From Bacteroidia bacterium (GTDB lineage Bacteria; Bacteroidota; Bacteroidia; Cytophagales; Cyclobacteriaceae), in NCBI GenBank assembly GCA_030426345.1, contig JAUHYU010000009.1, positions 1-64,000 of the forward strand: 64,000 nt of DNA, written 5' to 3'. Below the pieces are notes generated by a model. The model made no database searches, had not been told where the DNA came from, and worked only from the letters and a program-made list of their open reading frames with translations. Shown piece after piece: positions 1-64,000 of the stretch. How positions within the stretch are numbered: the first letter of the stretch is position 1; each line of letters begins with the position of its first letter. The position numbers and the translations under genes are program-made.

Positions 1-178
1 GTCCCTTGGATATTCCCGCCTGGTTGGTGACTACAATCGCCAAATACCCGGCACGCTTTATTTTTTCGATTGCCTCAGGCACTCCATCAATGATCTTAAA
101 ATCCTCAGTACGATATGTATAATCGCCCCGCTCCACATTGAGCACTCCGTCCCGATCTAAAAAAAAGCATTTTTCCAT
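1..178 (-). CDS. gmhB: D-glycero-D-manno-heptose-1,7-bisphosphate 7-phosphatase-like HAD protein (N-terminal part, truncated by window edge)
   Basis: Minus-strand reading MEKCFFLDRDGVLNVERGDYTYRTEDFKIIDGVPEAIEKIKRAGYLAIVVTNQAGISKG: HAD motif DRDGVLN and TNQAGI. Confidence 0.8.
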   Translation of the reverse strand, partial: MEKCFFLDRDGVLNVERGDYTYRTEDFKIIDGVPEAIEKIKRAGYLAIVVTNQAGISKG

Positions 179-279
179 GGATTTATTGACGTTTTGAAAC
201 TTTAAAAACCCTTTGGGCAAAATTAATTTTTTTTGATTCCCATTATGATGATAATTTCTTTTTCTTTGCGGATTATAAT

Positions 280-1074
280 TTGAAGGCCAACTATATAGTA
301 TCTAATGGTTTTAAAATAAAAAATGTGAGCGATAGTTTAGTCATCATCCCTACGTACAACGAAAAGGAAAATATAGAATCCATCGTTGCAGCCATTTTTG
401 AGCTGCAAAAGGATTTCAATATTTTGGTGATTGACGACAATTCTCCCGACGGCACTGCTGCAATTGTAAAAGAACTCATACCGAAACATCCAGAACGACT
501 TTTCATTCTAGAAAGAGAAGGAAAATTGGGATTGGGTACAGCATACATCGCCGGCTTCAAATATGCCCTTGAGCATCAATACGAATATATTTTTGAGATG
601 GATGCGGATTTCTCTCACAATCCCATGGATTTGGAAAGACTTTATGAAGCCTGTGCCATTGACGGGAACGACCTGGCCATAGGATCCCGATATGCCTCTG
701 GGGTAAATGTGGTCAACTGGCCAATGGGCCGCGTATTGATATCTTATTTTGCCAGTATTTACGTGCAGATCGTTACTGGCATGCATATCAAAGATGCCAC
801 TGCAGGTTTTGTCTGCTACCGCAAAAAGGTGCTGGAAACCATCCGATTGGACCATGTGAAATTTATCGGCTATGCCTTTCAGATCGAAATGAAATTTACA
901 ACGTGGAAGTTCGGTTTCAAGATCAAAGAAGTGCCCATCATTTTTACCAATCGCGCTTTGGGCGAATCCAAAATGTCCTCAGGGATTTTGAGCGAGGCTG
1001 TTTTTGGTATTATAAAAATGAAAATCAGGAGCTATTTCAAATCCTACAAACGCGTCTCAGTCAAATCGGATTGA
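280..1074 (+). CDS. Polyprenol monophosphomannose synthase-like family 2 glycosyltransferase (true start may be the GTG near 326)
   Basis: IPTYNEKENIE, DDNSPDGT, MDADFSHNP, TAGFVCYR motifs of dolichol-phosphate mannosyltransferase family. Confidence 0.85.
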   Translation: MKANYIVSNGFKIKNVSDSLVIIPTYNEKENIESIVAAIFELQKDFNILVIDDNSPDGTAAIVKELIPKHPERLFILEREGKLGLGTAYIAGFKYALEHQYEYIFEMDADFSHNPMDLERLYEACAIDGNDLAIGSRYASGVNVVNWPMGRVLISYFASIYVQIVTGMHIKDATAGFVCYRKKVLETIRLDHVKFIGYAFQIEMKFTTWKFGFKIKEVPIIFTNRALGESKMSSGILSEAVFGIIKMKIRSYFKSYKRVSVKSD

Positions 1075-2274
1075 CTTGATCGGGGATAATTTAGAAATGA
1101 TCATGGTTGGTATGGTCAGTACTAAACTTACCATCGCAAATGTCAATAGATTCAGCAGTAGAATGATTCCCCAATCCCACATAATGGGTACAAATTCCAT
1201 ATAATAATTTTTCGGATCCAGAGTGAGAAACTGAAACTTGCTTTGCAACACACCAAAAGTGATCCCAATAAAATTACCTAACAAAAGCCCTTTCACGATA
1301 AGCTGCATGCCATTGTACACAAATATTTTTCTTATCATTTTATTGGTTGCTCCCAAAGCCTTAATCACTCCAATCATCTGTGTCCGTTCCATAATCAGGA
1401 TTAGCAAAATAGATACCATATTAAAACATGCCACGAAAAGTGTGAGACTCAGAAAAATCACCACATTGCGATTGAGCAAGGATAACCAATCAAAAATCTC
1501 CGCAAATTTATCGCTGATTTTTTCTATATAAAGCTCGTAGCCCACCACATCTTCCAACTGGCTTTGATATTTATTAACTTTTTTAAAATCGTCTACAAAA
1601 ATCTCCAGACCTCCCACAAGGCTGTCCGGCCAATTGTTCATAGTTTGAACGAGACGGATATCTCCCATGATGATCTTTTCGTCAAAATCTTCCAGCCCTG
1701 TTTCGTAAATACCGCTGACAACCATCTTTCGGGCACGCGGAGGGTCCTGAATAAAATATAATCTGGCATCATCCCCAAGTGATAAACTGAGTTTATTGGC
1801 GATTTTCTGACTGATCATAATTTCATCTGACGTTTTTTTCTCATTCAGATCAGGGAATACGCCCTCAGTGATATTTTCCTCAAATTTTGAAAGGTCGAAA
1901 GTACGAGAAACACCCTTTAGTACCACTCCTTCCACTTCTTCATTGGCCTTTAGCAAACCTGCTTTGCTGGCAAATTCCTGAATGTGATCGATATACGGAT
2001 ATGTAGAATAATCTTGAAATAACGCCAGATTTTTAGAAATGGGATCTTCTTCATAAGACTGGCTTAGCGTAAATTTCGTGACCTGCAAATGCCCTCCGAA
2101 ACTGATGATTTTATCCTGAATCTTCAGCTGAAACCCTTTTAGTATCAAAAAAGAAATGATCATAATCGCCAGCCCTATTCCAATACTTGCAATCGCAATT
2201 TTATGGATGGTTCCGGAAAAGGATTTTGTCTCTTTGCCGCTGATTCTTTTCGATATGAAATACGATAGGTTCAA
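1057..2274 (-). CDS. FtsX/LolE-type ABC transporter permease
   Basis: N-terminal FISKRISGKE..IAIASIGIGLAIMIISF, C-terminal FtsX TM domain ERTQMIGVIKALGATNKMIRKIF. Confidence 0.85.
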   Translation of the reverse strand: MNLSYFISKRISGKETKSFSGTIHKIAIASIGIGLAIMIISFLILKGFQLKIQDKIISFGGHLQVTKFTLSQSYEEDPISKNLALFQDYSTYPYIDHIQEFASKAGLLKANEEVEGVVLKGVSRTFDLSKFEENITEGVFPDLNEKKTSDEIMISQKIANKLSLSLGDDARLYFIQDPPRARKMVVSGIYETGLEDFDEKIIMGDIRLVQTMNNWPDSLVGGLEIFVDDFKKVNKYQSQLEDVVGYELYIEKISDKFAEIFDWLSLLNRNVVIFLSLTLFVACFNMVSILLILIMERTQMIGVIKALGATNKMIRKIFVYNGMQLIVKGLLLGNFIGITFGVLQSKFQFLTLDPKNYYMEFVPIMWDWGIILLLNLLTFAMVSLVLTIPTMIISKLSPIKSIRFD

Positions 2275-2309
2275 GAATATGCTTAATTTTAAGCTCTTTA
2301 GGATATTGT

Positions 2310-3494
2310 GTGCAAAATAATCAATATGATATGATTAGAAGCTTTTTTCTACTTTCTATTTTCTCCTTTTTTTCGATCTCAGGTTGTATGGCCCAACCAA
2401 ATGAAGAGAATTTGCTTCTAGGTGCTGAGCAGACAGAATCATATTTGCCTCAATTAAAAGATCAGAAAATAGGTCTGCTGATCAACCATACTTCCATGGT
2501 TGGGGAGTTACATCTCGTAGATTTTCTTTTGCAAAATGAAGTGTCCGTAAAAAAAATATTCGCCCCTGAACATGGATTCAGGGGTAAAGCAGATGCAGGG
2601 GAATTGGTAAAAGACAACTTGGATTCTGGCACAGGAATCCCTGTTATTTCTATTTATGGGAAGAATAAAAAACCTACAGCAGAAATGCTCTCCGGTTTGG
2701 ATGTAGTGATTTTTGACATCCAGGATGTCGGCACCCGGTTTTACACCTACATCAGCTCTATGCATTACATGATGGAAGCTTGCGCAAAATATAAGGTAAA
2801 AATGATAGTTTTCGACCGACCAAATCCCAACGACTATGTAGATGGCCCAATCCTCGATTTGAAATATCAGTCATTCGTCGGGATGCATCCTATCCCTGTG
2901 GTACATGGGTTGACAGTTGGCGAATTGGCTAAAATGATCAATGGCGAGGGATGGCTCGAAGGTGGTGTGAAATGCGATCTGGAGGTCATTACTATGAAAA
3001 ACTATACTCATGGAGATAGATATGATTTGCCCATAAAACCATCACCCAATTTGCCCAATATGCAATCGATCAAGCTGTACCCATCGTTGTGCTTTTTTGA
3101 AGGGACTAAAATGAGCATTGGCCGTGGCACGCTATTCCCTTTTCAGGTAATTGGCTATTCGGAAGAGCAATTTGGATCGTTTACATTTACTCCTGAATCC
3201 ACCGAGGGAATGGCTAAATACCCTAAACTGGAAGGAAAGCTTTGCTACGGCATCGATCTGAGGGAAGCGGATGTCAGTGATAAACTCGACTTGAGTTTTG
3301 TCATTTCATTTTATAAAAAATGGAAAAGTGACGATGCTTTCTTCACCAAATACTTCGATACCCTAGCCGGAACGGATGTGTTGAAAAAGCAAATTGAATC
3401 AGGAATGACAGAGGAAGAAATTCGAAAATCTTGGCAGCAGGGATTGGACGATTATAAATCGCTCCGCAAGAGCTACCTGTTATACGGAGAATAA
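2310..3494 (+). CDS. DUF1343 protein (NamZ-type exo-beta-N-acetylmuramidase family), lipoprotein signal
   Basis: KIGLLINHTSMVG, FAPEHGFRG, VFDIQDVGTRFYTYISSMHYMMEA, FDRPNPN signature of DUF1343. Confidence 0.85.
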   Translation: MQNNQYDMIRSFFLLSIFSFFSISGCMAQPNEENLLLGAEQTESYLPQLKDQKIGLLINHTSMVGELHLVDFLLQNEVSVKKIFAPEHGFRGKADAGELVKDNLDSGTGIPVISIYGKNKKPTAEMLSGLDVVIFDIQDVGTRFYTYISSMHYMMEACAKYKVKMIVFDRPNPNDYVDGPILDLKYQSFVGMHPIPVVHGLTVGELAKMINGEGWLEGGVKCDLEVITMKNYTHGDRYDLPIKPSPNLPNMQSIKLYPSLCFFEGTKMSIGRGTLFPFQVIGYSEEQFGSFTFTPESTEGMAKYPKLEGKLCYGIDLREADVSDKLDLSFVISFYKKWKSDDAFFTKYFDTLAGTDVLKKQIESGMTEEEIRKSWQQGLDDYKSLRKSYLLYGE

Positions 3495-3516
3495 TAATTA
3501 AAATCCAATACTTGGA

Positions 3517-4434
3517 ATGAGAGACCTCAGAATTATTTTCATGGGCACGCCTGAGTTTGCGGTGGAGAGCCTAAAAGCCCTCGTAAACCATGATTTCAAC
3601 GTGGTGGCCGTCATCACCGCGCCTGACAAGCCCAAAGGCCGTGGACAAAAATTGTCCATTTCCCCTGTAAAAGAATTTGCGCTATCGCAGGAAATTCCCG
3701 TATTACAACCCACGAATTTAAAATCTGAAGCATTCAACAAAGAGCTCAAAAGTTATCAGGCGAATTTACAGGTTGTTGTTGCGTTTCGCATGTTGCCGGA
3801 GGTAGTTTGGTCTATGCCGGAATATGGCACTTTTAACCTCCACGCATCGCTATTGCCTCAATACCGTGGAGCTGCTCCAATCAATTGGGCGATCATGAAC
3901 GGCGAAAAAGAAACTGGGGTTACGACATTTTTTATCCAACATGAAATAGACACTGGAAACATCATCCTTCAAGAGAAAGAACCGATTTTTCCAACAGATA
4001 CTGTAGGAACACTGTATGAACGTTTGATGAGAAGGGGGGCGGAGGTAGTCTGCCAAACTGTGGAACAGATCAAGGAAAACTCCTTTGCATTGCACGTGCA
4101 AAAGGACAGCGACGAACTGAAAGCAGCACCGAAGCTGTTCAAGCAAGATTGTGAAATTGATTGGTCTCGATCATCCAAAGATATTTATAATTTCATTCGT
4201 GGGCTTTCACCCTACCCGGCTGCCTGGTGTGAGTTGGCAGGGAAAAATTTCAAAATTTTTGATTCTGAAATCTCCGATCTCCCCTTGGAAGGAAAGTCGG
4301 GCGAAATATTGTCCGACGGAAAAGAAACTCTACTCATCAAAACCGGGGATGGCGCGATCCGGATCAATGTCCTACAGCAGGAGGGAAAGAAACGCATGGA
4401 AATTAAGGACTTTTTGCGCGGCAATAAATTATAG
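3517..4434 (+). CDS. fmt: Methionyl-tRNA formyltransferase
   Basis: RIIFMGTPEFAVESL, NLHASLLPQYRGAAPINWAIMNGEKETGVTTFF. Confidence 0.96.
   Translation: MRDLRIIFMGTPEFAVESLKALVNHDFNVVAVITAPDKPKGRGQKLSISPVKEFALSQEIPVLQPTNLKSEAFNKELKSYQANLQVVVAFRMLPEVVWSMPEYGTFNLHASLLPQYRGAAPINWAIMNGEKETGVTTFFIQHEIDTGNIILQEKEPIFPTDTVGTLYERLMRRGAEVVCQTVEQIKENSFALHVQKDSDELKAAPKLFKQDCEIDWSRSSKDIYNFIRGLSPYPAAWCELAGKNFKIFDSEISDLPLEGKSGEILSDGKETLLIKTGDGAIRINVLQQEGKKRMEIKDFLRGNKL
3572..3592 (-). repeat. Dispersed CATGG-GCTTTT motif copy (in fmt)
   Basis: rc = CATGGTTTACGAGGGCTTTTA. Confidence 0.65.
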
Positions 4435-4440
4435 ACTCAA

Positions 4441-4944
4441 TTGAAGATGGAAAAGATAATCATGGCTGCTAAAGCCAAAAATAATGTAATTGGCAAAGAC
4501 AACAAGCTAGTGTGGCACTTACCGGCTGACCTGAAATTTTTCAAACAAACGACCAAAGGTCATACGCTCATCATGGGGAGGAAGACGTTTGAATCCCTCG
4601 CCAACCCATTGCCGCATCGGGATTCGTGGGTTATTTCTAGAAATGAAAATTACCATGCCGAAGGGATCACGACTTTTCACAGTTTGGAAAGCGCCATTGA
4701 GGCCGGAGAGCAAAAGGGTCTTGACACCGTCTTCATCCTTGGAGGCGGAGAAATCTATCGACAATCCATGGAGCTGGCGGATAAGCTGATCATTACGGAA
4801 GTGCACGAAAGCTTTGAAGGCGACACCGTTTTCCCGAAAATAGATTCCGAAATCTGGCAAGAGGCAAGCCGTAAGGAGCATCAAGCCGATGAAAGGAATA
4901 AGTACGATTTTGCATTTGTCACCTACATCCGGAAGAAAAACTAA
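4441..4944 (+). CDS. folA: Dihydrofolate reductase
   Basis: NNVIGKDNKLVWHLPADLKFFKQTTKGHTLIMGRKTFES. Confidence 0.96.
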   Translation: MKMEKIIMAAKAKNNVIGKDNKLVWHLPADLKFFKQTTKGHTLIMGRKTFESLANPLPHRDSWVISRNENYHAEGITTFHSLESAIEAGEQKGLDTVFILGGGEIYRQSMELADKLIITEVHESFEGDTVFPKIDSEIWQEASRKEHQADERNKYDFAFVTYIRKKN

Positions 4945-5754
4945 ATGACGAAACTATCGGATAAAACCATTTGGATCACGGGAGCTTCTTCGGGCATTGG
5001 AGAACAACTCACCTATCAATTGGCCTCAAAGGGCAACAGACTGATTCTTTCTGCCAGAAGAGAAGCAGAGCTGGAACGGGTAAAAAGCAATTGCCCGGAA
5101 TCTGCTCAGAAAAATATCCATGTGCTCCCCCTTGATTTATCTGACCTTGATTCCCTCGATAATGCTGCTGCAAAAGCATTAAAAATCCATGGAAATATTG
5201 ATGTTTTAGTCAATAACGGCGGCATCAGCCAGCGTTCGTTAGTATCGGAAACTTCCTTTGAGGTAGATCAGCGACTGATCAATGTCAATTTCCTCTCGGC
5301 GGTGAAACTCACCAAGCTCGTGCTACCCTCAATGATCCAAAAAAATGGCGGACACATTCTGGTGACAAGCAGCCTCACTGGGAAATTTGGTACGCCATTT
5401 CGCTCTTCGTATGCCGCTTCCAAACATGCACTTCATGGATTTTTTGAGGCTTTGAATGCAGAGGTATGGGATAAGAATATTTATACCACCATTTTTTGTG
5501 GCGGATACATCAAGACTGATATTTCTATAAATGCCGTAACAGGTGATGGTTCTGCACAAAATAAAATGGATGCCAACCAGGCCAAGGGAAAAACGGCGGC
5601 TTCAGCAGCTGCAATTATGATCAAAGCGGTAGAACGAAATAAAAGAGAGGTTTACTTTGGCGGCAAGGAAGTGATGGGTGTTTACCTCAAAAGGCTTTTT
5701 CCGGGATTGCTGGCGAAAATGCTACGCAAGATGAAAATCAATGAACAGAAATGA
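4945..5754 (+). CDS. Short-chain dehydrogenase/reductase (SDR)
   Basis: TGASSGIGEQL, NNGGISQRS, SSYAASKHALHGFFEAL. Confidence 0.93.
   Translation: MTKLSDKTIWITGASSGIGEQLTYQLASKGNRLILSARREAELERVKSNCPESAQKNIHVLPLDLSDLDSLDNAAAKALKIHGNIDVLVNNGGISQRSLVSETSFEVDQRLINVNFLSAVKLTKLVLPSMIQKNGGHILVTSSLTGKFGTPFRSSYAASKHALHGFFEALNAEVWDKNIYTTIFCGGYIKTDISINAVTGDGSAQNKMDANQAKGKTAASAAAIMIKAVERNKREVYFGGKEVMGVYLKRLFPGLLAKMLRKMKINEQK
5434..5455 (+). repeat. Dispersed motif copy (in SDR gene)
   Basis: CATGGATTTTTTGAGGCTTTGA. Confidence 0.65.
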
Positions 5755-5759
5755 AATTT

Positions 5760-5780
5760 CATGGATTTTTGAGGATTTTA
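5760..5780 (+). repeat. Dispersed motif copy (intergenic, after SDR stop)
   Basis: CATGGATTTTTGAGGATTTTA. Confidence 0.75.
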
Positions 5781-5825
5781 ACGCCACCGAAAGCATGTTT
5801 GGAATTCTATATGGATAGCTAACAG

Positions 5826-5833
5826 TACCTTTG
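5826..5833 (+). promoter_or_regulatory. Bacteroidota-type -7 element (TAnnTTTG), candidate promoter of sialidase-like gene
   Basis: TACCTTTG matches TAnnTTTG exactly; a TTTG lies upstream at 5798-5801 but with longer than usual spacing. Confidence 0.4.
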
Positions 5834-5904
5834 CGGGTACACTGCCGTTATTCGTGAAAAATAATTTTAATTTGATCAAAACATTAATATAAAAAGTCAT
5901 AGAA

Positions 5905-7083
5905 ATGAAATGCATGTTTTCATTGGTTGCGATTTTAATTTCATTATCTCTATCTGCACAGGATGTTTTTCCCTTGTGGGATTCAAAAGCAACAATGCCT
6001 GATAAACAAGAAATTCCAATTATTGAAAACGTTGAGTTTTCTGTAATAAAACCATATGAGTATTATAAAGATGGTTACCGTTTTTTGCATGGGGTTGCAT
6101 TGATCTGGCATAAGGGCAAACTCTACGCTTCATTTGGGCATAATAAGAATGGCGAAAATACGGTAACTGAAGTAGCTAATTATTGTGTTAGTGAAGATGG
6201 AGGTGAAACTTGGGGAACTGTAAAAAACATAGGTGGAGGAGGACAAGTAGCCGTGAGTCATGGTGAATTTATTTCTTATAAAGGCGCCTTATGGGCCTTC
6301 CAAGGCGAATATGATGGAATTATGGAAAACCTTCATGTACGCGCTTTCGAGCTGAATGAAAATGCGGACAAATGGGAGGATAAGGGAATTGTAGCAAAAA
6401 ATAATTTTTGGCCAACTGCCGCCCCTGAGAAAATGGAAAACGGAAACTGGATAATGTCGGGTTTTCAAGTAAACCAAACTGGTACAGGTTACAATCCACC
6501 AGCTGTTGCAATTAGCCATGGCGATAATTTTACTAAATGGGATGTGGTTGTTATTCCTATGAAAACCAAAGGAGTTTGGGGTGAAAGCTCAGTGATGATT
6601 GATGGTTCCAAAATTGTAAACGTTGCCCGATGGGGGGCGCAATCCATGGCGCTAGCATCGAAAAGCAATGATTATGGCCGTACCTGGACACAGCTTAAAC
6701 CTAGTAACTTGCCTATGACTACTTCAAAACCTTATACTGGGCAATTGAGTAGCGGTGAATATTATTTGATTGGTACCACTTTTAACAATGTCAAAAAAAC
6801 AAGGGGTACCCTGACAATTGCTATCAGTCGTCCCGGCGAGCTATTTTTTTCAAAGGTTTTTGTTATTCGCCATTCAGAGTTTCCCGAAGGATTGGGAGAG
6901 TCGCATCCGAATGCTGCATTAGCTTATCCTCATGCTTGCGAATATAAAGGAAAGCTTTATGTTGGGTATTCAAATAATGGGGGAAAAGTTGGATGCCCCA
7001 ATAGTAAAGACTGGAGAGAAACAGCAAATAATAATAGTGCAGAATTAGCTATAATTCCCATCGAAATGCTGACCTCTCACTAA
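5905..7083 (+). CDS. Sialidase/neuraminidase-fold (BNR-repeat) exported protein
   Basis: Signal peptide, SEDGGETWGTV and SNDYGRTWTQL Asp-box-like repeats. Confidence 0.75.
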   Translation: MKCMFSLVAILISLSLSAQDVFPLWDSKATMPDKQEIPIIENVEFSVIKPYEYYKDGYRFLHGVALIWHKGKLYASFGHNKNGENTVTEVANYCVSEDGGETWGTVKNIGGGGQVAVSHGEFISYKGALWAFQGEYDGIMENLHVRAFELNENADKWEDKGIVAKNNFWPTAAPEKMENGNWIMSGFQVNQTGTGYNPPAVAISHGDNFTKWDVVVIPMKTKGVWGESSVMIDGSKIVNVARWGAQSMALASKSNDYGRTWTQLKPSNLPMTTSKPYTGQLSSGEYYLIGTTFNNVKKTRGTLTIAISRPGELFFSKVFVIRHSEFPEGLGESHPNAALAYPHACEYKGKLYVGYSNNGGKVGCPNSKDWRETANNNSAELAIIPIEMLTSH

Positions 7084-7118
7084 AGCTTTTATAATTCATT
7101 TGAAGCAAATTTTGCATC

Positions 7119-7139
7119 AAAAAGCCTCCAAAATCCATG
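7119..7139 (-). repeat. Dispersed motif copy (intergenic, after recG stop)
   Basis: rc = CATGGATTTTGGAGGCTTTTT. Confidence 0.85.
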
Positions 7140-7146
7140 AAAGCAT

Positions 7147-9240
7147 TTAGCTAATTCGACTCCAATTTAGCGAAGACTTTCGTTGGTTTTTTATCTGGAG
7201 TTTGATTGGTGCGTTTTCTTCCTTTTCAAGATTTGGATCTTCTTTCAATAATTCCTGAGCGGCTTGTCTGGCGATATCCAAAATGGCAGAATCCTTTCCA
7301 AGGTCTGCGATAAGCAAATCCAAAATACCGCTTTGTTGGGTGCCCATCATATCACCCGGGCCCCTCAGTTTCAAATCTGCCTCAGCGATTTCAAATCCAT
7401 TGTTGGTTCCTACCATGGTTTGGATGCGGTTTTTACTTTCTTTGGTCAGTTTAACACTCGTCATCAGCACACAGTAGGATTGATCCGCACCCCGGCCCAC
7501 CCTGCCACGCAACTGGTGCAACTGAGCAAGCCCAAACCGCTCCGCATTTTCTATGACCATGACTGTGGCGTTAGGCACGTTAACGCCCACCTCGATTACC
7601 GTGGTTGCCACCATGATCTGAGTTTCATTTTTTACAAAACGCTGCATCTCGTATTCCTTGGCATCAGCTTTCATTTTGCCGTGAAGGATGCCGACTTGAT
7701 ATTCGGGAAATGCTCGATTAATAGACTCAAACCCATCTGTAAGGTCTTTCAGATCCAGTTTTTCAGATTCTTCGATCAACGGATAAACAACATATACTTG
7801 CCTTCCCAAAGCAATTTGCTTGCGTATAAATCCAAATAATTCCAACCGATTGGAATCGTATTTATGGATTGTTTGAATCTCCTTACGGCCTGCAGGAAGT
7901 TCGTCAATGGTAGAAACATCCAAATCTCCATAAACCGTCATCGCCAGTGTCCTGGGAATCGGCGTAGCGGTCATCACTAGGATGTGCGGAAAATAAGCTT
8001 GGTTTTTTTTCCAAAGCTTGGCGCGTTGTGCCACGCCAAAGCGATGCTGTTCGTCCACGATGGCTAGACCAAGGTTTTTGAATTGTACTGTATCTTCTAT
8101 CAGCGCATGGGTTCCAACCAATATTTGGAGCGATCCATCGGCTAGGGTTTCTGAGATGATCTGGCGTGCCTTCTTTCGGGACGATCCTTTCAACATTGCA
8201 ATCTCAAGACCAAGCTCATCGGCAAAAGGTTTGAGTCCCTTATAATGCTGATCGGCCAAAATCTCAGTTGGCGCCATCAAAGCAGCTTGGGCGCCATTCC
8301 CGATGACGATAAGCATACAAATAAAGGATACGATGGTTTTGCCACTCCCTACATCGCCTTGAATGAGTCGGTTCATTTGCTTTCCGGATTTGAGGTCATG
8401 ATAAATCTCGCGGATTACCTTCTTCTGGGCATTGGTTAGTTCGAAAGGTAAATGATTGTTATAAAAATCCGTGAGGATCGTGGTGGAATCAAAGACCTGG
8501 CCCTTGAACTTTTCTACTCTGGTCAATTTCAGTTTGATCAGCCGAAGCTGCAAATAGAAGAATTCCTCAAATTTGAGCCGGTATTGTGCCTTGCGCAGTA
8601 CATTCTGATCTGATGGAAAATGGATACTTTTTAGAGCTTCCTTTTTGGAAATTAGCTGATGCCACTCTACGAGTTGTTGCGACAAGCTTTCGTTGATGAG
8701 CTTGTAGCCTTCTATCAACAGGTTTTTTTGAAGCTTGGAAATTCCTTTGCTGTCGAGATATCTGGCGCGTAACTTTTCTGTTGACGGGTAAATCGGGTGC
8801 AAATAAGAAGGACGTTGATTTCCCTCCGTTGCCGGGTCCATTTCTGGATGGGCGATATTATATTTTCCGTTGAAATAGGTCGGTTTGCCAAATACCAAAT
8901 ACACTGCACCGACTTTGATGTTTTTTTGCATCCACGAAGCTCCCTTGAACCAAACCAACTCGATTTCCCCAGTATCATCCACCAAATGGGCAACGAGTCT
9001 TTTCTTTCTCCCTTCGCCAATCATTCGCATATCTCGCAAGCAGCCCCTGAGTTGAATGTTGGTCATCGAACCGGTTATTTCATGGATTTGATATACTTTT
9101 GTCCTGTCTTCGTATCTAAAGGGATAATGTTGGAGGAGGTCGCCAAAGGAAAATATCTTAAGTTCCTTGTTGAGCAGTTCGGCTTTGGTGGGCCCTACAC
9201 CTTTTAAGAATTCTATTTTGGTGTCAAAGAACCTTGACAT
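7147..9240 (-). CDS. recG: ATP-dependent DNA helicase RecG
   Basis: RLIQGDVGSGKTIVS, MAPTEILADQHY, VDEQHRFGVAQR, MTATPIPRTLA, QLRGRVGRG. Confidence 0.97.
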   Translation of the reverse strand: MSRFFDTKIEFLKGVGPTKAELLNKELKIFSFGDLLQHYPFRYEDRTKVYQIHEITGSMTNIQLRGCLRDMRMIGEGRKKRLVAHLVDDTGEIELVWFKGASWMQKNIKVGAVYLVFGKPTYFNGKYNIAHPEMDPATEGNQRPSYLHPIYPSTEKLRARYLDSKGISKLQKNLLIEGYKLINESLSQQLVEWHQLISKKEALKSIHFPSDQNVLRKAQYRLKFEEFFYLQLRLIKLKLTRVEKFKGQVFDSTTILTDFYNNHLPFELTNAQKKVIREIYHDLKSGKQMNRLIQGDVGSGKTIVSFICMLIVIGNGAQAALMAPTEILADQHYKGLKPFADELGLEIAMLKGSSRKKARQIISETLADGSLQILVGTHALIEDTVQFKNLGLAIVDEQHRFGVAQRAKLWKKNQAYFPHILVMTATPIPRTLAMTVYGDLDVSTIDELPAGRKEIQTIHKYDSNRLELFGFIRKQIALGRQVYVVYPLIEESEKLDLKDLTDGFESINRAFPEYQVGILHGKMKADAKEYEMQRFVKNETQIMVATTVIEVGVNVPNATVMVIENAERFGLAQLHQLRGRVGRGADQSYCVLMTSVKLTKESKNRIQTMVGTNNGFEIAEADLKLRGPGDMMGTQQSGILDLLIADLGKDSAILDIARQAAQELLKEDPNLEKEENAPIKLQIKNQRKSSLNWSRIS

Positions 9241-9243
9241 TAA

Positions 9244-9837
9244 TTACTTTGCTTTTGGAATTTCATGCCACTCAAGGGTGTTCAGCAAGTGAACGATGTC
9301 GTCGCGTACAAAAGCGATGACTGGGGCGAGAGAATCGTTTTTCGTGGCGGTATTGAAGTAGAGTGCTCCACGCAGAAAATGATTTACTGAATCGGTAGAA
9401 AAAAACTGGTATTGGCTCGGCACCTCACCGCTCAACTCCGCAATGACGGCGGTTTTTCCAGTTTCTGTCTGAATTACAGCTTCGTCAATTGCATACGCTT
9501 TTACCTGATGTTTTGATGTCAATTTGTAAGAAGTGGCCAGATATTCCTTCAGCAATTGTTGGTCATTTTTCACGGGCTTATACGACAATTCGATGGACGC
9601 CTTAAAATCAGGATAATATAGATCTATCCAGTATGGCTCAGCAATCCAACTCGAATCTTTCAAGATTTTTGCATGTGTGGAATATTCAAACTGATAGGGA
9701 AATGAATCAGGCATCGCCTGATATTGATTTTCGGGAAGTACGATCCTGTTGTAGCCCTTCGGCTTTGGCATAAAATCCGTCTTGCACGCTGCCATCATCA
9801 ACATTGCTAATCCCATGCAAAACATACCTATTCTCAT
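9244..9837 (-). CDS. gldD: Gliding motility lipoprotein GldD
   Basis: Lipobox [33 protein letters not shown]; located next to gldE. Confidence 0.88.
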
Positions 9838-9845
9838 GACTGATA

Positions 9846-11171
9846 TTATTTAATTGTCACTTTGATTTTTTTGATCCGTTTTTGGTCCACTGCCATTATG
9901 TTGAATGCAAACTTTTCAAAATTAATAACTTCTCCTGTGCCGGGCAGCTTACTGTGTAGCTCCAAGATCAATCCACCAAGCGATTCACTTTCACCTTTTA
10001 CTTTTTCAAAGGTAGATGACTCTTCGCCTATAACTTTGCAAAAATCAATCAGCGTTGTCTTTCCTTCGAATACGTAAGTATGGGCATCTATTTTATGAAA
10101 GTAAATTTCATCCTCATCAGACTCATCATGGATTTCACCCACTATTTCTTCAATCACATCTTCCAACGTCACTAGGCCTGATGTGCCACCATATTCATCT
10201 ACCACGATGGCCATGTGCACCCGTTTTTCCTGAAAATCCTTGAGCAGCGTATCTATTTTTTTTGTTTCAGGAACAAAAAATGGAGGCCGTACAAGCTCTT
10301 GCCATTTAAAGCTTTCCTTTTTGTTCAGATGGGGAAGCAAGTCTTTACTGTATAAAATTCCTTCAATGCTATCGACGGTTTCTTTATAAATTGGAATTCT
10401 GGAATATCCACATTTATTGATTTTATCCATCAACTCATGGAAATCCAATTCCGAATCCAACGCAGTGATATCTACCCTGGAGCGCATCACCTGTTTTGAA
10501 TTAAGCTGGCCGAAATTCACAATGCCTTTTAGAATACCTTTTTCCTCTTCCGGAGTTTCCTCGTTCGTGGTCAGTTCTAGGGCTTGATTGAAGTGATCTG
10601 CAGACATGCTGTATCCCTTTCTCTGTATTTTGCTTTCCAAAACCTGAGAAAAAGTAGTCAAAACCCATGAAATCGGCTTGAAAAATTTAAATGCCAGATC
10701 GATAAGTGGGACAGTCATTTTCGCAAATCCAACACTCTTTTGGTTGGCATAGACTTTTGGAACTACTTCACCAAAATACACAATCAAAAAAGTGATAATC
10801 ACAGTTAGAATTGCAACTATCTTACTTTCTACACTTTGCGAACCGGTAATCTGCCACGTGATATACGTCGAGAGTGTCACAAAAGCTATATTGATGAAAT
10901 TGTTGAGGATAAGGATGGTTGCCAACAATCTCTTTGGTTTTGACAGCAGGCTATGGATTTTTCTTTCAAGTGTATTGCCGTTTTGCAAGAGGTGGACTTC
11001 TCTCTGGTTTAAAGAGAAAAAGGCCACTTCAGAACCGGAAATCAAACCCGACAAAATCAAAAGCAATAGTAGTATGAATCCATTAAGCACGTAAAAGAGA
11101 ACCGAAGATTCCTGTAAAATCATTGAAATAAGTAAGGGGCCGGGATCGGGATCGTCGATATTAATTTCCAA
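9846..11171 (-). CDS. gldE: Gliding motility-associated GldE (DUF21/CBS/CorC-HlyC domain protein)
   Basis: Four TM DUF21, CBS pair, [33 protein letters not shown]; gldD neighbour. Confidence 0.9.
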
Positions 11172-11183
11172 TTTCTATTTTAA

Positions 11184-11648
11184 TTAAAATGGCAAATCGT
11201 CTACTTCCTGCTCAGAAGAGGATGGAGAAGGCGATGGCGCTTCGTTCTTAGGGGCGGCTGCCGCAGGATCGGGAGCAGACTGTTGCTGTGGTGCACCTCC
11301 TTCGTGTGGATCCGTATTTCTACCGCCTAGCATTGTCATGTTATTTCCTCTTATCCGCGTGGTAGTACGGTTGTTCCCATCGCTATCCTGCCAGTTCTCG
11401 GTTTTCAATTTCCCTTCTATATATACAGATTGGCCTTTTTTCAGATATTGCTCGGCAACTTTGGCCAAACCTTCCCACAGTTCTATGCGATGCCATTCTG
11501 TTTGTGTCACTTTCTCACCATTTTTATTGGTGTAGGATTCGGAAGTTGCGATATTAAAATTTGCCACAACAGACCCATTGCTCAAATGCCTTACCTCAGG
11601 GTCAGACCCTAGGTTTCCAATCAAAATAACTTTATTTACTCCTGCCAT
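11184..11648 (-). CDS. ssb: Single-stranded DNA-binding protein
   Basis: [25 protein letters not shown], acidic tail EVDDLPF. Confidence 0.96.
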
Positions 11649-11692
11649 TTTTCTTTTTTATTCACAAAATTAGGAATGTTTTTTAAAACTAA

Positions 11693-12757
11693 TCAAATTA
11701 TTTTTTCTCCCAAATACCTATCTATCAGAATAGACTTGGGTAGCAACTCAATTTCTTCTTCTGAATATAAGCTATATTCTTCCCAATTCATCATGTCTAA
11801 TCCTATTTCTTGGGTAAACTTAATTTCATAAAATTTACAAAAGATAGTCTGATGTGTCAATAAATGCTTATAGGTTTTGGACTCTTCTGTAATTTTCCAA
11901 AAACGCGAATTGCGGCTTAGGCCAATCGGAAGATCCAATTGATCAAACGGCAAGTCAGATTGGGTCTCCAAAAGATAAAACTCAAACAAGCCTTGCCAAA
12001 TATCCTTTTCACCTCGCTTGCGCAAATAGTATTTTTCCTGAATATTGATGATCAAATAGTTAAAAAACCTAGAGCGTTTCTTCACTTTCTTAGACTTGAA
12101 AGGAATGCTTGCAACCATGCTCGAACTACGCGCGTCACAAATATCCATAAAAATACATGAGTCGCACGTGGGGCTGTTTGGAGTGCAAAAAAGTGCCCCA
12201 AATTCCATGATCGCCTGATTGAAAAGATCTGGCCGTTTTGATGGGATCAATTCATCTGCAATCGCCCTGATACCATTTATGGTTTTTTGTTCCGAAATAT
12301 CCTCCTTAATTCCATAAAGCCTCGCAATGACACGGATCACATTTCCATCCACCACCGCTTCTCTTTTACCAAATGCCAATGAAGCAATAGCAGCGGAGGT
12401 ATACGGCCCAACCCCTGGCAGTTTCAGAAGTGATGATCGCTCAGCTGGAAAATTCCCGTCAAGATTTTCTACAACAATTTTTGCACAACGATGCAGGTTT
12501 CTCGCCCTACTGTAATATCCCAATCCTTGCCATAACCTAAGAACTTCATCGATCGGAGCACTTGCCAAATCATGAACTGTAGGGTATTTGTCGATAAATT
12601 TTGTGTAATATGGAAGCCCCTGATCCACTCTGGTTTGTTGTAGGATTATTTCAGAAATCCATATTTTGTACGGGTCAAGCGTTTTGCGCCAAGGCAAATC
12701 ACGTTTGTGTTTGTCGTACCAAATAAGTAGCCCGTTTACAATTGTATCACTTTTCAA
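11693..12757 (-). CDS. mutY: A/G-specific adenine glycosylase MutY
   Basis: WISEIILQQTRVDQGLPYY, LPGVGPYTSAAIASLAF, 4Fe-4S cysteines CTPNSPTCDSCIFMDIC. Confidence 0.96.
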   Translation of the reverse strand: MKSDTIVNGLLIWYDKHKRDLPWRKTLDPYKIWISEIILQQTRVDQGLPYYTKFIDKYPTVHDLASAPIDEVLRLWQGLGYYSRARNLHRCAKIVVENLDGNFPAERSSLLKLPGVGPYTSAAIASLAFGKREAVVDGNVIRVIARLYGIKEDISEQKTINGIRAIADELIPSKRPDLFNQAIMEFGALFCTPNSPTCDSCIFMDICDARSSSMVASIPFKSKKVKKRSRFFNYLIINIQEKYYLRKRGEKDIWQGLFEFYLLETQSDLPFDQLDLPIGLSRNSRFWKITEESKTYKHLLTHQTIFCKFYEIKFTQEIGLDMMNWEEYSLYSEEEIELLPKSILIDRYLGEKII

Positions 12758-12884
12758 TTTTTATATAATTTGCTCTGTGTCAGATATTTTTATCATTTTG
12801 ATTTTTAATTGTCATTCGAGCATTTAAATTTGTGGCACAAAAATACCGCAATAGAATTCATACATAAATTAAAAGATAAATAAA

Positions 12885-13187
12885 GTGACTAAAGCAGAGG
12901 TTATAACCCAAATCGCCGACAAAACCGGAATTGACAAAGCCGACGTTCAAATAACTGTTGAAGCTTTCTTTAGTGTAGTCAAAAATTCTATGGCTTCCGG
13001 CGAAAATATATATGTGAGAGGATTTGGCAGTTTTGTAAATAAGAAAAGGGCAAAAAAAGTAGCGCGGAATATCTCCAAAAACACTGCAATTGTCATTGAT
13101 GAGCATTTCGTGCCCAGTTTTAAACCATCCAAGGTTTTTATTGAAAAAATCAAAAACAGTTCGAAGGTAAAGAAAGTTAACTCATAG
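12885..13187 (+). CDS. HU/IHF family DNA-binding protein (GTG start)
   Basis: VITQIADKTGIDKADVQ, RGFGSFVNKKRAKKVARN. Confidence 0.93.
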   Translation: MTKAEVITQIADKTGIDKADVQITVEAFFSVVKNSMASGENIYVRGFGSFVNKKRAKKVARNISKNTAIVIDEHFVPSFKPSKVFIEKIKNSSKVKKVNS

Positions 13188-13202
13188 GTTTTCTTTAACT
13201 AT

Positions 13203-14039
13203 TTGATGACACAATCTAGAATTTTTTTAGGGCTTTTTGTAATAATCTTTACCGTATTATTGTATTTACTTCCGCGGTATGTGGTAAATAATTCGGATGA
13301 AGATGTAGAGCCAGGCGCAGCTGAAGCAACAGCAGAAAGTAGCATTCCTTCAGAAGATCATAATCATGCATTCCACATGCCAGACTCTATGGTTGCCAAG
13401 GTAAATGATTTTTATGATTCATACAAAAATGCTAAAAATCAGGAAAAAAGATTTATATTTGCGGACTCTTTGGCAAAAGCCTATAAAAAAGTCGGCAAAT
13501 TAGACAGTTTGGCAAAATATTTAGAGGTAAGAGCAATAGAAACACCATCACAGGAAAATTTTATTATTGCCGGCGATGGATATTATGAGGCTTTTAATTT
13601 TGCAGTTGACCAAACAAAGAGAAAGTATATGGCTGGTAAGGTTCAGCGATATTTTAAAAGTGTTTTAGAAGAAGACGCTTCATTACTTGACATTCAATCA
13701 AAACTGGCAATGACCTATGTGGCAGGAGCTAACCCAATGCAGGGAATAATGATGCTGAGGGAAGTCCTGGAAAAGGATCCAAACAATACTTTGGCTATTT
13801 ACAATTTGGGTGTTTTGGCAATTACATCCGGACAATTGGAAAAGGCCTTAGAGCGCTTTGAGCATCTAATGCAGTTGGAGCCAGAAAATCCGGAAGCGCA
13901 TTTTTATATGGGATATTGCCTGTATGAACTTGGTAGAAAAGAGGAGGCCAAACCGTACTTTGTAAAAGTATTGGAGTTGGGAATAAGTGGAGATTTGGTT
14001 GATGCTTCAAAAGAATATTTAAAAAGATTTGATAAATAG
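13203..14039 (+). CDS. Tetratricopeptide repeat protein, membrane anchored
   Basis: N-terminal TM; TPRs DPNNTLAIYNLGVLAITSGQLEKALERFEHLMQLEPENPEAHFYMGYCLYELGRKEEA. Confidence 0.85.
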   Translation: MMTQSRIFLGLFVIIFTVLLYLLPRYVVNNSDEDVEPGAAEATAESSIPSEDHNHAFHMPDSMVAKVNDFYDSYKNAKNQEKRFIFADSLAKAYKKVGKLDSLAKYLEVRAIETPSQENFIIAGDGYYEAFNFAVDQTKRKYMAGKVQRYFKSVLEEDASLLDIQSKLAMTYVAGANPMQGIMMLREVLEKDPNNTLAIYNLGVLAITSGQLEKALERFEHLMQLEPENPEAHFYMGYCLYELGRKEEAKPYFVKVLELGISGDLVDASKEYLKRFDK

Positions 14040-14053
14040 AAATTTTTGAAATT

Positions 14054-14143
14054 ATGCCTTGCGGTAAAAAAAGAAAAAGACACAAGATCGCCACTCACAA
14101 AAGGAAAAAGCGATTAAGAAAAAACAGACATAAGAAGAAATAA
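14054..14143 (+). CDS. 29-aa very basic protein, AURKAIP1/COX24 (mS38-like) family (absent from ORF track)
   Basis: ATG..TAA encoding MPCGKKRKRHKIATHKRKKRLRKNRHKKK, between TPR gene and rng. Confidence 0.85.
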   Translation: MPCGKKRKRHKIATHKRKKRLRKNRHKKK

Positions 14144-14152
14144 TTTTCTTCT

Positions 14153-14174
14153 TATGGATTTCAGGGGGCTTTTA
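14153..14174 (+). repeat. Dispersed motif copy (intergenic, after COX24-like ORF)
   Basis: TATGGATTTCAGGGGGCTTTTA. Confidence 0.7.
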
Positions 14175-14190
14175 ACTTAAACAAAATTAG

Positions 14191-15750
14191 ATGGCGTCGA
14201 GTAGTGAATTAGTAATTAATTCAACTCCCAAAGGATGTCGCATAGCCCTTTTAAGAGATAAAAAACTCATTGAATTTCACAATGAGGAAAATGCAAATAA
14301 ATTCACCGTTGGTGATATATATTTAGGAACAGTTAAGAAAGTTGTTCCGGGACTGAATGCAGCCTTTATTGACATTGGCTATGAAAAAGATGCATTTTTG
14401 CATTACCTGGATTTTGGTCCTCAAATAAGCTCCCTAAATAAGTTTACAAAATTTGCATTAACTGGTAAACATCCTTCATATGATCTTGGCAAGTTTAGAA
14501 ACGAGCCGGATATTAATAAACTTGGTAAAATAACCCAAGTTTTGACCAAAGGCCAGAAAATTCTGGTTCAGGTTGTGAAGGAACCTATTTCTACAAAAGG
14601 GCCCCGACTATCATGTGAGTTGTCATTGGCAGGAAGGTATATTATACTTGTTCCTTTTTCCAATGCAGTCAGCATTTCCAAAAAAATAACAAACAGTGAT
14701 GAGCGCAAAAGATTGTTGCGTTTGATATCATCAATCAAGCCAGACAACTTTGGTGTGATTATCCGTACCGTTGCAGAGAAGAAGGACGTGGCCGAATTGG
14801 ATCGCGATCTCCGGAACCTTGTCGGTAAATGGAAGCAAGGGGTTATTGCGCTTAAAAAGGCAAATCCAAAGGATAAGATTATTGGCGAAATGAGCCGTGT
14901 GTCTGCTTTGTTGCGTGACGTGCTCAACGAGTCTTTTGACAGCGTTACTGTCGATGACAAAGTAGTGTACGATGAACTCAAAGAGTTTATCAAGGAAATT
15001 GCTCCGGATAAGGAAAAAATCATTAAAAGCTATTCAGGAAAGGCCAAAATATTTGAAAGCCATGGAATCGAAAAGCAATTGAAATCGCTTTTCGGGAAAT
15101 CTGTGAGTTTGGCCAATGGAAGTGGGTACCTCATCATTGAGCATACAGAAGCATTGCATGTGATTGACGTGAATTCTGGTAATAAATCATCTGAAGAATC
15201 CAGCCAGGAGAATACAGCTATTACCACAAACCTGGAAGCAGCCAAAGAAGTTGCCCGTCAGTTACAGTTACGTGACATGGGAGGTATCATCGTGATCGAC
15301 TTTATCGACATGCGAAAAGCGGAAAACAAGCGCGTTTTGTATGATAAGATGAAGGAATTCATGAAGAATGACCGCTCCAAATTTACCATTCTTCCATTGT
15401 CGAGATTTGGCCTGATGCAAATCACCAGGCAGCGGGTTCGTCCTGAAATGAATATCAAGACGACCGAAATTTGCCCTTCATGTGGCGGATCTGGAAAAAT
15501 TGCACCTTCCATTCTCATAGCAGATCAGCTTGAGCAGGATATGCATCACTTGCTGAGCAAGCAAAATGAAAATCATATTACGATCAGCTTGCATCCTTAC
15601 CTACACGCTTATTTCACCAAAGGAATTATATCCAAGCAGGTGAAGTGGTATTTTAAGTATCATAAAAAAGTAGCATTGATTCAGGACTCTTCATTGGCAA
15701 TCACTGACTATATTTTTACCAATAAAATTGGGGAGCAAATAGAAATATAG
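14191..15750 (+). CDS. rng: Ribonuclease E/G family protein
   Basis: GDIYLGTVKKVVPGLNAAFIDIGYEKDAFLH, IIVIDFIDMRKAENKRVLYDKMKE, CPSCGGSGKI. Confidence 0.95.
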   Translation: MASSSELVINSTPKGCRIALLRDKKLIEFHNEENANKFTVGDIYLGTVKKVVPGLNAAFIDIGYEKDAFLHYLDFGPQISSLNKFTKFALTGKHPSYDLGKFRNEPDINKLGKITQVLTKGQKILVQVVKEPISTKGPRLSCELSLAGRYIILVPFSNAVSISKKITNSDERKRLLRLISSIKPDNFGVIIRTVAEKKDVAELDRDLRNLVGKWKQGVIALKKANPKDKIIGEMSRVSALLRDVLNESFDSVTVDDKVVYDELKEFIKEIAPDKEKIIKSYSGKAKIFESHGIEKQLKSLFGKSVSLANGSGYLIIEHTEALHVIDVNSGNKSSEESSQENTAITTNLEAAKEVARQLQLRDMGGIIVIDFIDMRKAENKRVLYDKMKEFMKNDRSKFTILPLSRFGLMQITRQRVRPEMNIKTTEICPSCGGSGKIAPSILIADQLEQDMHHLLSKQNENHITISLHPYLHAYFTKGIISKQVKWYFKYHKKVALIQDSSLAITDYIFTNKIGEQIEI

Positions 15751-15772
15751 TCTATTGCATAGATTATAAAGG

Positions 15773-15808
15773 AAGGGGTGCTTTCACTACGAAAGCACCC
15801 CTTTTATA
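15773..15808 (+). terminator. Rho-independent terminator after rng
   Basis: AAGGGGTGCTTTC-ACTAC-GAAAGCACCCCTT, 13-bp perfect stem, then T-rich tract. Confidence 0.85.
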
Positions 15809-15953
15809 TTTTAATAATACAAAAGCACCTTACAGATACCCAATTTTAGCATTTATTTTCTTATGTAATAAATACGAAAATATCCCCTTTTTCTCCATGA
15901 TTTTTGAATTACCTTGTGAACCTGTTTAGTTCCATGATAAGTATTTTAAAACC

Positions 15954-16469
15954 ATGAGTAAGAAGGCAATCTTAGTGATTTCAACTGTTATAATTTTTTG
16001 TGGTGGGTATCACACTGCCGATGCACAATCCAATATCTACAAATTGCACTCTCTTTTTATGTATAATTTCACCAAACATATTCAATGGAATAATGTTGGG
16101 GATAAATTTACTATCGGTGTATATGGAAGTGAAAATGTGCTCAATGAGGTGAAGAAGAATTTTGCAGGAAAAATGTTTTCTGGCAAAGAAATCCGAATTA
16201 TCAATGTAGTTGGTGTTGGTGATGCCAATGCCAGCCAAATGGTCTACGCACCAAAATCGAACAAAAATAAAATTCTAAGCATGTTTGAAAGTGCGGATAA
16301 AAAGAACACCCTTTTTGTATCAGAAGATGATCTGGTGAATATGGGGTTTCCTATCAGTTTTATATTGAAAGGCGCTAAACTTGGGTTTAAAGTGAGTAAA
16401 AAAAATCTTGAGGCTAGCGGACTGAAGATCAGCTCATCCCTACTTTCCCTAGCGGAAATTGTTGATTGA
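15954..16469 (+). CDS. YfiR/HmsC-like (DUF4154) exported protein
   Basis: Signal peptide; LHSLFMYNFTKHIQWN and C-terminal VSKKNLEASGLKISSSLLSLAEIVD typical of DUF4154. Confidence 0.7.
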   Translation: MSKKAILVISTVIIFCGGYHTADAQSNIYKLHSLFMYNFTKHIQWNNVGDKFTIGVYGSENVLNEVKKNFAGKMFSGKEIRIINVVGVGDANASQMVYAPKSNKNKILSMFESADKKNTLFVSEDDLVNMGFPISFILKGAKLGFKVSKKNLEASGLKISSSLLSLAEIVD

Positions 16470-16482
16470 TTTTTTCTTTCCT

Positions 16483-16503
16483 CATGGATTTCAGAGGCTT
16501 TTT
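16483..16503 (+). repeat. Dispersed motif copy (intergenic)
   Basis: CATGGATTTCAGAGGCTTTTT. Confidence 0.85.
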
Positions 16504-16545
16504 ATAACATTTATCCAATATTATGGACGATCATCCGCATGAAAG

Positions 16546-17001
16546 ATGAGAAAGGATATAATGAAAGCTGCCAAATTAAAGGCAGGAAATTATTGCGCAT
16601 ACCAAGAGCGCACGCATCAGGAGGTTCGCGACAAGTTGTACGCCCTTGACCTATTTCGAGATGAGGTAGAAGAGATTCTAACAGAATTAATCTCAGAAAA
16701 TTTCATTAATGAAGAGCGGTATGCCAAGACATTTGCAAGCGGAAAGTTCAGGTTAAAGCATTGGGGAAGGCGCAAGATAATTTATGCACTTAAACAAAAG
16801 CACATATCACCCTATTGCGTTGATCAGGCAATGAAAGAAATCCAGGATGATGAATATGAGCAAACCGCACTATTCTTGATAGAAAAGAAACGATCCCAGC
16901 TGTCTGGTGAAGATAGTTTTATCCTCAAAAATAAAATCGCCAGATATCTTATTGGGAAGGGATTTGAATCGGAATTGGTTTGGACTTTACTCAATAAATA
17001 A
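16546..17001 (+). CDS. recX: Regulatory protein RecX
   Basis: AGNYCAYQERTHQEVRDKLYALDL, FINEERYAKTFASGKFRLKHWGRRKI. Confidence 0.9.
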   Translation: MRKDIMKAAKLKAGNYCAYQERTHQEVRDKLYALDLFRDEVEEILTELISENFINEERYAKTFASGKFRLKHWGRRKIIYALKQKHISPYCVDQAMKEIQDDEYEQTALFLIEKKRSQLSGEDSFILKNKIARYLIGKGFESELVWTLLNK

Positions 17002-17043
17002 AGACTAGCCCCATTTCGGTAGAACACTATTTTAGGCCACAAA

Positions 17044-18027
17044 TCAAATTATTTTATTCGATTGTTTTTGATACTCTAGCACTAAATTTTCCACAACTTT
17101 TTTAATAGGTAAAATTTCATAAACATATTCGATGGATGGGCCAGCACACCACACACTCTGATACGTCGAACTAAAAGCTGCCTTTTTTAACGACTTCATG
17201 CCTTTATAAAAGGTCAACATTTTGGCTAATTTTTTAAACCTCCGATTTTTGTTGAGAAACGCCTCTAGTGCAGTTTGTTTGGTGCCAGTTTTTTGCACAT
17301 ATGGAGTATTAATGACAGTGCATGGAGAGCCGCTGAGTTTCGTAGTCATCACGATGTCCTCTGCTGAATATTGAATACAAGCCTGCTTATATTCCTTGGA
17401 AACTGGCGACTCTTCTGTGGCAATAAATGGACTACCTATCGAGAGACCACATGCACCTTCATTTAATTTTTCCATGAGCTGTTTGTCATTTCCCACTCCT
17501 CCAGCAGAAATAATAGGCAAATCTGATACAGACCGAAGTCTATTGATAAGTTCCTTGCTGCTTAGGTTTCCGGCATGGCCACCGGCATCTTGATTAACAG
17601 CAATAAGTCCATCGGGCTGAAGTTTGGAAACCTTCTCTCCGTAAATTTCATCGACTACATCACAGAATACCTTAATGTCCTTTTCATGACATTTTTCAAT
17701 AATTTGCGCTGGGTTTCCTAGAGAGGTAATTACATAATCCACACGATGTTCCAGACAAATTTCTAGCTGCTGCTTTAGCCTGATATTAGATTTATTAGCA
17801 ATCAAATTGATTCCGAAAGGCCCTTCACATTTTTCCTTTAATGCTGCCAAGACTACCCTAAACTCATTGTCTGTGCGGTAGTTCAGTGCCGGAATAGCTC
17901 CGGTGATACCGGCTCGGGTTGCTTCGATTACCATCCGGGCGTTGGATACCAAAAACATCGGCGCCAATATAATCGGAAAGCGGATATCAAGTATTTTGGT
18001 AAGAGATGTAACGGTATTTTCCTGCAT
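17044..18027 (-). CDS. Nitronate monooxygenase / 2-nitropropane dioxygenase family
   Basis: FPIILAPMFLVSNARMV, AVNQDAGGHAGN, PIISAGGVGND. Confidence 0.9.
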   Translation of the reverse strand: MQENTVTSLTKILDIRFPIILAPMFLVSNARMVIEATRAGITGAIPALNYRTDNEFRVVLAALKEKCEGPFGINLIANKSNIRLKQQLEICLEHRVDYVITSLGNPAQIIEKCHEKDIKVFCDVVDEIYGEKVSKLQPDGLIAVNQDAGGHAGNLSSKELINRLRSVSDLPIISAGGVGNDKQLMEKLNEGACGLSIGSPFIATEESPVSKEYKQACIQYSAEDIVMTTKLSGSPCTVINTPYVQKTGTKQTALEAFLNKNRRFKKLAKMLTFYKGMKSLKKAAFSSTYQSVWCAGPSIEYVYEILPIKKVVENLVLEYQKQSNKII

Positions 18028-18037
18028 GGAATTTAGG

Positions 18038-18148
18038 CTACTTTGTTCTGTGTTTTTTCGGTTTTGTTGGTTGCCATGGTTGAGCTGGCGGCCTAGAGCA
18101 AGAAATAATAAAGGCAGTTAGAAATATGATTACAATAATTTTTTTCAT
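18038..18148 (-). CDS. 36-aa putative lipoprotein, Pro/Lys rich (absent from ORF track)
   Basis: Minus-strand ATG..TAG encoding MKKIIVIIFLTAFIISCSRPPAQPWQPTKPKKHRTK; hydrophobic signal then lipobox-like FIISC. Confidence 0.5.
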   Translation of the reverse strand: MKKIIVIIFLTAFIISCSRPPAQPWQPTKPKKHRTK

Positions 18149-18394
18149 GAATAGACTAGATAAAGTTACCAATATAGATATTTTATCGGTTATGACTGTA
18201 ACAACAACACGAACTGTAAGTTTAAAGCTTTTGTTTATTTAATTCAAAAACGATAATAACATCTGCCGAATTGCACAGGAGCGAATTTCATTTTCCAAAT
18301 GTATAATTAGAGTCTTCTTTGAAAATACATAAACGCAGCCAAGCTATAAATCAAATGCCGTAGCGCCTATCAAGGAGTCCTCCGTTTTTGTGTA

Positions 18395-18415
18395 AAAAAG
18401 CCTCGAAAATCCATG
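18395..18415 (-). repeat. Dispersed motif copy (intergenic)
   Basis: rc = CATGGATTTTCGAGGCTTTTT. Confidence 0.85.
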
Positions 18416-18541
18416 AATATAAAGTTAATGTGAAAATTAGAATAGATGTATAGTTTATTTTTTTTTGAGTTAATTTTAGGCGAATTTAAATTACCCTTGT
18501 TTAATGATTTTTGACAAACCTTGTAGCAAAGTCATGTTTTT

Positions 18542-19081
18542 ATGTTAAAAAAAGTTTACATAGGATCTGAAAATCCGGTTAAGATCGAATGCACTAGAAT
18601 TGGGTTTAAGGAAGTTTTTGGAAATATATCTAACTTCAAATTTATTGGAAAATCAGCTTCCTCTGGTGTAGGAGACCAACCCATGACTAATGCAGAAACA
18701 CTTTTGGGTGCAAAAAATAGAGCAGAAAATCTCAAGAAATTATTTCCAGATGGAGACTTTTATGTTGGCATAGAAGGAGGAATTCAAACCCGGGACGAAG
18801 AAATGGAAGCCTTTGCATGGATCGTTATTTATAGCAACTGCAACGTAGGGAAAGCACAAACTTCAACTTTTACATTACCTCAGAAGATCGTAGACCTGAT
18901 TCATCAGGGCGTTGAGTTAGGCCATGCAGACGACTTGGTTTTTCGCAGGAATAATTCCAAACAAGGAAATGGTGCAGTTGGTATCTTGACCAATAATGTA
19001 ATAGATCGTGTAGAATATTATCGCCATGCGATTATTCTGGCATTAATTCCTTTTATAAATAAACCTCTTTATCAACCTTAA
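18542..19081 (+). CDS. Inosine/xanthosine triphosphatase (YjjX/DUF84 family)
   Basis: KKVYIGSENPVKIECTRIGFKEVF, YVGIEGGI, HADDLVFRRNNSKQGNGAVGILT. Confidence 0.88.
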   Translation: MLKKVYIGSENPVKIECTRIGFKEVFGNISNFKFIGKSASSGVGDQPMTNAETLLGAKNRAENLKKLFPDGDFYVGIEGGIQTRDEEMEAFAWIVIYSNCNVGKAQTSTFTLPQKIVDLIHQGVELGHADDLVFRRNNSKQGNGAVGILTNNVIDRVEYYRHAIILALIPFINKPLYQP

Positions 19082-19082
19082 A

Positions 19083-20453
19083 ATGGCAAAGACCAAAACA
19101 GCTTTCTTTTGTCAAAACTGTGGCACACAATCGCCAAAATGGCTAGGAAAATGTCCTGGCTGCAATGAGTGGAATACCTTTGTAGAGGAAGTTGTTACTT
19201 CAGCTCAAGATGAAGATTGGAAGGATACAACCGCCAAGAAAAGTACAAAATCAAAGCCTGAATCATTAGAAAGCATTGAGGTATCAAGTGAGCAACGAAT
19301 TCCCACCAACGATAAGGAGTTAGACAGGGTATTGGGAGGAGGCTTGGTGGGTGGTTCACTAATTTTGATCGGTGGGGAGCCGGGAATTGGTAAGTCAACC
19401 TTGATGCTGCAAATCGCCTTACAGCTTCCATCTGTAAAAACCCTGTATGTTTCTGGGGAAGAGAGCAAGCAACAGATCAAGATGCGGGCACAGCGAATCG
19501 GCAAACAGTCACCCTCTCTTTTTATATTGACAGAGACTAATTTGAATCTGATATTTGACCAGATCAAACAACTTTCTCCATCCATTTTGATCATAGATTC
19601 TATCCAAACTATTTTTACTGACAAAGTGGAGGCAGCTACCGGGAGTGTTTCACAAGTGCGCCAGTGTGCGGGCGAATTGATGAAATTTGCCAAGCAAACC
19701 AATACTCCGGTTTTCCTCATCGGGCACATCACTAAAGAAGGCTCGCTTGCAGGACCAAAAATATTGGAACATATGGTTGATACTGTCATTCAATTTGAAG
19801 GAGACAGACATCTTAGCTATCGTATTTTGCGAACAACAAAAAACAGGTTTGGGTCCACCTCAGAGCTGGGGATTTATGAAATGCAAAACAATGGATTGAG
19901 ACAAGTTTCTAATCCTTCAGAGATATTGATTTCACAGAGGGAGGATGGATTGAGTGGGATTTCCATTGGAGCGTCATTGGAAGGGAACCGTCCATTGTTG
20001 ATAGAAATCCAATCATTGGTCACACCCGCAGCCTATGGTACTCCACAGCGAAGTTCCACAGGATTTGATTCCAAAAGGCTTAATATGCTTTTGGCCGTAT
20101 TAGAAAAAAGAGGGGGACATCGCCTTGGCATGCATGATGTTTTTCTAAATATTGCCGGTGGTTTGCGCATAGATGATCCGGCGATAGACCTAGCCGTGGC
20201 CGTGGCAATTGTTTCCTCGTTAGAGGAAGTTCCTATTCCAAAAAAATCGTGCTTTGCCGGAGAAGTTGGCCTTGGTGGCGAAATTCGCGCAGTCAATCGC
20301 ATCGAAAATAGAATTATGGAGGCTGAAAAGCTTGGCTTCGAGCAAATATATATTTCTGAATACAATACCAAGGGATTGGATATGTCCCGTTATGCTATCA
20401 AAATCCTTACATTCTCAAGGCTGGATGCCGTTGTTTCTGCCATTCTCAATTAA
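19083..20453 (+). CDS. radA: DNA repair protein RadA
   Basis: Zn finger CQNCGTQSPKWLGKCPGCNEWNT, Walker A GGEPGIGKSTL, KNRFGST. Confidence 0.97.
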   Translation: MAKTKTAFFCQNCGTQSPKWLGKCPGCNEWNTFVEEVVTSAQDEDWKDTTAKKSTKSKPESLESIEVSSEQRIPTNDKELDRVLGGGLVGGSLILIGGEPGIGKSTLMLQIALQLPSVKTLYVSGEESKQQIKMRAQRIGKQSPSLFILTETNLNLIFDQIKQLSPSILIIDSIQTIFTDKVEAATGSVSQVRQCAGELMKFAKQTNTPVFLIGHITKEGSLAGPKILEHMVDTVIQFEGDRHLSYRILRTTKNRFGSTSELGIYEMQNNGLRQVSNPSEILISQREDGLSGISIGASLEGNRPLLIEIQSLVTPAAYGTPQRSSTGFDSKRLNMLLAVLEKRGGHRLGMHDVFLNIAGGLRIDDPAIDLAVAVAIVSSLEEVPIPKKSCFAGEVGLGGEIRAVNRIENRIMEAEKLGFEQIYISEYNTKGLDMSRYAIKILTFSRLDAVVSAILN

Positions 20454-20459
20454 CATAAT

Positions 20460-21833
20460 ATGAAATTAAAAGTTCCGCACACACTAGTTTTACTCTTTGG
20501 TATGATGGTTTTTGCGTTGCTTTTGACCTACGCGCTACCTCAAGGGAAGTTTGAAACCATAGAAAATGCCGAGGGAAGATCTGTAGTGGTGCCCAACAGC
20601 TATGAAAAATTTCCTGAAAAGTCCTTACTGAGCGTGTGGAGTTTGTTTACCGTCCTGCCCAAAGCATTTGCAGATAGCCAAGGGATCATATTTTTTATTT
20701 TTATTATCGGTGGGGCACTTTCTGTAATTAGAGCTACTGGTACCATTGATGCATTTTTAGGCAAAATGTTAGAGCGGTTTGGTGATAAACCGCAGATACT
20801 CATTGTAGTATCTATGTTGGTATTTGCAATTGGCTCCAGCACCCTTGGTATGGCTGAGGAATATTTGCCCTTTATTACGGTGCTAATTGCGTTATGTCTT
20901 GGCTTACAAATGGACAGAGTTACTGCAGTCGGAATCATGGTCGTTGGCTACGGAGTTGGTTATGGAGTGGCAGCCATCAATCCATTTACAGTAATGATTG
21001 CTCAAGAAATAGCAGGAGTAACTCCTACATCGGGTATTTTGTACAGGCTGATTTTATTCATTCCTTTTTTTCTTGTCGGATGGCACCACGTACAAAAGTA
21101 TGCTCTTGGGGTGCAAATGAATCCTTCCAAAGGCTTTAGGCCTGATGAGAATGATATTAAGAACAATCCTATAACATCGTATCCCCTTTTGACCAAACTG
21201 CATTGGTTCATATTAATTCTCGTTTTGTTGGCTTTGGGATTAATTATTTTTGGCATTTCCTATTGGCATTGGTACCTGACTGAGCTTGGAGCAATATTCT
21301 TTGGTCTAACAATTATTGTAGTTTTGGTCAGCAGAACTTCCCCAAGCAAAGCAGCTAAGGATTTTGGAGTAGGTGCTAGTGAGCTGACACTTACCGCGTT
21401 GTTGATAGGGTTTGCCAGATCAATTGCGCTACTACTAGAAGAAGGGCAAGTGTTGGATACAATAGTAAATGCCATGGCAATTCCATTACAAAAAATGGGG
21501 CCAGAGCTAGCCTCGATTGGGATGTTTGGTTTTCAAAGTGTGTTAAATTTTTTTATACCTTCAGGCAGTGGACAGGCCTATGTTACAATGCCACTCATGT
21601 CTCCGATTGCAGATCTCACAGGGGTAAGCAGACAAATAGCTGTCTTGGCTTATCAATTTGGAGATGGGTTTACAAATATGATCGTACCAACCAATGCTGT
21701 GTTAATGGGGATTATTGGAATAGCAGGTATTCCCTATGATAGGTGGTTTAGGTTTATTTTCCCATTAATGGTAAAGTTTTGGGTCATTGGTTCCGTTGCA
21801 TTAATGCTTGCTGTGTGGATTGGGTATAAGTAG
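20460..21833 (+). CDS. YfcC/DcuC-like ion transporter (C4-dicarboxylate anaerobic carrier superfamily)
   Basis: Polytopic; GSSTLGMAEEYLPFITVLIALCLGLQMDRVTAVGIM, FIPSGSGQAYVTMPLMSPIADLTGVSRQIAVLAYQFGDG. Confidence 0.8.
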   Translation: MKLKVPHTLVLLFGMMVFALLLTYALPQGKFETIENAEGRSVVVPNSYEKFPEKSLLSVWSLFTVLPKAFADSQGIIFFIFIIGGALSVIRATGTIDAFLGKMLERFGDKPQILIVVSMLVFAIGSSTLGMAEEYLPFITVLIALCLGLQMDRVTAVGIMVVGYGVGYGVAAINPFTVMIAQEIAGVTPTSGILYRLILFIPFFLVGWHHVQKYALGVQMNPSKGFRPDENDIKNNPITSYPLLTKLHWFILILVLLALGLIIFGISYWHWYLTELGAIFFGLTIIVVLVSRTSPSKAAKDFGVGASELTLTALLIGFARSIALLLEEGQVLDTIVNAMAIPLQKMGPELASIGMFGFQSVLNFFIPSGSGQAYVTMPLMSPIADLTGVSRQIAVLAYQFGDGFTNMIVPTNAVLMGIIGIAGIPYDRWFRFIFPLMVKFWVIGSVALMLAVWIGYK

Positions 21834-21991
21834 ACTGTCAGCAGAAAGTCAATTTTCCACAAGAAATATTGCATTTATTGGCTACTATGTGCTTTTAGGC
21901 TTAAAATAGTACAATTTTCTGTTTGGTATTTGTAAAATTATTTAGGTACTTTCGAACAAATCAAAAATAGTTTTAAACAAAAACGACTGAA

Positions 21992-22609
21992 ATGAAAAAC
22001 CTCGCTTTGATAATTACATTAGTGTTTTGTGTATCAGCGGCAAATGTAGCCACTGCTCAACTCACCAAAAAAGAAGCCAAGGAATGGAAGAAAAAACTCA
22101 AAAAAACTTCCCCCGAACAATTCAAAAGGATGTATGATGAGAATTCATCTCTCAAGTCCGAAGTAAGCAGTGTTCAAGGACAGCTATCCAGTCTTCAATC
22201 TTCTATGGGAGAGAAGGATGCCAAAATTGCGGAGCTTACTGATCAAAATAGAAGAATGGAAGCACAGGTAAATGCTGCAAAAAAAGCAATTGCCAAAGCA
22301 AAACAAGATACAGAAAACCAACCTGCCGGATCGGCTGTGAGCCAAGATGGTGTAGTATTTAAAGTACAAATTGGAGCCTTTAGGAATAAGGATCTCTCGA
22401 AATATTTTGAAAACAACGAAAATTTTGGTGGTGAAACAGATGCCGATGGGGTTCAAAAAATCACATTAGGAATTTTCAAGGATTATTGGGAGTCAGATAC
22501 TTTTAAGAAATATTTAAGAGAAATGGGCGTAAATGATGCTTGGATTGTACCATATAAGGATGGAACTAGAGTGGCCATGAAAGATGTTTTAGAAGGTGTA
22601 GTTCAATAG
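21992..22609 (+). CDS. Exported coiled-coil protein with C-terminal SPOR-like region (Ezrin/radixin/moesin-type annotation in Bacteroidota)
   Basis: Signal peptide, LTKKEAKEWKKKLKKTSPEQFKRMYDEN, C-terminal VFKVQIGAFRNKDLS. Confidence 0.65.
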   Translation: MKNLALIITLVFCVSAANVATAQLTKKEAKEWKKKLKKTSPEQFKRMYDENSSLKSEVSSVQGQLSSLQSSMGEKDAKIAELTDQNRRMEAQVNAAKKAIAKAKQDTENQPAGSAVSQDGVVFKVQIGAFRNKDLSKYFENNENFGGETDADGVQKITLGIFKDYWESDTFKKYLREMGVNDAWIVPYKDGTRVAMKDVLEGVVQ

Positions 22610-22614
22610 TAGAT

Positions 22615-22674
22615 AATTATAAATGACATAAAAAAAGGACTCTATAGAGTCCTTTTTTTATGTCATTTATAATT
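22615..22674. terminator. 60-bp perfect palindrome acting as bidirectional terminator between convergent genes
   Basis: AATTATAAATGACATAAAAAAAGGACTCTA followed directly by its exact reverse complement. Confidence 0.85.
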
Positions 22675-22676
22675 TT

Positions 22677-23042
22677 TTATTTTTTTACCATTTCAATTAA
22701 TTCATCCTCTACATTCCAATCTTTTGCTAGTTTAAGCATGGCCGTCGCCTCCATTTCCGTAATGTATCCTTTTTGGTTGTTTGCCCGCCAGACCATATCA
22801 AGATAACTCAACCTCTTGGCCTTACTAAGCCTTCCAATAACCTTGTTTAGAAATTCCCTTGCCCTTTCAAAAGCAGAGATGTAGTCATTGGCTATGAACT
22901 CATTTGCCCATTTCAATTCCTCCTCTGCATCGTATTTTTTTGCGGTGGCTTCCAGAATTTTTTGTTCATCCTCATCCAGTCCGTGGTAGTGAAAAATCAC
23001 TGATTTAAGAAGTAAAAATGCCTTTTTTTCCTCACTAGTCAT
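22677..23042 (-). CDS. Conserved hypothetical all-helical protein
   Basis: 121-aa ORF, charged helical composition; flanked by terminator. Confidence 0.6.
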   Translation of the reverse strand: MTSEEKKAFLLLKSVIFHYHGLDEDEQKILEATAKKYDAEEELKWANEFIANDYISAFERAREFLNKVIGRLSKAKRLSYLDMVWRANNQKGYITEMEATAMLKLAKDWNVEDELIEMVKK

Positions 23043-23596
23043 TGAGCAACAATTAAATCATTACAAATATATAAGAAAAGGGCTTTTATAAACCATGAAT
23101 ATAAAAGTTCTTGATTTTGTTAAAGTTATTGGTTAAAAATTCCAATTAAAGTAACTTCAAATAAATTAACCTCAACAATCTGTTTGTCAGATATTTATAT
23201 GCATGAATAGATGCAAATATGCAATATGTTATGTAAATATACCCTTCTTTAACTGGCATTTTATAACATAAAATGCATTCGTAAATATCCATCTATTTTC
23301 TATGTTGCAACCCTGTTTCGCGACAACTTTATTTATAGTTTGAAAGGGAAGCAAGTACATCCGAGAGGAGGCTCAATTTCTGAACAAAACCAACAAGACG
23401 AACCAGTTTTTCTGTGCACGATCCACCCTTCATGTCAATTGCTTGTAATTGAAATAATTCTATAGAGATGGCTTAAATTATTAAAATTAGAGAAAACTAT
23501 TTCAATTCTATTTTCTCTTTGTTGTTCAAAACCGCAATTTGAAATTATTTTTTTTTACTTTCAATAAAGTATAATAGATCGTATAAAAATATACTA

Positions 23597-24775
23597 TTGG
23601 TTAAACGCATCAGATATTTTATTTTTTTGAGGGACGTATTTGTCGTAGCTATTGGCGCATTTGGAGGACCATCGGCACATCTTGCCATGATGCTCAAAAG
23701 GATGGTAAATGAACGAGGCTACTTGACAGAAGAAGAATTGATGGAGCTAAATGCCTTGTGTCAAATACTTCCAGGGCCTACATCCACACAAACTTTGACT
23801 GCCATTGGGTATAAAATAGGTGGGCCGATTCTGGCTTATCTTACCTTGATGGTATGGTTGATCCCAGCTTTTTGTATCATGACCACCATTGGGATTTTCA
23901 TCTCGCATTTCAATGAAGTAGGCAAATCTGTGGAGTTCACAAAGTTTATTCAACCTATGGCAGTTGGATTTGTCACGTATGCGGCGTATGTTATTAGCAC
24001 TAAGATCGTAAAATCTTACGAGGCCGGAGCGATCATGATGATTTCTGCTGTTTTATCTTTTATGCTCAAATCACCATATATCTTTCCTGTACTACTTCTA
24101 GGTAGTGGCGCGCTGACTGCCATCAAATTCACCGAACAGCCAGTAGAACCGGACAAAAAGCTGAAAATCAATTGGTTCAATTTTATCTTGTGGGGAGCAT
24201 TTTTTGTTTTTATAGCAGTAATTGGACATTTTACAAGAGCCTTACCTATTCGCTTATTGGAAAATTTTTATAGGAATGGTAGCCTGATATTTGGTGGAGG
24301 ACAGGTATTGATTCCGCTGTTATATACTGAGTTTGTCGAATTTAAAAATTACCTTACCTCGGAAGAATTCCTTACCGGGTACGCTTTGGTACAGGCTGTG
24401 CCTGGTCCCGTATTTTCCTTTACCTCCTATATTGGCGCATTATCAATGCGCGAATATGGTGTCTTAGGTAAAATATTGGGTAGCTTAGCTGCTACAATTG
24501 GCATATTTCTACCTGGCACATTTTTTATATTTTTTGTGATCCGTTTTTGGGAGCAACTAAAAAAGTACAGGATCGTTCGTGCTTCGTTGGAAGGGATAAA
24601 CGCAGCGAGCGCGGGTATGGTAATCGCTGCGGCGTTTTTGCTTTTTCAGCCACTAGAGCCTGATTTCATCAATATGGTGATGATTATTTCTACCTTTTTA
24701 TTGCTTATGTTTACAAAAGTCCCGCCACCATTTATCATTCTAGCTGGATTGATTGGAGGCTTATTTTTTATATAA
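23597..24775 (+). CDS. chrA: Chromate transporter, two-domain ChrA family
   Basis: Duplicated FGGPSAHLAMM / FGGGQVLIPLL and LCQILPGPTSTQ / LVQAVPGPVFSF motifs. Confidence 0.92.
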   Translation: MVKRIRYFIFLRDVFVVAIGAFGGPSAHLAMMLKRMVNERGYLTEEELMELNALCQILPGPTSTQTLTAIGYKIGGPILAYLTLMVWLIPAFCIMTTIGIFISHFNEVGKSVEFTKFIQPMAVGFVTYAAYVISTKIVKSYEAGAIMMISAVLSFMLKSPYIFPVLLLGSGALTAIKFTEQPVEPDKKLKINWFNFILWGAFFVFIAVIGHFTRALPIRLLENFYRNGSLIFGGGQVLIPLLYTEFVEFKNYLTSEEFLTGYALVQAVPGPVFSFTSYIGALSMREYGVLGKILGSLAATIGIFLPGTFFIFFVIRFWEQLKKYRIVRASLEGINAASAGMVIAAAFLLFQPLEPDFINMVMIISTFLLLMFTKVPPPFIILAGLIGGLFFI

Positions 24776-25663
24776 TTCTAGTTTGCAACCTGCTCTTTCC
24801 ACACTTAACTTAGCTTTCATTCCTACTGTAATAGCATAATTTTCTTTGGCATGTCCAATGGGATAATTGAACGCTAGGGGATAATCAAACTCTTCGACAT
24901 GGCTATGAATAATTTCATTCGCATCAGCACCAAAACTATCTTCATTGTCTTTCATTTCTGAAAACTGGCCTATGATCAGGCCTGCCAAATTCTCCAACAA
25001 TCCAGCTCGCTTAAGTTGTACCATCATTCGGTCAAGGTGATAGAGGTTTTCCCCAACATCCTCCAAAAACAATATCTGGTCTTCGGTATCAATATGAGAG
25101 GTGGTGCCTATGGTGTGACAAATTATAGACAAATTTCCTCCTGTGATTTTTCCTGTGGCAACGCCATACCGATTTAGAGAATGGCTCTCGATGGTATGAG
25201 ACATTTCTTTACCAAAAACCAAATCATGCAGCCATTGCAATGAGGTTGGTTTCAGTGCATAAAAAAACGAAGGCATAGGTGAATGAATACTAGCGATACC
25301 GAGATTAAAAAGATGTAAATGAAATGCTGTAACGTCGCTAAATCCACAAATCCATTTTGGGTTGGTGAAAAGTGGTCTAAAATCCATGGCATCGATAATC
25401 CTTGTAGATCCGTAGCCGCCTCGCACCATGAATATCGCCTTTATCTCAGGGTTGTCTATCATGCGCTGAAGATCTTCCTTGCGCTCCTCGTCTGTACCAG
25501 CAAATTGATGGTGGGAAGCAAAAACATATTCTCCTACTTTGACTTCCAGCCCCCAGCCCTTTAGCACCTCAATTCCCTCAAGGGTATGGGTTTTATGCAC
25601 TTTTTTTGCTGTGGCAACTATGCCAACCTTATCACCCGATTTTAAAAACTGAGGAATTATCAT
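24761..25663 (-). CDS. Muramoyltetrapeptide LD-carboxypeptidase (S66 family)
   Basis: IKAIFMVRGGYGSTRIIDAMDF, CGFSDVTAFHLHLF, LFLEDVGENLYHLDRMMVQLKRAG. Confidence 0.92.
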   Translation of the reverse strand: MIIPQFLKSGDKVGIVATAKKVHKTHTLEGIEVLKGWGLEVKVGEYVFASHHQFAGTDEERKEDLQRMIDNPEIKAIFMVRGGYGSTRIIDAMDFRPLFTNPKWICGFSDVTAFHLHLFNLGIASIHSPMPSFFYALKPTSLQWLHDLVFGKEMSHTIESHSLNRYGVATGKITGGNLSIICHTIGTTSHIDTEDQILFLEDVGENLYHLDRMMVQLKRAGLLENLAGLIIGQFSEMKDNEDSFGADANEIIHSHVEEFDYPLAFNYPIGHAKENYAITVGMKAKLSVERAGCKLELYKK

Positions 25664-25704
25664 GGTTCAAAATAAAAAAACCTCAGCGGATATCGCAGAG
25701 GTTT

Positions 25705-25725
25705 CATGGAATTTTGAGGCTTTTT
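25705..25725 (+). repeat. Dispersed motif copy (intergenic, after skp stop)
   Basis: CATGGAATTTTGAGGCTTTTT. Confidence 0.85.
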
Positions 25726-25730
25726 ATACC

Positions 25731-26285
25731 TTATTTAGCTGGTGCTTCTTTAGCAGGAGGCTCTATTCCCAATTGCTTGAACACAAGATCAGAGATGTTG
25801 TATTCCTCTTTTGCATATAGGATAATATTCAGACCTACCTCAGGCTGACCAGAGTTGAGTATATGTGTATATCCGTTGGCTTTGGCCACTTCGTCTATAG
25901 CCTTTTGGATTTTGTCATATGCAGGTTGTAGTAATTCACCTTGCTTGCGTTGCAGTGAGGCTTGAGCGTCTTGTTCAAATTTCTGAATGGACTGTTGCAA
26001 AGTTTGTAATTCCTGTTCTTTGTCCGCACGAACTTCAGGAATCATGTTCTCCATATTTTGTCGATAATCAGCTACTTTGGTTTGAAAATCTTTGCCCTTA
26101 GCCTCCATTTGTGTGGACAGTTGTTGCTGATAAGTTTTGAGATCAGACTCAATTTGTTTTGATTCTGGCATATTGCTCAAAATATACTCTGCATTTGTGT
26201 ATCCGATCTTAAGACCGGCATCTTGCGCCTTTACTGACATAGTCGTTGCTAAAAGCGCAAGCATAAAAATCCATCTAGTTTTCAT
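25731..26285 (-). CDS. OmpH/Skp family outer membrane chaperone
   Basis: KIGYTNAEYILSNMPESKQIESDLKTYQQQL. Confidence 0.9.
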   Translation of the reverse strand: MKTRWIFMLALLATTMSVKAQDAGLKIGYTNAEYILSNMPESKQIESDLKTYQQQLSTQMEAKGKDFQTKVADYRQNMENMIPEVRADKEQELQTLQQSIQKFEQDAQASLQRKQGELLQPAYDKIQKAIDEVAKANGYTHILNSGQPEVGLNIILYAKEEYNISDLVFKQLGIEPPAKEAPAK

Positions 26286-26312
26286 ATAAATTTAAATTAA
26301 TTGATTACTTAT

Positions 26313-26846
26313 TTATTTTATAGTATCATTTTCATCTCCATATCCCAATTCCTCCAACACATAGTCGGTATAGTCATGCTTAGGATCTGTATATATCATC
26401 ACCATGTCGGTAGATTTATCAAACATAAATTGTAACCTGTGTGCCTTACATACTTTTTCTGTCGCTTCAAACACACTTTCCAACACTGGTTTTACCAATT
26501 CTTTTTTCTTTAGGAAAAATAAACCTTCATAGCCAAATACCTGAGTATTGTATTCCTTTACTTCTTCTTCCTTTGTCTTAATGGCCTTCATCCGCTCATC
26601 TTTCATTTCCTGAGTGAGCAATACCTCCTCGGCCTGCAACTCATTATACATCCCCTCTATCTCTTGATACATTTGCTGAATTTCCTTTTGCCAAGTTGTC
26701 GACAATTGATCAATTTCAGCTTGCGCTTCTTTATATTCCGGCATTTGAGCTAGAATATAATCAGAATCGATATATCCGAATTTTTGAGCTTCCGCTGCAA
26801 AAGTCAGACCAAAGAATAACGGCAAAAATAAAATAAATTTTGTCAT
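26313..26846 (-). CDS. OmpH/Skp family outer membrane chaperone (tandem paralog)
   Basis: FGYIDSDYILAQMPEYKEAQAEIDQLSTTWQKEIQ. Confidence 0.9.
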   Translation of the reverse strand: MTKFILFLPLFFGLTFAAEAQKFGYIDSDYILAQMPEYKEAQAEIDQLSTTWQKEIQQMYQEIEGMYNELQAEEVLLTQEMKDERMKAIKTKEEEVKEYNTQVFGYEGLFFLKKKELVKPVLESVFEATEKVCKAHRLQFMFDKSTDMVMIYTDPKHDYTDYVLEELGYGDENDTIK

Positions 26847-26855
26847 TCCTAAATA

Positions 26856-29591
26856 TTACCTGAATTGTTGCCCAATTGAGAAATGGAACTGGCCACCACT
26901 TGGCTTATTTGTTCCCGGTACTTCGTCAAACCCATACCCCCAGTCAATACCCAGCAAACCAAACGCCGGCATAAAGATCCGTGCACCAATACCGGCAGAT
27001 CTATAATTATCAAATGGATCGAATTCTTTCAATGTATGGAAATTGTTTCCGGCTTCTGCAAATCCCAATACATAGATGGTAGAAGATGCCGCCATGGATA
27101 ATGGATACCTCAATTCAAAAACAAATTTATCGTAAGCCACACCACCATTCAAGCCATAATCTGTTGATAAAAATCTGCCATAGCCTGGTGGTGTTATTTG
27201 ATTGTCCTCATATCCTCGTAGTGCTATCAGATCGTACCCAACGATGTAATTGTTTGCTCCCGACAAACCACTACCTCCCATTTGGAAACGGTCAAAAGGC
27301 CCGGTGGGAGCATAGTCAGAATACGTTCCTATAAATCCAAAATGGGCACGAGCACTGAAAACCAGATTGCCTATTACCTTCTGGAAATACTTGGCATCAA
27401 ACATCCATTTGTGATATTCTATCCAGCCATACAGCTTTTCCGGTTCTGCATCGTCGTAATATGAAGCATCTCTAAATAGTGAATATGGAGGTGTCAAGTC
27501 CAAACTTAATGAAATCGAAGATCCTGCTCTTGGAAACATTGGGTTGTCAATACTGTTACGCGCTATAGTAAGGTTATATTTCAAATTGCGGGCCACACCA
27601 GTACTAAATCCAATTTGGTTATTTCCGGTCGATTGATAATCATCAAATATATAATGGGAGAAGGAGAAGGTGTTGGACATGGTAAAATAATCATCAGGCC
27701 ATTTCAGCCTTCTTCCCAATCCAGCACTTAAGGTATTCATGATCATAGAGCCATATTCTTGCTGCGTATAGTAATTGGTATTTCGGATTACGGAGCGGTT
27801 TGCACCAATGGTCAACGAGTTAGGCTTTTTGCCCCCTAGCCATGGTTCTGTAAAGGTGATGGAATAGTTCTGATATATTCTCCCGTTGGCTTGTACGCGC
27901 AGAGACAGACGCTGTCCGTCTCCCACAGGGAGTGGTTTCCATGCCTTAAAATTGGTGATATTCCTCAAAGAGAAATTGTTGAAAACTAGCCCTACAGTAC
28001 CCACAAATCCATAATAACCTCCCCAACCCCCTGAAAGTTCTACCTGATCAGATGGTTTTTCTACGAGAGAATATTCTATATCAACAGTTCCATCTGCAGG
28101 ATTTGGCACGGGGCTTATTCCTATTTGCTCGGGGTCAAAATAGCCTAGCTGCGAAAGTTCGCGCTGTGTCCTGATCAGCAAAGACCTGTTAAAAAACTGA
28201 CCGGGAAGTGTCCTGATCTCACGACGGATTACATGGTCATTTGTTCTGTCGTTACCGGTGATAATCACCTTATTGATCCGTGCCTGATCACCTTCATAAA
28301 CTCGCATTTCCAAATCAATAGAATCATTGTTGATCCTGACCTCTACCGGGTTTACATTGAAAAATAAGTATCCATAATCCATGTAAAGAGAGCTGATGTC
28401 TTCGCCATTAGGATTGAATGTCAGTTTCTTTTGAATCAGCTCCATGTCATAGACATCACCCTTTTTAACGCCAAGTACCTGATCTAAGATATTGTCATTA
28501 TATACAAAATTTCCACTCCACTTAATGTCTCCAAAATAGTATTTCTCGCCTTCTTCTACTTTAATATTAATGTTGATTTCATTGGCCCCAGCATCGTATA
28601 TGGAATCTGAGATGATTCTGGCATCCCGATACCCCTTGGAATTGTAGTAAGTAATCAAGCCGTTTTTATCAGTCTTGAACTCATCTTTTTTAAACTTTGA
28701 TGACTTGAAGAAATTGACGTTTATACTTTCACCAAAATAGTTTTTTATATCTTCTTTTGTGACTTCGTGAGATTTGGTAAGAAATTTCCAAGCACTTTTT
28801 GGGGTGGTGTTTTTCATGGTTTTAAAACCATCTTTAAAGACATCAAAGCGTAATTTCTCGTTAGTCTTTTTAAACTTAGATCTGAGTTTATCATCTACGA
28901 TATCTTCATTGCCTTCAAAAGAAACGCGGTTGATGCGCACTTTGGATTTTTTATCTACTAAGATATTGAGCATTACACCATTAGTGATGATGGTATCTTT
29001 TTGTTGCTCAATTTTCACTTCCGTATTCAAAAAACCCTTATCAACAAAATAATTCTTTACGGTAAGCTCGGCATTTTTCAATACAGGATCTGAAACAATT
29101 CTACCTTTGATGAGATCGAGGTTTTCTTTGATATCAGTATCCTGGGTCTTATTGACACCTTTCAAAAAGATTCTAGTCAGCTTCGGTCTTTCTGTGAGTT
29201 CTAAAACTAGAGAAACCTTATCCCCCTCTACTTTACTGATGTATAGGGCGACATTTCCTATAATTCCCCTATCCCAAAGTTTCTTGATTGCATTACTGGT
29301 TGTCTGGCTCGGAATCCTAATTTTGTCACCAACTTTCAATCCGGAAAGGGAAATGAGGGCATTTTTATCAATTGTTTCCAAGCCGGTAACGGATATATCT
29401 GCGATTTCATATTCGCGAGGGTTAGCGTAGCTTAGGGCAACTTTGTCGTTGTCTTCAACAGTGGGTTTGGCACTATTACCCATCCCCAATTTGATCTGGC
29501 CAAAAGCATTAGATCCAAGAAGTTGGAATACCAATGTGAAGGTCAAGAGCCCTGCGTATATGCTATATTTCCTTTTCAATAACTTTTCCAA
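26856..29591 (-). CDS. bamA: Outer membrane protein assembly factor BamA
   Basis: Five POTRA-like repeats plus Omp85 barrel; RGYEDNQITPPGYGRFLSTDYGLNGGVAYDKFVFELRYPLS. Confidence 0.95.
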   Translation of the reverse strand: MEKLLKRKYSIYAGLLTFTLVFQLLGSNAFGQIKLGMGNSAKPTVEDNDKVALSYANPREYEIADISVTGLETIDKNALISLSGLKVGDKIRIPSQTTSNAIKKLWDRGIIGNVALYISKVEGDKVSLVLELTERPKLTRIFLKGVNKTQDTDIKENLDLIKGRIVSDPVLKNAELTVKNYFVDKGFLNTEVKIEQQKDTIITNGVMLNILVDKKSKVRINRVSFEGNEDIVDDKLRSKFKKTNEKLRFDVFKDGFKTMKNTTPKSAWKFLTKSHEVTKEDIKNYFGESINVNFFKSSKFKKDEFKTDKNGLITYYNSKGYRDARIISDSIYDAGANEININIKVEEGEKYYFGDIKWSGNFVYNDNILDQVLGVKKGDVYDMELIQKKLTFNPNGEDISSLYMDYGYLFFNVNPVEVRINNDSIDLEMRVYEGDQARINKVIITGNDRTNDHVIRREIRTLPGQFFNRSLLIRTQRELSQLGYFDPEQIGISPVPNPADGTVDIEYSLVEKPSDQVELSGGWGGYYGFVGTVGLVFNNFSLRNITNFKAWKPLPVGDGQRLSLRVQANGRIYQNYSITFTEPWLGGKKPNSLTIGANRSVIRNTNYYTQQEYGSMIMNTLSAGLGRRLKWPDDYFTMSNTFSFSHYIFDDYQSTGNNQIGFSTGVARNLKYNLTIARNSIDNPMFPRAGSSISLSLDLTPPYSLFRDASYYDDAEPEKLYGWIEYHKWMFDAKYFQKVIGNLVFSARAHFGFIGTYSDYAPTGPFDRFQMGGSGLSGANNYIVGYDLIALRGYEDNQITPPGYGRFLSTDYGLNGGVAYDKFVFELRYPLSMAASSTIYVLGFAEAGNNFHTLKEFDPFDNYRSAGIGARIFMPAFGLLGIDWGYGFDEVPGTNKPSGGQFHFSIGQQFR

Positions 29592-30297
29592 ACCTTCTTT
29601 CTCTTTTTTGATAAGCCACTATTGCCTCGTATAAATGTTCTTTTCTGAAGTCTGGCCACAAAATATCCGTAATGTATAATTCAGTGTAGGCTATTTGCCA
29701 AAGTAGAAAATTACTGATCCTCATTTCCCCACTTGTTCTTATTAGCAGTTCGGGATCAGGGATGTTTTTAGTACAAAGATAGTCCGAAAATAGATCATAA
29801 TTGACATCTTCAAAACCTATTGTATCATTTTTAACATCTTTTAACAAATCTTTAACAGCCTTTAAAATCTCCCATCTGCCACTATAACTAAGGGCCAAAA
29901 TCAAATTTAATCCATCGTTATTCTTTGTCAGCTCCATACTTTCTTTCAATTCCTGCTGGCAGTTTTTTGGCAGTGCTGAAGTATCCCCAATGGATGTAAG
30001 CCTTACATTATTCTTAGTGAGCGTGGAGGTTTCTTTTTTGATCGTTGATACCAAAAGCTCCATCAACCCACGTACTTCCAATTTTGGCCTGTTCCAATTT
30101 TCTGTAGAAAAGGCATATAGAGTTAGGTGCTTAATACCAAGTTCTGCACACGTTTCCGTGGTTTGCCGCACGGCTTCCACAGCATTTCTATGCCCAAAGA
30201 TCCTTTTTGCACCTTGTTTTTTTGCCCAACGTCCATTTCCGTCCATAATAACGGCAATATGTTTGGGCAAATGGTTTATATCTATGAGGTCCTTCAT
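29563..30297 (-). CDS. uppS: Isoprenyl transferase (undecaprenyl diphosphate synthase)
   Basis: HIAVIMDGNGRWAKKQGAKRIFGHRNAVEAV, LTLYAFSTENWNRP, LLIRTSGEMRISNFLLWQIAYTELY. Confidence 0.97.
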   Translation of the reverse strand: MKDLIDINHLPKHIAVIMDGNGRWAKKQGAKRIFGHRNAVEAVRQTTETCAELGIKHLTLYAFSTENWNRPKLEVRGLMELLVSTIKKETSTLTKNNVRLTSIGDTSALPKNCQQELKESMELTKNNDGLNLILALSYSGRWEILKAVKDLLKDVKNDTIGFEDVNYDLFSDYLCTKNIPDPELLIRTSGEMRISNFLLWQIAYTELYITDILWPDFRKEHLYEAIVAYQKRERRFGKVIEKEI

Positions 30298-30378
30298 TCA
30301 ATAAAAGATCGTCGCTTCAAAATGGAGTGCAAAGTTGGTGGTTTTTTTTCTTTTTATAAAGGTTTTATTTACAACACT

Positions 30379-31104
30379 TTAATAAAAGTCATAAGGACAG
30401 GGAACGTCCCAGATAATATAGCTAATTGAAAAGCCAACGAAATTGTACCAGTCGTTGTCGTACTTATTGCCGTATTGGTAGTTTTTATTGGCAATATCTC
30501 CATCAGAATACCCATCTAAATGATCAAAAAACAGAGATCGGATACCTATTTCGAGATTAAGGTTTATTTGTGGGTTTAGAGCATATTTTATACCACCTCC
30601 AAAAGGAAGGGCCAACTGTATGTTACTGCTTCCATTGAGATTTTGGTCTCCACCAAAAAAGCCAAAACCACCAATTCCCACAAGCATATAGGGAGACCAA
30701 CGATTAAGTGAATGCTCACCTTTATAATCTAAGAAATTATATTCTAAAATTGCAGCAGCCTCTACAATGGTTGATTGAAATGATGCTTGCCTATTTGCTG
30801 CGAATGGATCAATCGGATTTTTATCCGTTCCACTAATCATTCCACCGGTGAGACTCGCCCTGACGCTAAAAATATTATCAAAATTATGTTTATAAAACCC
30901 GAGGATTCCAGGCTTTACGTTTTCCATGGAATATCCACGCATTAAATCCCCTGCATAATTAATACCTCCTATGCCCACGCCAATTTCAGAACGCTGTGCA
31001 AATCCATGGCTCGATATCGCCAGAAAGATACAAACACAAATTATTTTCAATTTCAAATCATAAATGCTTAATGTCCGACTATAACGCAAGATGGCATAGA
31101 TCAA
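30379..31104 (-). CDS. PorG-like (DUF6089) outer membrane beta-barrel protein, short paralog
   Basis: SEIGVGIGGINYAGDLMRGYSMENVKPGILGFYKHNF; adjacent to two related ORFs. Confidence 0.75.
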   Translation of the reverse strand: MIYAILRYSRTLSIYDLKLKIICVCIFLAISSHGFAQRSEIGVGIGGINYAGDLMRGYSMENVKPGILGFYKHNFDNIFSVRASLTGGMISGTDKNPIDPFAANRQASFQSTIVEAAAILEYNFLDYKGEHSLNRWSPYMLVGIGGFGFFGGDQNLNGSSNIQLALPFGGGIKYALNPQINLNLEIGIRSLFFDHLDGYSDGDIANKNYQYGNKYDNDWYNFVGFSISYIIWDVPCPYDFY

Positions 31105-32135
31105 TTGGCAAATATATAAGAAAACTTAATGGACGTTATTGTAATTACGTCACTTTTACTACCTCCTCTTACATCACCGTCATTGCCAAATCCGTGATAA
31201 ACGGTATATGATTGGCCATCGTATTTAGACTCGTATGTGTATTCACTTGTAGAATTGTTGATTATATTTTGATCTCTCAATTTATTTTTTATCACTGCTG
31301 TTGTCTCCTGTGATCTGTCAGACAATGTCCGTGCCAACTCGCTATCCAGAACTCCCAAATCCACATAATCTGATCCTACATCATCGAGATAATCAGAAAG
31401 AAAGTATACCGCAGAAGCCTCCAAGTACAGGTCCATCTTATATCCGAGCCTAATTCTGACGCCACCTCCAAAGGGAATTCCAAGCTGGATGGGGCTATAT
31501 TTATTGCCATAGTCGGGGTGATTTTGCCCTTCTGTTCCAAGCGGTCTTAGAGCCACCCAATCACCTGCATTGCCAAATGGAATCCCATCCCGTGACATTT
31601 CTGGAACTTTTGCTTTAGGGTTGCTGTAAAGAACAGATAGTCCTGCCGATAAGTAAACATTAAAATTTCTACGCTTAAAGTACTCAAACGGATCGCGAAG
31701 CAAGTTCAAATTGCTAATCAGTGAGATACCAACCATATCATTTCTAAAGCTCAAATTGCGCACATATTTTCTTGCTGCAACTGTAGTAGCGTACGGGTCT
31801 GAAAAATTATCATTACTGAAAATTCTACCATACATCAATTCCCCTTTGAAAAATAAATGACTGGATTGGTGGTAATTGACAAATGCGGAAACTCCGGGAC
31901 GCATGGATTTTAGGGTGTTTTTGAGGTAGTTTTCATTGGCCGAGAGATCCCCAAAGTAGTTTAGCATGTGAACCCCAATCCCACCATTAAAATATTTAGT
32001 TTCTTTTGTTGCTCTTAAATATCCTGCTTCTGAGGAGTGGTTCTTTCTTTTATACTTAAATTCTGTATACTGTGAAAATGCATCTACAGATAGCAGATTA
32101 CAGAAAACAAGGATATATAAAACTCTAACGCCCAC
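31101..32135 (-). CDS. PorG-like (DUF6089) outer membrane beta-barrel protein
   Basis: YFNGGIGVHMLNYFGDLSANENYLKNTLKSMRPGVSAFVNYH..; strong similarity to the next ORF. Confidence 0.8.
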   Translation of the reverse strand: MGVRVLYILVFCNLLSVDAFSQYTEFKYKRKNHSSEAGYLRATKETKYFNGGIGVHMLNYFGDLSANENYLKNTLKSMRPGVSAFVNYHQSSHLFFKGELMYGRIFSNDNFSDPYATTVAARKYVRNLSFRNDMVGISLISNLNLLRDPFEYFKRRNFNVYLSAGLSVLYSNPKAKVPEMSRDGIPFGNAGDWVALRPLGTEGQNHPDYGNKYSPIQLGIPFGGGVRIRLGYKMDLYLEASAVYFLSDYLDDVGSDYVDLGVLDSELARTLSDRSQETTAVIKNKLRDQNIINNSTSEYTYESKYDGQSYTVYHGFGNDGDVRGGSKSDVITITSIKFSYIFAN

Positions 32136-33180
32136 GGGTTTTATTTAGAATATAAGAAATTTTAAAACTAGAAACTAGAAAAGTATCGTTGCTTGGCCCT
32201 CCTCTTTTAGCACCAGTTTCCTGCCCATAACCCTTAATTACCGTGTACAAGTCCCCATCATATTTTGAAATATATTGTACCTTGGTGGTACTGGATAAAT
32301 CCCTGTTTTTTCCATTGCTAACGGCTAGTTCTTCGGCAGACCGATCAGACATAGATTTGGCCAAATCGCCCTCCAATGCTCCGAGGTCTACATATTTTTC
32401 GCTGACATCATCAATATAATCTGTTAAAAGAAGTCGATAGTTTACCTCCACTGATAAATCCAACTGCTCTGAAATCTTAAAGGAAAACCCGCCCCCAAAG
32501 GGTATGGAAATTTGAATATTGCTGTATGGACTTCTGTCATAATATGGACTAAATTGGCCCTCTGTTCCCAATGGTCTTAAAGAAACCCACTCACCTGAGT
32601 TGGGATATCGTTCGTTATTGGGTTTGAAATCAGGCACCTTACCTTTTGGGTCATGGTAAAAAATACTAATACCACCATTAACGTAAATATTGAAGGATTT
32701 CCTTTGACGGAAACTCAGGTAATTCTTAAAAAAATACAACTGAGACATCAAAGAAAAATCAAATATGTCATTCCTAAAACTCAAATTGCGGATGTATCTG
32801 CCCCTCGACTCCACTCCTTGAGGATTAGCAGAAATATAATCTTCACCTGTCAATCTGCCATATAGTAATTCTGCTTTTAAGCTCATTCTGGGCCTATAGT
32901 GGTATCGAGCAAATGCACTTATCCCCAGCTTGATCTGACTAATGTCTGTGCTAATAAAATTTTCAGCAGGGGCGAGGTCGCCAAAATAGGTGAGCAAATT
33001 GAAACTACCACCTATGGATAAGTAGCGATTTTTTTTAAAATCCTTTTTCTTAACTTTGAACCTCTCCATATTGGAGCGATACCCCAAATCTGTTTTAGGG
33101 CGTTTGTCCTGACCCTGCGCTATCCATGGCATGGAAAATAGAATTAAAATGAAATATGTGAATAGCCGTGTCTTCATCAA
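32125..33180 (-). CDS. PorG-like (DUF6089) outer membrane beta-barrel protein
   Basis: YLSIGGSFNLLTYFGDLAPAENFISTDISQIKLGISAFARYHYRPRMSLKAELLYGRL; next to nadK. Confidence 0.82.
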   Translation of the reverse strand: MMKTRLFTYFILILFSMPWIAQGQDKRPKTDLGYRSNMERFKVKKKDFKKNRYLSIGGSFNLLTYFGDLAPAENFISTDISQIKLGISAFARYHYRPRMSLKAELLYGRLTGEDYISANPQGVESRGRYIRNLSFRNDIFDFSLMSQLYFFKNYLSFRQRKSFNIYVNGGISIFYHDPKGKVPDFKPNNERYPNSGEWVSLRPLGTEGQFSPYYDRSPYSNIQISIPFGGGFSFKISEQLDLSVEVNYRLLLTDYIDDVSEKYVDLGALEGDLAKSMSDRSAEELAVSNGKNRDLSSTTKVQYISKYDGDLYTVIKGYGQETGAKRGGPSNDTFLVSSFKISYILNKTRGR

Positions 33181-33181
33181 T

Positions 33182-34057
33182 TTAGTTCCTTACATCCAGT
33201 CCCCAATTCAATTTTTTGCGCAAAGTGTTCACAAATCCATACCCATCAAATTTTATCAATTTTGCTTCAAATGCTTCTTTACAAACTCGAAGTTTCAATC
33301 CTGATGGAATAATGATAGATCTTGAGTCTAACGAAGTCATACAATAATTGCTCCTACTCTCGACTTCTAACGTGATCGTACATGAGTCTGAAACAATCAA
33401 CGGACGAACATTCAGGTTATGCGGGCTGACAGGTGTCAATATAAGGTTATTGGAATGTGGCATCACAACAGGACCACCGCAACTCAGTGAATAACCAGTC
33501 GATCCTGTAGGCGTGGCGATGATTAGGCCATCTGCCCAATACGAATTTAAAAATTCATCATTGATATAGGTATGGACTGTGATCATCGAAGAAGTGTCTT
33601 GTTTTAATACTGCCACTTCATTCAACCCAAAATTCAGATCACCAAAAATGCCATCTTCGGATTCTATTTTTATCAACATGCGTGAATCAAGGGTGTAGCT
33701 TTTGGTTTCTATGCATGCCATGGCTTCGGCTATCATTTCTTTATTGGTTGTAGCCAAAAAACCAAGCCTGCCTGTATTTACACCCAAAATGGGAACTTCC
33801 GATTTGCCAACATGCGTTATAGTTTCCAACAGCGTACCATCCCCTCCTATGCTAATAACAAAATCAAAATCATCAAACGCTGATTCAGGGGTATATGCCA
33901 TACAATCCTTTACGTCCACGTTATTTTCCTCGGCCTGATCATAAAATGTCTGTGAAAGAAAAATCTCATGTTTCTTTTCCCTTAGAAGGCCAATGGTATA
34001 TTCGATTACATGGATAGAATGCCCGGCAAATACTTTTCCGTGGATTGCTATTTTCAT
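33182..34057 (-). CDS. nadK: NAD kinase
   Basis: VISIGGDGTLLETI, GVNTGRLGFLA, TPTGSTGYSLSCGGPVV. Confidence 0.97.
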   Translation of the reverse strand: MKIAIHGKVFAGHSIHVIEYTIGLLREKKHEIFLSQTFYDQAEENNVDVKDCMAYTPESAFDDFDFVISIGGDGTLLETITHVGKSEVPILGVNTGRLGFLATTNKEMIAEAMACIETKSYTLDSRMLIKIESEDGIFGDLNFGLNEVAVLKQDTSSMITVHTYINDEFLNSYWADGLIIATPTGSTGYSLSCGGPVVMPHSNNLILTPVSPHNLNVRPLIVSDSCTITLEVESRSNYCMTSLDSRSIIIPSGLKLRVCKEAFEAKLIKFDGYGFVNTLRKKLNWGLDVRN

Positions 34058-34108
34058 ATTAAACCTGAAAGATAATGATGTAATTTATGTAAATGATCCT
34101 GAAAGGGA

Positions 34109-34774
34109 TTATATATCGAGGAAATTTAATAGGTTGTCCAGCCTTTCCCGTTCTGTTTCTTTGGTGCTGCTTTCATGGAATTTTGCTGCTATTTTATAGT
34201 TAAATCTTTCCAAAGTGGCAACAACGGTAGTCAGGTCTTCTTTGTTGATCTTGAGCGTGAGGTATATAAAATTTGGGTCGCCAGGCGACTGACTCAGAAA
34301 TGCCCCTAATATCTTAGCATCATCTGATTCTATCAAACGGCTAATTTCTGACATAGAATAATCCATATATCTCATTTCCAAAACAAGAATTCCGCCTTGG
34401 CCCTGCACGGCAAGAGTGCTGGCAAAAGCTTTCAAGGTATCTTCATTTCTGGAAACACCCAGATATTCTCCGTCATGGTTGACAATTGCTACTAATTCAG
34501 AATCACATTCCTTTGCTACTCTGATCAGATCCAATAGATGCTGGTCTTCATTAACATAGCACTGTTCAGCAATGAGCTTGAGGTCCCCAATTTTTCGGTC
34601 TAGATTATTTCCATCAAGAATTATGTCCTCGGTAACCAAACCCTTAAAGGCCTTTTTGTCGATGACCGGAAGCTGATTGGTCTTGAGCTCCTCCATCCAG
34701 ATTATAGCCTTTTCAGCTGCATCGGTGTACTTCAGCGCAGGGATCATCTGATTTATAAGTTCTTCAGCAATCAT
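34109..34774 (-). CDS. CBS-domain protein
   Basis: Two CBS-like repeats (LPVIDKKAFKGLVTEDIIL; LVAIVNHDGEYLGVSRNEDTL). Confidence 0.8.
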   Translation of the reverse strand: MIAEELINQMIPALKYTDAAEKAIIWMEELKTNQLPVIDKKAFKGLVTEDIILDGNNLDRKIGDLKLIAEQCYVNEDQHLLDLIRVAKECDSELVAIVNHDGEYLGVSRNEDTLKAFASTLAVQGQGGILVLEMRYMDYSMSEISRLIESDDAKILGAFLSQSPGDPNFIYLTLKINKEDLTTVVATLERFNYKIAAKFHESSTKETERERLDNLLNFLDI

Positions 34775-35538
34775 GTTTCTATTTTTTCAGGTACTAAAAA
34801 GTCCCATAATATTTCATTGAACTTTTCCGGTTGCTCCATCATCGGCGCATGACAACATTTGTCAATGAATCTCAATGTCGAATTTGGGATCAACCTGTTA
34901 AAATCGTGAGCCACCAATGGTGGCGTAATCGTATCGTTCAATCCCCATATCAACAAAGTTGGCACCTCAATGTTTGAAATTTCATTGGCCATATTATGGC
35001 GTTGTGCTGATTTAGCGATGGCGACAATGTTTAAACATTTAGCAATGCTCTTGGTGGTTTCAAATATTTCCCTGATGTATTCTTCGGTGATACTCTTAGG
35101 ATCGTAAAATGTATATTCTGCACGCTCCTTGATATATTCGTAACTTCCGCGTTTTGGATATGAGCCTCCCATGGCATTTTCAAACAGACCGGAACTTCCA
35201 GTCAATATCATTTTACTAACGGTTTCCTGACGTCTCAGCGTATAAATCAAAGCGACGTGACCTCCCAAGGAATTACCCATAAGGGTCATATTGTCGAGTT
35301 TCATCAGGTCAACAAATCCTTCCAAATGATCGACCAATGCATCCAGGCCGATCTTCCTAAACGGTAGATCATAAATGGGCAACATCGGGATAATGATCTT
35401 GAAATGATCCCTGAAATTGTTGATTACATCATCCCAATTGCTCAAAGCACCAAATAATCCATGAAGCAACACCAGATTTGGCCCGGAGCCTTCTTCGATG
35501 TATTTATACTTCCCAACTTCCTTTAATTCAAATGGCAT
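34771..35538 (-). CDS. Alpha/beta hydrolase
   Basis: LVLLHGLFGALSNWDDVI, LMGNSLGGHVAL, catalytic His context KCCHAPMMEQPEKFN. Confidence 0.92.
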   Translation of the reverse strand: MPFELKEVGKYKYIEEGSGPNLVLLHGLFGALSNWDDVINNFRDHFKIIIPMLPIYDLPFRKIGLDALVDHLEGFVDLMKLDNMTLMGNSLGGHVALIYTLRRQETVSKMILTGSSGLFENAMGGSYPKRGSYEYIKERAEYTFYDPKSITEEYIREIFETTKSIAKCLNIVAIAKSAQRHNMANEISNIEVPTLLIWGLNDTITPPLVAHDFNRLIPNSTLRFIDKCCHAPMMEQPEKFNEILWDFLVPEKIET

Positions 35539-35592
35539 AATATTAGATAATCAAACGTTTTGATTGAAAAGTAAACTTTATTTATTAATAAT

Positions 35593-36162
35593 TCAATTGG
35601 ATAAGGAATTTATATTTTTCCAATTTCTTAATATTTCTAGCCCATATTCCGTAAGGAGCGCCTCGGGATGAAACTGCAAACCATAAATTGGAAGTGTTTT
35701 ATGCTTCATCGCCATGACCTCTCCTTCATCCGTTTTTGCCAAAACCTCCAAATCGCCTGGCAGGTTTTCGCAGATTAGTGAATGATACCTGACTACTTGC
35801 GTGTTTGTGGGAATGCCATCAAAAATCTTGTCGCCCAAGTGGATTATATTTGATGTTTTCCCGTGCATGGGTTTATGGGATTTTACCACATTTCCACTAA
35901 AAAATTTTCCAATAGCCTGATGGCCAAGGCATATCCCCAATACTGGTATTTTATCATGATAAAAGCCTAAAATTTCCATGAGATTACCAGCATTTTCTGG
36001 CACGCCTGGACCGGGTGAAAAAACTACTGCTTTATACTTCTCGGATTGCAATTCATGAAGCGGGGTATTATTTCTACACACTTTTACTTCTAAATCTAAT
36101 TGATGGAAATAATCAACCAGGTTGTAAGTGAAAGAATCGAAATTATCGACAAGTAAGATCAA
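35593..36162 (-). CDS. Glutamine amidotransferase, anthranilate/aminodeoxychorismate synthase component II
   Basis: LVDNFDSFTYNLVDYF, SPGPGVPENAGN, VLGICLGHQAIGKFF, GLQFHPEALLTEYG. Confidence 0.93.
   Translation of the reverse strand: MILLVDNFDSFTYNLVDYFHQLDLEVKVCRNNTPLHELQSEKYKAVVFSPGPGVPENAGNLMEILGFYHDKIPVLGICLGHQAIGKFFSGNVVKSHKPMHGKTSNIIHLGDKIFDGIPTNTQVVRYHSLICENLPGDLEVLAKTDEGEVMAMKHKTLPIYGLQFHPEALLTEYGLEILRNWKNINSLSN
35960..35980 (-). repeat. Dispersed motif copy (in glutamine amidotransferase gene)
   Basis: rc = CATGGAAATTTTAGGCTTTTA. Confidence 0.7.
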
Positions 36163-36692
36163 GAAGTGAAGCTATCAAATAATTCTTCCAATGTTTTCAT
36201 GAAATCCTTGAAGGACGGAAAAATTGCGGATACAAAATCACTTGCTTGGCCTGCAAATCCAGAAACCACAGGTAGTATGCTGGAGTTTTTTGTGAAACTC
36301 TCGGGAAGATTAAAATTCAGGCTCGTCATTACCCAAAGCAAAATACTCAATGCGAGTGCCCCTTTTGCAATCCCGATGAGTGCCCCGCCGAGGTTATCAA
36401 CCAAACCAAATGGAGTTAGATGAATTACGCTTTTGATAAATTTACCCAAGAGATTTACCAACATCAGAATCAAAACAAAAACAGCGAGAAACGCTACAAA
36501 AGGCAAGAAATTGCCAAATCCATCGTACATTTTTGACAGAAAATCCATACCGACATGTAGCAATTTAAACCCCCCAACGATGGCCAAGGCAAATGCCACA
36601 ATCCCGATCAACTCTAGAATCAGGCCTTTCTTATAACCACTATATGCCCCTATCAACAGTATTACCGATATGGCAATGTCCGCCGTACTCAC
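36159..36692 (-). CDS. CvpA family membrane protein
   Basis: DIAISVILLIGAYSGYKKGLILELIG, LGKFIKSVIHLTPFGLVDNLGGALIGIAKG. Confidence 0.85.
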   Translation of the reverse strand: MSTADIAISVILLIGAYSGYKKGLILELIGIVAFALAIVGGFKLLHVGMDFLSKMYDGFGNFLPFVAFLAVFVLILMLVNLLGKFIKSVIHLTPFGLVDNLGGALIGIAKGALALSILLWVMTSLNFNLPESFTKNSSILPVVSGFAGQASDFVSAIFPSFKDFMKTLEELFDSFTS

Positions 36693-36696
36693 TTTG

Positions 36697-37146
36697 CTAA
36701 GATAAAAGTTGCTTGACGACTTGAGAAATCATTTTTCCATCGGCCTTTCCGGCCAATTCTTTAGATGCCATCCCCATTACTTTGCCCATGTCTTTCATGG
36801 AATTTGCACTCACTTTAGCAATTATTTCACTCACTTTGCTTGCAAGCTCCTCTTCAGACAATTGTTCCGGTAAGTACCTTTTGATCACGTCTAGTTCTGA
36901 TTGCTCTGTTTCTGCTAAGTCAGAGCGGTTTTGTTGGGTATAAAGCGCAATGCTGTCTGTGCGTTGTTTTGCAGCTTTTTGTAAAATTTTCATCTCTGCA
37001 TCAGCACCAATTCCTTCGCCTGCACCCTTTTCAGTTTGTGCCAACAAGATCATAGATTTGATAGCACGAAGTGCTCGTAAATCATCTTTGTTCTTTTCGA
37101 GCATCGCCTTTTTTATATCGGCGTCGATTTGTTCTTTTAAACTCAT
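36697..37146 (-). CDS. GatB/YqeY domain-containing protein
   Basis: LKEQIDADIKKAMLEKNKDDLRALRAIKSMI, DMGKVMGMASKELAGKADGKMISQVVK. Confidence 0.93.
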   Translation of the reverse strand: MSLKEQIDADIKKAMLEKNKDDLRALRAIKSMILLAQTEKGAGEGIGADAEMKILQKAAKQRTDSIALYTQQNRSDLAETEQSELDVIKRYLPEQLSEEELASKVSEIIAKVSANSMKDMGKVMGMASKELAGKADGKMISQVVKQLLS

Positions 37147-37195
37147 AATTAATATACTTATCTTGCTGCAAAGTTATTGATTTTCCATTAAAGGT

Positions 37196-37915
37196 ATGAC
37201 GAAGCTTAGTGTAAATATAAATAAGATTGCAACTCTCCGCAATGCGCGAGGAGGCAAAATGCCCAATGTAGTACAGGTGGCCATGGATTGTGAGGCATTT
37301 GGGGCTGAGGGAATTACTGTGCACCCCAGACCTGACGAAAGACACATCACCTATAATGATGTTTTGGATTTGAAGCAAGTCGTAACTACCGAGTTTAACA
37401 TTGAAGGATATCCGGACAAACGCTATATGGATTTGGTGAAGAAAGTAAAGCCGCACCAAGCTACTCTGGTACCAGATCCTCCTGATGCTATCACCTCCAA
37501 TGCAGGATGGGATACAGTAGCTAATGCAGATTTGCTGAAAGATGTTATCCTACAATTAAAAAATGAAGGGATCAGAACATCCATATTTGTAGCTCCAGAT
37601 CTTAAAATCATCGAAGCGGCTAAATCCAATGGTACAGACCGAATAGAATTATACACTGAGCCGTATGCAGCCAGCTACGCGACAGATAAAGCATCTGCAA
37701 TACATTGTTTTATAACTGCAGCCAATAAGGCCAAAGAATTGGGCATAGGAATAAATGCTGGCCATGATCTAAGCCTTGAAAATTTGCGGTACTTAAAGGA
37801 ATGTATTCCGTTTTTGGATGAAGTCTCTATTGGGCATGCGCTTATTTGTGATGCACTTTATTATGGGTTAGAGAATACTATTCAGATGTACAAAAGAAAA
37901 CTAATATTGAATTAA
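37196..37915 (+). CDS. pdxJ: Pyridoxine 5'-phosphate synthase
   Basis: [42 protein letters not shown]. Confidence 0.96.
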
Positions 37916-37921
37916 TATTTT

Positions 37922-38800
37922 ATGAATAAATCAATGACCGGATACGGGCAGGCCCGTTTTGAAGATGACCAATACGCCATCAGTGTAGAAATAAAAACCC
38001 TCAACTCTAAATTTTTGGATGTCAATATCCGATTGCCAAAGGCCTTTAATGATAAGGAAATTCCATTGCGCAATTTGATAAGCGAAAAGTTGGAACGCGG
38101 TAAAGTGGGCTTGACTTTTGAATTTTTGAACAAAAGCAATACGGTTTCGAAGGTAAAGATCAATGAAGCTCTGTTTCGTGAATATTACGATAAACTGCTA
38201 GTACTTTCTGATGGCGTTAATTCTAACAGCAGCGATGTATTTAAAATGGCTATTCAGTTCCCGGAGGTTATCATCAATCAAGAAGATGATTCTGATAGGG
38301 TAAAAGACTGGGAGATCCTATTGTCGGTAATTTCAGAGGCTTTGGATAATTGCAACGAATTCCGATCTATGGAGGGTGAAATACTCTCAACAAATATTCA
38401 AAGCTATATCGAATCTATACAAAATAACCTAAATGAAGTATTGGAATTAGACCCATTGAGGGTTGAACGCATTCGATCCCGCATCAATGGTAATCTCGAT
38501 GAATTTGTGCAGCGCGAAGAAATTGATATAAATAGGTTGGAGCAAGAGTTGATCTATTATATAGAAAAACTCGATATCAGTGAAGAAAAGGTACGGCTGG
38601 CCAGCCACCTTGACTATTTTTTAGAGATACTAAACGGTCCAAAATCCATGGGAAAAAAACTGAATTTTATTGCTCAAGAAATTGGCCGCGAAATAAATAC
38701 TATTGGCTCCAAGGCTAACGATGCAGCTATGCAGAAGTTAGTTGTAAATATGAAAGAGGAACTGGAAAAGATCAAAGAACAACTGCTCAATATCCTATAA
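37922..38800 (+). CDS. YicC/YloC family endoribonuclease
   Basis: MNKSMTGYGQARFE, SVEIKTLNSKFLDVNIRLP, GKKLNFIAQEIGREINTIGSKANDA. Confidence 0.95.
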   Translation: MNKSMTGYGQARFEDDQYAISVEIKTLNSKFLDVNIRLPKAFNDKEIPLRNLISEKLERGKVGLTFEFLNKSNTVSKVKINEALFREYYDKLLVLSDGVNSNSSDVFKMAIQFPEVIINQEDDSDRVKDWEILLSVISEALDNCNEFRSMEGEILSTNIQSYIESIQNNLNEVLELDPLRVERIRSRINGNLDEFVQREEIDINRLEQELIYYIEKLDISEEKVRLASHLDYFLEILNGPKSMGKKLNFIAQEIGREINTIGSKANDAAMQKLVVNMKEELEKIKEQLLNIL

Positions 38801-38808
38801 CAAAAAAA

Positions 38809-38844
38809 CCTCTCCGCACAAGATTTTAATCCTGCGCGGAGAGG
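38809..38844. terminator. Bidirectional terminator between yicC-like (+) and susD-like (-)
   Basis: CCTCTCCGC...GCGGAGAGG stem; on minus strand followed by a 7-T run. Confidence 0.75.
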
Positions 38845-38867
38845 CCTTGAATCAAACCAAATATTAA

Positions 38868-40553
38868 TTAATAGGAGTCATTCTGAACCAAGTAACCTTC
38901 TAGAATAGAAGCTCCATCAACAGCAGACTGTGGAATTGGGAACAAACGTTTCTTGGGATCAGCATTTGTTTTCGCTGTATAGGGATCTTCATATTTTCCA
39001 AAACGAATCATATCAGTACGTCTTTGAAATTCCCAATAGAATTCAAATCCACGCTCACGATATAAGATATCAAGATCCATAGAAGCCAAGGCAGGTGCCG
39101 TATGTCTAGCAGTTCTTGATGCTCTCACTAAATTTACATCAGCTAGAGCACTAGCAGCATCACCTTTGCGCAATTGCGCCTCTGCACGCATCAAAAACAT
39201 ATCTGCATAACGAAGTACAATCAAATCTGCTTGCCCTCCATTTCTACCTGAACTTGATTCTTTACTAAATTCATATTTCTCTACTCTATATCCAGCACTA
39301 TGAGAGCTATTAGTGGTAAAATCAACTTCTAGGGTATGGTCAACAGGTGCACCCACGTCAGATCTACGATTGGTAACCAGATCTACTACATATTTATCAC
39401 CTTCACATCTCTCAAATGGATCTCCACCTTGGTCATGCTGTAGGCCATACAACAACCCTCTATAAATACCCCTGTCAATTTCAAAATCTTCAGCACTCAC
39501 ACATCCGGGTTCATTGATTAAATTATCTTTATGGAATCGAGGATCAGCATCTGCAGGATCTACTCCAGGATTTGCATCTACCCATGTTTGATAAAAATCA
39601 GGGGTAATAGCGGGACCATCAGTACCGTTGGCACTAGGAAATTCTGGAAGCGGATAAAAATCCCCCGACATGGAGAAATAAGCCATCCGATTGTGACCAC
39701 CCAAATCAGCACGTTGATCAATAGCAAATATCAATTCTTTATTTGTATGGTTTTCATCATCAAATATTTCAAAATATTCAGCTGAAAGTGCGTGTTCTCC
39801 AGAACTAATTACTTTGTTGGTATATTCAATAACCGCATCCATATCAGCCGTGCTAAAGTCAGGTGTTCCGTAAGGATCCCTATAAACAGCAGCATTCAAA
39901 TAAATTCTAGCCAATAGTGCCTGAACACCTGTTTTGGTCATTCTTCCCGGACCAACCTGAGTTACTGTAGCAACGCTTCCTTCCACATCTGTCAATTCAC
40001 TTATTAAATAATCAACTGCATCACTTCCTCTAAGTATTACAGATTGATCTTCAATTCTATCTTTGACAAACACCAAACCAAATGCATCGAGCAATATATG
40101 GTTGTAAAGGGCTCTCATTGCTCTTGACTCTGCTAAATAGATAGCAGATTGAGGATCAGATTCTGCCAAAATTTCTAATACAGAAATTGCACTAACTGCT
40201 GCGGCTATATGTTTTGTGACTCCATTCCAAACATCGCTCATGATGGCATTACCTGGGGTAGGAACATGTAAATATAAATCGGAAAATTTACCACCATCAC
40301 CCCAGTCAGTACCACCTCTATAAGGCAATATGGCTTCATCAGTAGAAATTTCCTGCATGGCAAAATATTTCGTATGTCTCCAAATATCATCCTGCGCTTG
40401 TGCATACACAGGGGCTAATGCAGCCACCGCTTCATCAATTCCTTCGGTACTTGGAGTCAAAGATTCATCCAAAATATTCTCTTCAAGATCTGTACAGTTC
40501 CAAGTTAATAGTAAGCTGCTTAGCAACAATACCATTGTTATCTTGTTTTTCAT
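38868..40553 (-). CDS. SusD/RagB family nutrient-binding outer membrane lipoprotein
   Basis: Lipobox LTWNCTDL, RAMRALYNHILLDAFG, LRYADMFLMRAEAQLRKGD, RERGFEFYWEFQRRTDMIRFGKY. Confidence 0.94.
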   Translation of the reverse strand: MKNKITMVLLLSSLLLTWNCTDLEENILDESLTPSTEGIDEAVAALAPVYAQAQDDIWRHTKYFAMQEISTDEAILPYRGGTDWGDGGKFSDLYLHVPTPGNAIMSDVWNGVTKHIAAAVSAISVLEILAESDPQSAIYLAESRAMRALYNHILLDAFGLVFVKDRIEDQSVILRGSDAVDYLISELTDVEGSVATVTQVGPGRMTKTGVQALLARIYLNAAVYRDPYGTPDFSTADMDAVIEYTNKVISSGEHALSAEYFEIFDDENHTNKELIFAIDQRADLGGHNRMAYFSMSGDFYPLPEFPSANGTDGPAITPDFYQTWVDANPGVDPADADPRFHKDNLINEPGCVSAEDFEIDRGIYRGLLYGLQHDQGGDPFERCEGDKYVVDLVTNRRSDVGAPVDHTLEVDFTTNSSHSAGYRVEKYEFSKESSSGRNGGQADLIVLRYADMFLMRAEAQLRKGDAASALADVNLVRASRTARHTAPALASMDLDILYRERGFEFYWEFQRRTDMIRFGKYEDPYTAKTNADPKKRLFPIPQSAVDGASILEGYLVQNDSY

Positions 40554-40571
40554 ATCTCTATATTTTTATTA

Positions 40572-43500
40572 TTAAAATGTAAGATTAAGGCCGAACACAA
40601 AGGTTTTGGCTTTTGGATAGGCGAATTTATCAATGCCAAAGGATTGGATTCCACCTGTTGAACTATCCGTGTTTACCTCAGGGTCATAGCCGTCATAATC
40701 TGTAATTACAAATAAATTTTGTCCGGTAAAGGTTAGTCTCAATTCTTGAAGCCAGCCTATAGGTTGCGTATTAAATGAATATCCAACTGTTAAATTATTC
40801 AAACGGAGGTAAGACCCATCTTTTAGATAACGTGTTGAAACCGCTGCGGCATTTATGATGCTCTCTTCAGGAAATTCAGTGGCTATATCCGTAGTATTAT
40901 TTGATTTACTCAATAACGTTTTGTAGAAACTACCCATGGCTGTATGGTCATAAATTTCATTCCCAGATACCCCATTAAAACTAGCATTCAAGTCAAATCT
41001 CTTAAAACTTAGGTTTGCATAAAAATTATAGGTCATGTCCGGTAAAGCACTTCCAACCACAGTTCTATCGTTTTCAGTAGATTCTCCATCACCATCGCTA
41101 TCTACAAACTTTGAAAAACCATCTTCATCAATGCCTATAAAAGTTTTCATATAAAAAGCTCCAATTGCCTCACCACTCACGAATCCGTTAATCGTGGCAT
41201 CCGTAAGTCCTTGACCTTGTGCAGATCCAGTAGTTACAATTGTAAAGGGAGAGTCTTCCACAACATTATTAATAAAAGTGGCATTTCCCCCAAACCCATA
41301 TGAAAGCCCTTCACTATTATGCTGCGAAAAATCCAGTGCTATTTCAAGTCCCTTGTTTACAATGGTCATTTCTGGAACATTTGTCCAATAAGTTGGAGCA
41401 ACAGAAATAGGATCTACAGGTACTACCTCTAATAAAATGTTATCTGATACTTTATGGAAATAATCTATCGTACCCGTTAAACTGCCATCAAAAAAACCAA
41501 AGTCAACCCCAATATTAGATTGTGTGGATACTTCCCATTGGATATCTGGATTGGCAAATCGAGTATATACAGACCCTACTGGATAGGGACCATTTTGATC
41601 AATAGGATAACTAACACCACTGGATGTACTCACCGTAAAAGATTCTTTTGTGATTTTGTTTGGAATTTCTTGATTTCCAGTTTTTCCCCAACCTGCTCGA
41701 AGTTTCAGATCACTAAAAAGAGATCCATCCATAAATGACTCTTCTGATATTCTCCATCCTGCAGCAAATGATGGAAATGTTCCATATCTATTGTTTTCGC
41801 CAAATTTAGAAGAACCATCAGCTCTTATTGTAGCTGTTAATAAGTACCTGTCTTTATAACTCCAATTGGCCCTACCAAAGAATGATTGTAGTTCGTTTTC
41901 CCAAGCGCTTCCCGTAGGCTGATTATTATCACTAATAGTAAGTTCTCCACCCAACCCTGGGTTGTATCGAGGTTCAATTCCTGTATCAGGAGCAAATTCA
42001 TCAATTGACCAAGAGCTACCGCGTGAAAAAGTCTTTTGATAAGAATGACCTCCTAAAACACTTAAATTGTGATCTCCTATATCAAACGTATAGGTCAAAT
42101 AGTTTTCTATCAAATTGTTTTCAAAATCTCCAAAAGATTGGGTCAAGTTACCCAAATCATTCCTATCAGTATTGGCAATAGTTTGTTGATCCTGACTGGA
42201 AGATCTGTTTTCGTGGCCGAAATTCATTTTGTACACCAGACCATCAATTATTTCAAAAGAAGGAGCTACATTGATCAAAATTCTACGGGACTCAGAAAAG
42301 TCTCCGACATATTTATTGTGGAGTAAAGGATTGTTCCAGTTTAAGGGGTTATTGATTTCTCCGTCTGCAGTATAAGCATCAAATGTAGGGTTGGTTCCAT
42401 ACCCCAAATTATTGTTTCTAGATTGTTCTGTGACAGTCGTATTTAAATTATAGTCAATATTTAACCTATCATCCAATAATTTTTGAGTTATATTAATTCT
42501 GGCACTTGTTCTTTTTAAACCGGAATTATACACAATCCCTTCTTGGTCTTGCAAACCTAAGGAAGCATAATAATTCAGTTTACTAGTCCCTCCTGATAAA
42601 ACCAAATTGTGATTTTGGGTAATGGCAGTACGCGTCAATTCCTCTTGCCAGTCTGTAGATCCACCACCATCTATCAATTCATTTCCAGGAATTGCCGCCA
42701 CTTGTCGACGGAATTCGTCCGCCCCAAACACAGGTAATGCACGCGCCAGTTTAGATATCCCTAGATTGGAAGAAATAGATACTTTACCAACTCCTTCTTT
42801 TCCCTTTTTAGTAGTGATAAGAACAACTCCATTTGCACCTCTTGCACCGTAGATAGCTGTTGCAGAGGCATCTTTCAAAATATCAATCGTTTCAATATCC
42901 TCCGGATTGATAAAGTTTAATGGACTTCCCCCAGAACCCGTTCCTGCAAGTCCCAATGGAAATCCGTCCAAAACGAATAAAGGCCCTGAGCCTGCGCGAA
43001 GCGTTCCTTGCCCACGAATAACGATACGTTGGCCACTGCCAGGCTCTCCACTTGAAGAAGTGACATCAACACCCGCAGCTTTACCTTGTATTAATTGTCC
43101 TGCATTGTTTACAACTCCTTTGTTAAAGTCTTCACTGGTTACGCGCTTTACGGCACCGGTTACATCTTTTGTCTTTTGTGTACCATAACCAACAACCACA
43201 ATCTCTCCGAGTGTGGTAACATCTACGGTAAGGTTCAAGTTGATTACACTTTGGTTGCCGATGGTTACTTCTTCTTGTATAAACCCAACAGAACTAAATA
43301 CTAATACGGGATTGTCCCCAGGCACTTCCAAGGAATAATTGCCATCCAAATCCGTGACCGTACCATTACTGGTTCCTTTCACGATTACATTTACTCCTGG
43401 TAGGCCTTCAGTATCTTCTGATGATGTGACCTTTCCAGAAATAGTGCGACCTTGAATAACCACCTCAATATCGCTATTGGATTTTAGTTCCAATTGCTTG

Positions 43501-43850
43501 ACACTTATATTCAGGTTGACCTGCTTGAAATGCAGATTGGCTTTTTTTGCAACTTGAAGCAGAAGGTCTTCCACTTTTCCGTTTTTGAATTCCAGATTGA
43601 TCTTCTGATCTATATTGATTTTTTCATCACTATAGATGAAGCTGAAATCTGTTTTGCGTTCAACTGCCCTAAATATTTGTTTAAGGTTGGCGTTTTGAAG
43701 AGATAGAGAAATATCAACTTCTTTTACACTTTTTATTTGGGCGTTGCTGTCTGCCGCGAGCATAGTTCCAAAACTAACGCAAGCTGCAAACAATCCATAC
43801 ATGACATATTTTGTAGCCATTAATACTTTTTGTAGAATATTAAAATTCAT
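40572..43850 (-). CDS. SusC/RagA family TonB-dependent transporter with N-terminal STN signalling domain
   Basis: STN region, carboxypeptidase-like domain, plug TGAVKRVTSEDFNKG, DILKDASATAIYGARGANGVVLITTKKG, C-terminal beta-barrel ending in LNLTF. Confidence 0.96.
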   Translation of the reverse strand: MNFNILQKVLMATKYVMYGLFAACVSFGTMLAADSNAQIKSVKEVDISLSLQNANLKQIFRAVERKTDFSFIYSDEKINIDQKINLEFKNGKVEDLLLQVAKKANLHFKQVNLNISVKQLELKSNSDIEVVIQGRTISGKVTSSEDTEGLPGVNVIVKGTSNGTVTDLDGNYSLEVPGDNPVLVFSSVGFIQEEVTIGNQSVINLNLTVDVTTLGEIVVVGYGTQKTKDVTGAVKRVTSEDFNKGVVNNAGQLIQGKAAGVDVTSSSGEPGSGQRIVIRGQGTLRAGSGPLFVLDGFPLGLAGTGSGGSPLNFINPEDIETIDILKDASATAIYGARGANGVVLITTKKGKEGVGKVSISSNLGISKLARALPVFGADEFRRQVAAIPGNELIDGGGSTDWQEELTRTAITQNHNLVLSGGTSKLNYYASLGLQDQEGIVYNSGLKRTSARINITQKLLDDRLNIDYNLNTTVTEQSRNNNLGYGTNPTFDAYTADGEINNPLNWNNPLLHNKYVGDFSESRRILINVAPSFEIIDGLVYKMNFGHENRSSSQDQQTIANTDRNDLGNLTQSFGDFENNLIENYLTYTFDIGDHNLSVLGGHSYQKTFSRGSSWSIDEFAPDTGIEPRYNPGLGGELTISDNNQPTGSAWENELQSFFGRANWSYKDRYLLTATIRADGSSKFGENNRYGTFPSFAAGWRISEESFMDGSLFSDLKLRAGWGKTGNQEIPNKITKESFTVSTSSGVSYPIDQNGPYPVGSVYTRFANPDIQWEVSTQSNIGVDFGFFDGSLTGTIDYFHKVSDNILLEVVPVDPISVAPTYWTNVPEMTIVNKGLEIALDFSQHNSEGLSYGFGGNATFINNVVEDSPFTIVTTGSAQGQGLTDATINGFVSGEAIGAFYMKTFIGIDEDGFSKFVDSDGDGESTENDRTVVGSALPDMTYNFYANLSFKRFDLNASFNGVSGNEIYDHTAMGSFYKTLLSKSNNTTDIATEFPEESIINAAAVSTRYLKDGSYLRLNNLTVGYSFNTQPIGWLQELRLTFTGQNLFVITDYDGYDPEVNTDSSTGGIQSFGIDKFAYPKAKTFVFGLNLTF

Positions 43851-43944
43851 AATTTCGTTTGTTTTTAATTAAACATATTCCAAATGGAACCCTGTGATAT
43901 ATTTATGATTTTAGCGGATGATAAATATGAGGAGGATTCCGATG

Positions 43945-43980
43945 GGCCGGAAGATCCCTGATCTTCCGGCCTTCTTTTTT
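43945..43980 (+). terminator. Plus-strand-oriented intrinsic terminator upstream of susC-like gene
   Basis: GGCCGGAAGATC-CCT-GATCTTCCGGCC, 12-bp perfect stem, followed on + strand by TTCTTTTTT. Confidence 0.75.
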
Positions 43981-44005
43981 GTTATGATTTATTCATTGGC
44001 AGTTT

Positions 44006-45091
44006 TCAGTTAAAGTTTATCATTACATTTTTATTTTGAATTTTATAGGTAAACCCCAGCGAAAAGCCGAGGTTGTTCAGTACATTGTTCAAGTATTCTT
44101 TCTTGAATTGCCCTGAGCATGTCAAAGTTTTGTTGGGGAGCGCGTTGACCTTTATGTCAACGTTGTACCATCTTTCAAGGGTTTTGATGGCCTCTATAAG
44201 ATTGGTTTTGTCAAAATAAATGATGCCGTCTTTCCAGAGCAGGGTTTTATTAGCGTCAAACGCCCCTTTTTCCATGGTTCCCGATGGTCTGTCAACAGTA
44301 GCTTTTTCTCCAGGGGATAGATGGATTGAATTATCATGATTGTCTTGCACCAGGACTTTTCCAGTAACCAGTGCTATTTCGATTTCCTTTTCTGTAGCAT
44401 AAGAGTTGATGTTGAAGGAAGTGCCCAAAGCCGTTGTGGTCAATTGATCCGTACGCACGGAAAATGGGTTGTTTATATCTTTTGTAACCTCAAAGAATGC
44501 CTCTCCTTGTAAAAAAACCTCTCGTTTGCCTAATGCAAAATTATCGGCATACCGCAGTTCACTTTCCGCATTGAGGTATACTGTAGATCCGTCAGGTAGA
44601 TGTACTTGAGATTTCTGGCCTGCCGGGTTCGATTTTATTATTTCAGTCACTACTGGAGGAGCAACTACTTTATCTGGTTCCTGAAACGAAAACTGAAAAG
44701 CAAAAAAGACTGCGATTGCCGCGGCGGCAAATAAGCTCCACACTACTTTTCTATCCTTACTTTTATGCGAACTTATATCCATGGATTTTGGATGGATCTC
44801 TCCCTTCAATTCATGTTCGAGGTTGCTTAGTTTGATGCGTTGCCATAGTTTTTCCTTAGCAGAATCCGAATAAGAGACTTTTATGGAATATATACTTTTG
44901 ACAATGGATTGGGCTTCATTGATGTGGTCGGGGAATTTCTGATGCAAAAGCATCCATTTTCCATGAGCTTCACCCTTTTTGTCACAAGGACTTAGCGTCC
45001 AATCAATAAATGATTTATCATGGATCAGTTCCTCTATTGTATATTTTTTTCCCTCCACAGATTGCCTATTTATATATATGAGGCATGGCAT
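44006..45091 (-). CDS. FecR-family anti-sigma factor
   Basis: SQVHLPDGSTVYLNAESELRY, FLQGEAFFEV, C-terminal TCSGQFKKEYLNNVLNNLGFSLGFTYKIQ. Confidence 0.93.
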   Translation of the reverse strand: MPCLIYINRQSVEGKKYTIEELIHDKSFIDWTLSPCDKKGEAHGKWMLLHQKFPDHINEAQSIVKSIYSIKVSYSDSAKEKLWQRIKLSNLEHELKGEIHPKSMDISSHKSKDRKVVWSLFAAAAIAVFFAFQFSFQEPDKVVAPPVVTEIIKSNPAGQKSQVHLPDGSTVYLNAESELRYADNFALGKREVFLQGEAFFEVTKDINNPFSVRTDQLTTTALGTSFNINSYATEKEIEIALVTGKVLVQDNHDNSIHLSPGEKATVDRPSGTMEKGAFDANKTLLWKDGIIYFDKTNLIEAIKTLERWYNVDIKVNALPNKTLTCSGQFKKEYLNNVLNNLGFSLGFTYKIQNKNVMINFN

Positions 45092-45203
45092 TGATACTTC
45101 TCACCAATAAATGTTGAATTTCTTTTTACTTCGGGAAAATTTCTGCTGTCTTGGATGCCTTAAGAAATAAATTTTTGCCTCTCAATAGCAATTCCTCAAC
45201 TTA

Positions 45204-45839
45204 TTACAGGAAAGGGACAAGAAGGCAAGCTGTGGAAAGCATGGCTTTTCTCAGGGAGCTGATAGCTTTGGAAACTAAATTGTAAGTAGCATTTGGAGAG
45301 ATATTCATGATGGAAGAAATCTCGTCATAACTCAGATCATTGAAAAACCGAAGACTTATCACCTCATGTTGCCTTCTGGAGAGTGTTCTGATCGCTTTTT
45401 TCAATTTCTGATTTTGTTCGACTAACAATTCATTATTGATCCTGCGTTCTTCGACGTCTATTTCATAAATCTCAGAATCGTCTCTGTGGGCTTCCCGGTG
45501 CAACTCATTGTGTCGGCCGGATTTTTTAATGTATCTGAATATTTTCCTTCTCATTGAAATGAGCAGATAATTACGGAGGGATGTGGAAATATTCAGACTT
45601 TGCCTTTTGCGCCAAAGCTCGATAAACAATTCGTGGATGCAGTCTTCCACAATATTTTTTTCGCCTATCATCTTCATGCCATAATCAAACAAGGCATCGA
45701 TGCAGTCTTTATATATTTGCTCGTAGGCGGTATCATCCCCATTGGCAAATGATTGCCAGAAGTTAGTCGATGATTCTTCCGTAGTTTCTTTTGGGTACAT
45801 TGAATGCCGTAAATATATCCAATATACAAAATGAAGCAA
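45204..45839 (-). CDS. ECF sigma-70 factor (FecI-like)
   Basis: AYEQIYKDCIDALFDYGMKMIGEKNIVEDCIHELFIELWRKR, LSRRQHEVISLRFFNDLSYDEISSIMNIS. Confidence 0.94.
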   Translation of the reverse strand: MLHFVYWIYLRHSMYPKETTEESSTNFWQSFANGDDTAYEQIYKDCIDALFDYGMKMIGEKNIVEDCIHELFIELWRKRQSLNISTSLRNYLLISMRRKIFRYIKKSGRHNELHREAHRDDSEIYEIDVEERRINNELLVEQNQKLKKAIRTLSRRQHEVISLRFFNDLSYDEISSIMNISPNATYNLVSKAISSLRKAMLSTACLLVPFL

Positions 45840-45890
45840 TATTTATTTAGCAATTAGGCGTCAAACCTATTTCTTTTTGTGGATTGCGCA

Positions 45891-48566
45891 TTAGAAATTA
45901 CCTCCAACCACGACTTTTTTTCTATAAAGTTTCCTAAACCCGGAGGTATTATAGACCTCAACATATACAATGTAAGCGCCCATTCTCACCTGTTGGCTGT
46001 TGTCATCAAGGCCTTCCCATTTGAAATTTTCTTTGGCACCAATGGATTTATGGGATATGATGGACTTTATCTTTCTTCCAGAGGCGTCGAGAATCATGAT
46101 ACTTGCCATATTTCCATTATTTGGAAATCGGCATTGGATGGTTGTGAAATTTGCGTAGCCACTATTCCCGGGAGCGAAAGTTTTGGGGAATACAACTATT
46201 TCTTCGCCTTCTGAATTACTGTTCATGTGCTGCGAATTTACACTTCCGGGTGTGGCAAACCCGGAAGTACTTGCGGCAGACTGCCAGTTGTCCGGGCTAT
46301 TGGTTGGGCTTTCAAAGGCAATTCGTTCCAGTGAAACTCCATCGACATCCCGCAAAAATCCCGAATGAAAATCTTCACTGTAGTGAAAAAAATCTATCAT
46401 TTTTCCATCAGGATCGGCGATAAAAACGTCTCCTTCATCATTGTTGAAAGCAGGCAGATCCTCCACCTCCAGTATATTTTTTGTTTCAACACCAGGATAC
46501 TGATTTTGTAACTTTCCTGGGTTTTCAGTCAGGGCAAGATATTGCGTTGGTTCTAAAATGAAATGATCGTAGATGATTGGTTTGCTAGTTTCATTTCCGA
46601 CCAAGAGGTCTTTCAGGTCAATGTATTTATCGGAAATATTGTACAGCTCGACGAAATCAACTCCATCGCCCAATGGATTAAATAATATTTCATTGATCAA
46701 TATATCTAGACTATCTGCCCTTTCCGGCAATACAAAACTTCCAGAAGTCTCTTTTTGTACATTTCCGGCACAGTCTTGCAGGTTTTTTGCCGTAAGGGTA
46801 TAAACCGTCTTAGGTAAAACCGATTCATGGAAATTTAAAGCTATTTCGTTCAGTTCTGGAGATTTTAGTTCCACACCACTAATTTGAACCTCAGGAATGA
46901 TTGAAAAATCCATGGATTCCAGATCTTGTGGAATGATTTTTTCGCTGAGGTACACGATAGCTGATGTTGGTGTCGCAGCAATTATTTTGGTGATTTCTGG
47001 TGCAGAAAGGTCTGTCATTGGCTCCTTTATAGAGTTTTCCTTTCCCGGTGTTCCTCCTGAAGCATCCTCAGAAGCCGCCCAGTTTTCTTCCCCTTTGCAG
47101 GGAAAATAAACGTCGATCATTTCCAAAGACCAGCCTCCATCATCCTTGTCGATGCTCTTATACCATGTGTCTTTATATTCTACAGAAAAAACCAAACCTC
47201 CCAAATGATTGAGCAAAGAAATCCGTTCGCCACGGTTGTTCAAGCTTGGCCAGTTAGAAACCTTTACGGGACGACCATATTGTGCTAAATGTTCGACAGC
47301 AGCTGATGCACACAAAATGATGTATTCATCTGGGTTTATAGTCAAATCGGGAATCGTGGTAGTGTCATTGCCGACGATCAGTTTTACTTGGTTCAATTCG
47401 TAATGTTCTTCGTGAGGGTTGTGGATTTCCAGATATTCATGCTCTGGCAAATCAACTTCTGGTGTGGGATCTGCCATAATTTCTGTAATTAGAATATCAC
47501 CAAACCCAAGTATCTGTGGAGCCACATAAGTGAATGAAATATCTGTTGGCGGCATCACATTGGAATATAAATCTTCCAAACCATTCATGGATATTTGGTG
47601 CATTATCTTATCCGAAAACTTCTTCTCGAAAGTGAGCAGCACGGAATTTCCATTGGTAAGAATTGCCAATTTTGGATTGGCGATTCCATTATCAACAGAA
47701 TAATTTGATGGGTTATTTGCTGAAGGTTCGCTAATGTTTTCAGTGAAATTAATTTGCAAGGTGGAATCGGAAAGTACCACTACCGAGTCAACGACAGGAG
47801 GTTGATTGTCCGAGTGGGCTTTGCCTGTGATGTGCAAATCGTCAAAGAAAAATTTATCGGATCGGGTAGAAGAATAATTGCATAAAATGCCAAAATACTT
47901 TGAGCTGAAATTAGTGCCTAACGTGAAAGTTCCTTGCGAAACATAGTTGCTATCGAGATTTGGATCGACAAGCAGATTCCACTCATTTTCATGGTTTTTA
48001 GACACTTTTATGTTCATCGCAACTTGACTGACATCTACCAGATCATCCTCACCATCAATTATTTTGGTAGCTTCTGATTTTTCTCCAGACTGTAAGTACA
48101 GGCTCACATCATCTTGAGTAGTTCCTATCCGAACAAAAAAACCATTTAATCGATTTTCGAGGCTTTCTTGATCAGAAATGAGGTATATATCCATGAAATT
48201 GTTTGAAGAGGGATTGAAGTCGAGTTGAATAAAAAACGACCATTCCGCTTCTTCAATAATGTCGCTCTGTGTGACAAGGAAAGACTGACCATCCTCAGGA
48301 AGCGCTGACAATTGAAGTTGAAAGCTGGGATTAACCATGAAATCCGTTGTTTCACCAGACCAAGAGGGAGAATCGGTGAAATTCCCATCAGCAAAATCAT
48401 CCATGATAATAGACTGGGCCGAAGTGGCCAATGCTATTTGCGCAAGGATTATAAAAATGAAAATGGATTTCATCATAACATTACCAACAGTTGTTTTAAA
48501 GAAAACATTTTCGCCTAAAACGCAACTCCTTAATCCTAAAACTGTTAATTTTGCAGCCCAATTCAA
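45891..48566 (-). CDS. Large exported protein with lamin-tail domains and FlgD-like/T9SS-type C-terminal domain
   Basis: ILITEIMADPTPEVDLPEHEYLEIHNPHEE and ILINEILFNPLGDGVDFVELYNISDKYIDL (lamin-tail), C-term FKWEGLDDNSQQVRMGAYIVYVEVY. Confidence 0.82.
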   Translation of the reverse strand: MNWAAKLTVLGLRSCVLGENVFFKTTVGNVMMKSIFIFIILAQIALATSAQSIIMDDFADGNFTDSPSWSGETTDFMVNPSFQLQLSALPEDGQSFLVTQSDIIEEAEWSFFIQLDFNPSSNNFMDIYLISDQESLENRLNGFFVRIGTTQDDVSLYLQSGEKSEATKIIDGEDDLVDVSQVAMNIKVSKNHENEWNLLVDPNLDSNYVSQGTFTLGTNFSSKYFGILCNYSSTRSDKFFFDDLHITGKAHSDNQPPVVDSVVVLSDSTLQINFTENISEPSANNPSNYSVDNGIANPKLAILTNGNSVLLTFEKKFSDKIMHQISMNGLEDLYSNVMPPTDISFTYVAPQILGFGDILITEIMADPTPEVDLPEHEYLEIHNPHEEHYELNQVKLIVGNDTTTIPDLTINPDEYIILCASAAVEHLAQYGRPVKVSNWPSLNNRGERISLLNHLGGLVFSVEYKDTWYKSIDKDDGGWSLEMIDVYFPCKGEENWAASEDASGGTPGKENSIKEPMTDLSAPEITKIIAATPTSAIVYLSEKIIPQDLESMDFSIIPEVQISGVELKSPELNEIALNFHESVLPKTVYTLTAKNLQDCAGNVQKETSGSFVLPERADSLDILINEILFNPLGDGVDFVELYNISDKYIDLKDLLVGNETSKPIIYDHFILEPTQYLALTENPGKLQNQYPGVETKNILEVEDLPAFNNDEGDVFIADPDGKMIDFFHYSEDFHSGFLRDVDGVSLERIAFESPTNSPDNWQSAASTSGFATPGSVNSQHMNSNSEGEEIVVFPKTFAPGNSGYANFTTIQCRFPNNGNMASIMILDASGRKIKSIISHKSIGAKENFKWEGLDDNSQQVRMGAYIVYVEVYNTSGFRKLYRKKVVVGGNF

Positions 48567-48605
48567 ATTGGTCAGTTTTAAGGTTTTAATATAATAAATA
48601 AAACA

Positions 48606-49610
48606 ATGAAATTAGCAGTTGTCGGAGCCACAGGACTTGTTGGCGGAGAAATTTTGGAAGTGCTGGATGAGCGGAATTTTCAGTACGATGAATTGATGTT
48701 GGTCGCTTCGGAGAGATCCGTTGGTAAGAAAATGGAATATAAGGGAAAGACATATTCCGTGATTGGATTGGCCGATGCTGTAGCAAAAAAACCTGATGTA
48801 GCCATATTCTCTGCGGGTGGAGGAACTTCGCTCGAATGGGCACCAAAGTTTGCTGAGGTGGGAACTATCGTCATCGACAACTCTTCTGCCTGGAGGATGA
48901 ATCCAAAAAACAAGTTGATCGTGCCTGAAATCAATGCCAAGGAATTAACCATCGACCATCGTGTGATTGCCAATCCAAATTGCTCGACCATCCAGATGGT
49001 TGTCGCATTGGCGCCGCTTCACGAAAAATATAAAATCAAACGCATTGTAGTTTCTACCTACCAGTCTGTTACTGGAACGGGCAAGGCTGCTGTGGATCAG
49101 TTGAACAATGAGCGGGCTGGCAAGGTCGGCGAAAAAGTATATCCTCATCCGATAGACATGAATGTGTTGCCTCATATCGATGTATTTCTTGATAATGGTT
49201 ATACCAAAGAGGAAATGAAAATGGTGAACGAAACCAAAAAGATTTTCTCTGATGATTCTATTCAGGTAACGGCAACAACTGTCCGCCTACCCGTGATGGG
49301 AGGGCATTCTGAGTCTGTAAATGTGGAATTTGACAAAGATTTTGATATTGATGAAGTAAAAAGTTTGTTGGCAAATTTTCCAGGGGTGATTCTGGAAGAC
49401 GATGTCGCAAACAATGTGTATCCAATGCCATTGAACGCCCATAAAAAAGATGAGGTTTTTGTTGGCAGGTTGCGCAGGGACGAGTCACAGCCCAACACGT
49501 TGAACATGTGGGTAGTCGCAGACAATTTGAGAAAAGGTGCCGCTACAAATGCTATTCAGATCGCAGAATATATGGTTGAACACAACCTGATCCCACAACT
49601 TCAGGACTAA
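48606..49610 (+). CDS. asd: Aspartate-semialdehyde dehydrogenase
   Basis: VGATGLVGGEILEVLDER, NPNCSTIQMVVALAPLH, RLPVMGGHSESVNVEF. Confidence 0.97.
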   Translation: MKLAVVGATGLVGGEILEVLDERNFQYDELMLVASERSVGKKMEYKGKTYSVIGLADAVAKKPDVAIFSAGGGTSLEWAPKFAEVGTIVIDNSSAWRMNPKNKLIVPEINAKELTIDHRVIANPNCSTIQMVVALAPLHEKYKIKRIVVSTYQSVTGTGKAAVDQLNNERAGKVGEKVYPHPIDMNVLPHIDVFLDNGYTKEEMKMVNETKKIFSDDSIQVTATTVRLPVMGGHSESVNVEFDKDFDIDEVKSLLANFPGVILEDDVANNVYPMPLNAHKKDEVFVGRLRRDESQPNTLNMWVVADNLRKGAATNAIQIAEYMVEHNLIPQLQD

Positions 49611-49612
49611 TT

Positions 49613-50791
49613 ATGTTGCATGAGCTTCTGCTACCGGAAGTAAGAAAATTTATAAAGGATCATCAGAACGATGATCCTTTTTTGCTTTCGCTAAAAGGCA
49701 AAAAAAGCCCTGATTTTCCATGGAAAGAAGCCATCGAGCAAATCCAATCTTTGCAGAAGGCGAAAAATAAGCTACCACTTTGGTATCAAACAGAAGGAAT
49801 TATTTGGCCTCCTCCGATTTCTGTGGAGCAGTCATCTTCTGAGCTCACAGCTAATTTCAAATCAGAATTAATCCAAGGAAATTCTATAGTTGACCTCACC
49901 GGAGGAGTGGGCGTGGATAGCACTTTTTTTGCCGAAAAAGCCTCGGAAATCCATTACGTAGAAGTAAATGAAAATTTGGCAGAACTGGCGAAACACAATT
50001 TCAAAATCCTTGACAAAACAAATATTACTGTCCACAATCAATCTGCTGAAACATTTCTTGCCCGGAATAAAAGGAAATTTGACACTATATTTTTAGACCC
50101 TTCCCGACGGGTTGAAGATCGCAAGGTTTTTAAGATTGAAGATTGTGTTCCAAATTTATACGAAGTTATTCCCAAGTGCTTGGAGTTTACAGATCAGGTA
50201 TTGGTCAAGCTTTCTCCGATGGTCGATTTGTCCTTGTTGATAAAGGATTTTTCTCCGGCAAAAATTTGGGTTGTATCTGTATCGAATGAGATAAAGGAAG
50301 TTTTGTGCCTCATAAAGCCTCAAAAATCCATGACCAGGATTTCTGCCGTTGAACTCAAAAATCATGGAAAAATTATGGCTTTTGAGTTTGACTCGGAGGA
50401 AGAGGCCCTAGCCCAAAATGAATATTCGTTCCCACTAAAATACATCTATGAACCTTCTTCGGCATTGCTCAAAACCGGGACGTTTAAATTGATCGGGCAA
50501 AGATTCCGTTTGAAGAAGCTGCATCAACACTCACACCTTTATACTTCTGATGAAAAAGCCCTCAATTTCCATGGGCGCACTTATCTTTTGAAGGCCCAGA
50601 TAAAGGCAGATAAAAAATTCATAGCACAGATTGTTCCCGATAAAAAAATCAATGTCGTGACCCGTAATTATCCGTTAACCACAGAACAGATAAAAAAGAA
50701 GTTTGGGCTAAAAGACGGTGGGAAAGATTTTTTGATCGGTACTACATTGATGGATGACAAGAAGGCTTTGCTTTGGTGCGAAAAAATTTAG
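49613..50791 (+). CDS. Class I SAM-dependent methyltransferase (THUMP-like C-terminal domain)
   Basis: IVDLTGGVGVDSTFFAEKA, IFLDPSRRVEDRKVFKIEDC, VLVKLSPMVD. Confidence 0.88.
   Translation: MLHELLLPEVRKFIKDHQNDDPFLLSLKGKKSPDFPWKEAIEQIQSLQKAKNKLPLWYQTEGIIWPPPISVEQSSSELTANFKSELIQGNSIVDLTGGVGVDSTFFAEKASEIHYVEVNENLAELAKHNFKILDKTNITVHNQSAETFLARNKRKFDTIFLDPSRRVEDRKVFKIEDCVPNLYEVIPKCLEFTDQVLVKLSPMVDLSLLIKDFSPAKIWVVSVSNEIKEVLCLIKPQKSMTRISAVELKNHGKIMAFEFDSEEEALAQNEYSFPLKYIYEPSSALLKTGTFKLIGQRFRLKKLHQHSHLYTSDEKALNFHGRTYLLKAQIKADKKFIAQIVPDKKINVVTRNYPLTTEQIKKKFGLKDGGKDFLIGTTLMDDKKALLWCEKI
49702..49722 (-). repeat. Dispersed motif copy (in methyltransferase gene, copy 1)
   Basis: rc = CATGGAAAATCAGGGCTTTTT. 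Confidence 0.8.
49935..49955 (-). repeat. Dispersed motif copy (in methyltransferase gene, copy 2)
   Basis: rc = AATGGATTTCCGAGGCTTTTT. Confidence 0.75.
50312..50332 (-). repeat. Dispersed motif copy (in methyltransferase gene, copy 3)
   Basis: rc = CATGGATTTTTGAGGCTTTAT. Confidence 0.85.
50553..50573 (-). repeat. Dispersed motif copy (in methyltransferase gene, copy 4)
   Basis: rc = CATGGAAATTGAGGGCTTTTT. Confidence 0.8.
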
Positions 50792-50796
50792 GGCTA

Positions 50797-50985
50797 TTAC
50801 CCAACCATAACCATTACCAAGCTCAGTAAGAGTGTGATTGTTCCATAATACCTCAAAACCATAAGGCGATTTTGTATGTCGAGAAACCATAGTACCCACC
50901 ATGGCCTGATCATGCCCAATATGGTGATCGGCAGGAATATCCAAAAAAGAATTTTAATAAAAAGTATCATAAAATCCATGACCAA
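50797..50985 (-). CDS. Small two-TM hypothetical membrane protein
   Basis: 62-aa ORF MVMDFMILFIKILFWIFLPITILGMIRPWWVLWF..; strongly hydrophobic, fills the gap between neighbours. Confidence 0.5.
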   Translation of the reverse strand: MVMDFMILFIKILFWIFLPITILGMIRPWWVLWFLDIQNRLMVLRYYGTITLLLSLVMVMVG

Positions 50986-51050
50986 ACTAATTTCGCGATG
51001 TTAACCTCGAATAATTTTGGCTAAGATAAATATGAATTAATTACTTATTT

Positions 51051-51554
51051 ATGAAAATAGGCTTGCTTTCTGACACGCATTCTTTTTTGGACGAGAAGAT
51101 ATTTGAGTATTTCAGTGAGGTGGATGAAATCTGGCATGCAGGAGATATTGGAAATGTGGAAGTCGCCGATCAGCTTGAAGCTTTCAAGCCTTTTAGAGCT
51201 GTTTATGGCAATATTGATGGAGGTGAGTTGCGGGTTAGGTATCCCGAAAACCAGGTATTTGTAATGGATGGCGTCTCTGTGTGGATGACCCATATCGGGG
51301 GTTTTCCGCCGAGATACAACCAAAGAACAAAACAAAATGTGATGAAATGGAATCCGAAATTATTTGTCTGTGGCCATTCGCACATTCTGAAGATTATGCC
51401 CGACACAAAACGTCCCGGATCAATTTGTATCAATCCCGGTGCGGCAGGAAAGCATGGGTTTCACCATGAAAAAACCATTGTAAGGTTTGAGATTGCCAAC
51501 GGAAGGCTGGACAACTTGGAAGTGGTCAAGCTTGGGAAAAGAGCAAAAATATAG
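51051..51554 (+). CDS. YfcE/MJ0936-type metallophosphoesterase
   Basis: KIGLLSDTHSFLDEKI, WHAGDIGN, VYGNIDGGELR, VCGHSHILKI, NPGAAG. Confidence 0.94.
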   Translation: MKIGLLSDTHSFLDEKIFEYFSEVDEIWHAGDIGNVEVADQLEAFKPFRAVYGNIDGGELRVRYPENQVFVMDGVSVWMTHIGGFPPRYNQRTKQNVMKWNPKLFVCGHSHILKIMPDTKRPGSICINPGAAGKHGFHHEKTIVRFEIANGRLDNLEVVKLGKRAKI

Positions 51555-51605
51555 GCCTGCCAGTTGGCAGACCTACTTTATACTTTAGTTCCGTAGAAGC
51601 TTTGC

Positions 51606-51863
51606 TTATTTGGATTTCTCCTTTTTGTCAGCTTTTTTCGCTGCTGGCTTTTTTTCTTTGGCTTCTGCCTTTGGAGTCTCTTTTACAGGAGCTTCCTTTT
51701 TAGCAGCCGGTTCTGCTTTCTTTTTGGCAAATTCTTCTTTGATTTGCTCAATATCTACATTTTTGATCACAGGGGTGCTTGTCAGCCTTTTTATTGCTGC
51801 CACTCTCCTTTTAGAGACGGTCCTGTTTTTCTTTGCTTTTCTTACTAGTCTAGTAACTGCCAT
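51606..51863 (-). CDS. Lys/Ala-rich low-complexity basic protein
   Basis: 85-aa ORF MAVTRLVRKAKKNRTVSKRRVAAIKRL... with (K/A/E/P) tail; minus-strand TATCTTTG (TAnnTTTG) at 51889-51896 upstream. Confidence 0.65.
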   Translation of the reverse strand: MAVTRLVRKAKKNRTVSKRRVAAIKRLTSTPVIKNVDIEQIKEEFAKKKAEPAAKKEAPVKETPKAEAKEKKPAAKKADKKEKSK

Positions 51864-52030
51864 TTTTCCTTAAATTTCAAACGAGCGGCAAAGATATATT
51901 TTTTCTTCGTCATTCCGAATTCTTTTTCCACTAATCTGTATGTTAATGGCAAATTTCAGAGATATATTTTTGAAAACCGCATTGGAAAAATAATTCTCGA
52001 TAAATTTGGCGTTTATTTTATAAAAGACGT

Positions 52031-52702
52031 GTGAACAAAATTTTCCTTTTTTCGCTATTGTTGTTTATCTCATGTGCTGAGGGGCTAGCTCAATTTCACA
52101 TTGGCATTCAGGGTGGTGGCAACCTTTCTACCATGGATTTTACCAATAATCAGGATTATAGATTCACAGAAGTGAACTATACGCAGGGATTTATTGGTGG
52201 TGTGGTTTTTCAGTATTTGGGAGAAAAGCACGCCGGGATTCAAGCCGAAATGAGTTTTTCCCAAAAAGGATGGAGCGAGAATGACACTATCGGGGAAAAC
52301 AACCTAAAATACAAAACAAGAGTCAATTATGCAGAGCTGGCTATTCTGACCCATGTAAATATGGGTGGAGGAAAGTTGCGCGGATTGCTGAATTTGGGTC
52401 CATACGTTGCCTATGCCCTTTCAGGAACAAATTCTGTAAAGGACATGAATACCCAATCGGAATCTTCCTCTGATTACGTGTTTGATGACGAAGCTGACAA
52501 CAGGTTGGACTTTGGCCTGTTGGCAGGAGGTGGGTTTGAGTATCGGCTTGCTTTTGGCAAACTAGCCGTTGAAGCCAGATATACACTTGGATTGGGTGAT
52601 TTGAATAAAATAAAAGTGCGCAAATCCGAAGTCTCACAGTTTAGGGTCATTGGCGTTATAGCTCGGCTAACCGTCCCGTTGGGCAAGCAACCCCAGGATT
52701 AA
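52031..52702 (+). CDS. Outer membrane beta-barrel (PorT-family-like) protein
   Basis: Signal peptide; FHIGIQGGGNLSTMDFTNN, GFIGGVVFQYLGEKHAGIQAEMSFSQKGW. Confidence 0.8.
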   Translation: MNKIFLFSLLLFISCAEGLAQFHIGIQGGGNLSTMDFTNNQDYRFTEVNYTQGFIGGVVFQYLGEKHAGIQAEMSFSQKGWSENDTIGENNLKYKTRVNYAELAILTHVNMGGGKLRGLLNLGPYVAYALSGTNSVKDMNTQSESSSDYVFDDEADNRLDFGLLAGGGFEYRLAFGKLAVEARYTLGLGDLNKIKVRKSEVSQFRVIGVIARLTVPLGKQPQD

Positions 52703-53856
52703 ACCCAAAACAAATCACTGATGATTTCGTCGGCTACAAATTTTCCTTTTTTGGTTAGAAAAACATGTCGGTCTTTAATCTCGACGTATCCCTTTTTTGA
52801 CAATTCAGATAGTTTTTCGCCCTGCTCACCAAGTAGATCATATTGATATAAATCATATAATTTGGCCAAGTCGCATCCCCAAATGGTGCGCAGGGAGGTA
52901 AGCATAAACTCGTTGACAAAATCTTTTTGAGACAAATCTTCCTTTTCAAATGGTACCGATCCGGATTCTATGGATTTCATATATCCATGGTTATTTGATG
53001 TATTTGCCTGACGGTGTTGACCATCATAGGAATGAGCACCTGGGCCAATGCCCAAATAGGGAACATTCTTCCAATAGGATGTATTATGTTTGGCGTAATG
53101 TCCGTCGCAACAAAAGTTGGAAATTTCATATTGCTGGTAGCGGTTTTCTTCCAGCTTGGAAATAATCAAGTCAAATTGATCAGCGGAAATTTGGTCTGTC
53201 AAAGGTTTGAACTTGCCTTTTTTAAGCCAATTGCCAAAAACGGTTTTTTCCTCAATTGTCAGACTATAGGTAGAAACATGCTCAGGATGTAGCTTAAGTA
53301 CTTGGGCGATGTCCTTTTCCAGATCCCCCGGTTTTTGATTTGGAATAGAAAATATCAAATCGATAGATAGGTTTTCAAAACCTGCTTTCCTGGCGTTTTC
53401 TACACAATTTATGGCTTCGGAAGCATCATGCGCGCGATTGAGAAATTTCAAAGTAGCATCCTGGAAAGACTGGATGCCAATGCTAAGCCTATTGATTCCC
53501 ATGGATTTTAGGCACTTTAATTTGTCCAAAGACAGATCATCGGGGTTTGCCTCTAGCGTGATCTCGGGCGAATTATCGATGCCATAAATATCATTCATGG
53601 ATTTTATGAGCTTTTCCAGCTCATTGGCAGACAGCATGGACGGAGTTCCTCCACCGAAATAAATGGTTTCGATCGGCACTCCTTTCAGATAGGATTTTTG
53701 CAGTTCCAATTCCATGCAAATGGCATCGACCATCTGTGCCCGGTAGCTGGTGTTGGTGCTGAAATGAAAATCGCAGTAGTAGCACGCCTGCTTACAAAAT
53801 GGAATATGAATATAAAGACCTGCCAAAATAGAATTAATTTTGGTGCAAGTTATCAA
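52699..53856 (-). CDS. hemW: Radical SAM family heme chaperone HemW
   Basis: GLYIHIPFCKQACYYCDFHF, YFGGGTPSML, INRLSIGIQSFQDATLKFLNRAHD. Confidence 0.95.
   Translation of the reverse strand: MITCTKINSILAGLYIHIPFCKQACYYCDFHFSTNTSYRAQMVDAICMELELQKSYLKGVPIETIYFGGGTPSMLSANELEKLIKSMNDIYGIDNSPEITLEANPDDLSLDKLKCLKSMGINRLSIGIQSFQDATLKFLNRAHDASEAINCVENARKAGFENLSIDLIFSIPNQKPGDLEKDIAQVLKLHPEHVSTYSLTIEEKTVFGNWLKKGKFKPLTDQISADQFDLIISKLEENRYQQYEISNFCCDGHYAKHNTSYWKNVPYLGIGPGAHSYDGQHRQANTSNNHGYMKSIESGSVPFEKEDLSQKDFVNEFMLTSLRTIWGCDLAKLYDLYQYDLLGEQGEKLSELSKKGYVEIKDRHVFLTKKGKFVADEIISDLFWV
53596..53616 (+). repeat. Dispersed motif copy (in hemW)
   Basis: CATGGATTTTATGAGCTTTTC. Confidence 0.6.
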
Positions 53857-53865
53857 GAATTAATT

Positions 53866-55608
53866 TTGAGCATCAAGTCAGCGATATTTTCCTTGTCATT
53901 ATTTTTTCTGTGCGGAGCGGGCATTGCCCAACCTGTGCTGGAGACCTCCTTCTATTATTATAATAGTGAAACCGAAAAAAAGCATGTTTTTTCCATGGAA
54001 AAACAGCAAGTTGACTCGCTGTTACTTGACAAAGCCATCAATCAACGGTTGCAACAATTGTATGAAAAAGGCTATTTGGGAGCTATGGAAGAACTTATCT
54101 TCACGGAGATTGGCAAAGCAGATGTGTTTTTTTATACCAATGAAATTTTTGCCACGGGCAAACTCTCAGTTGGAAATGTAGATGAGGAGATCATTAATAA
54201 GATCGGGTTTAGTTCTACTAGTTTTAATGAAAGGCCATTTTCGCATCAGCGTGTTGTTCGTTTGCTTCAGTCAATTTTGGATTATGCGGAAAATAGCGGA
54301 TACCCTTTTGCTTCGATCAAATTGGATTCAATTTCCATTATTGAAAATACCATCAATGCCGAATTAGATTACCAAAGCGGGCCGATGATTGTTTTCGATT
54401 CGCTGGTCATCAGTGGTAGCAGCACTGTAAAATCGAGTTACTTGATGGCGTATCTGGGCCTGTATAAGGACAAGCCCTATGAAGAAAAGCTGATAGAAGG
54501 GATTGCTGCCAAAATGCAATTGCTGCCATTTGTAGAGTTGGCAGAAAACCCTGAAATATCCATTGTAGAGGAGAAATGCATCGTACACTTAAACCTGACA
54601 AAAAAGGATGCCAGTTCTATGGATGGGATTTTAGGTATTTTGCCCAATCAAAAACAAGGCAACGGAATGTTGATCACGGGACAGGTAAATTTAGATTTGA
54701 AAAATCTATTTGCTTCTGGTAAAAACCTGGCCTTAGAGTGGCAAGGATATGATGCCAAATCACAGTTGCTGAATGTGCTCTATTTCCATCCAAATCTTTT
54801 CAAAACTCCATTAAATGTAGAAGGGGGCTTTGATTTGTTGAAGCAAGACACCACATTTCTCCAGCGCGAATTTGATGTGGAGTTGTCTCTGATCGCTAAA
54901 AACAGTGGTCATTTAGGATTTCGAACTGAATTCATATCGTCGAGATTAATTAGCACCGCCGATTTAGAAAATATTGTAGAATTACCGGAAAACACGGATT
55001 ATAATTTAAACTACTACGGGTTGAATTACCGCCTCAGAAGGTACGATAATATTAATTTTCCCTCACGAGGATATGGTTTGAAGATGAATGGCTCCGTTGG
55101 CCAGAAAAAAATCATCCAAAATCCATCACTCAGCCAGGAGGTTTATCAAGATGTAGATTTCAACTCTGTACAATATAAATGGACCGGTGAATTAGATAGC
55201 TTTTTTCCAGTTTATAGAAACATCCTTTTAAGAGCAGAATTGAGTGGCGGCTATCTTCAAGGGAATAAACTTTTTATGAGTGATTTATTCAGAATTGGTG
55301 GGCTGCGTACTTTGCGGGGATTTGCAGAAAATCATTTCTATACCTCAAAATATGGAGTTGCAACAGTAGAATTTCGAGCATTGTTTTCCAACGAAACATA
55401 TTTCATGCTATTTTATGATCAAGGGGCTTTGTCGGGAGATGAATTTTCAGATGGCAAAGTGCAATATCCATTCGGTACAGGTGCCGGATTTAGCTTCGCC
55501 ACCAATGCCGGGGTTTTTAATTTTGTCTTGGCAATGGGAAAATCAAAGTCACAACCATTTGGCTTTGATCATGCAAAAATCCATTTTGGCTATGTAAGTC
55601 GCTTTTGA
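53866..55608 (+). CDS. BamA/TamA-family (Omp85) outer membrane protein; probable TTG start at 53866 (ORF-track start 53698 overlaps hemW)
   Basis: POTRA-like N-terminus, barrel with LFRIGGLRTLRGFAENHFYTSKYGVATVEFR; TAATTTTG -7-like element at 53835-53842. Confidence 0.8.
   Translation: MSIKSAIFSLSLFFLCGAGIAQPVLETSFYYYNSETEKKHVFSMEKQQVDSLLLDKAINQRLQQLYEKGYLGAMEELIFTEIGKADVFFYTNEIFATGKLSVGNVDEEIINKIGFSSTSFNERPFSHQRVVRLLQSILDYAENSGYPFASIKLDSISIIENTINAELDYQSGPMIVFDSLVISGSSTVKSSYLMAYLGLYKDKPYEEKLIEGIAAKMQLLPFVELAENPEISIVEEKCIVHLNLTKKDASSMDGILGILPNQKQGNGMLITGQVNLDLKNLFASGKNLALEWQGYDAKSQLLNVLYFHPNLFKTPLNVEGGFDLLKQDTTFLQREFDVELSLIAKNSGHLGFRTEFISSRLISTADLENIVELPENTDYNLNYYGLNYRLRRYDNINFPSRGYGLKMNGSVGQKKIIQNPSLSQEVYQDVDFNSVQYKWTGELDSFFPVYRNILLRAELSGGYLQGNKLFMSDLFRIGGLRTLRGFAENHFYTSKYGVATVEFRALFSNETYFMLFYDQGALSGDEFSDGKVQYPFGTGAGFSFATNAGVFNFVLAMGKSKSQPFGFDHAKIHFGYVSRF
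53977..53997 (-). repeat. Dispersed motif copy (in Omp85-family gene)
   Basis: rc = CATGGAAAAAACATGCTTTTT. Confidence 0.6.
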
Positions 55609-55670
55609 TTTTTATGTTAAAATTAATGGATTTAACCTGTATTTTTACATCATCAATACCGTAGGATAAT

Positions 55671-56801
55671 TTGAAATACTATATTCCCTTTTTAGCACTC
55701 CTGATGTTTGTCAATGGCTTTGTTGCCTTTGGACAGTCCGGAAAAAATTTTATTGCCAAAGAAGATTTAAGGCTAAATTGGTTTTATTTCGATGAGGGAG
55801 AAGATGTAATGTTGCCATTTCTTGACAATGGAAATCACTCACCCAATGCTATACATTTCTCCTTGCCTAGGGACTTTGCGAGGAAAACATATCTTATGAT
55901 AGATGTCCCTTCACACACCAGTTTGTTTTTGTCCAATAAGTTTGTGCGGTATTTTGATGAGAACAAAATATGCTATTTTTCCATGGATAGCCTGAATGCA
56001 GTGATTAACAACCAATCTCCACAGCTAACACTCTATAATCGGCATGATTTTGAAGTCCCTGTCGAAATAAAGATTGGCTTTTTGCACAATACGATTGAGG
56101 GGTCACTTGATATAAATCCCATTGCCCATCGTGACATTGATGACAAGGCAGATTATTATAAATTAATTATTTTGATTTTGATCGCCTTTTTTACAATTGT
56201 TCGCACGTTGTTTCCCCAAGAGCTGTTCGATTTTTTGAGTTTCCAATATCTGTTTACGTTTCGATATACAGATACATTACAGGCTAAATATAGATCACTT
56301 ACCAAATCGCAATCTCTGGTGATTGTTTTTCAGGCAGCTCTTTTAGCGGCTATTTTGATTATTGTTTTAAATTATTTTGGAGGCTCATGGAGTCACCTCT
56401 ATTTTATCAGTAGCAACCCGCTGCTGGGTTGGTTCGTGATCTTTGGAATCATTCTCGTGCTTATCATATTGAAATACGTGTTGATAAGTTTCATAAGCTT
56501 TCTTTTTGGCATAGCAGATAGGATAAATTTTTATTTCATCGAGTATTTAAGAATGACCATGGTTTTTTACTTTATTCTTTTTGTGGTTTTGAGTTATGTC
56601 GTGATCAACAAATTTTATCTGGTACAATACCTAACCAATGGCCTAATAATCGCAGCTATTATTTTTAATATCATCAGGATGGTTCTGCTTTATTTTAAAC
56701 TTCGGCGAACCATATCTATAAAAAGTTTACATTTATTTTCTTACCTTTGCACGATAGAACTGATCCCTATCATGATAGGGATTAACTTTTTTGTAAAATA
56801 G
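55671..56801 (+). CDS. DUF4271 domain-containing membrane protein
   Basis: Signal peptide, polytopic C-terminal half, adjacent to hemD. Confidence 0.8.
   Translation: MKYYIPFLALLMFVNGFVAFGQSGKNFIAKEDLRLNWFYFDEGEDVMLPFLDNGNHSPNAIHFSLPRDFARKTYLMIDVPSHTSLFLSNKFVRYFDENKICYFSMDSLNAVINNQSPQLTLYNRHDFEVPVEIKIGFLHNTIEGSLDINPIAHRDIDDKADYYKLIILILIAFFTIVRTLFPQELFDFLSFQYLFTFRYTDTLQAKYRSLTKSQSLVIVFQAALLAAILIIVLNYFGGSWSHLYFISSNPLLGWFVIFGIILVLIILKYVLISFISFLFGIADRINFYFIEYLRMTMVFYFILFVVLSYVVINKFYLVQYLTNGLIIAAIIFNIIRMVLLYFKLRRTISIKSLHLFSYLCTIELIPIMIGINFFVK
56742..56749 (+). promoter_or_regulatory. TAnnTTTG -7 element, candidate internal promoter for hemD
   Basis: TACCTTTG exact match; no clear TTTG -33 box seen. 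Confidence 0.4.
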
Positions 56802-56837
56802 ACAGGCCGCAGAGAACATTTATAACGTTACGCTACA

Positions 56838-57605
56838 ATGATTGATAAGAGCAGACTGGAAAAAGTAAAAAGCATATTGGTATCGCAACCCAAGCCCAGT
56901 GCAGAAGATTCCCCTTACCATCAACTTGCAGAAAAATACGGCATCAAAGTAGATTTCAGGCAATTTATTAGTATTGAGCCTGTTAACTTGAAAGAGTTTA
57001 GAAAGCAAAAGATTGATGTTTTAGCGCATACCGCAGTCATATTTACAAGCAGGAATGCGGTGGATCATTATTTTGAGCTGTGCAAAGAGATGAAGGTCGA
57101 AATGCCATCGGACATGAAATACTTTTGTATTTCGGATCAAACGGCAAATTATCTTCAGAAATATATTGTTATAAGAAAGAGAAAAATTTTTACCGGCTCA
57201 AAAACCGCGCAAGATTTAATTGAAATACTTAAAAAACACAAAAACGAAAAATACGTTTTCCCATGTTCGGATATTCGCAAGAATGACATTCCTGATTTCT
57301 TAACAGAAAATGGATACGAATTTAGTGAGGCGATAATATACAAAACCGTAGCGAGCGATTTGTCTGATTTGGCAGATGTAAACTATGATGTTATAGCTTT
57401 CTTTAGTCCTTCAGGTATCAACTCACTGTTTGTAAATTTCCCAGATTTCAAACAAAACAAGACTCGAATAGCTGCTTTTGGCCCCACGACCGCACAGGCC
57501 GTAAGGGACGCAGGATTGATCTTGGACATTGAAGCACCAATGCCTAACGCACCTTCAATGACTGGAGCTATTGAGGTTTACATCAAAGAATCCAATAAAA
57601 AATAG
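56838..57605 (+). CDS. hemD: Uroporphyrinogen-III synthase
   Basis: AVIFTSRNAVDHYFELC, FFSPSGINSLFVNFPDF, IAAFGPTTAQAVRDAGL. Confidence 0.9.
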   Translation: MIDKSRLEKVKSILVSQPKPSAEDSPYHQLAEKYGIKVDFRQFISIEPVNLKEFRKQKIDVLAHTAVIFTSRNAVDHYFELCKEMKVEMPSDMKYFCISDQTANYLQKYIVIRKRKIFTGSKTAQDLIEILKKHKNEKYVFPCSDIRKNDIPDFLTENGYEFSEAIIYKTVASDLSDLADVNYDVIAFFSPSGINSLFVNFPDFKQNKTRIAAFGPTTAQAVRDAGLILDIEAPMPNAPSMTGAIEVYIKESNKK

Positions 57606-57723
57606 GGCAAGCGAAAAAGGACAAATATCTGTTTTTTTACAACAAATTTTCAAATATTACATTCTGTAATAAAATGTGATTATTCGTTATTTTTCATAAA
57701 TTTAAATCCCTAATGTTGTAACT

Positions 57724-58683
57724 ATGTTTGTATCAGGGAGAAAAATTCTTGCACTTATAGTTTTACTTACGGTTGTGAAGCCTGTACTTGGTCAACAAGA
57801 TGCGCAATTTTCGCAGTACATGTTTAATGACTTGTATAACAATCCGGCTTATTCTGGAGTGATGGGAGTTACCAATCTGACTATGTTATATAGATCACAA
57901 TGGTTGGGGTACGATGGTACTTTCGATCAGGGAGGAGCACCAAATACTTTTTTGGCTAGTTTCAATGCCCCGATATTCAGACTCAATAGTGGTGCAGGAT
58001 TTTATTTTATCAATGACAATATTGGCCCACAAAATAATATGCAATTTATGGGTTCTTATGCCTACCATCTTGGAGTTGGAAACGGAAAGTTAAGCTTTGG
58101 TATTAGGGCAGGTATATTTGGACAAACCATAGACGAATCAAAATACCGACCAGTAGATGAAAATGACAATTTGTTGCTGTTCGGTAAAGAAAGTCAATAC
58201 AGACCTGACATGGGTGTGGGAATATACTATAAGACAGAAAAATATTATGGCGGCGTGAGTTTGAACCATATAATCAAGTCTGAGTTCGATTTTGGAACGG
58301 ATGACCTAAGAAATTCCCTGGAAAATAATTTGATTGTTAACGGAGGTTATAACTATGAGTTAAATTATGATGTAATTCTTACACCATCGTTACTAGTTAA
58401 AACTGACTTTATATCATATTCTTTCGATATTAGCGTTGTGGGTACTTACCGCGAGAAGTTTTGGGGAGGGTTGTCGTATCGACAATCCGAAGCAATGGTC
58501 GCTCTAATGGGGGTAAATTTGTTAAAGGACAAGTCGCTCAAATTAGGGTACTCGCTAGATTATGTTATTCAGGCGCAAAAGGCGAAACAGGCAACATCTC
58601 ATGAGATACTCCTGAGTTATAATATGCCTGCTGTTTCCGGAGGGGGTAAAAAAATTATTCGTACTCCGAGATTCAGACATTAA
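57724..58683 (+). CDS. PorP/SprF family type IX secretion system membrane protein
   Basis: QDAQFSQYMFNDLYNNPAYSGVMGVTNLTMLYRSQW; directly upstream of gldK. Confidence 0.93.
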   Translation: MFVSGRKILALIVLLTVVKPVLGQQDAQFSQYMFNDLYNNPAYSGVMGVTNLTMLYRSQWLGYDGTFDQGGAPNTFLASFNAPIFRLNSGAGFYFINDNIGPQNNMQFMGSYAYHLGVGNGKLSFGIRAGIFGQTIDESKYRPVDENDNLLLFGKESQYRPDMGVGIYYKTEKYYGGVSLNHIIKSEFDFGTDDLRNSLENNLIVNGGYNYELNYDVILTPSLLVKTDFISYSFDISVVGTYREKFWGGLSYRQSEAMVALMGVNLLKDKSLKLGYSLDYVIQAQKAKQATSHEILLSYNMPAVSGGGKKIIRTPRFRH

Positions 58684-58861
58684 GAGATTGAAAAACTATT
58701 TAGGTAGTTAAAGAATAAATTTGTGAATAGAATGGGACGTTTCCTAGGTGGCTTGAGGTTTTGAGTCATAAAAAGAAATTAAGCATTCATGTAAGTAGTG
58801 TTATATTTTCGATTAATTATTAAACGTAAAGTTTTCTAATTTTAGGTTAAAACAAGGTGTT

Positions 58862-59896
58862 ATGAGTAAATTATTTGTTATGGGCAAGCCTGCCCTGCTG
58901 ATATTGGTGATTGCAGTTTTAAATCAATCTTGCGGTTTATTAGGAGGCAGAGGTGGCGACAACGGAGAGTTGGTCGGTGCTCCGGGTAGGGAATGGACCG
59001 GAATGGTAATTCCTTATGGTATGGTTCCTATTCCTGCGGGGACTTTTCACATGGGTCAGGCAGATGAAGATATTGCTGCAACTCAGATCAATTTCAACAA
59101 ACAAGTTACAATTGGATCTTTCTTTATGGATGATTCAGAAATCACTAACAATGAGTACCGCCAGTTTATGGAGGGAATCATGGAAGATTCGCTTAGTATT
59201 CTAGGAGAGGACTTTGTGATGAAAGAATTGTATCCGGACACTACAGTTTGGGTGAAGGACTTTGCTCATCATATGGGAGACCCTTTACTTGTATATTACT
59301 GGTCTCATCCGGCTTTCGATAATTTTCCAGTAGTTGGTGTGGATTGGGAAGCGGCACAATTCTTCGCAAGGTGGAGAACTGCCTACCTAAATGATTTCCG
59401 TGCTAGCGTTGGCGAGTTCCCAATGCCTCACTTTAGGTTACCTAATGAAGCCGAGTGGGAATATGCTGCTCGAGGAGGTCGAGATATGGCCAAATATCCA
59501 TGGGGCAACCCTTATATAAGGAATGCCAAAGGATGTATGTTGGCTAACTTCAAACCTGGAAGAGGAAATTATTATGACGATGGATACGCTTATACATCCC
59601 CTGCATATTCATTTTTCTCAAATGATTACGGATTATTTGATATGTCAGGAAATGTTTCTGAATGGTGTGAAGATGCTTACAACCCTGCATCCTATCCTTT
59701 AGTTTGGGATTTGAACCCTACATATTATGATGATAACGAACCTTTGAAAGTAATCAGGGGTGGTTCATGGAAAGACGTTGCTTTTTTCCTTGAAACAGGA
59801 ACTAGAAGTTATGAACACAAAGATACCACAAGAGCATTCATTGGCTTCAGATGCGCGATGACCTATTTGGGAAGATCATCTGGAGCAGAATTTTAA
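58862..59896 (+). CDS. gldK: T9SS ring lipoprotein GldK (PorK)
   Basis: Lipobox NQSCGLL, formylglycine-generating-enzyme-like domain PAGTFHMGQADED, RLPNEAEWEYAARGG, VIRGGSWKD. Confidence 0.95.
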   Translation: MSKLFVMGKPALLILVIAVLNQSCGLLGGRGGDNGELVGAPGREWTGMVIPYGMVPIPAGTFHMGQADEDIAATQINFNKQVTIGSFFMDDSEITNNEYRQFMEGIMEDSLSILGEDFVMKELYPDTTVWVKDFAHHMGDPLLVYYWSHPAFDNFPVVGVDWEAAQFFARWRTAYLNDFRASVGEFPMPHFRLPNEAEWEYAARGGRDMAKYPWGNPYIRNAKGCMLANFKPGRGNYYDDGYAYTSPAYSFFSNDYGLFDMSGNVSEWCEDAYNPASYPLVWDLNPTYYDDNEPLKVIRGGSWKDVAFFLETGTRSYEHKDTTRAFIGFRCAMTYLGRSSGAEF

Positions 59897-59934
59897 TTAA
59901 AGAAAAATATTGTAAAACTTAAAGTATAACTAAA

Positions 59935-60786
59935 ATGAGTAAAAGAGGCGGATTTCAAGAACTGTTTTTTAGCACGATTATGCCAAAAGTATATGGCATA
60001 GGTGCGGCGATCGTAATCGTTGGTGCAATGTTTAAAATTTTGCACATAACTGGAGCGGGCGTGATGCTAGCTGTAGGGCTTTCTACGGAAGCTATAATTT
60101 TCTTTCTAAGTGCATTTGAACCCAAGAAATCAGAACCAGACTGGACAAAAGTATATCCAGAATTGGATGAGGATTTTCAAGGCGCCAGCAGTGCAAGGGC
60201 TGTTAAGAGCAACAATCAGCAGCAAGATTCAGTATCTAAAAAACTAGATACAATGCTAGAAAGTGCTAAAATAGGACCTGAATTAGTAGATAGTTTAGGA
60301 AAAGGCATGCGTAATTTATCAGAAACTACATCAAAACTAGGAACCTTGGGCGATGCAGCAATAGCTACCAACGAATATTCATCTTCGGTGAAAACAGCAG
60401 CTGTTAACATTAGCAAAATGAACCAATCCTATACCGATAGTGTTAGTTCTATGGTAGAAATGGCGAATGTATCTAAAAGTGCTACTGCTGAGATGGCCAA
60501 GGCCTCAAAAGAATCATCTGAATATCACACACAAGTACAGAGTGTTACCAAAAATCTCGGGGCATTAAACGCTGTATATGAAATGGAACTTCAAGATGCG
60601 AACCAGCACATCAAAGCAATGAATAAATTCTATACCAATTTGACGCAGTCATTGGATAGCATGGCAAAAGCAACTGAAGACGCTGATAATTTTAAAGGTG
60701 AAATTAACAAACTCACCACCAATATATCTAAGCTTAATAACATTTATGGCGGTATGATCAATGCCATGAAGGGAAGTCAGGCCTAA
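59935..60786 (+). CDS. gldL: T9SS motor protein GldL (PorL)
   Basis: Two N-terminal TM helices MPKVYGIGAAIVIVGAMFKILHITGAGVMLAVGLSTEAIIFFLSAFEP; coiled-coil C-terminus. Confidence 0.95.
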   Translation: MSKRGGFQELFFSTIMPKVYGIGAAIVIVGAMFKILHITGAGVMLAVGLSTEAIIFFLSAFEPKKSEPDWTKVYPELDEDFQGASSARAVKSNNQQQDSVSKKLDTMLESAKIGPELVDSLGKGMRNLSETTSKLGTLGDAAIATNEYSSSVKTAAVNISKMNQSYTDSVSSMVEMANVSKSATAEMAKASKESSEYHTQVQSVTKNLGALNAVYEMELQDANQHIKAMNKFYTNLTQSLDSMAKATEDADNFKGEINKLTTNISKLNNIYGGMINAMKGSQA

Positions 60787-60822
60787 TTTATTTTAATTAA
60801 TTATTGATTAAAAAACATACAA

Positions 60823-62391
60823 ATGGCTGGAGCAAAAGAAACCCCTAGACAGAAAATGATTGGCATGATGTACTTAGTACTGACTGCCCTGCTTGCGCTG
60901 AATGTTGACTCGGCTATATTGGAAAGATTCGAGTTGATCAACGGTACTCTTGAGGAACAAGTAAAGACCAATGGACAACGTAATGGCACTACAATCAAAG
61001 GTATTGCCGCCTCTGTAGACGAAAAAGGAAACAGAGAAGGTGACGTTGCCGTGCTAAACGAAGCCCAAGAGGTTAGAACAAAAACGGACGGTATTATTTC
61101 CTATATGAATTCACTAAAATCAGAAATAGTAGAATATACTGGAGGTATTGATGAAGAAGAAAGACTAGTAGGAGCAAAAGATATGGATAAAATTGCTACC
61201 TATATGATCAAGCAAAAGCGATCCGATTCACTTAGAACCAGACTAGATGCTTATACACAGTGGCTGACAAAAGTGACCGGAACAGAGTTTCCATCTGTTG
61301 CTTTAGATGGCAAAGAAGATCCATATTGGAGCAAGATCCCTAACCAAAGAGAGAAAAATTTTGGCGAACTGATGTTTGAAAGCGTGCCTACAGCAGCTGG
61401 TTTGGCTGCCATAAGCCAATTGGAAAATGTCCTTTTGGATTATGAATCACTTGCCTTAGGAGAATTAGCTAAAAAAGTAGGAGCTAAGGACATCGCATTT
61501 GATAAGATTGTACCAATGGTTTTACCCGAGTCTCAACTGGTAGCTGCAGGTGCAAGATACAAAGCAAAAATGTTTATTTCCGCTTCCGCTTCTGGTATTA
61601 CGCCAACCATGAAACTGAATGGATCTAGTATTCCTGTGGATTCTGAGGGATTTGGTAGTGTTGATTTTCCGGTAAAAGCGGATAAATACGACGCCAACGG
61701 ACAACAGAAGAAAACCTTTACAGCTGAGATTAAAATTGGTGATCAAACCTTTACTGAGCAGATTGCTTATACTGTTGCTAGGCCTGTTATCCAAATTCAG
61801 TCAGCAGCAGTTCAGGCTTTGTACAGAAATTGTGGTAATGATTTGGATGTACAAGTGCCGGCTTTAGGATCTGCTTACGACCCATCATTTAAGGTAAAAG
61901 GCGGTAGCTCACAAGGTGGAAAAGGCGGAAAAGTAACTATTGTACCAACTGCACCAAATGTAGAATTATCTGTTTACAGTGCGGGAACTTTTATTGGCTC
62001 ACAAAAATTCAGGGTAAAACAAATTCCAACTCCTGAATTGGTATTGAAAAGCGGCGGAAAGGAAATTGACCTGAAACGAGGCGTAAGCAAAGTTCCTAGA
62101 GAAATGAACTTAGATGCTGTTGCTGATGCAGATTTCGCACAGTTTCTACCAAAGGACGCGAGGTATCGCGTAACCAAGTGGGAAGTTTCCCTCGCTCGCG
62201 GAGCAAGAGCTGTAGATACAAAGCAAGTAACTAGTCCCAAAGTTGATTTGGGATCGTGGGTATCTAAAGCAAGAGCTGGTGATAGGATCGTGATTGAGGC
62301 TAAAGAAGTTCAAAGGATGAACTTTAAAGGAGAAACTGAAAAAATTAGAATTGGCGTAAATGCATCAATTAAAACAGTGCCAATTAATTAA
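60823..62391 (+). CDS. gldM: T9SS motor protein GldM (PorM)
   Basis: MAGAKETPRQKMIGMMYLVLTALLALNVDSAILERFELINGTLE. Confidence 0.96.
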   Translation: MAGAKETPRQKMIGMMYLVLTALLALNVDSAILERFELINGTLEEQVKTNGQRNGTTIKGIAASVDEKGNREGDVAVLNEAQEVRTKTDGIISYMNSLKSEIVEYTGGIDEEERLVGAKDMDKIATYMIKQKRSDSLRTRLDAYTQWLTKVTGTEFPSVALDGKEDPYWSKIPNQREKNFGELMFESVPTAAGLAAISQLENVLLDYESLALGELAKKVGAKDIAFDKIVPMVLPESQLVAAGARYKAKMFISASASGITPTMKLNGSSIPVDSEGFGSVDFPVKADKYDANGQQKKTFTAEIKIGDQTFTEQIAYTVARPVIQIQSAAVQALYRNCGNDLDVQVPALGSAYDPSFKVKGGSSQGGKGGKVTIVPTAPNVELSVYSAGTFIGSQKFRVKQIPTPELVLKSGGKEIDLKRGVSKVPREMNLDAVADADFAQFLPKDARYRVTKWEVSLARGARAVDTKQVTSPKVDLGSWVSKARAGDRIVIEAKEVQRMNFKGETEKIRIGVNASIKTVPIN

Positions 62392-62402
62392 ACTATTGAA
62401 TC

Positions 62403-63260
62403 ATGAAGAAGGCATTTAAAAGCACTTTCATTCTTTTGTTGTTGGGATTTCTTGCAATTGAAGTCTCTGCACAGGAGCAAAACATGGCATACAATGAGAA
62501 TTCGGTATATCCGATCAAATATGCTAATCAAATGTACAATCGTACTGTTTGGCGGAGAATGGATTTGAAAGAAAAACAGAACCGCCCATTTTTCTCTACC
62601 AGTAATGAGATCACACGACTCATTATTGAGGCAGTAAACAATGGGCTGATATATCCTTACGAGGATGATTCTTTGAACAAAAGAATGTCCAAGGAGCAAT
62701 TTCTGGAAAATCTCAAGCTCCCTACTGATGAACCAGATGATTTCGGCACAGCAGATGCTGGGTTTGGAGATGACTCTGGGGGATGGGGTGGTGACACAGC
62801 TGACTCTGGATGGGGAGATGAAGAAGAAACTGCCCCCTCTGTTCAGTATTATGATGCTACCCAATTGAACATCATGCGCATAAAAGAAGATGTGATATTT
62901 GATAAAGTACGTTCTCGATTGTACTGGGATATCCAGTCATTGGAAATGATCATTCCAGCTACTGAAGTAGCTACCGGAATAGAAAAATCGGTTGGAGTAT
63001 TTAAGTATAAGGATCTAGAGCAGCTTTTCCGAAGTATGCCAGACCGGGCAATTTGGTACAACCGACAAAACACGGCACATCATAGAAATATGGCGGATGC
63101 ATTTTTATTGCGTCTTTTCAGTGCTCGTGTGGTAAAAGTATCTAACCCGAGAAACGATTGGATTCAGGATATTTCACCTGATCAAAGATCTGCACTGTTC
63201 AAATCTCAACAAGAAGAGTATAAATTGATTGAATACGAACACAATCTTTGGGAATACTAA
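62403..63260 (+). CDS. gldN: T9SS ring protein GldN (PorN)
   Basis: NRTVWRRMDLKEKQNRPFFS, IRIKEDVIFDKVRSRLYWDI-type sequence; downstream of gldM. Confidence 0.94.
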   Translation: MKKAFKSTFILLLLGFLAIEVSAQEQNMAYNENSVYPIKYANQMYNRTVWRRMDLKEKQNRPFFSTSNEITRLIIEAVNNGLIYPYEDDSLNKRMSKEQFLENLKLPTDEPDDFGTADAGFGDDSGGWGGDTADSGWGDEEETAPSVQYYDATQLNIMRIKEDVIFDKVRSRLYWDIQSLEMIIPATEVATGIEKSVGVFKYKDLEQLFRSMPDRAIWYNRQNTAHHRNMADAFLLRLFSARVVKVSNPRNDWIQDISPDQRSALFKSQQEEYKLIEYEHNLWEY

Positions 63261-63282
63261 TTTGTTTTACAATATTTAGAAG

Positions 63283-63309
63283 GGGCACAGAAATGTAGCC
63301 CTTTTTTTT
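63283..63309 (+). terminator. Intrinsic terminator after gldN
   Basis: GGGCACAGAAATGTAGCCC hairpin followed by 8 T. Confidence 0.7.
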
Positions 63310-63387
63310 ATGTCCAAATACGATGGGCTTCAGCAGAATTATGTTAAAAAGACAGGAATTTTCAGAGCTCTCGAGCAAAACGAACTT

Positions 63388-63408
63388 CATGGGTTTTGAA
63401 GGCTTTTT
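63388..63408 (+). repeat. Dispersed motif copy (intergenic, gldN-aspS)
   Basis: CATGGGTTTTGAAGGCTTTTT. Confidence 0.8.
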
Positions 63409-63457
63409 TAGAAGAAATACCCATAGGCCTATGATAAAAGCAATTTACTTTGAACAA

Positions 63458-64000
63458 TTAATCATTCAAGGAAATGCCCAATTCCTTCAATTGATCTATT
63501 GAAACAGTTGACGGAGAATCGATCATTACGTCCTTGCCGGAATTATTTTTAGGGAAGGCAATGTAATCTCTGATAGATTCTGAACCGCCAAACATGGCAC
63601 ACAAGCGGTCAAACCCAAAGGCAATGCCACCATGTGGAGGAGCACCAAATTCGAATGCGTCCATCAAAAACCCAAATTGCTTTTTAGCTTCATCTGCTGT
63701 AAACCCGAGCGCATCAAACATTTTTTGCTGAAGGGTTTTATCATGTATCCTGATGGAGCCGCCTCCGATTTCGACGCCGTTGATCACCAAATCATAAGCG
63801 TTTGCTTTTACAGCCCCCGGATCAGTGGTTAGTTTTTCCATGTCTTCTGGTGTCGGTGATGTAAATGGATGGTGCATGGCATGGAATCTTTGAGAATCTT
63901 CGTCCCATTCCAAAAGTGGAAAATCTAAGATCCAAAGGGCTTTAAATTCATGCTTTGACCTCAAGCCAAGATTTGAGCCCATTTTCAATCTCAACTCAGA
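63458..64000 (-). CDS. aspS: Aspartate--tRNA ligase, C-terminal part (continues beyond window)
   Basis: [79 protein letters not shown]. Confidence 0.96.

Follow-up and report, generated by a model that had tools for sequence, protein, structure and literature searches.

The window, that is, the whole stretch of 64,000 nucleotides of DNA that was analysed, belongs to a draft genome assembly of 5.1 Mb. At 49613–50791 on its forward strand lies a gene for a class I SAM methyltransferase, PG_1098-like, with Pfam matches to PF22013 (2.8e-19) and PF18096 (9.9e-13) and with PG_1098_Fer and Thump_like domains in its product. An earlier note on this DNA had reported four copies of a motif in this gene, in all three reading frames, and both statements were borne out: the copies are present on the forward strand at 49702–49724 (21.7 bits), 49935–49957 (19.3 bits), 50312–50334 (23.0 bits) and 50553–50575 (23.2 bits), with codon offsets of 2, 1, 0 and 1, respectively. 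These four share one orientation, as had been claimed, but this does not extend to all copies in the gene, since a fifth is located on the minus strand at 50361–50383 (15.4 bits). The copy that had been placed over the start of the next ORF (50960–50982, forward strand, 16.6 bits in the weight-matrix scan) is intergenic: the stop codon at 50791 is about 170 bp behind it, and the ORF at 51051 follows after about 70 bp. The likeness between the copies was correctly attributed to DNA rather than to a protein motif, as the encoded peptides depend on the frame and the substitutions seen against orthologs changed the protein.

In total, the methyltransferase gene carries five copies above 14 bits, four of them above 18 bits. 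When its synonymous codons were shuffled, at least four sites above 14 bits arose in 55 of 5000 trials (five observed), and four sites above 18 bits in 0 of 5000 trials (four observed). This control is conservative because the motif has already altered the protein: the copy at 50553 encodes Phe-His-Gly (FHG) instead of the family-conserved FPG, of which the Pro-Gly is kept in 8 of 8 aligned orthologs.

A special tie between motif and gene is not supported. The motif occurs genome-wide, and two further genes of about 1.15 kb likewise have five copies each. Clustering in other genes, which had been proposed as a check, was indeed found, with 11 genes having at least five sites (3.7 expected) in a mildly over-dispersed distribution, and the methyltransferase gene is merely in its upper tail. 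It is therefore an incidental carrier of a genome-wide motif. Chance clustering, or a regulatory element peculiar to this gene, could explain why this gene ranks so high in copies per kb, but with a motif that is found throughout the genome and with four strong copies that never emerged from synonymous shuffles, we regard this explanation as refuted; gene-specific regulation was rejected on the genome-wide counts.

The motif across the window and the genome

The window holds 66 copies above 14 bits. In the weight-matrix scan, strong copies on the forward strand were located at 7119–7141 (26.8 bits, the best in the window), 10649–10671 (20.3), 18395–18417 (25.8), 25368–25390 (20.5), 35960–35982 (19.5), 38630–38652 (19.9), 44945–44967 (19.4), 53977–53999 (20.7) and 55107–55129 (20.3; common to the relative G002, 14.6 bits). 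On the reverse strand they were located at 5432–5454 (19.8), 5758–5780 (22.3), 16481–16503 (23.2), 25703–25725 (25.7), 31900–31922 (20.8), 34172–34194 (20.8), 44778–44800 (20.6), 53594–53616 (22.3) and 63386–63408 (24.3).

Two genes from the methyltransferase, at 45891–48566 on the reverse strand, a gene encoding two lamin-tail (LTD) domains, a Big_5 domain and a FlgD-like C-terminus has six motif copies, including those at 46824–46846 (reverse, 20.1 bits), 46894–46916 (forward, 19.0), 47584–47606 (reverse, 21.0) and 47988–48010 (reverse, 19.3; common to G001, 16.8 bits). No other lamin-tail-domain protein was found in the genome, and an ortholog is also present in the motif-poor relative G001. 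A surface DNA-binding role for this protein is conceivable.

The consensus, AAAAAGCMTCWAAAATCCATGR, was obtained by expectation maximisation on 451 kb of the window's genome (the window and 20 loci), with 191 kb of further DNA held out. It is an asymmetric motif of 21–23 bp, consisting of an A-tract, GC, four loose bases, an AT-tract and then TCCATG-R. The AT-tract follows the first A-tract by about 11 bp, or about one helical turn, and the CCAT is 98–99% identical between copies. In the window, TCCATG is found 82 times, compared with 27 predicted from base composition, and an A-tract and GC often lie ahead of it at a constant distance. Exact matches to the strict pattern AAAGCNTNNNAWWTCCATG number 490 genome-wide (240 forward and 250 reverse), with none to the reversed pattern.

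Above 14 bits, 462 sites were found in the 451 kb, compared with 28–37 in fourth- and fifth-order Markov sequences, whose models were themselves trained on motif-holding DNA, and with five in reversed DNA. The held-out 191 kb contained 0.92 sites per kb, with two matches in the reversed sequence. The weight-matrix counts thus cover the 451 kb and the held-out 191 kb rather than the whole genome, and extrapolate to about 5,000 copies in 5.1 Mb.

Between neighbouring copies there is no preferred orientation (208 pairs in the same and 200 in opposite orientation), strand numbers are similar in most 20-kb blocks, and the copies are spaced at random (CV 1.03). Signals polarised with replication or recombination, such as Chi, KOPS or AIMS, are likewise short, frequent and chromosomal, but a motif with this even split of neighbours and of strands makes such a role very improbable, and polar chromosomal signals (Chi/KOPS) were rejected for lack of local orientation bias.

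Of the 462 sites, 316 are coding, 124 intergenic and 22 at gene edges. The coding copies lie in every frame and on both strands at 0.79 per kb, and the density in noncoding DNA is about five-fold that in coding DNA. Synonymous shuffling gave 62 coding sites and resampling from the genome's codon usage gave 51, therefore codon usage does not explain the copies. Simulation with codon usage had been put forward in the earlier note, and here, as within the methyltransferase gene, where the four strong copies never arose, it could not reproduce what was observed.

Some regions are poor in the motif. SusC/SusD-type genes have one copy in 12.1 kb where 9.6 were expected, and SusCD-FecR loci make up two of the three longest motif gaps. 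In the window, 5.6 kb at 38629–44255 are motif-free and contain a SusC/SusD pair beside FecR and an ECF sigma factor; a comparable gap was seen at positions 1–7115 of locus L024. An integrase contig (L172; G000, C139), which is possibly contamination, has one copy in its 14.6 kb, against about 14 expected. Besides uvrB, tsaD and a series of small unknown genes, it encodes an integron-integrase-like integrase, and it may be foreign DNA, a cassette array or assembly contamination. Motif density is near normal at other integrase loci. Taken over this limited set of loci, the shortages would be in keeping with uptake sequences, which tend to be fewer in constrained or recently acquired genes.

Inverted pairs

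There are 26 convergent pairs of copies offset by exactly 15 bp and overlapping in TCCATGGA. Many of these are perfect or near-perfect palindromes, the match extending even to the loose positions, and many palindromic pairs sit 15–120 nt past stop codons. Two inverted pairs in the window span 159–196 (14.9 and 19.6 bits) and 5171–5208 (24.3 and 16.3 bits); the latter shares TCCATGGA and is located in a gene, and its forward copy is common to G003 (22.7 bits). For two example pairs, the predicted hairpins have folding energies of about -20 and -24 kcal/mol and end in A- and U-tracts. Based on the predicted folding, the inverted pairs resemble what bidirectional terminators would look like. A role as terminators only was rejected, as only about 52 of the 462 sites belong to the 26 pairs.

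Origin of the copies

In methyltransferase orthologs from five genomes of the same genus (52–65% protein identity), the motif is mostly missing. The orthologs align across the sites without indels, except at the first site, where G006 has extra codons. The position homologous to the copy at 49702 scores 14.8 bits in G004, that homologous to 49935 scores 16.4 bits in G006 and the place of the minus-strand copy at 50361 scores 12.3 bits in G002, while no ortholog has a copy at 50312. Some copies are common to relatives, for example 4 of 15 with G002. At homologous positions in the congeners, median scores were -0.3 to -9, compared with about -20 to -22 at random same-frame positions, so that the relatives have half-formed motifs there. 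Across 93 ortholog pairs, protein identity was 0.52 in motif codons and 0.71 elsewhere. The half-formed motifs, the nearly gap-free orthologs and the low identity together show that the copies arose by point substitution, tolerated where the protein is less constrained, and that they changed proteins, as in the replacement of FPG by FHG.

The comparison with orthologs had been proposed in the earlier note. The copies are mostly missing from relatives at 52–65% identity, but the excess over codon-usage controls is large genome-wide. With such an excess, absence from sister species points to a recent gain here or a loss there, and not to chance. The test of synonymous conservation that had been suggested does not fit this pattern.

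An insertion of the copies by a mobile element (REP/BIME, MITE or IS-borne) was considered because the perfect intergenic palindromes resemble REP units. However, same-genus orthologs that are nearly gap-free through the coding copies, with half-formed motifs at the homologous positions, leave this origin only the slimmest of chances, and REP/MITE-type insertion was rejected, the near gap-free orthologs showing no sign of insertion.

Distribution among relatives

In a survey of strict matches covering 397 genomes from the family and 398 sampled phylum-wide, the window's genome had 490, three congeners had 23, 13 and 11, and no other genome was above background. The motif is therefore restricted to a few species of one genus among the genomes sampled. 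At more than 14 bits, density per Mb was 1,023 here, 487 in G005 (from just 20.5 kb), 346 in G002, 198 in G003 and 70–97 in G001 and G006. In G003, expectation maximisation with a fixed prior gave a consensus with GCATTA where the window's genome has GCMTC; the variant obtained from pooled G001 and G006 is unreliable.

In a tree of the methyltransferase, a single-gene tree with weak support, the motif-poor G006 is placed beside the motif-rich G002. A single recent gain is thus no more likely than loss in some lineages.

Other over-represented gapped pairs were observed in the loci of G001 and G003 (L043–L059, L119–L138), for example CTGTG-N3-CACAG in G003 and CCGGT-N3-ACCGG in G001. These look like ordinary palindromic or local repeats.

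Competence genes

ComEC and DprA are nearly universal and non-specific, and both are present in the window's genome. The dprA gene is split by a frameshift in the motif-poor G006 (L190, around 3429; C65), where it is otherwise well conserved; the split may reflect either a genuine loss of competence or a mistake in the assembly. It is intact in the motif-rich species and also in the motif-poor G001 and G004.

For the type IV pilus/type II ATPase (PF00437), the genome gave only matches below the cut-off, and for the secretin (PF00263) it gave none, so canonical uptake by type IV pili was rejected. A Riemerella-type receptor of the DUF5689 family, to which a surface protein of R. anatipestifer belongs, was also rejected, as the family was not detected in the genus. 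Among the ORFs near comEC, inspected by eye over 20 kb of partly N-masked sequence, no outer-membrane barrel was recognised. Downstream of comEC (L180, about 13620–15200), masked bases (N) make the genes unreadable.

Competence in Riemerella anatipestifer needs ComEC, DprA, ComF and RecA, together with four further proteins that have no counterparts by homology in the known uptake machines (PMC8459023). During transformation, R. columbina favours DNA of its own, although a convincing uptake motif was not recognised and the candidate motifs listed for Riemerella were A-rich k-mers alone (PMC7965970). Selectivity of uptake without the known type IV pilus parts therefore has a precedent in this phylum. 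Our genome resembles Riemerella in having ComEC and DprA, and differs in the lack of detectable DUF5689 in the genus and in a motif that is not an A-rich k-mer. In openly accessible published papers, we found no candidate for a Bacteroidota uptake sequence beyond the A-rich k-mers of Riemerella and Flavobacterium.

Discussion

Strong motif-dependent uptake preference has been reported only for Pasteurellaceae and Neisseriaceae, with 1,465–2,206 uptake signal sequences (USS) in Haemophilus influenzae and 1,892 DNA uptake sequences (DUS) in Neisseria meningitidis (PMC7811141). USS are reported to evolve by point mutation and to be less frequent in coding DNA under constraint and in newly acquired DNA (PMC7811141). 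The motif described here is similar to USS in its density of about 1 per kb, in occupying both strands as well as coding and intergenic DNA, in having a core plus AT-tracts, and in its spread by point mutation (PMC7811141). It differs in that the core of USS is centred on GCGG while TCCATG follows the AT-tracts here, and in belonging to another phylum and to a genome where no secretin and no type IV pilus ATPase above the cut-off were detected.

The likeness to DUS lies in the thousands of copies, the inverted pairs linked to terminators and the clade-restricted variants (PMC3630211). DUS are 10–12 bp long, have no AT-tracts, are read by the pilin ComP and come in dialects with a CTG core, unlike the TCCATG core of this motif. 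The inverted pairs of DUS, which are linked to terminators, are mostly non-overlapping (PMC3630211), whereas the pairs here share TCCATGGA.

The motif thus has the density on both strands, the occurrence in several frames with an excess in noncoding DNA, the terminator-like pairs and the substitution origin of an uptake sequence. Neither a known DUS or USS core nor a type IV pilus machine (PilB/PilT ATPase, secretin) was found, and because of the different sequence and this lack of the pilus machine we do not assign it to DUS or USS. The set of properties resembling USS and DUS, along with a Riemerella competence that works with other parts, makes an uptake signal read by a surface receptor the best explanation. 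From our analysis, the motif is most likely a DNA uptake sequence of a pilus-independent competence of Bacteroidota type, a reading in which we have somewhat better than even confidence.

A cell-surface DNA receptor would prefer fragments that carry the motif, and recombination of such fragments would copy the signal into the chromosome. Copies could then accumulate by point mutation and biased uptake (molecular drive) where the protein tolerates them, and inverted pairs may have been recruited as transcription terminators. Of this, we infer that a receptor exists, that uptake is biased and that drive operates; the motif itself, its abundance and lack of polarity, its origin by substitution, the cost to proteins, the hairpin pairs and the restriction to one clade are shown by the sequences.

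Another possibility is an abundant cytoplasmic binder, such as a nucleoid-associated, chromosome-organising or global regulatory protein, the sites of which are under direct selection and have no role in uptake. The asymmetric core and the phased A-tracts would suit a protein that binds bent DNA, and searches for the type IV pilus ATPase, the secretin and DUF5689 revealed no uptake receptor. However, about 5,000 mostly coding copies in every frame and orientation, at a cost to proteins, would be unusual for such a binder, as would random spacing and occurrence in just a few species, all from one genus. The sites of Noc, MatP, SlmA and ParB are present in far fewer copies. We consider a cytoplasmic binder unlikely, though worth bearing in mind.

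It is also conceivable, but rather improbable, that a process of mutation, repair or DNA modification favours this sequence, and that the copies are a by-product with no receptor involved, as is suspected for HIP1 of cyanobacteria. HIP1 is an 8-bp palindrome that is dispersed, tolerated in coding DNA, present at high density and not an inserted element. In its dispersal, its tolerance in coding DNA and its similar density, it is the other repeat that resembles our motif, and the origin of the copies by substitution would also suit such a process. On the other hand, our motif is asymmetric, with about 21 positions (21–23 bp in the full consensus), two AT-tracts and a core, and thus exceeds both HIP1 and a typical modification site in length and in structure.

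Returning to the uptake reading, the motif is probably a new variant of the uptake-sequence type, and the striking genome-wide feature itself is real. We give about an even chance to the more specific proposal of an independent uptake-sequence system in Bacteroidota, with a non-pilus surface receptor, that is strong in one lineage and weaker or decaying in its sisters.

If this is true, self-tagging in bacterial transformation would have originated a third time, and for the first time in a system that lacks type IV pili. This would mean that self-tagging evolves repeatedly and that the pilus is not needed for it, and the known ligand would provide a handle for finding the outer-membrane DNA receptor of Bacteroidota. 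The gradient among the congeners offers a clade with a changing signal, in which molecular drive can be tested against selection. Should the uptake reading prove wrong, a single genome with about 5,000 copies of a protein-altering 21-mer would still demand an explanation.
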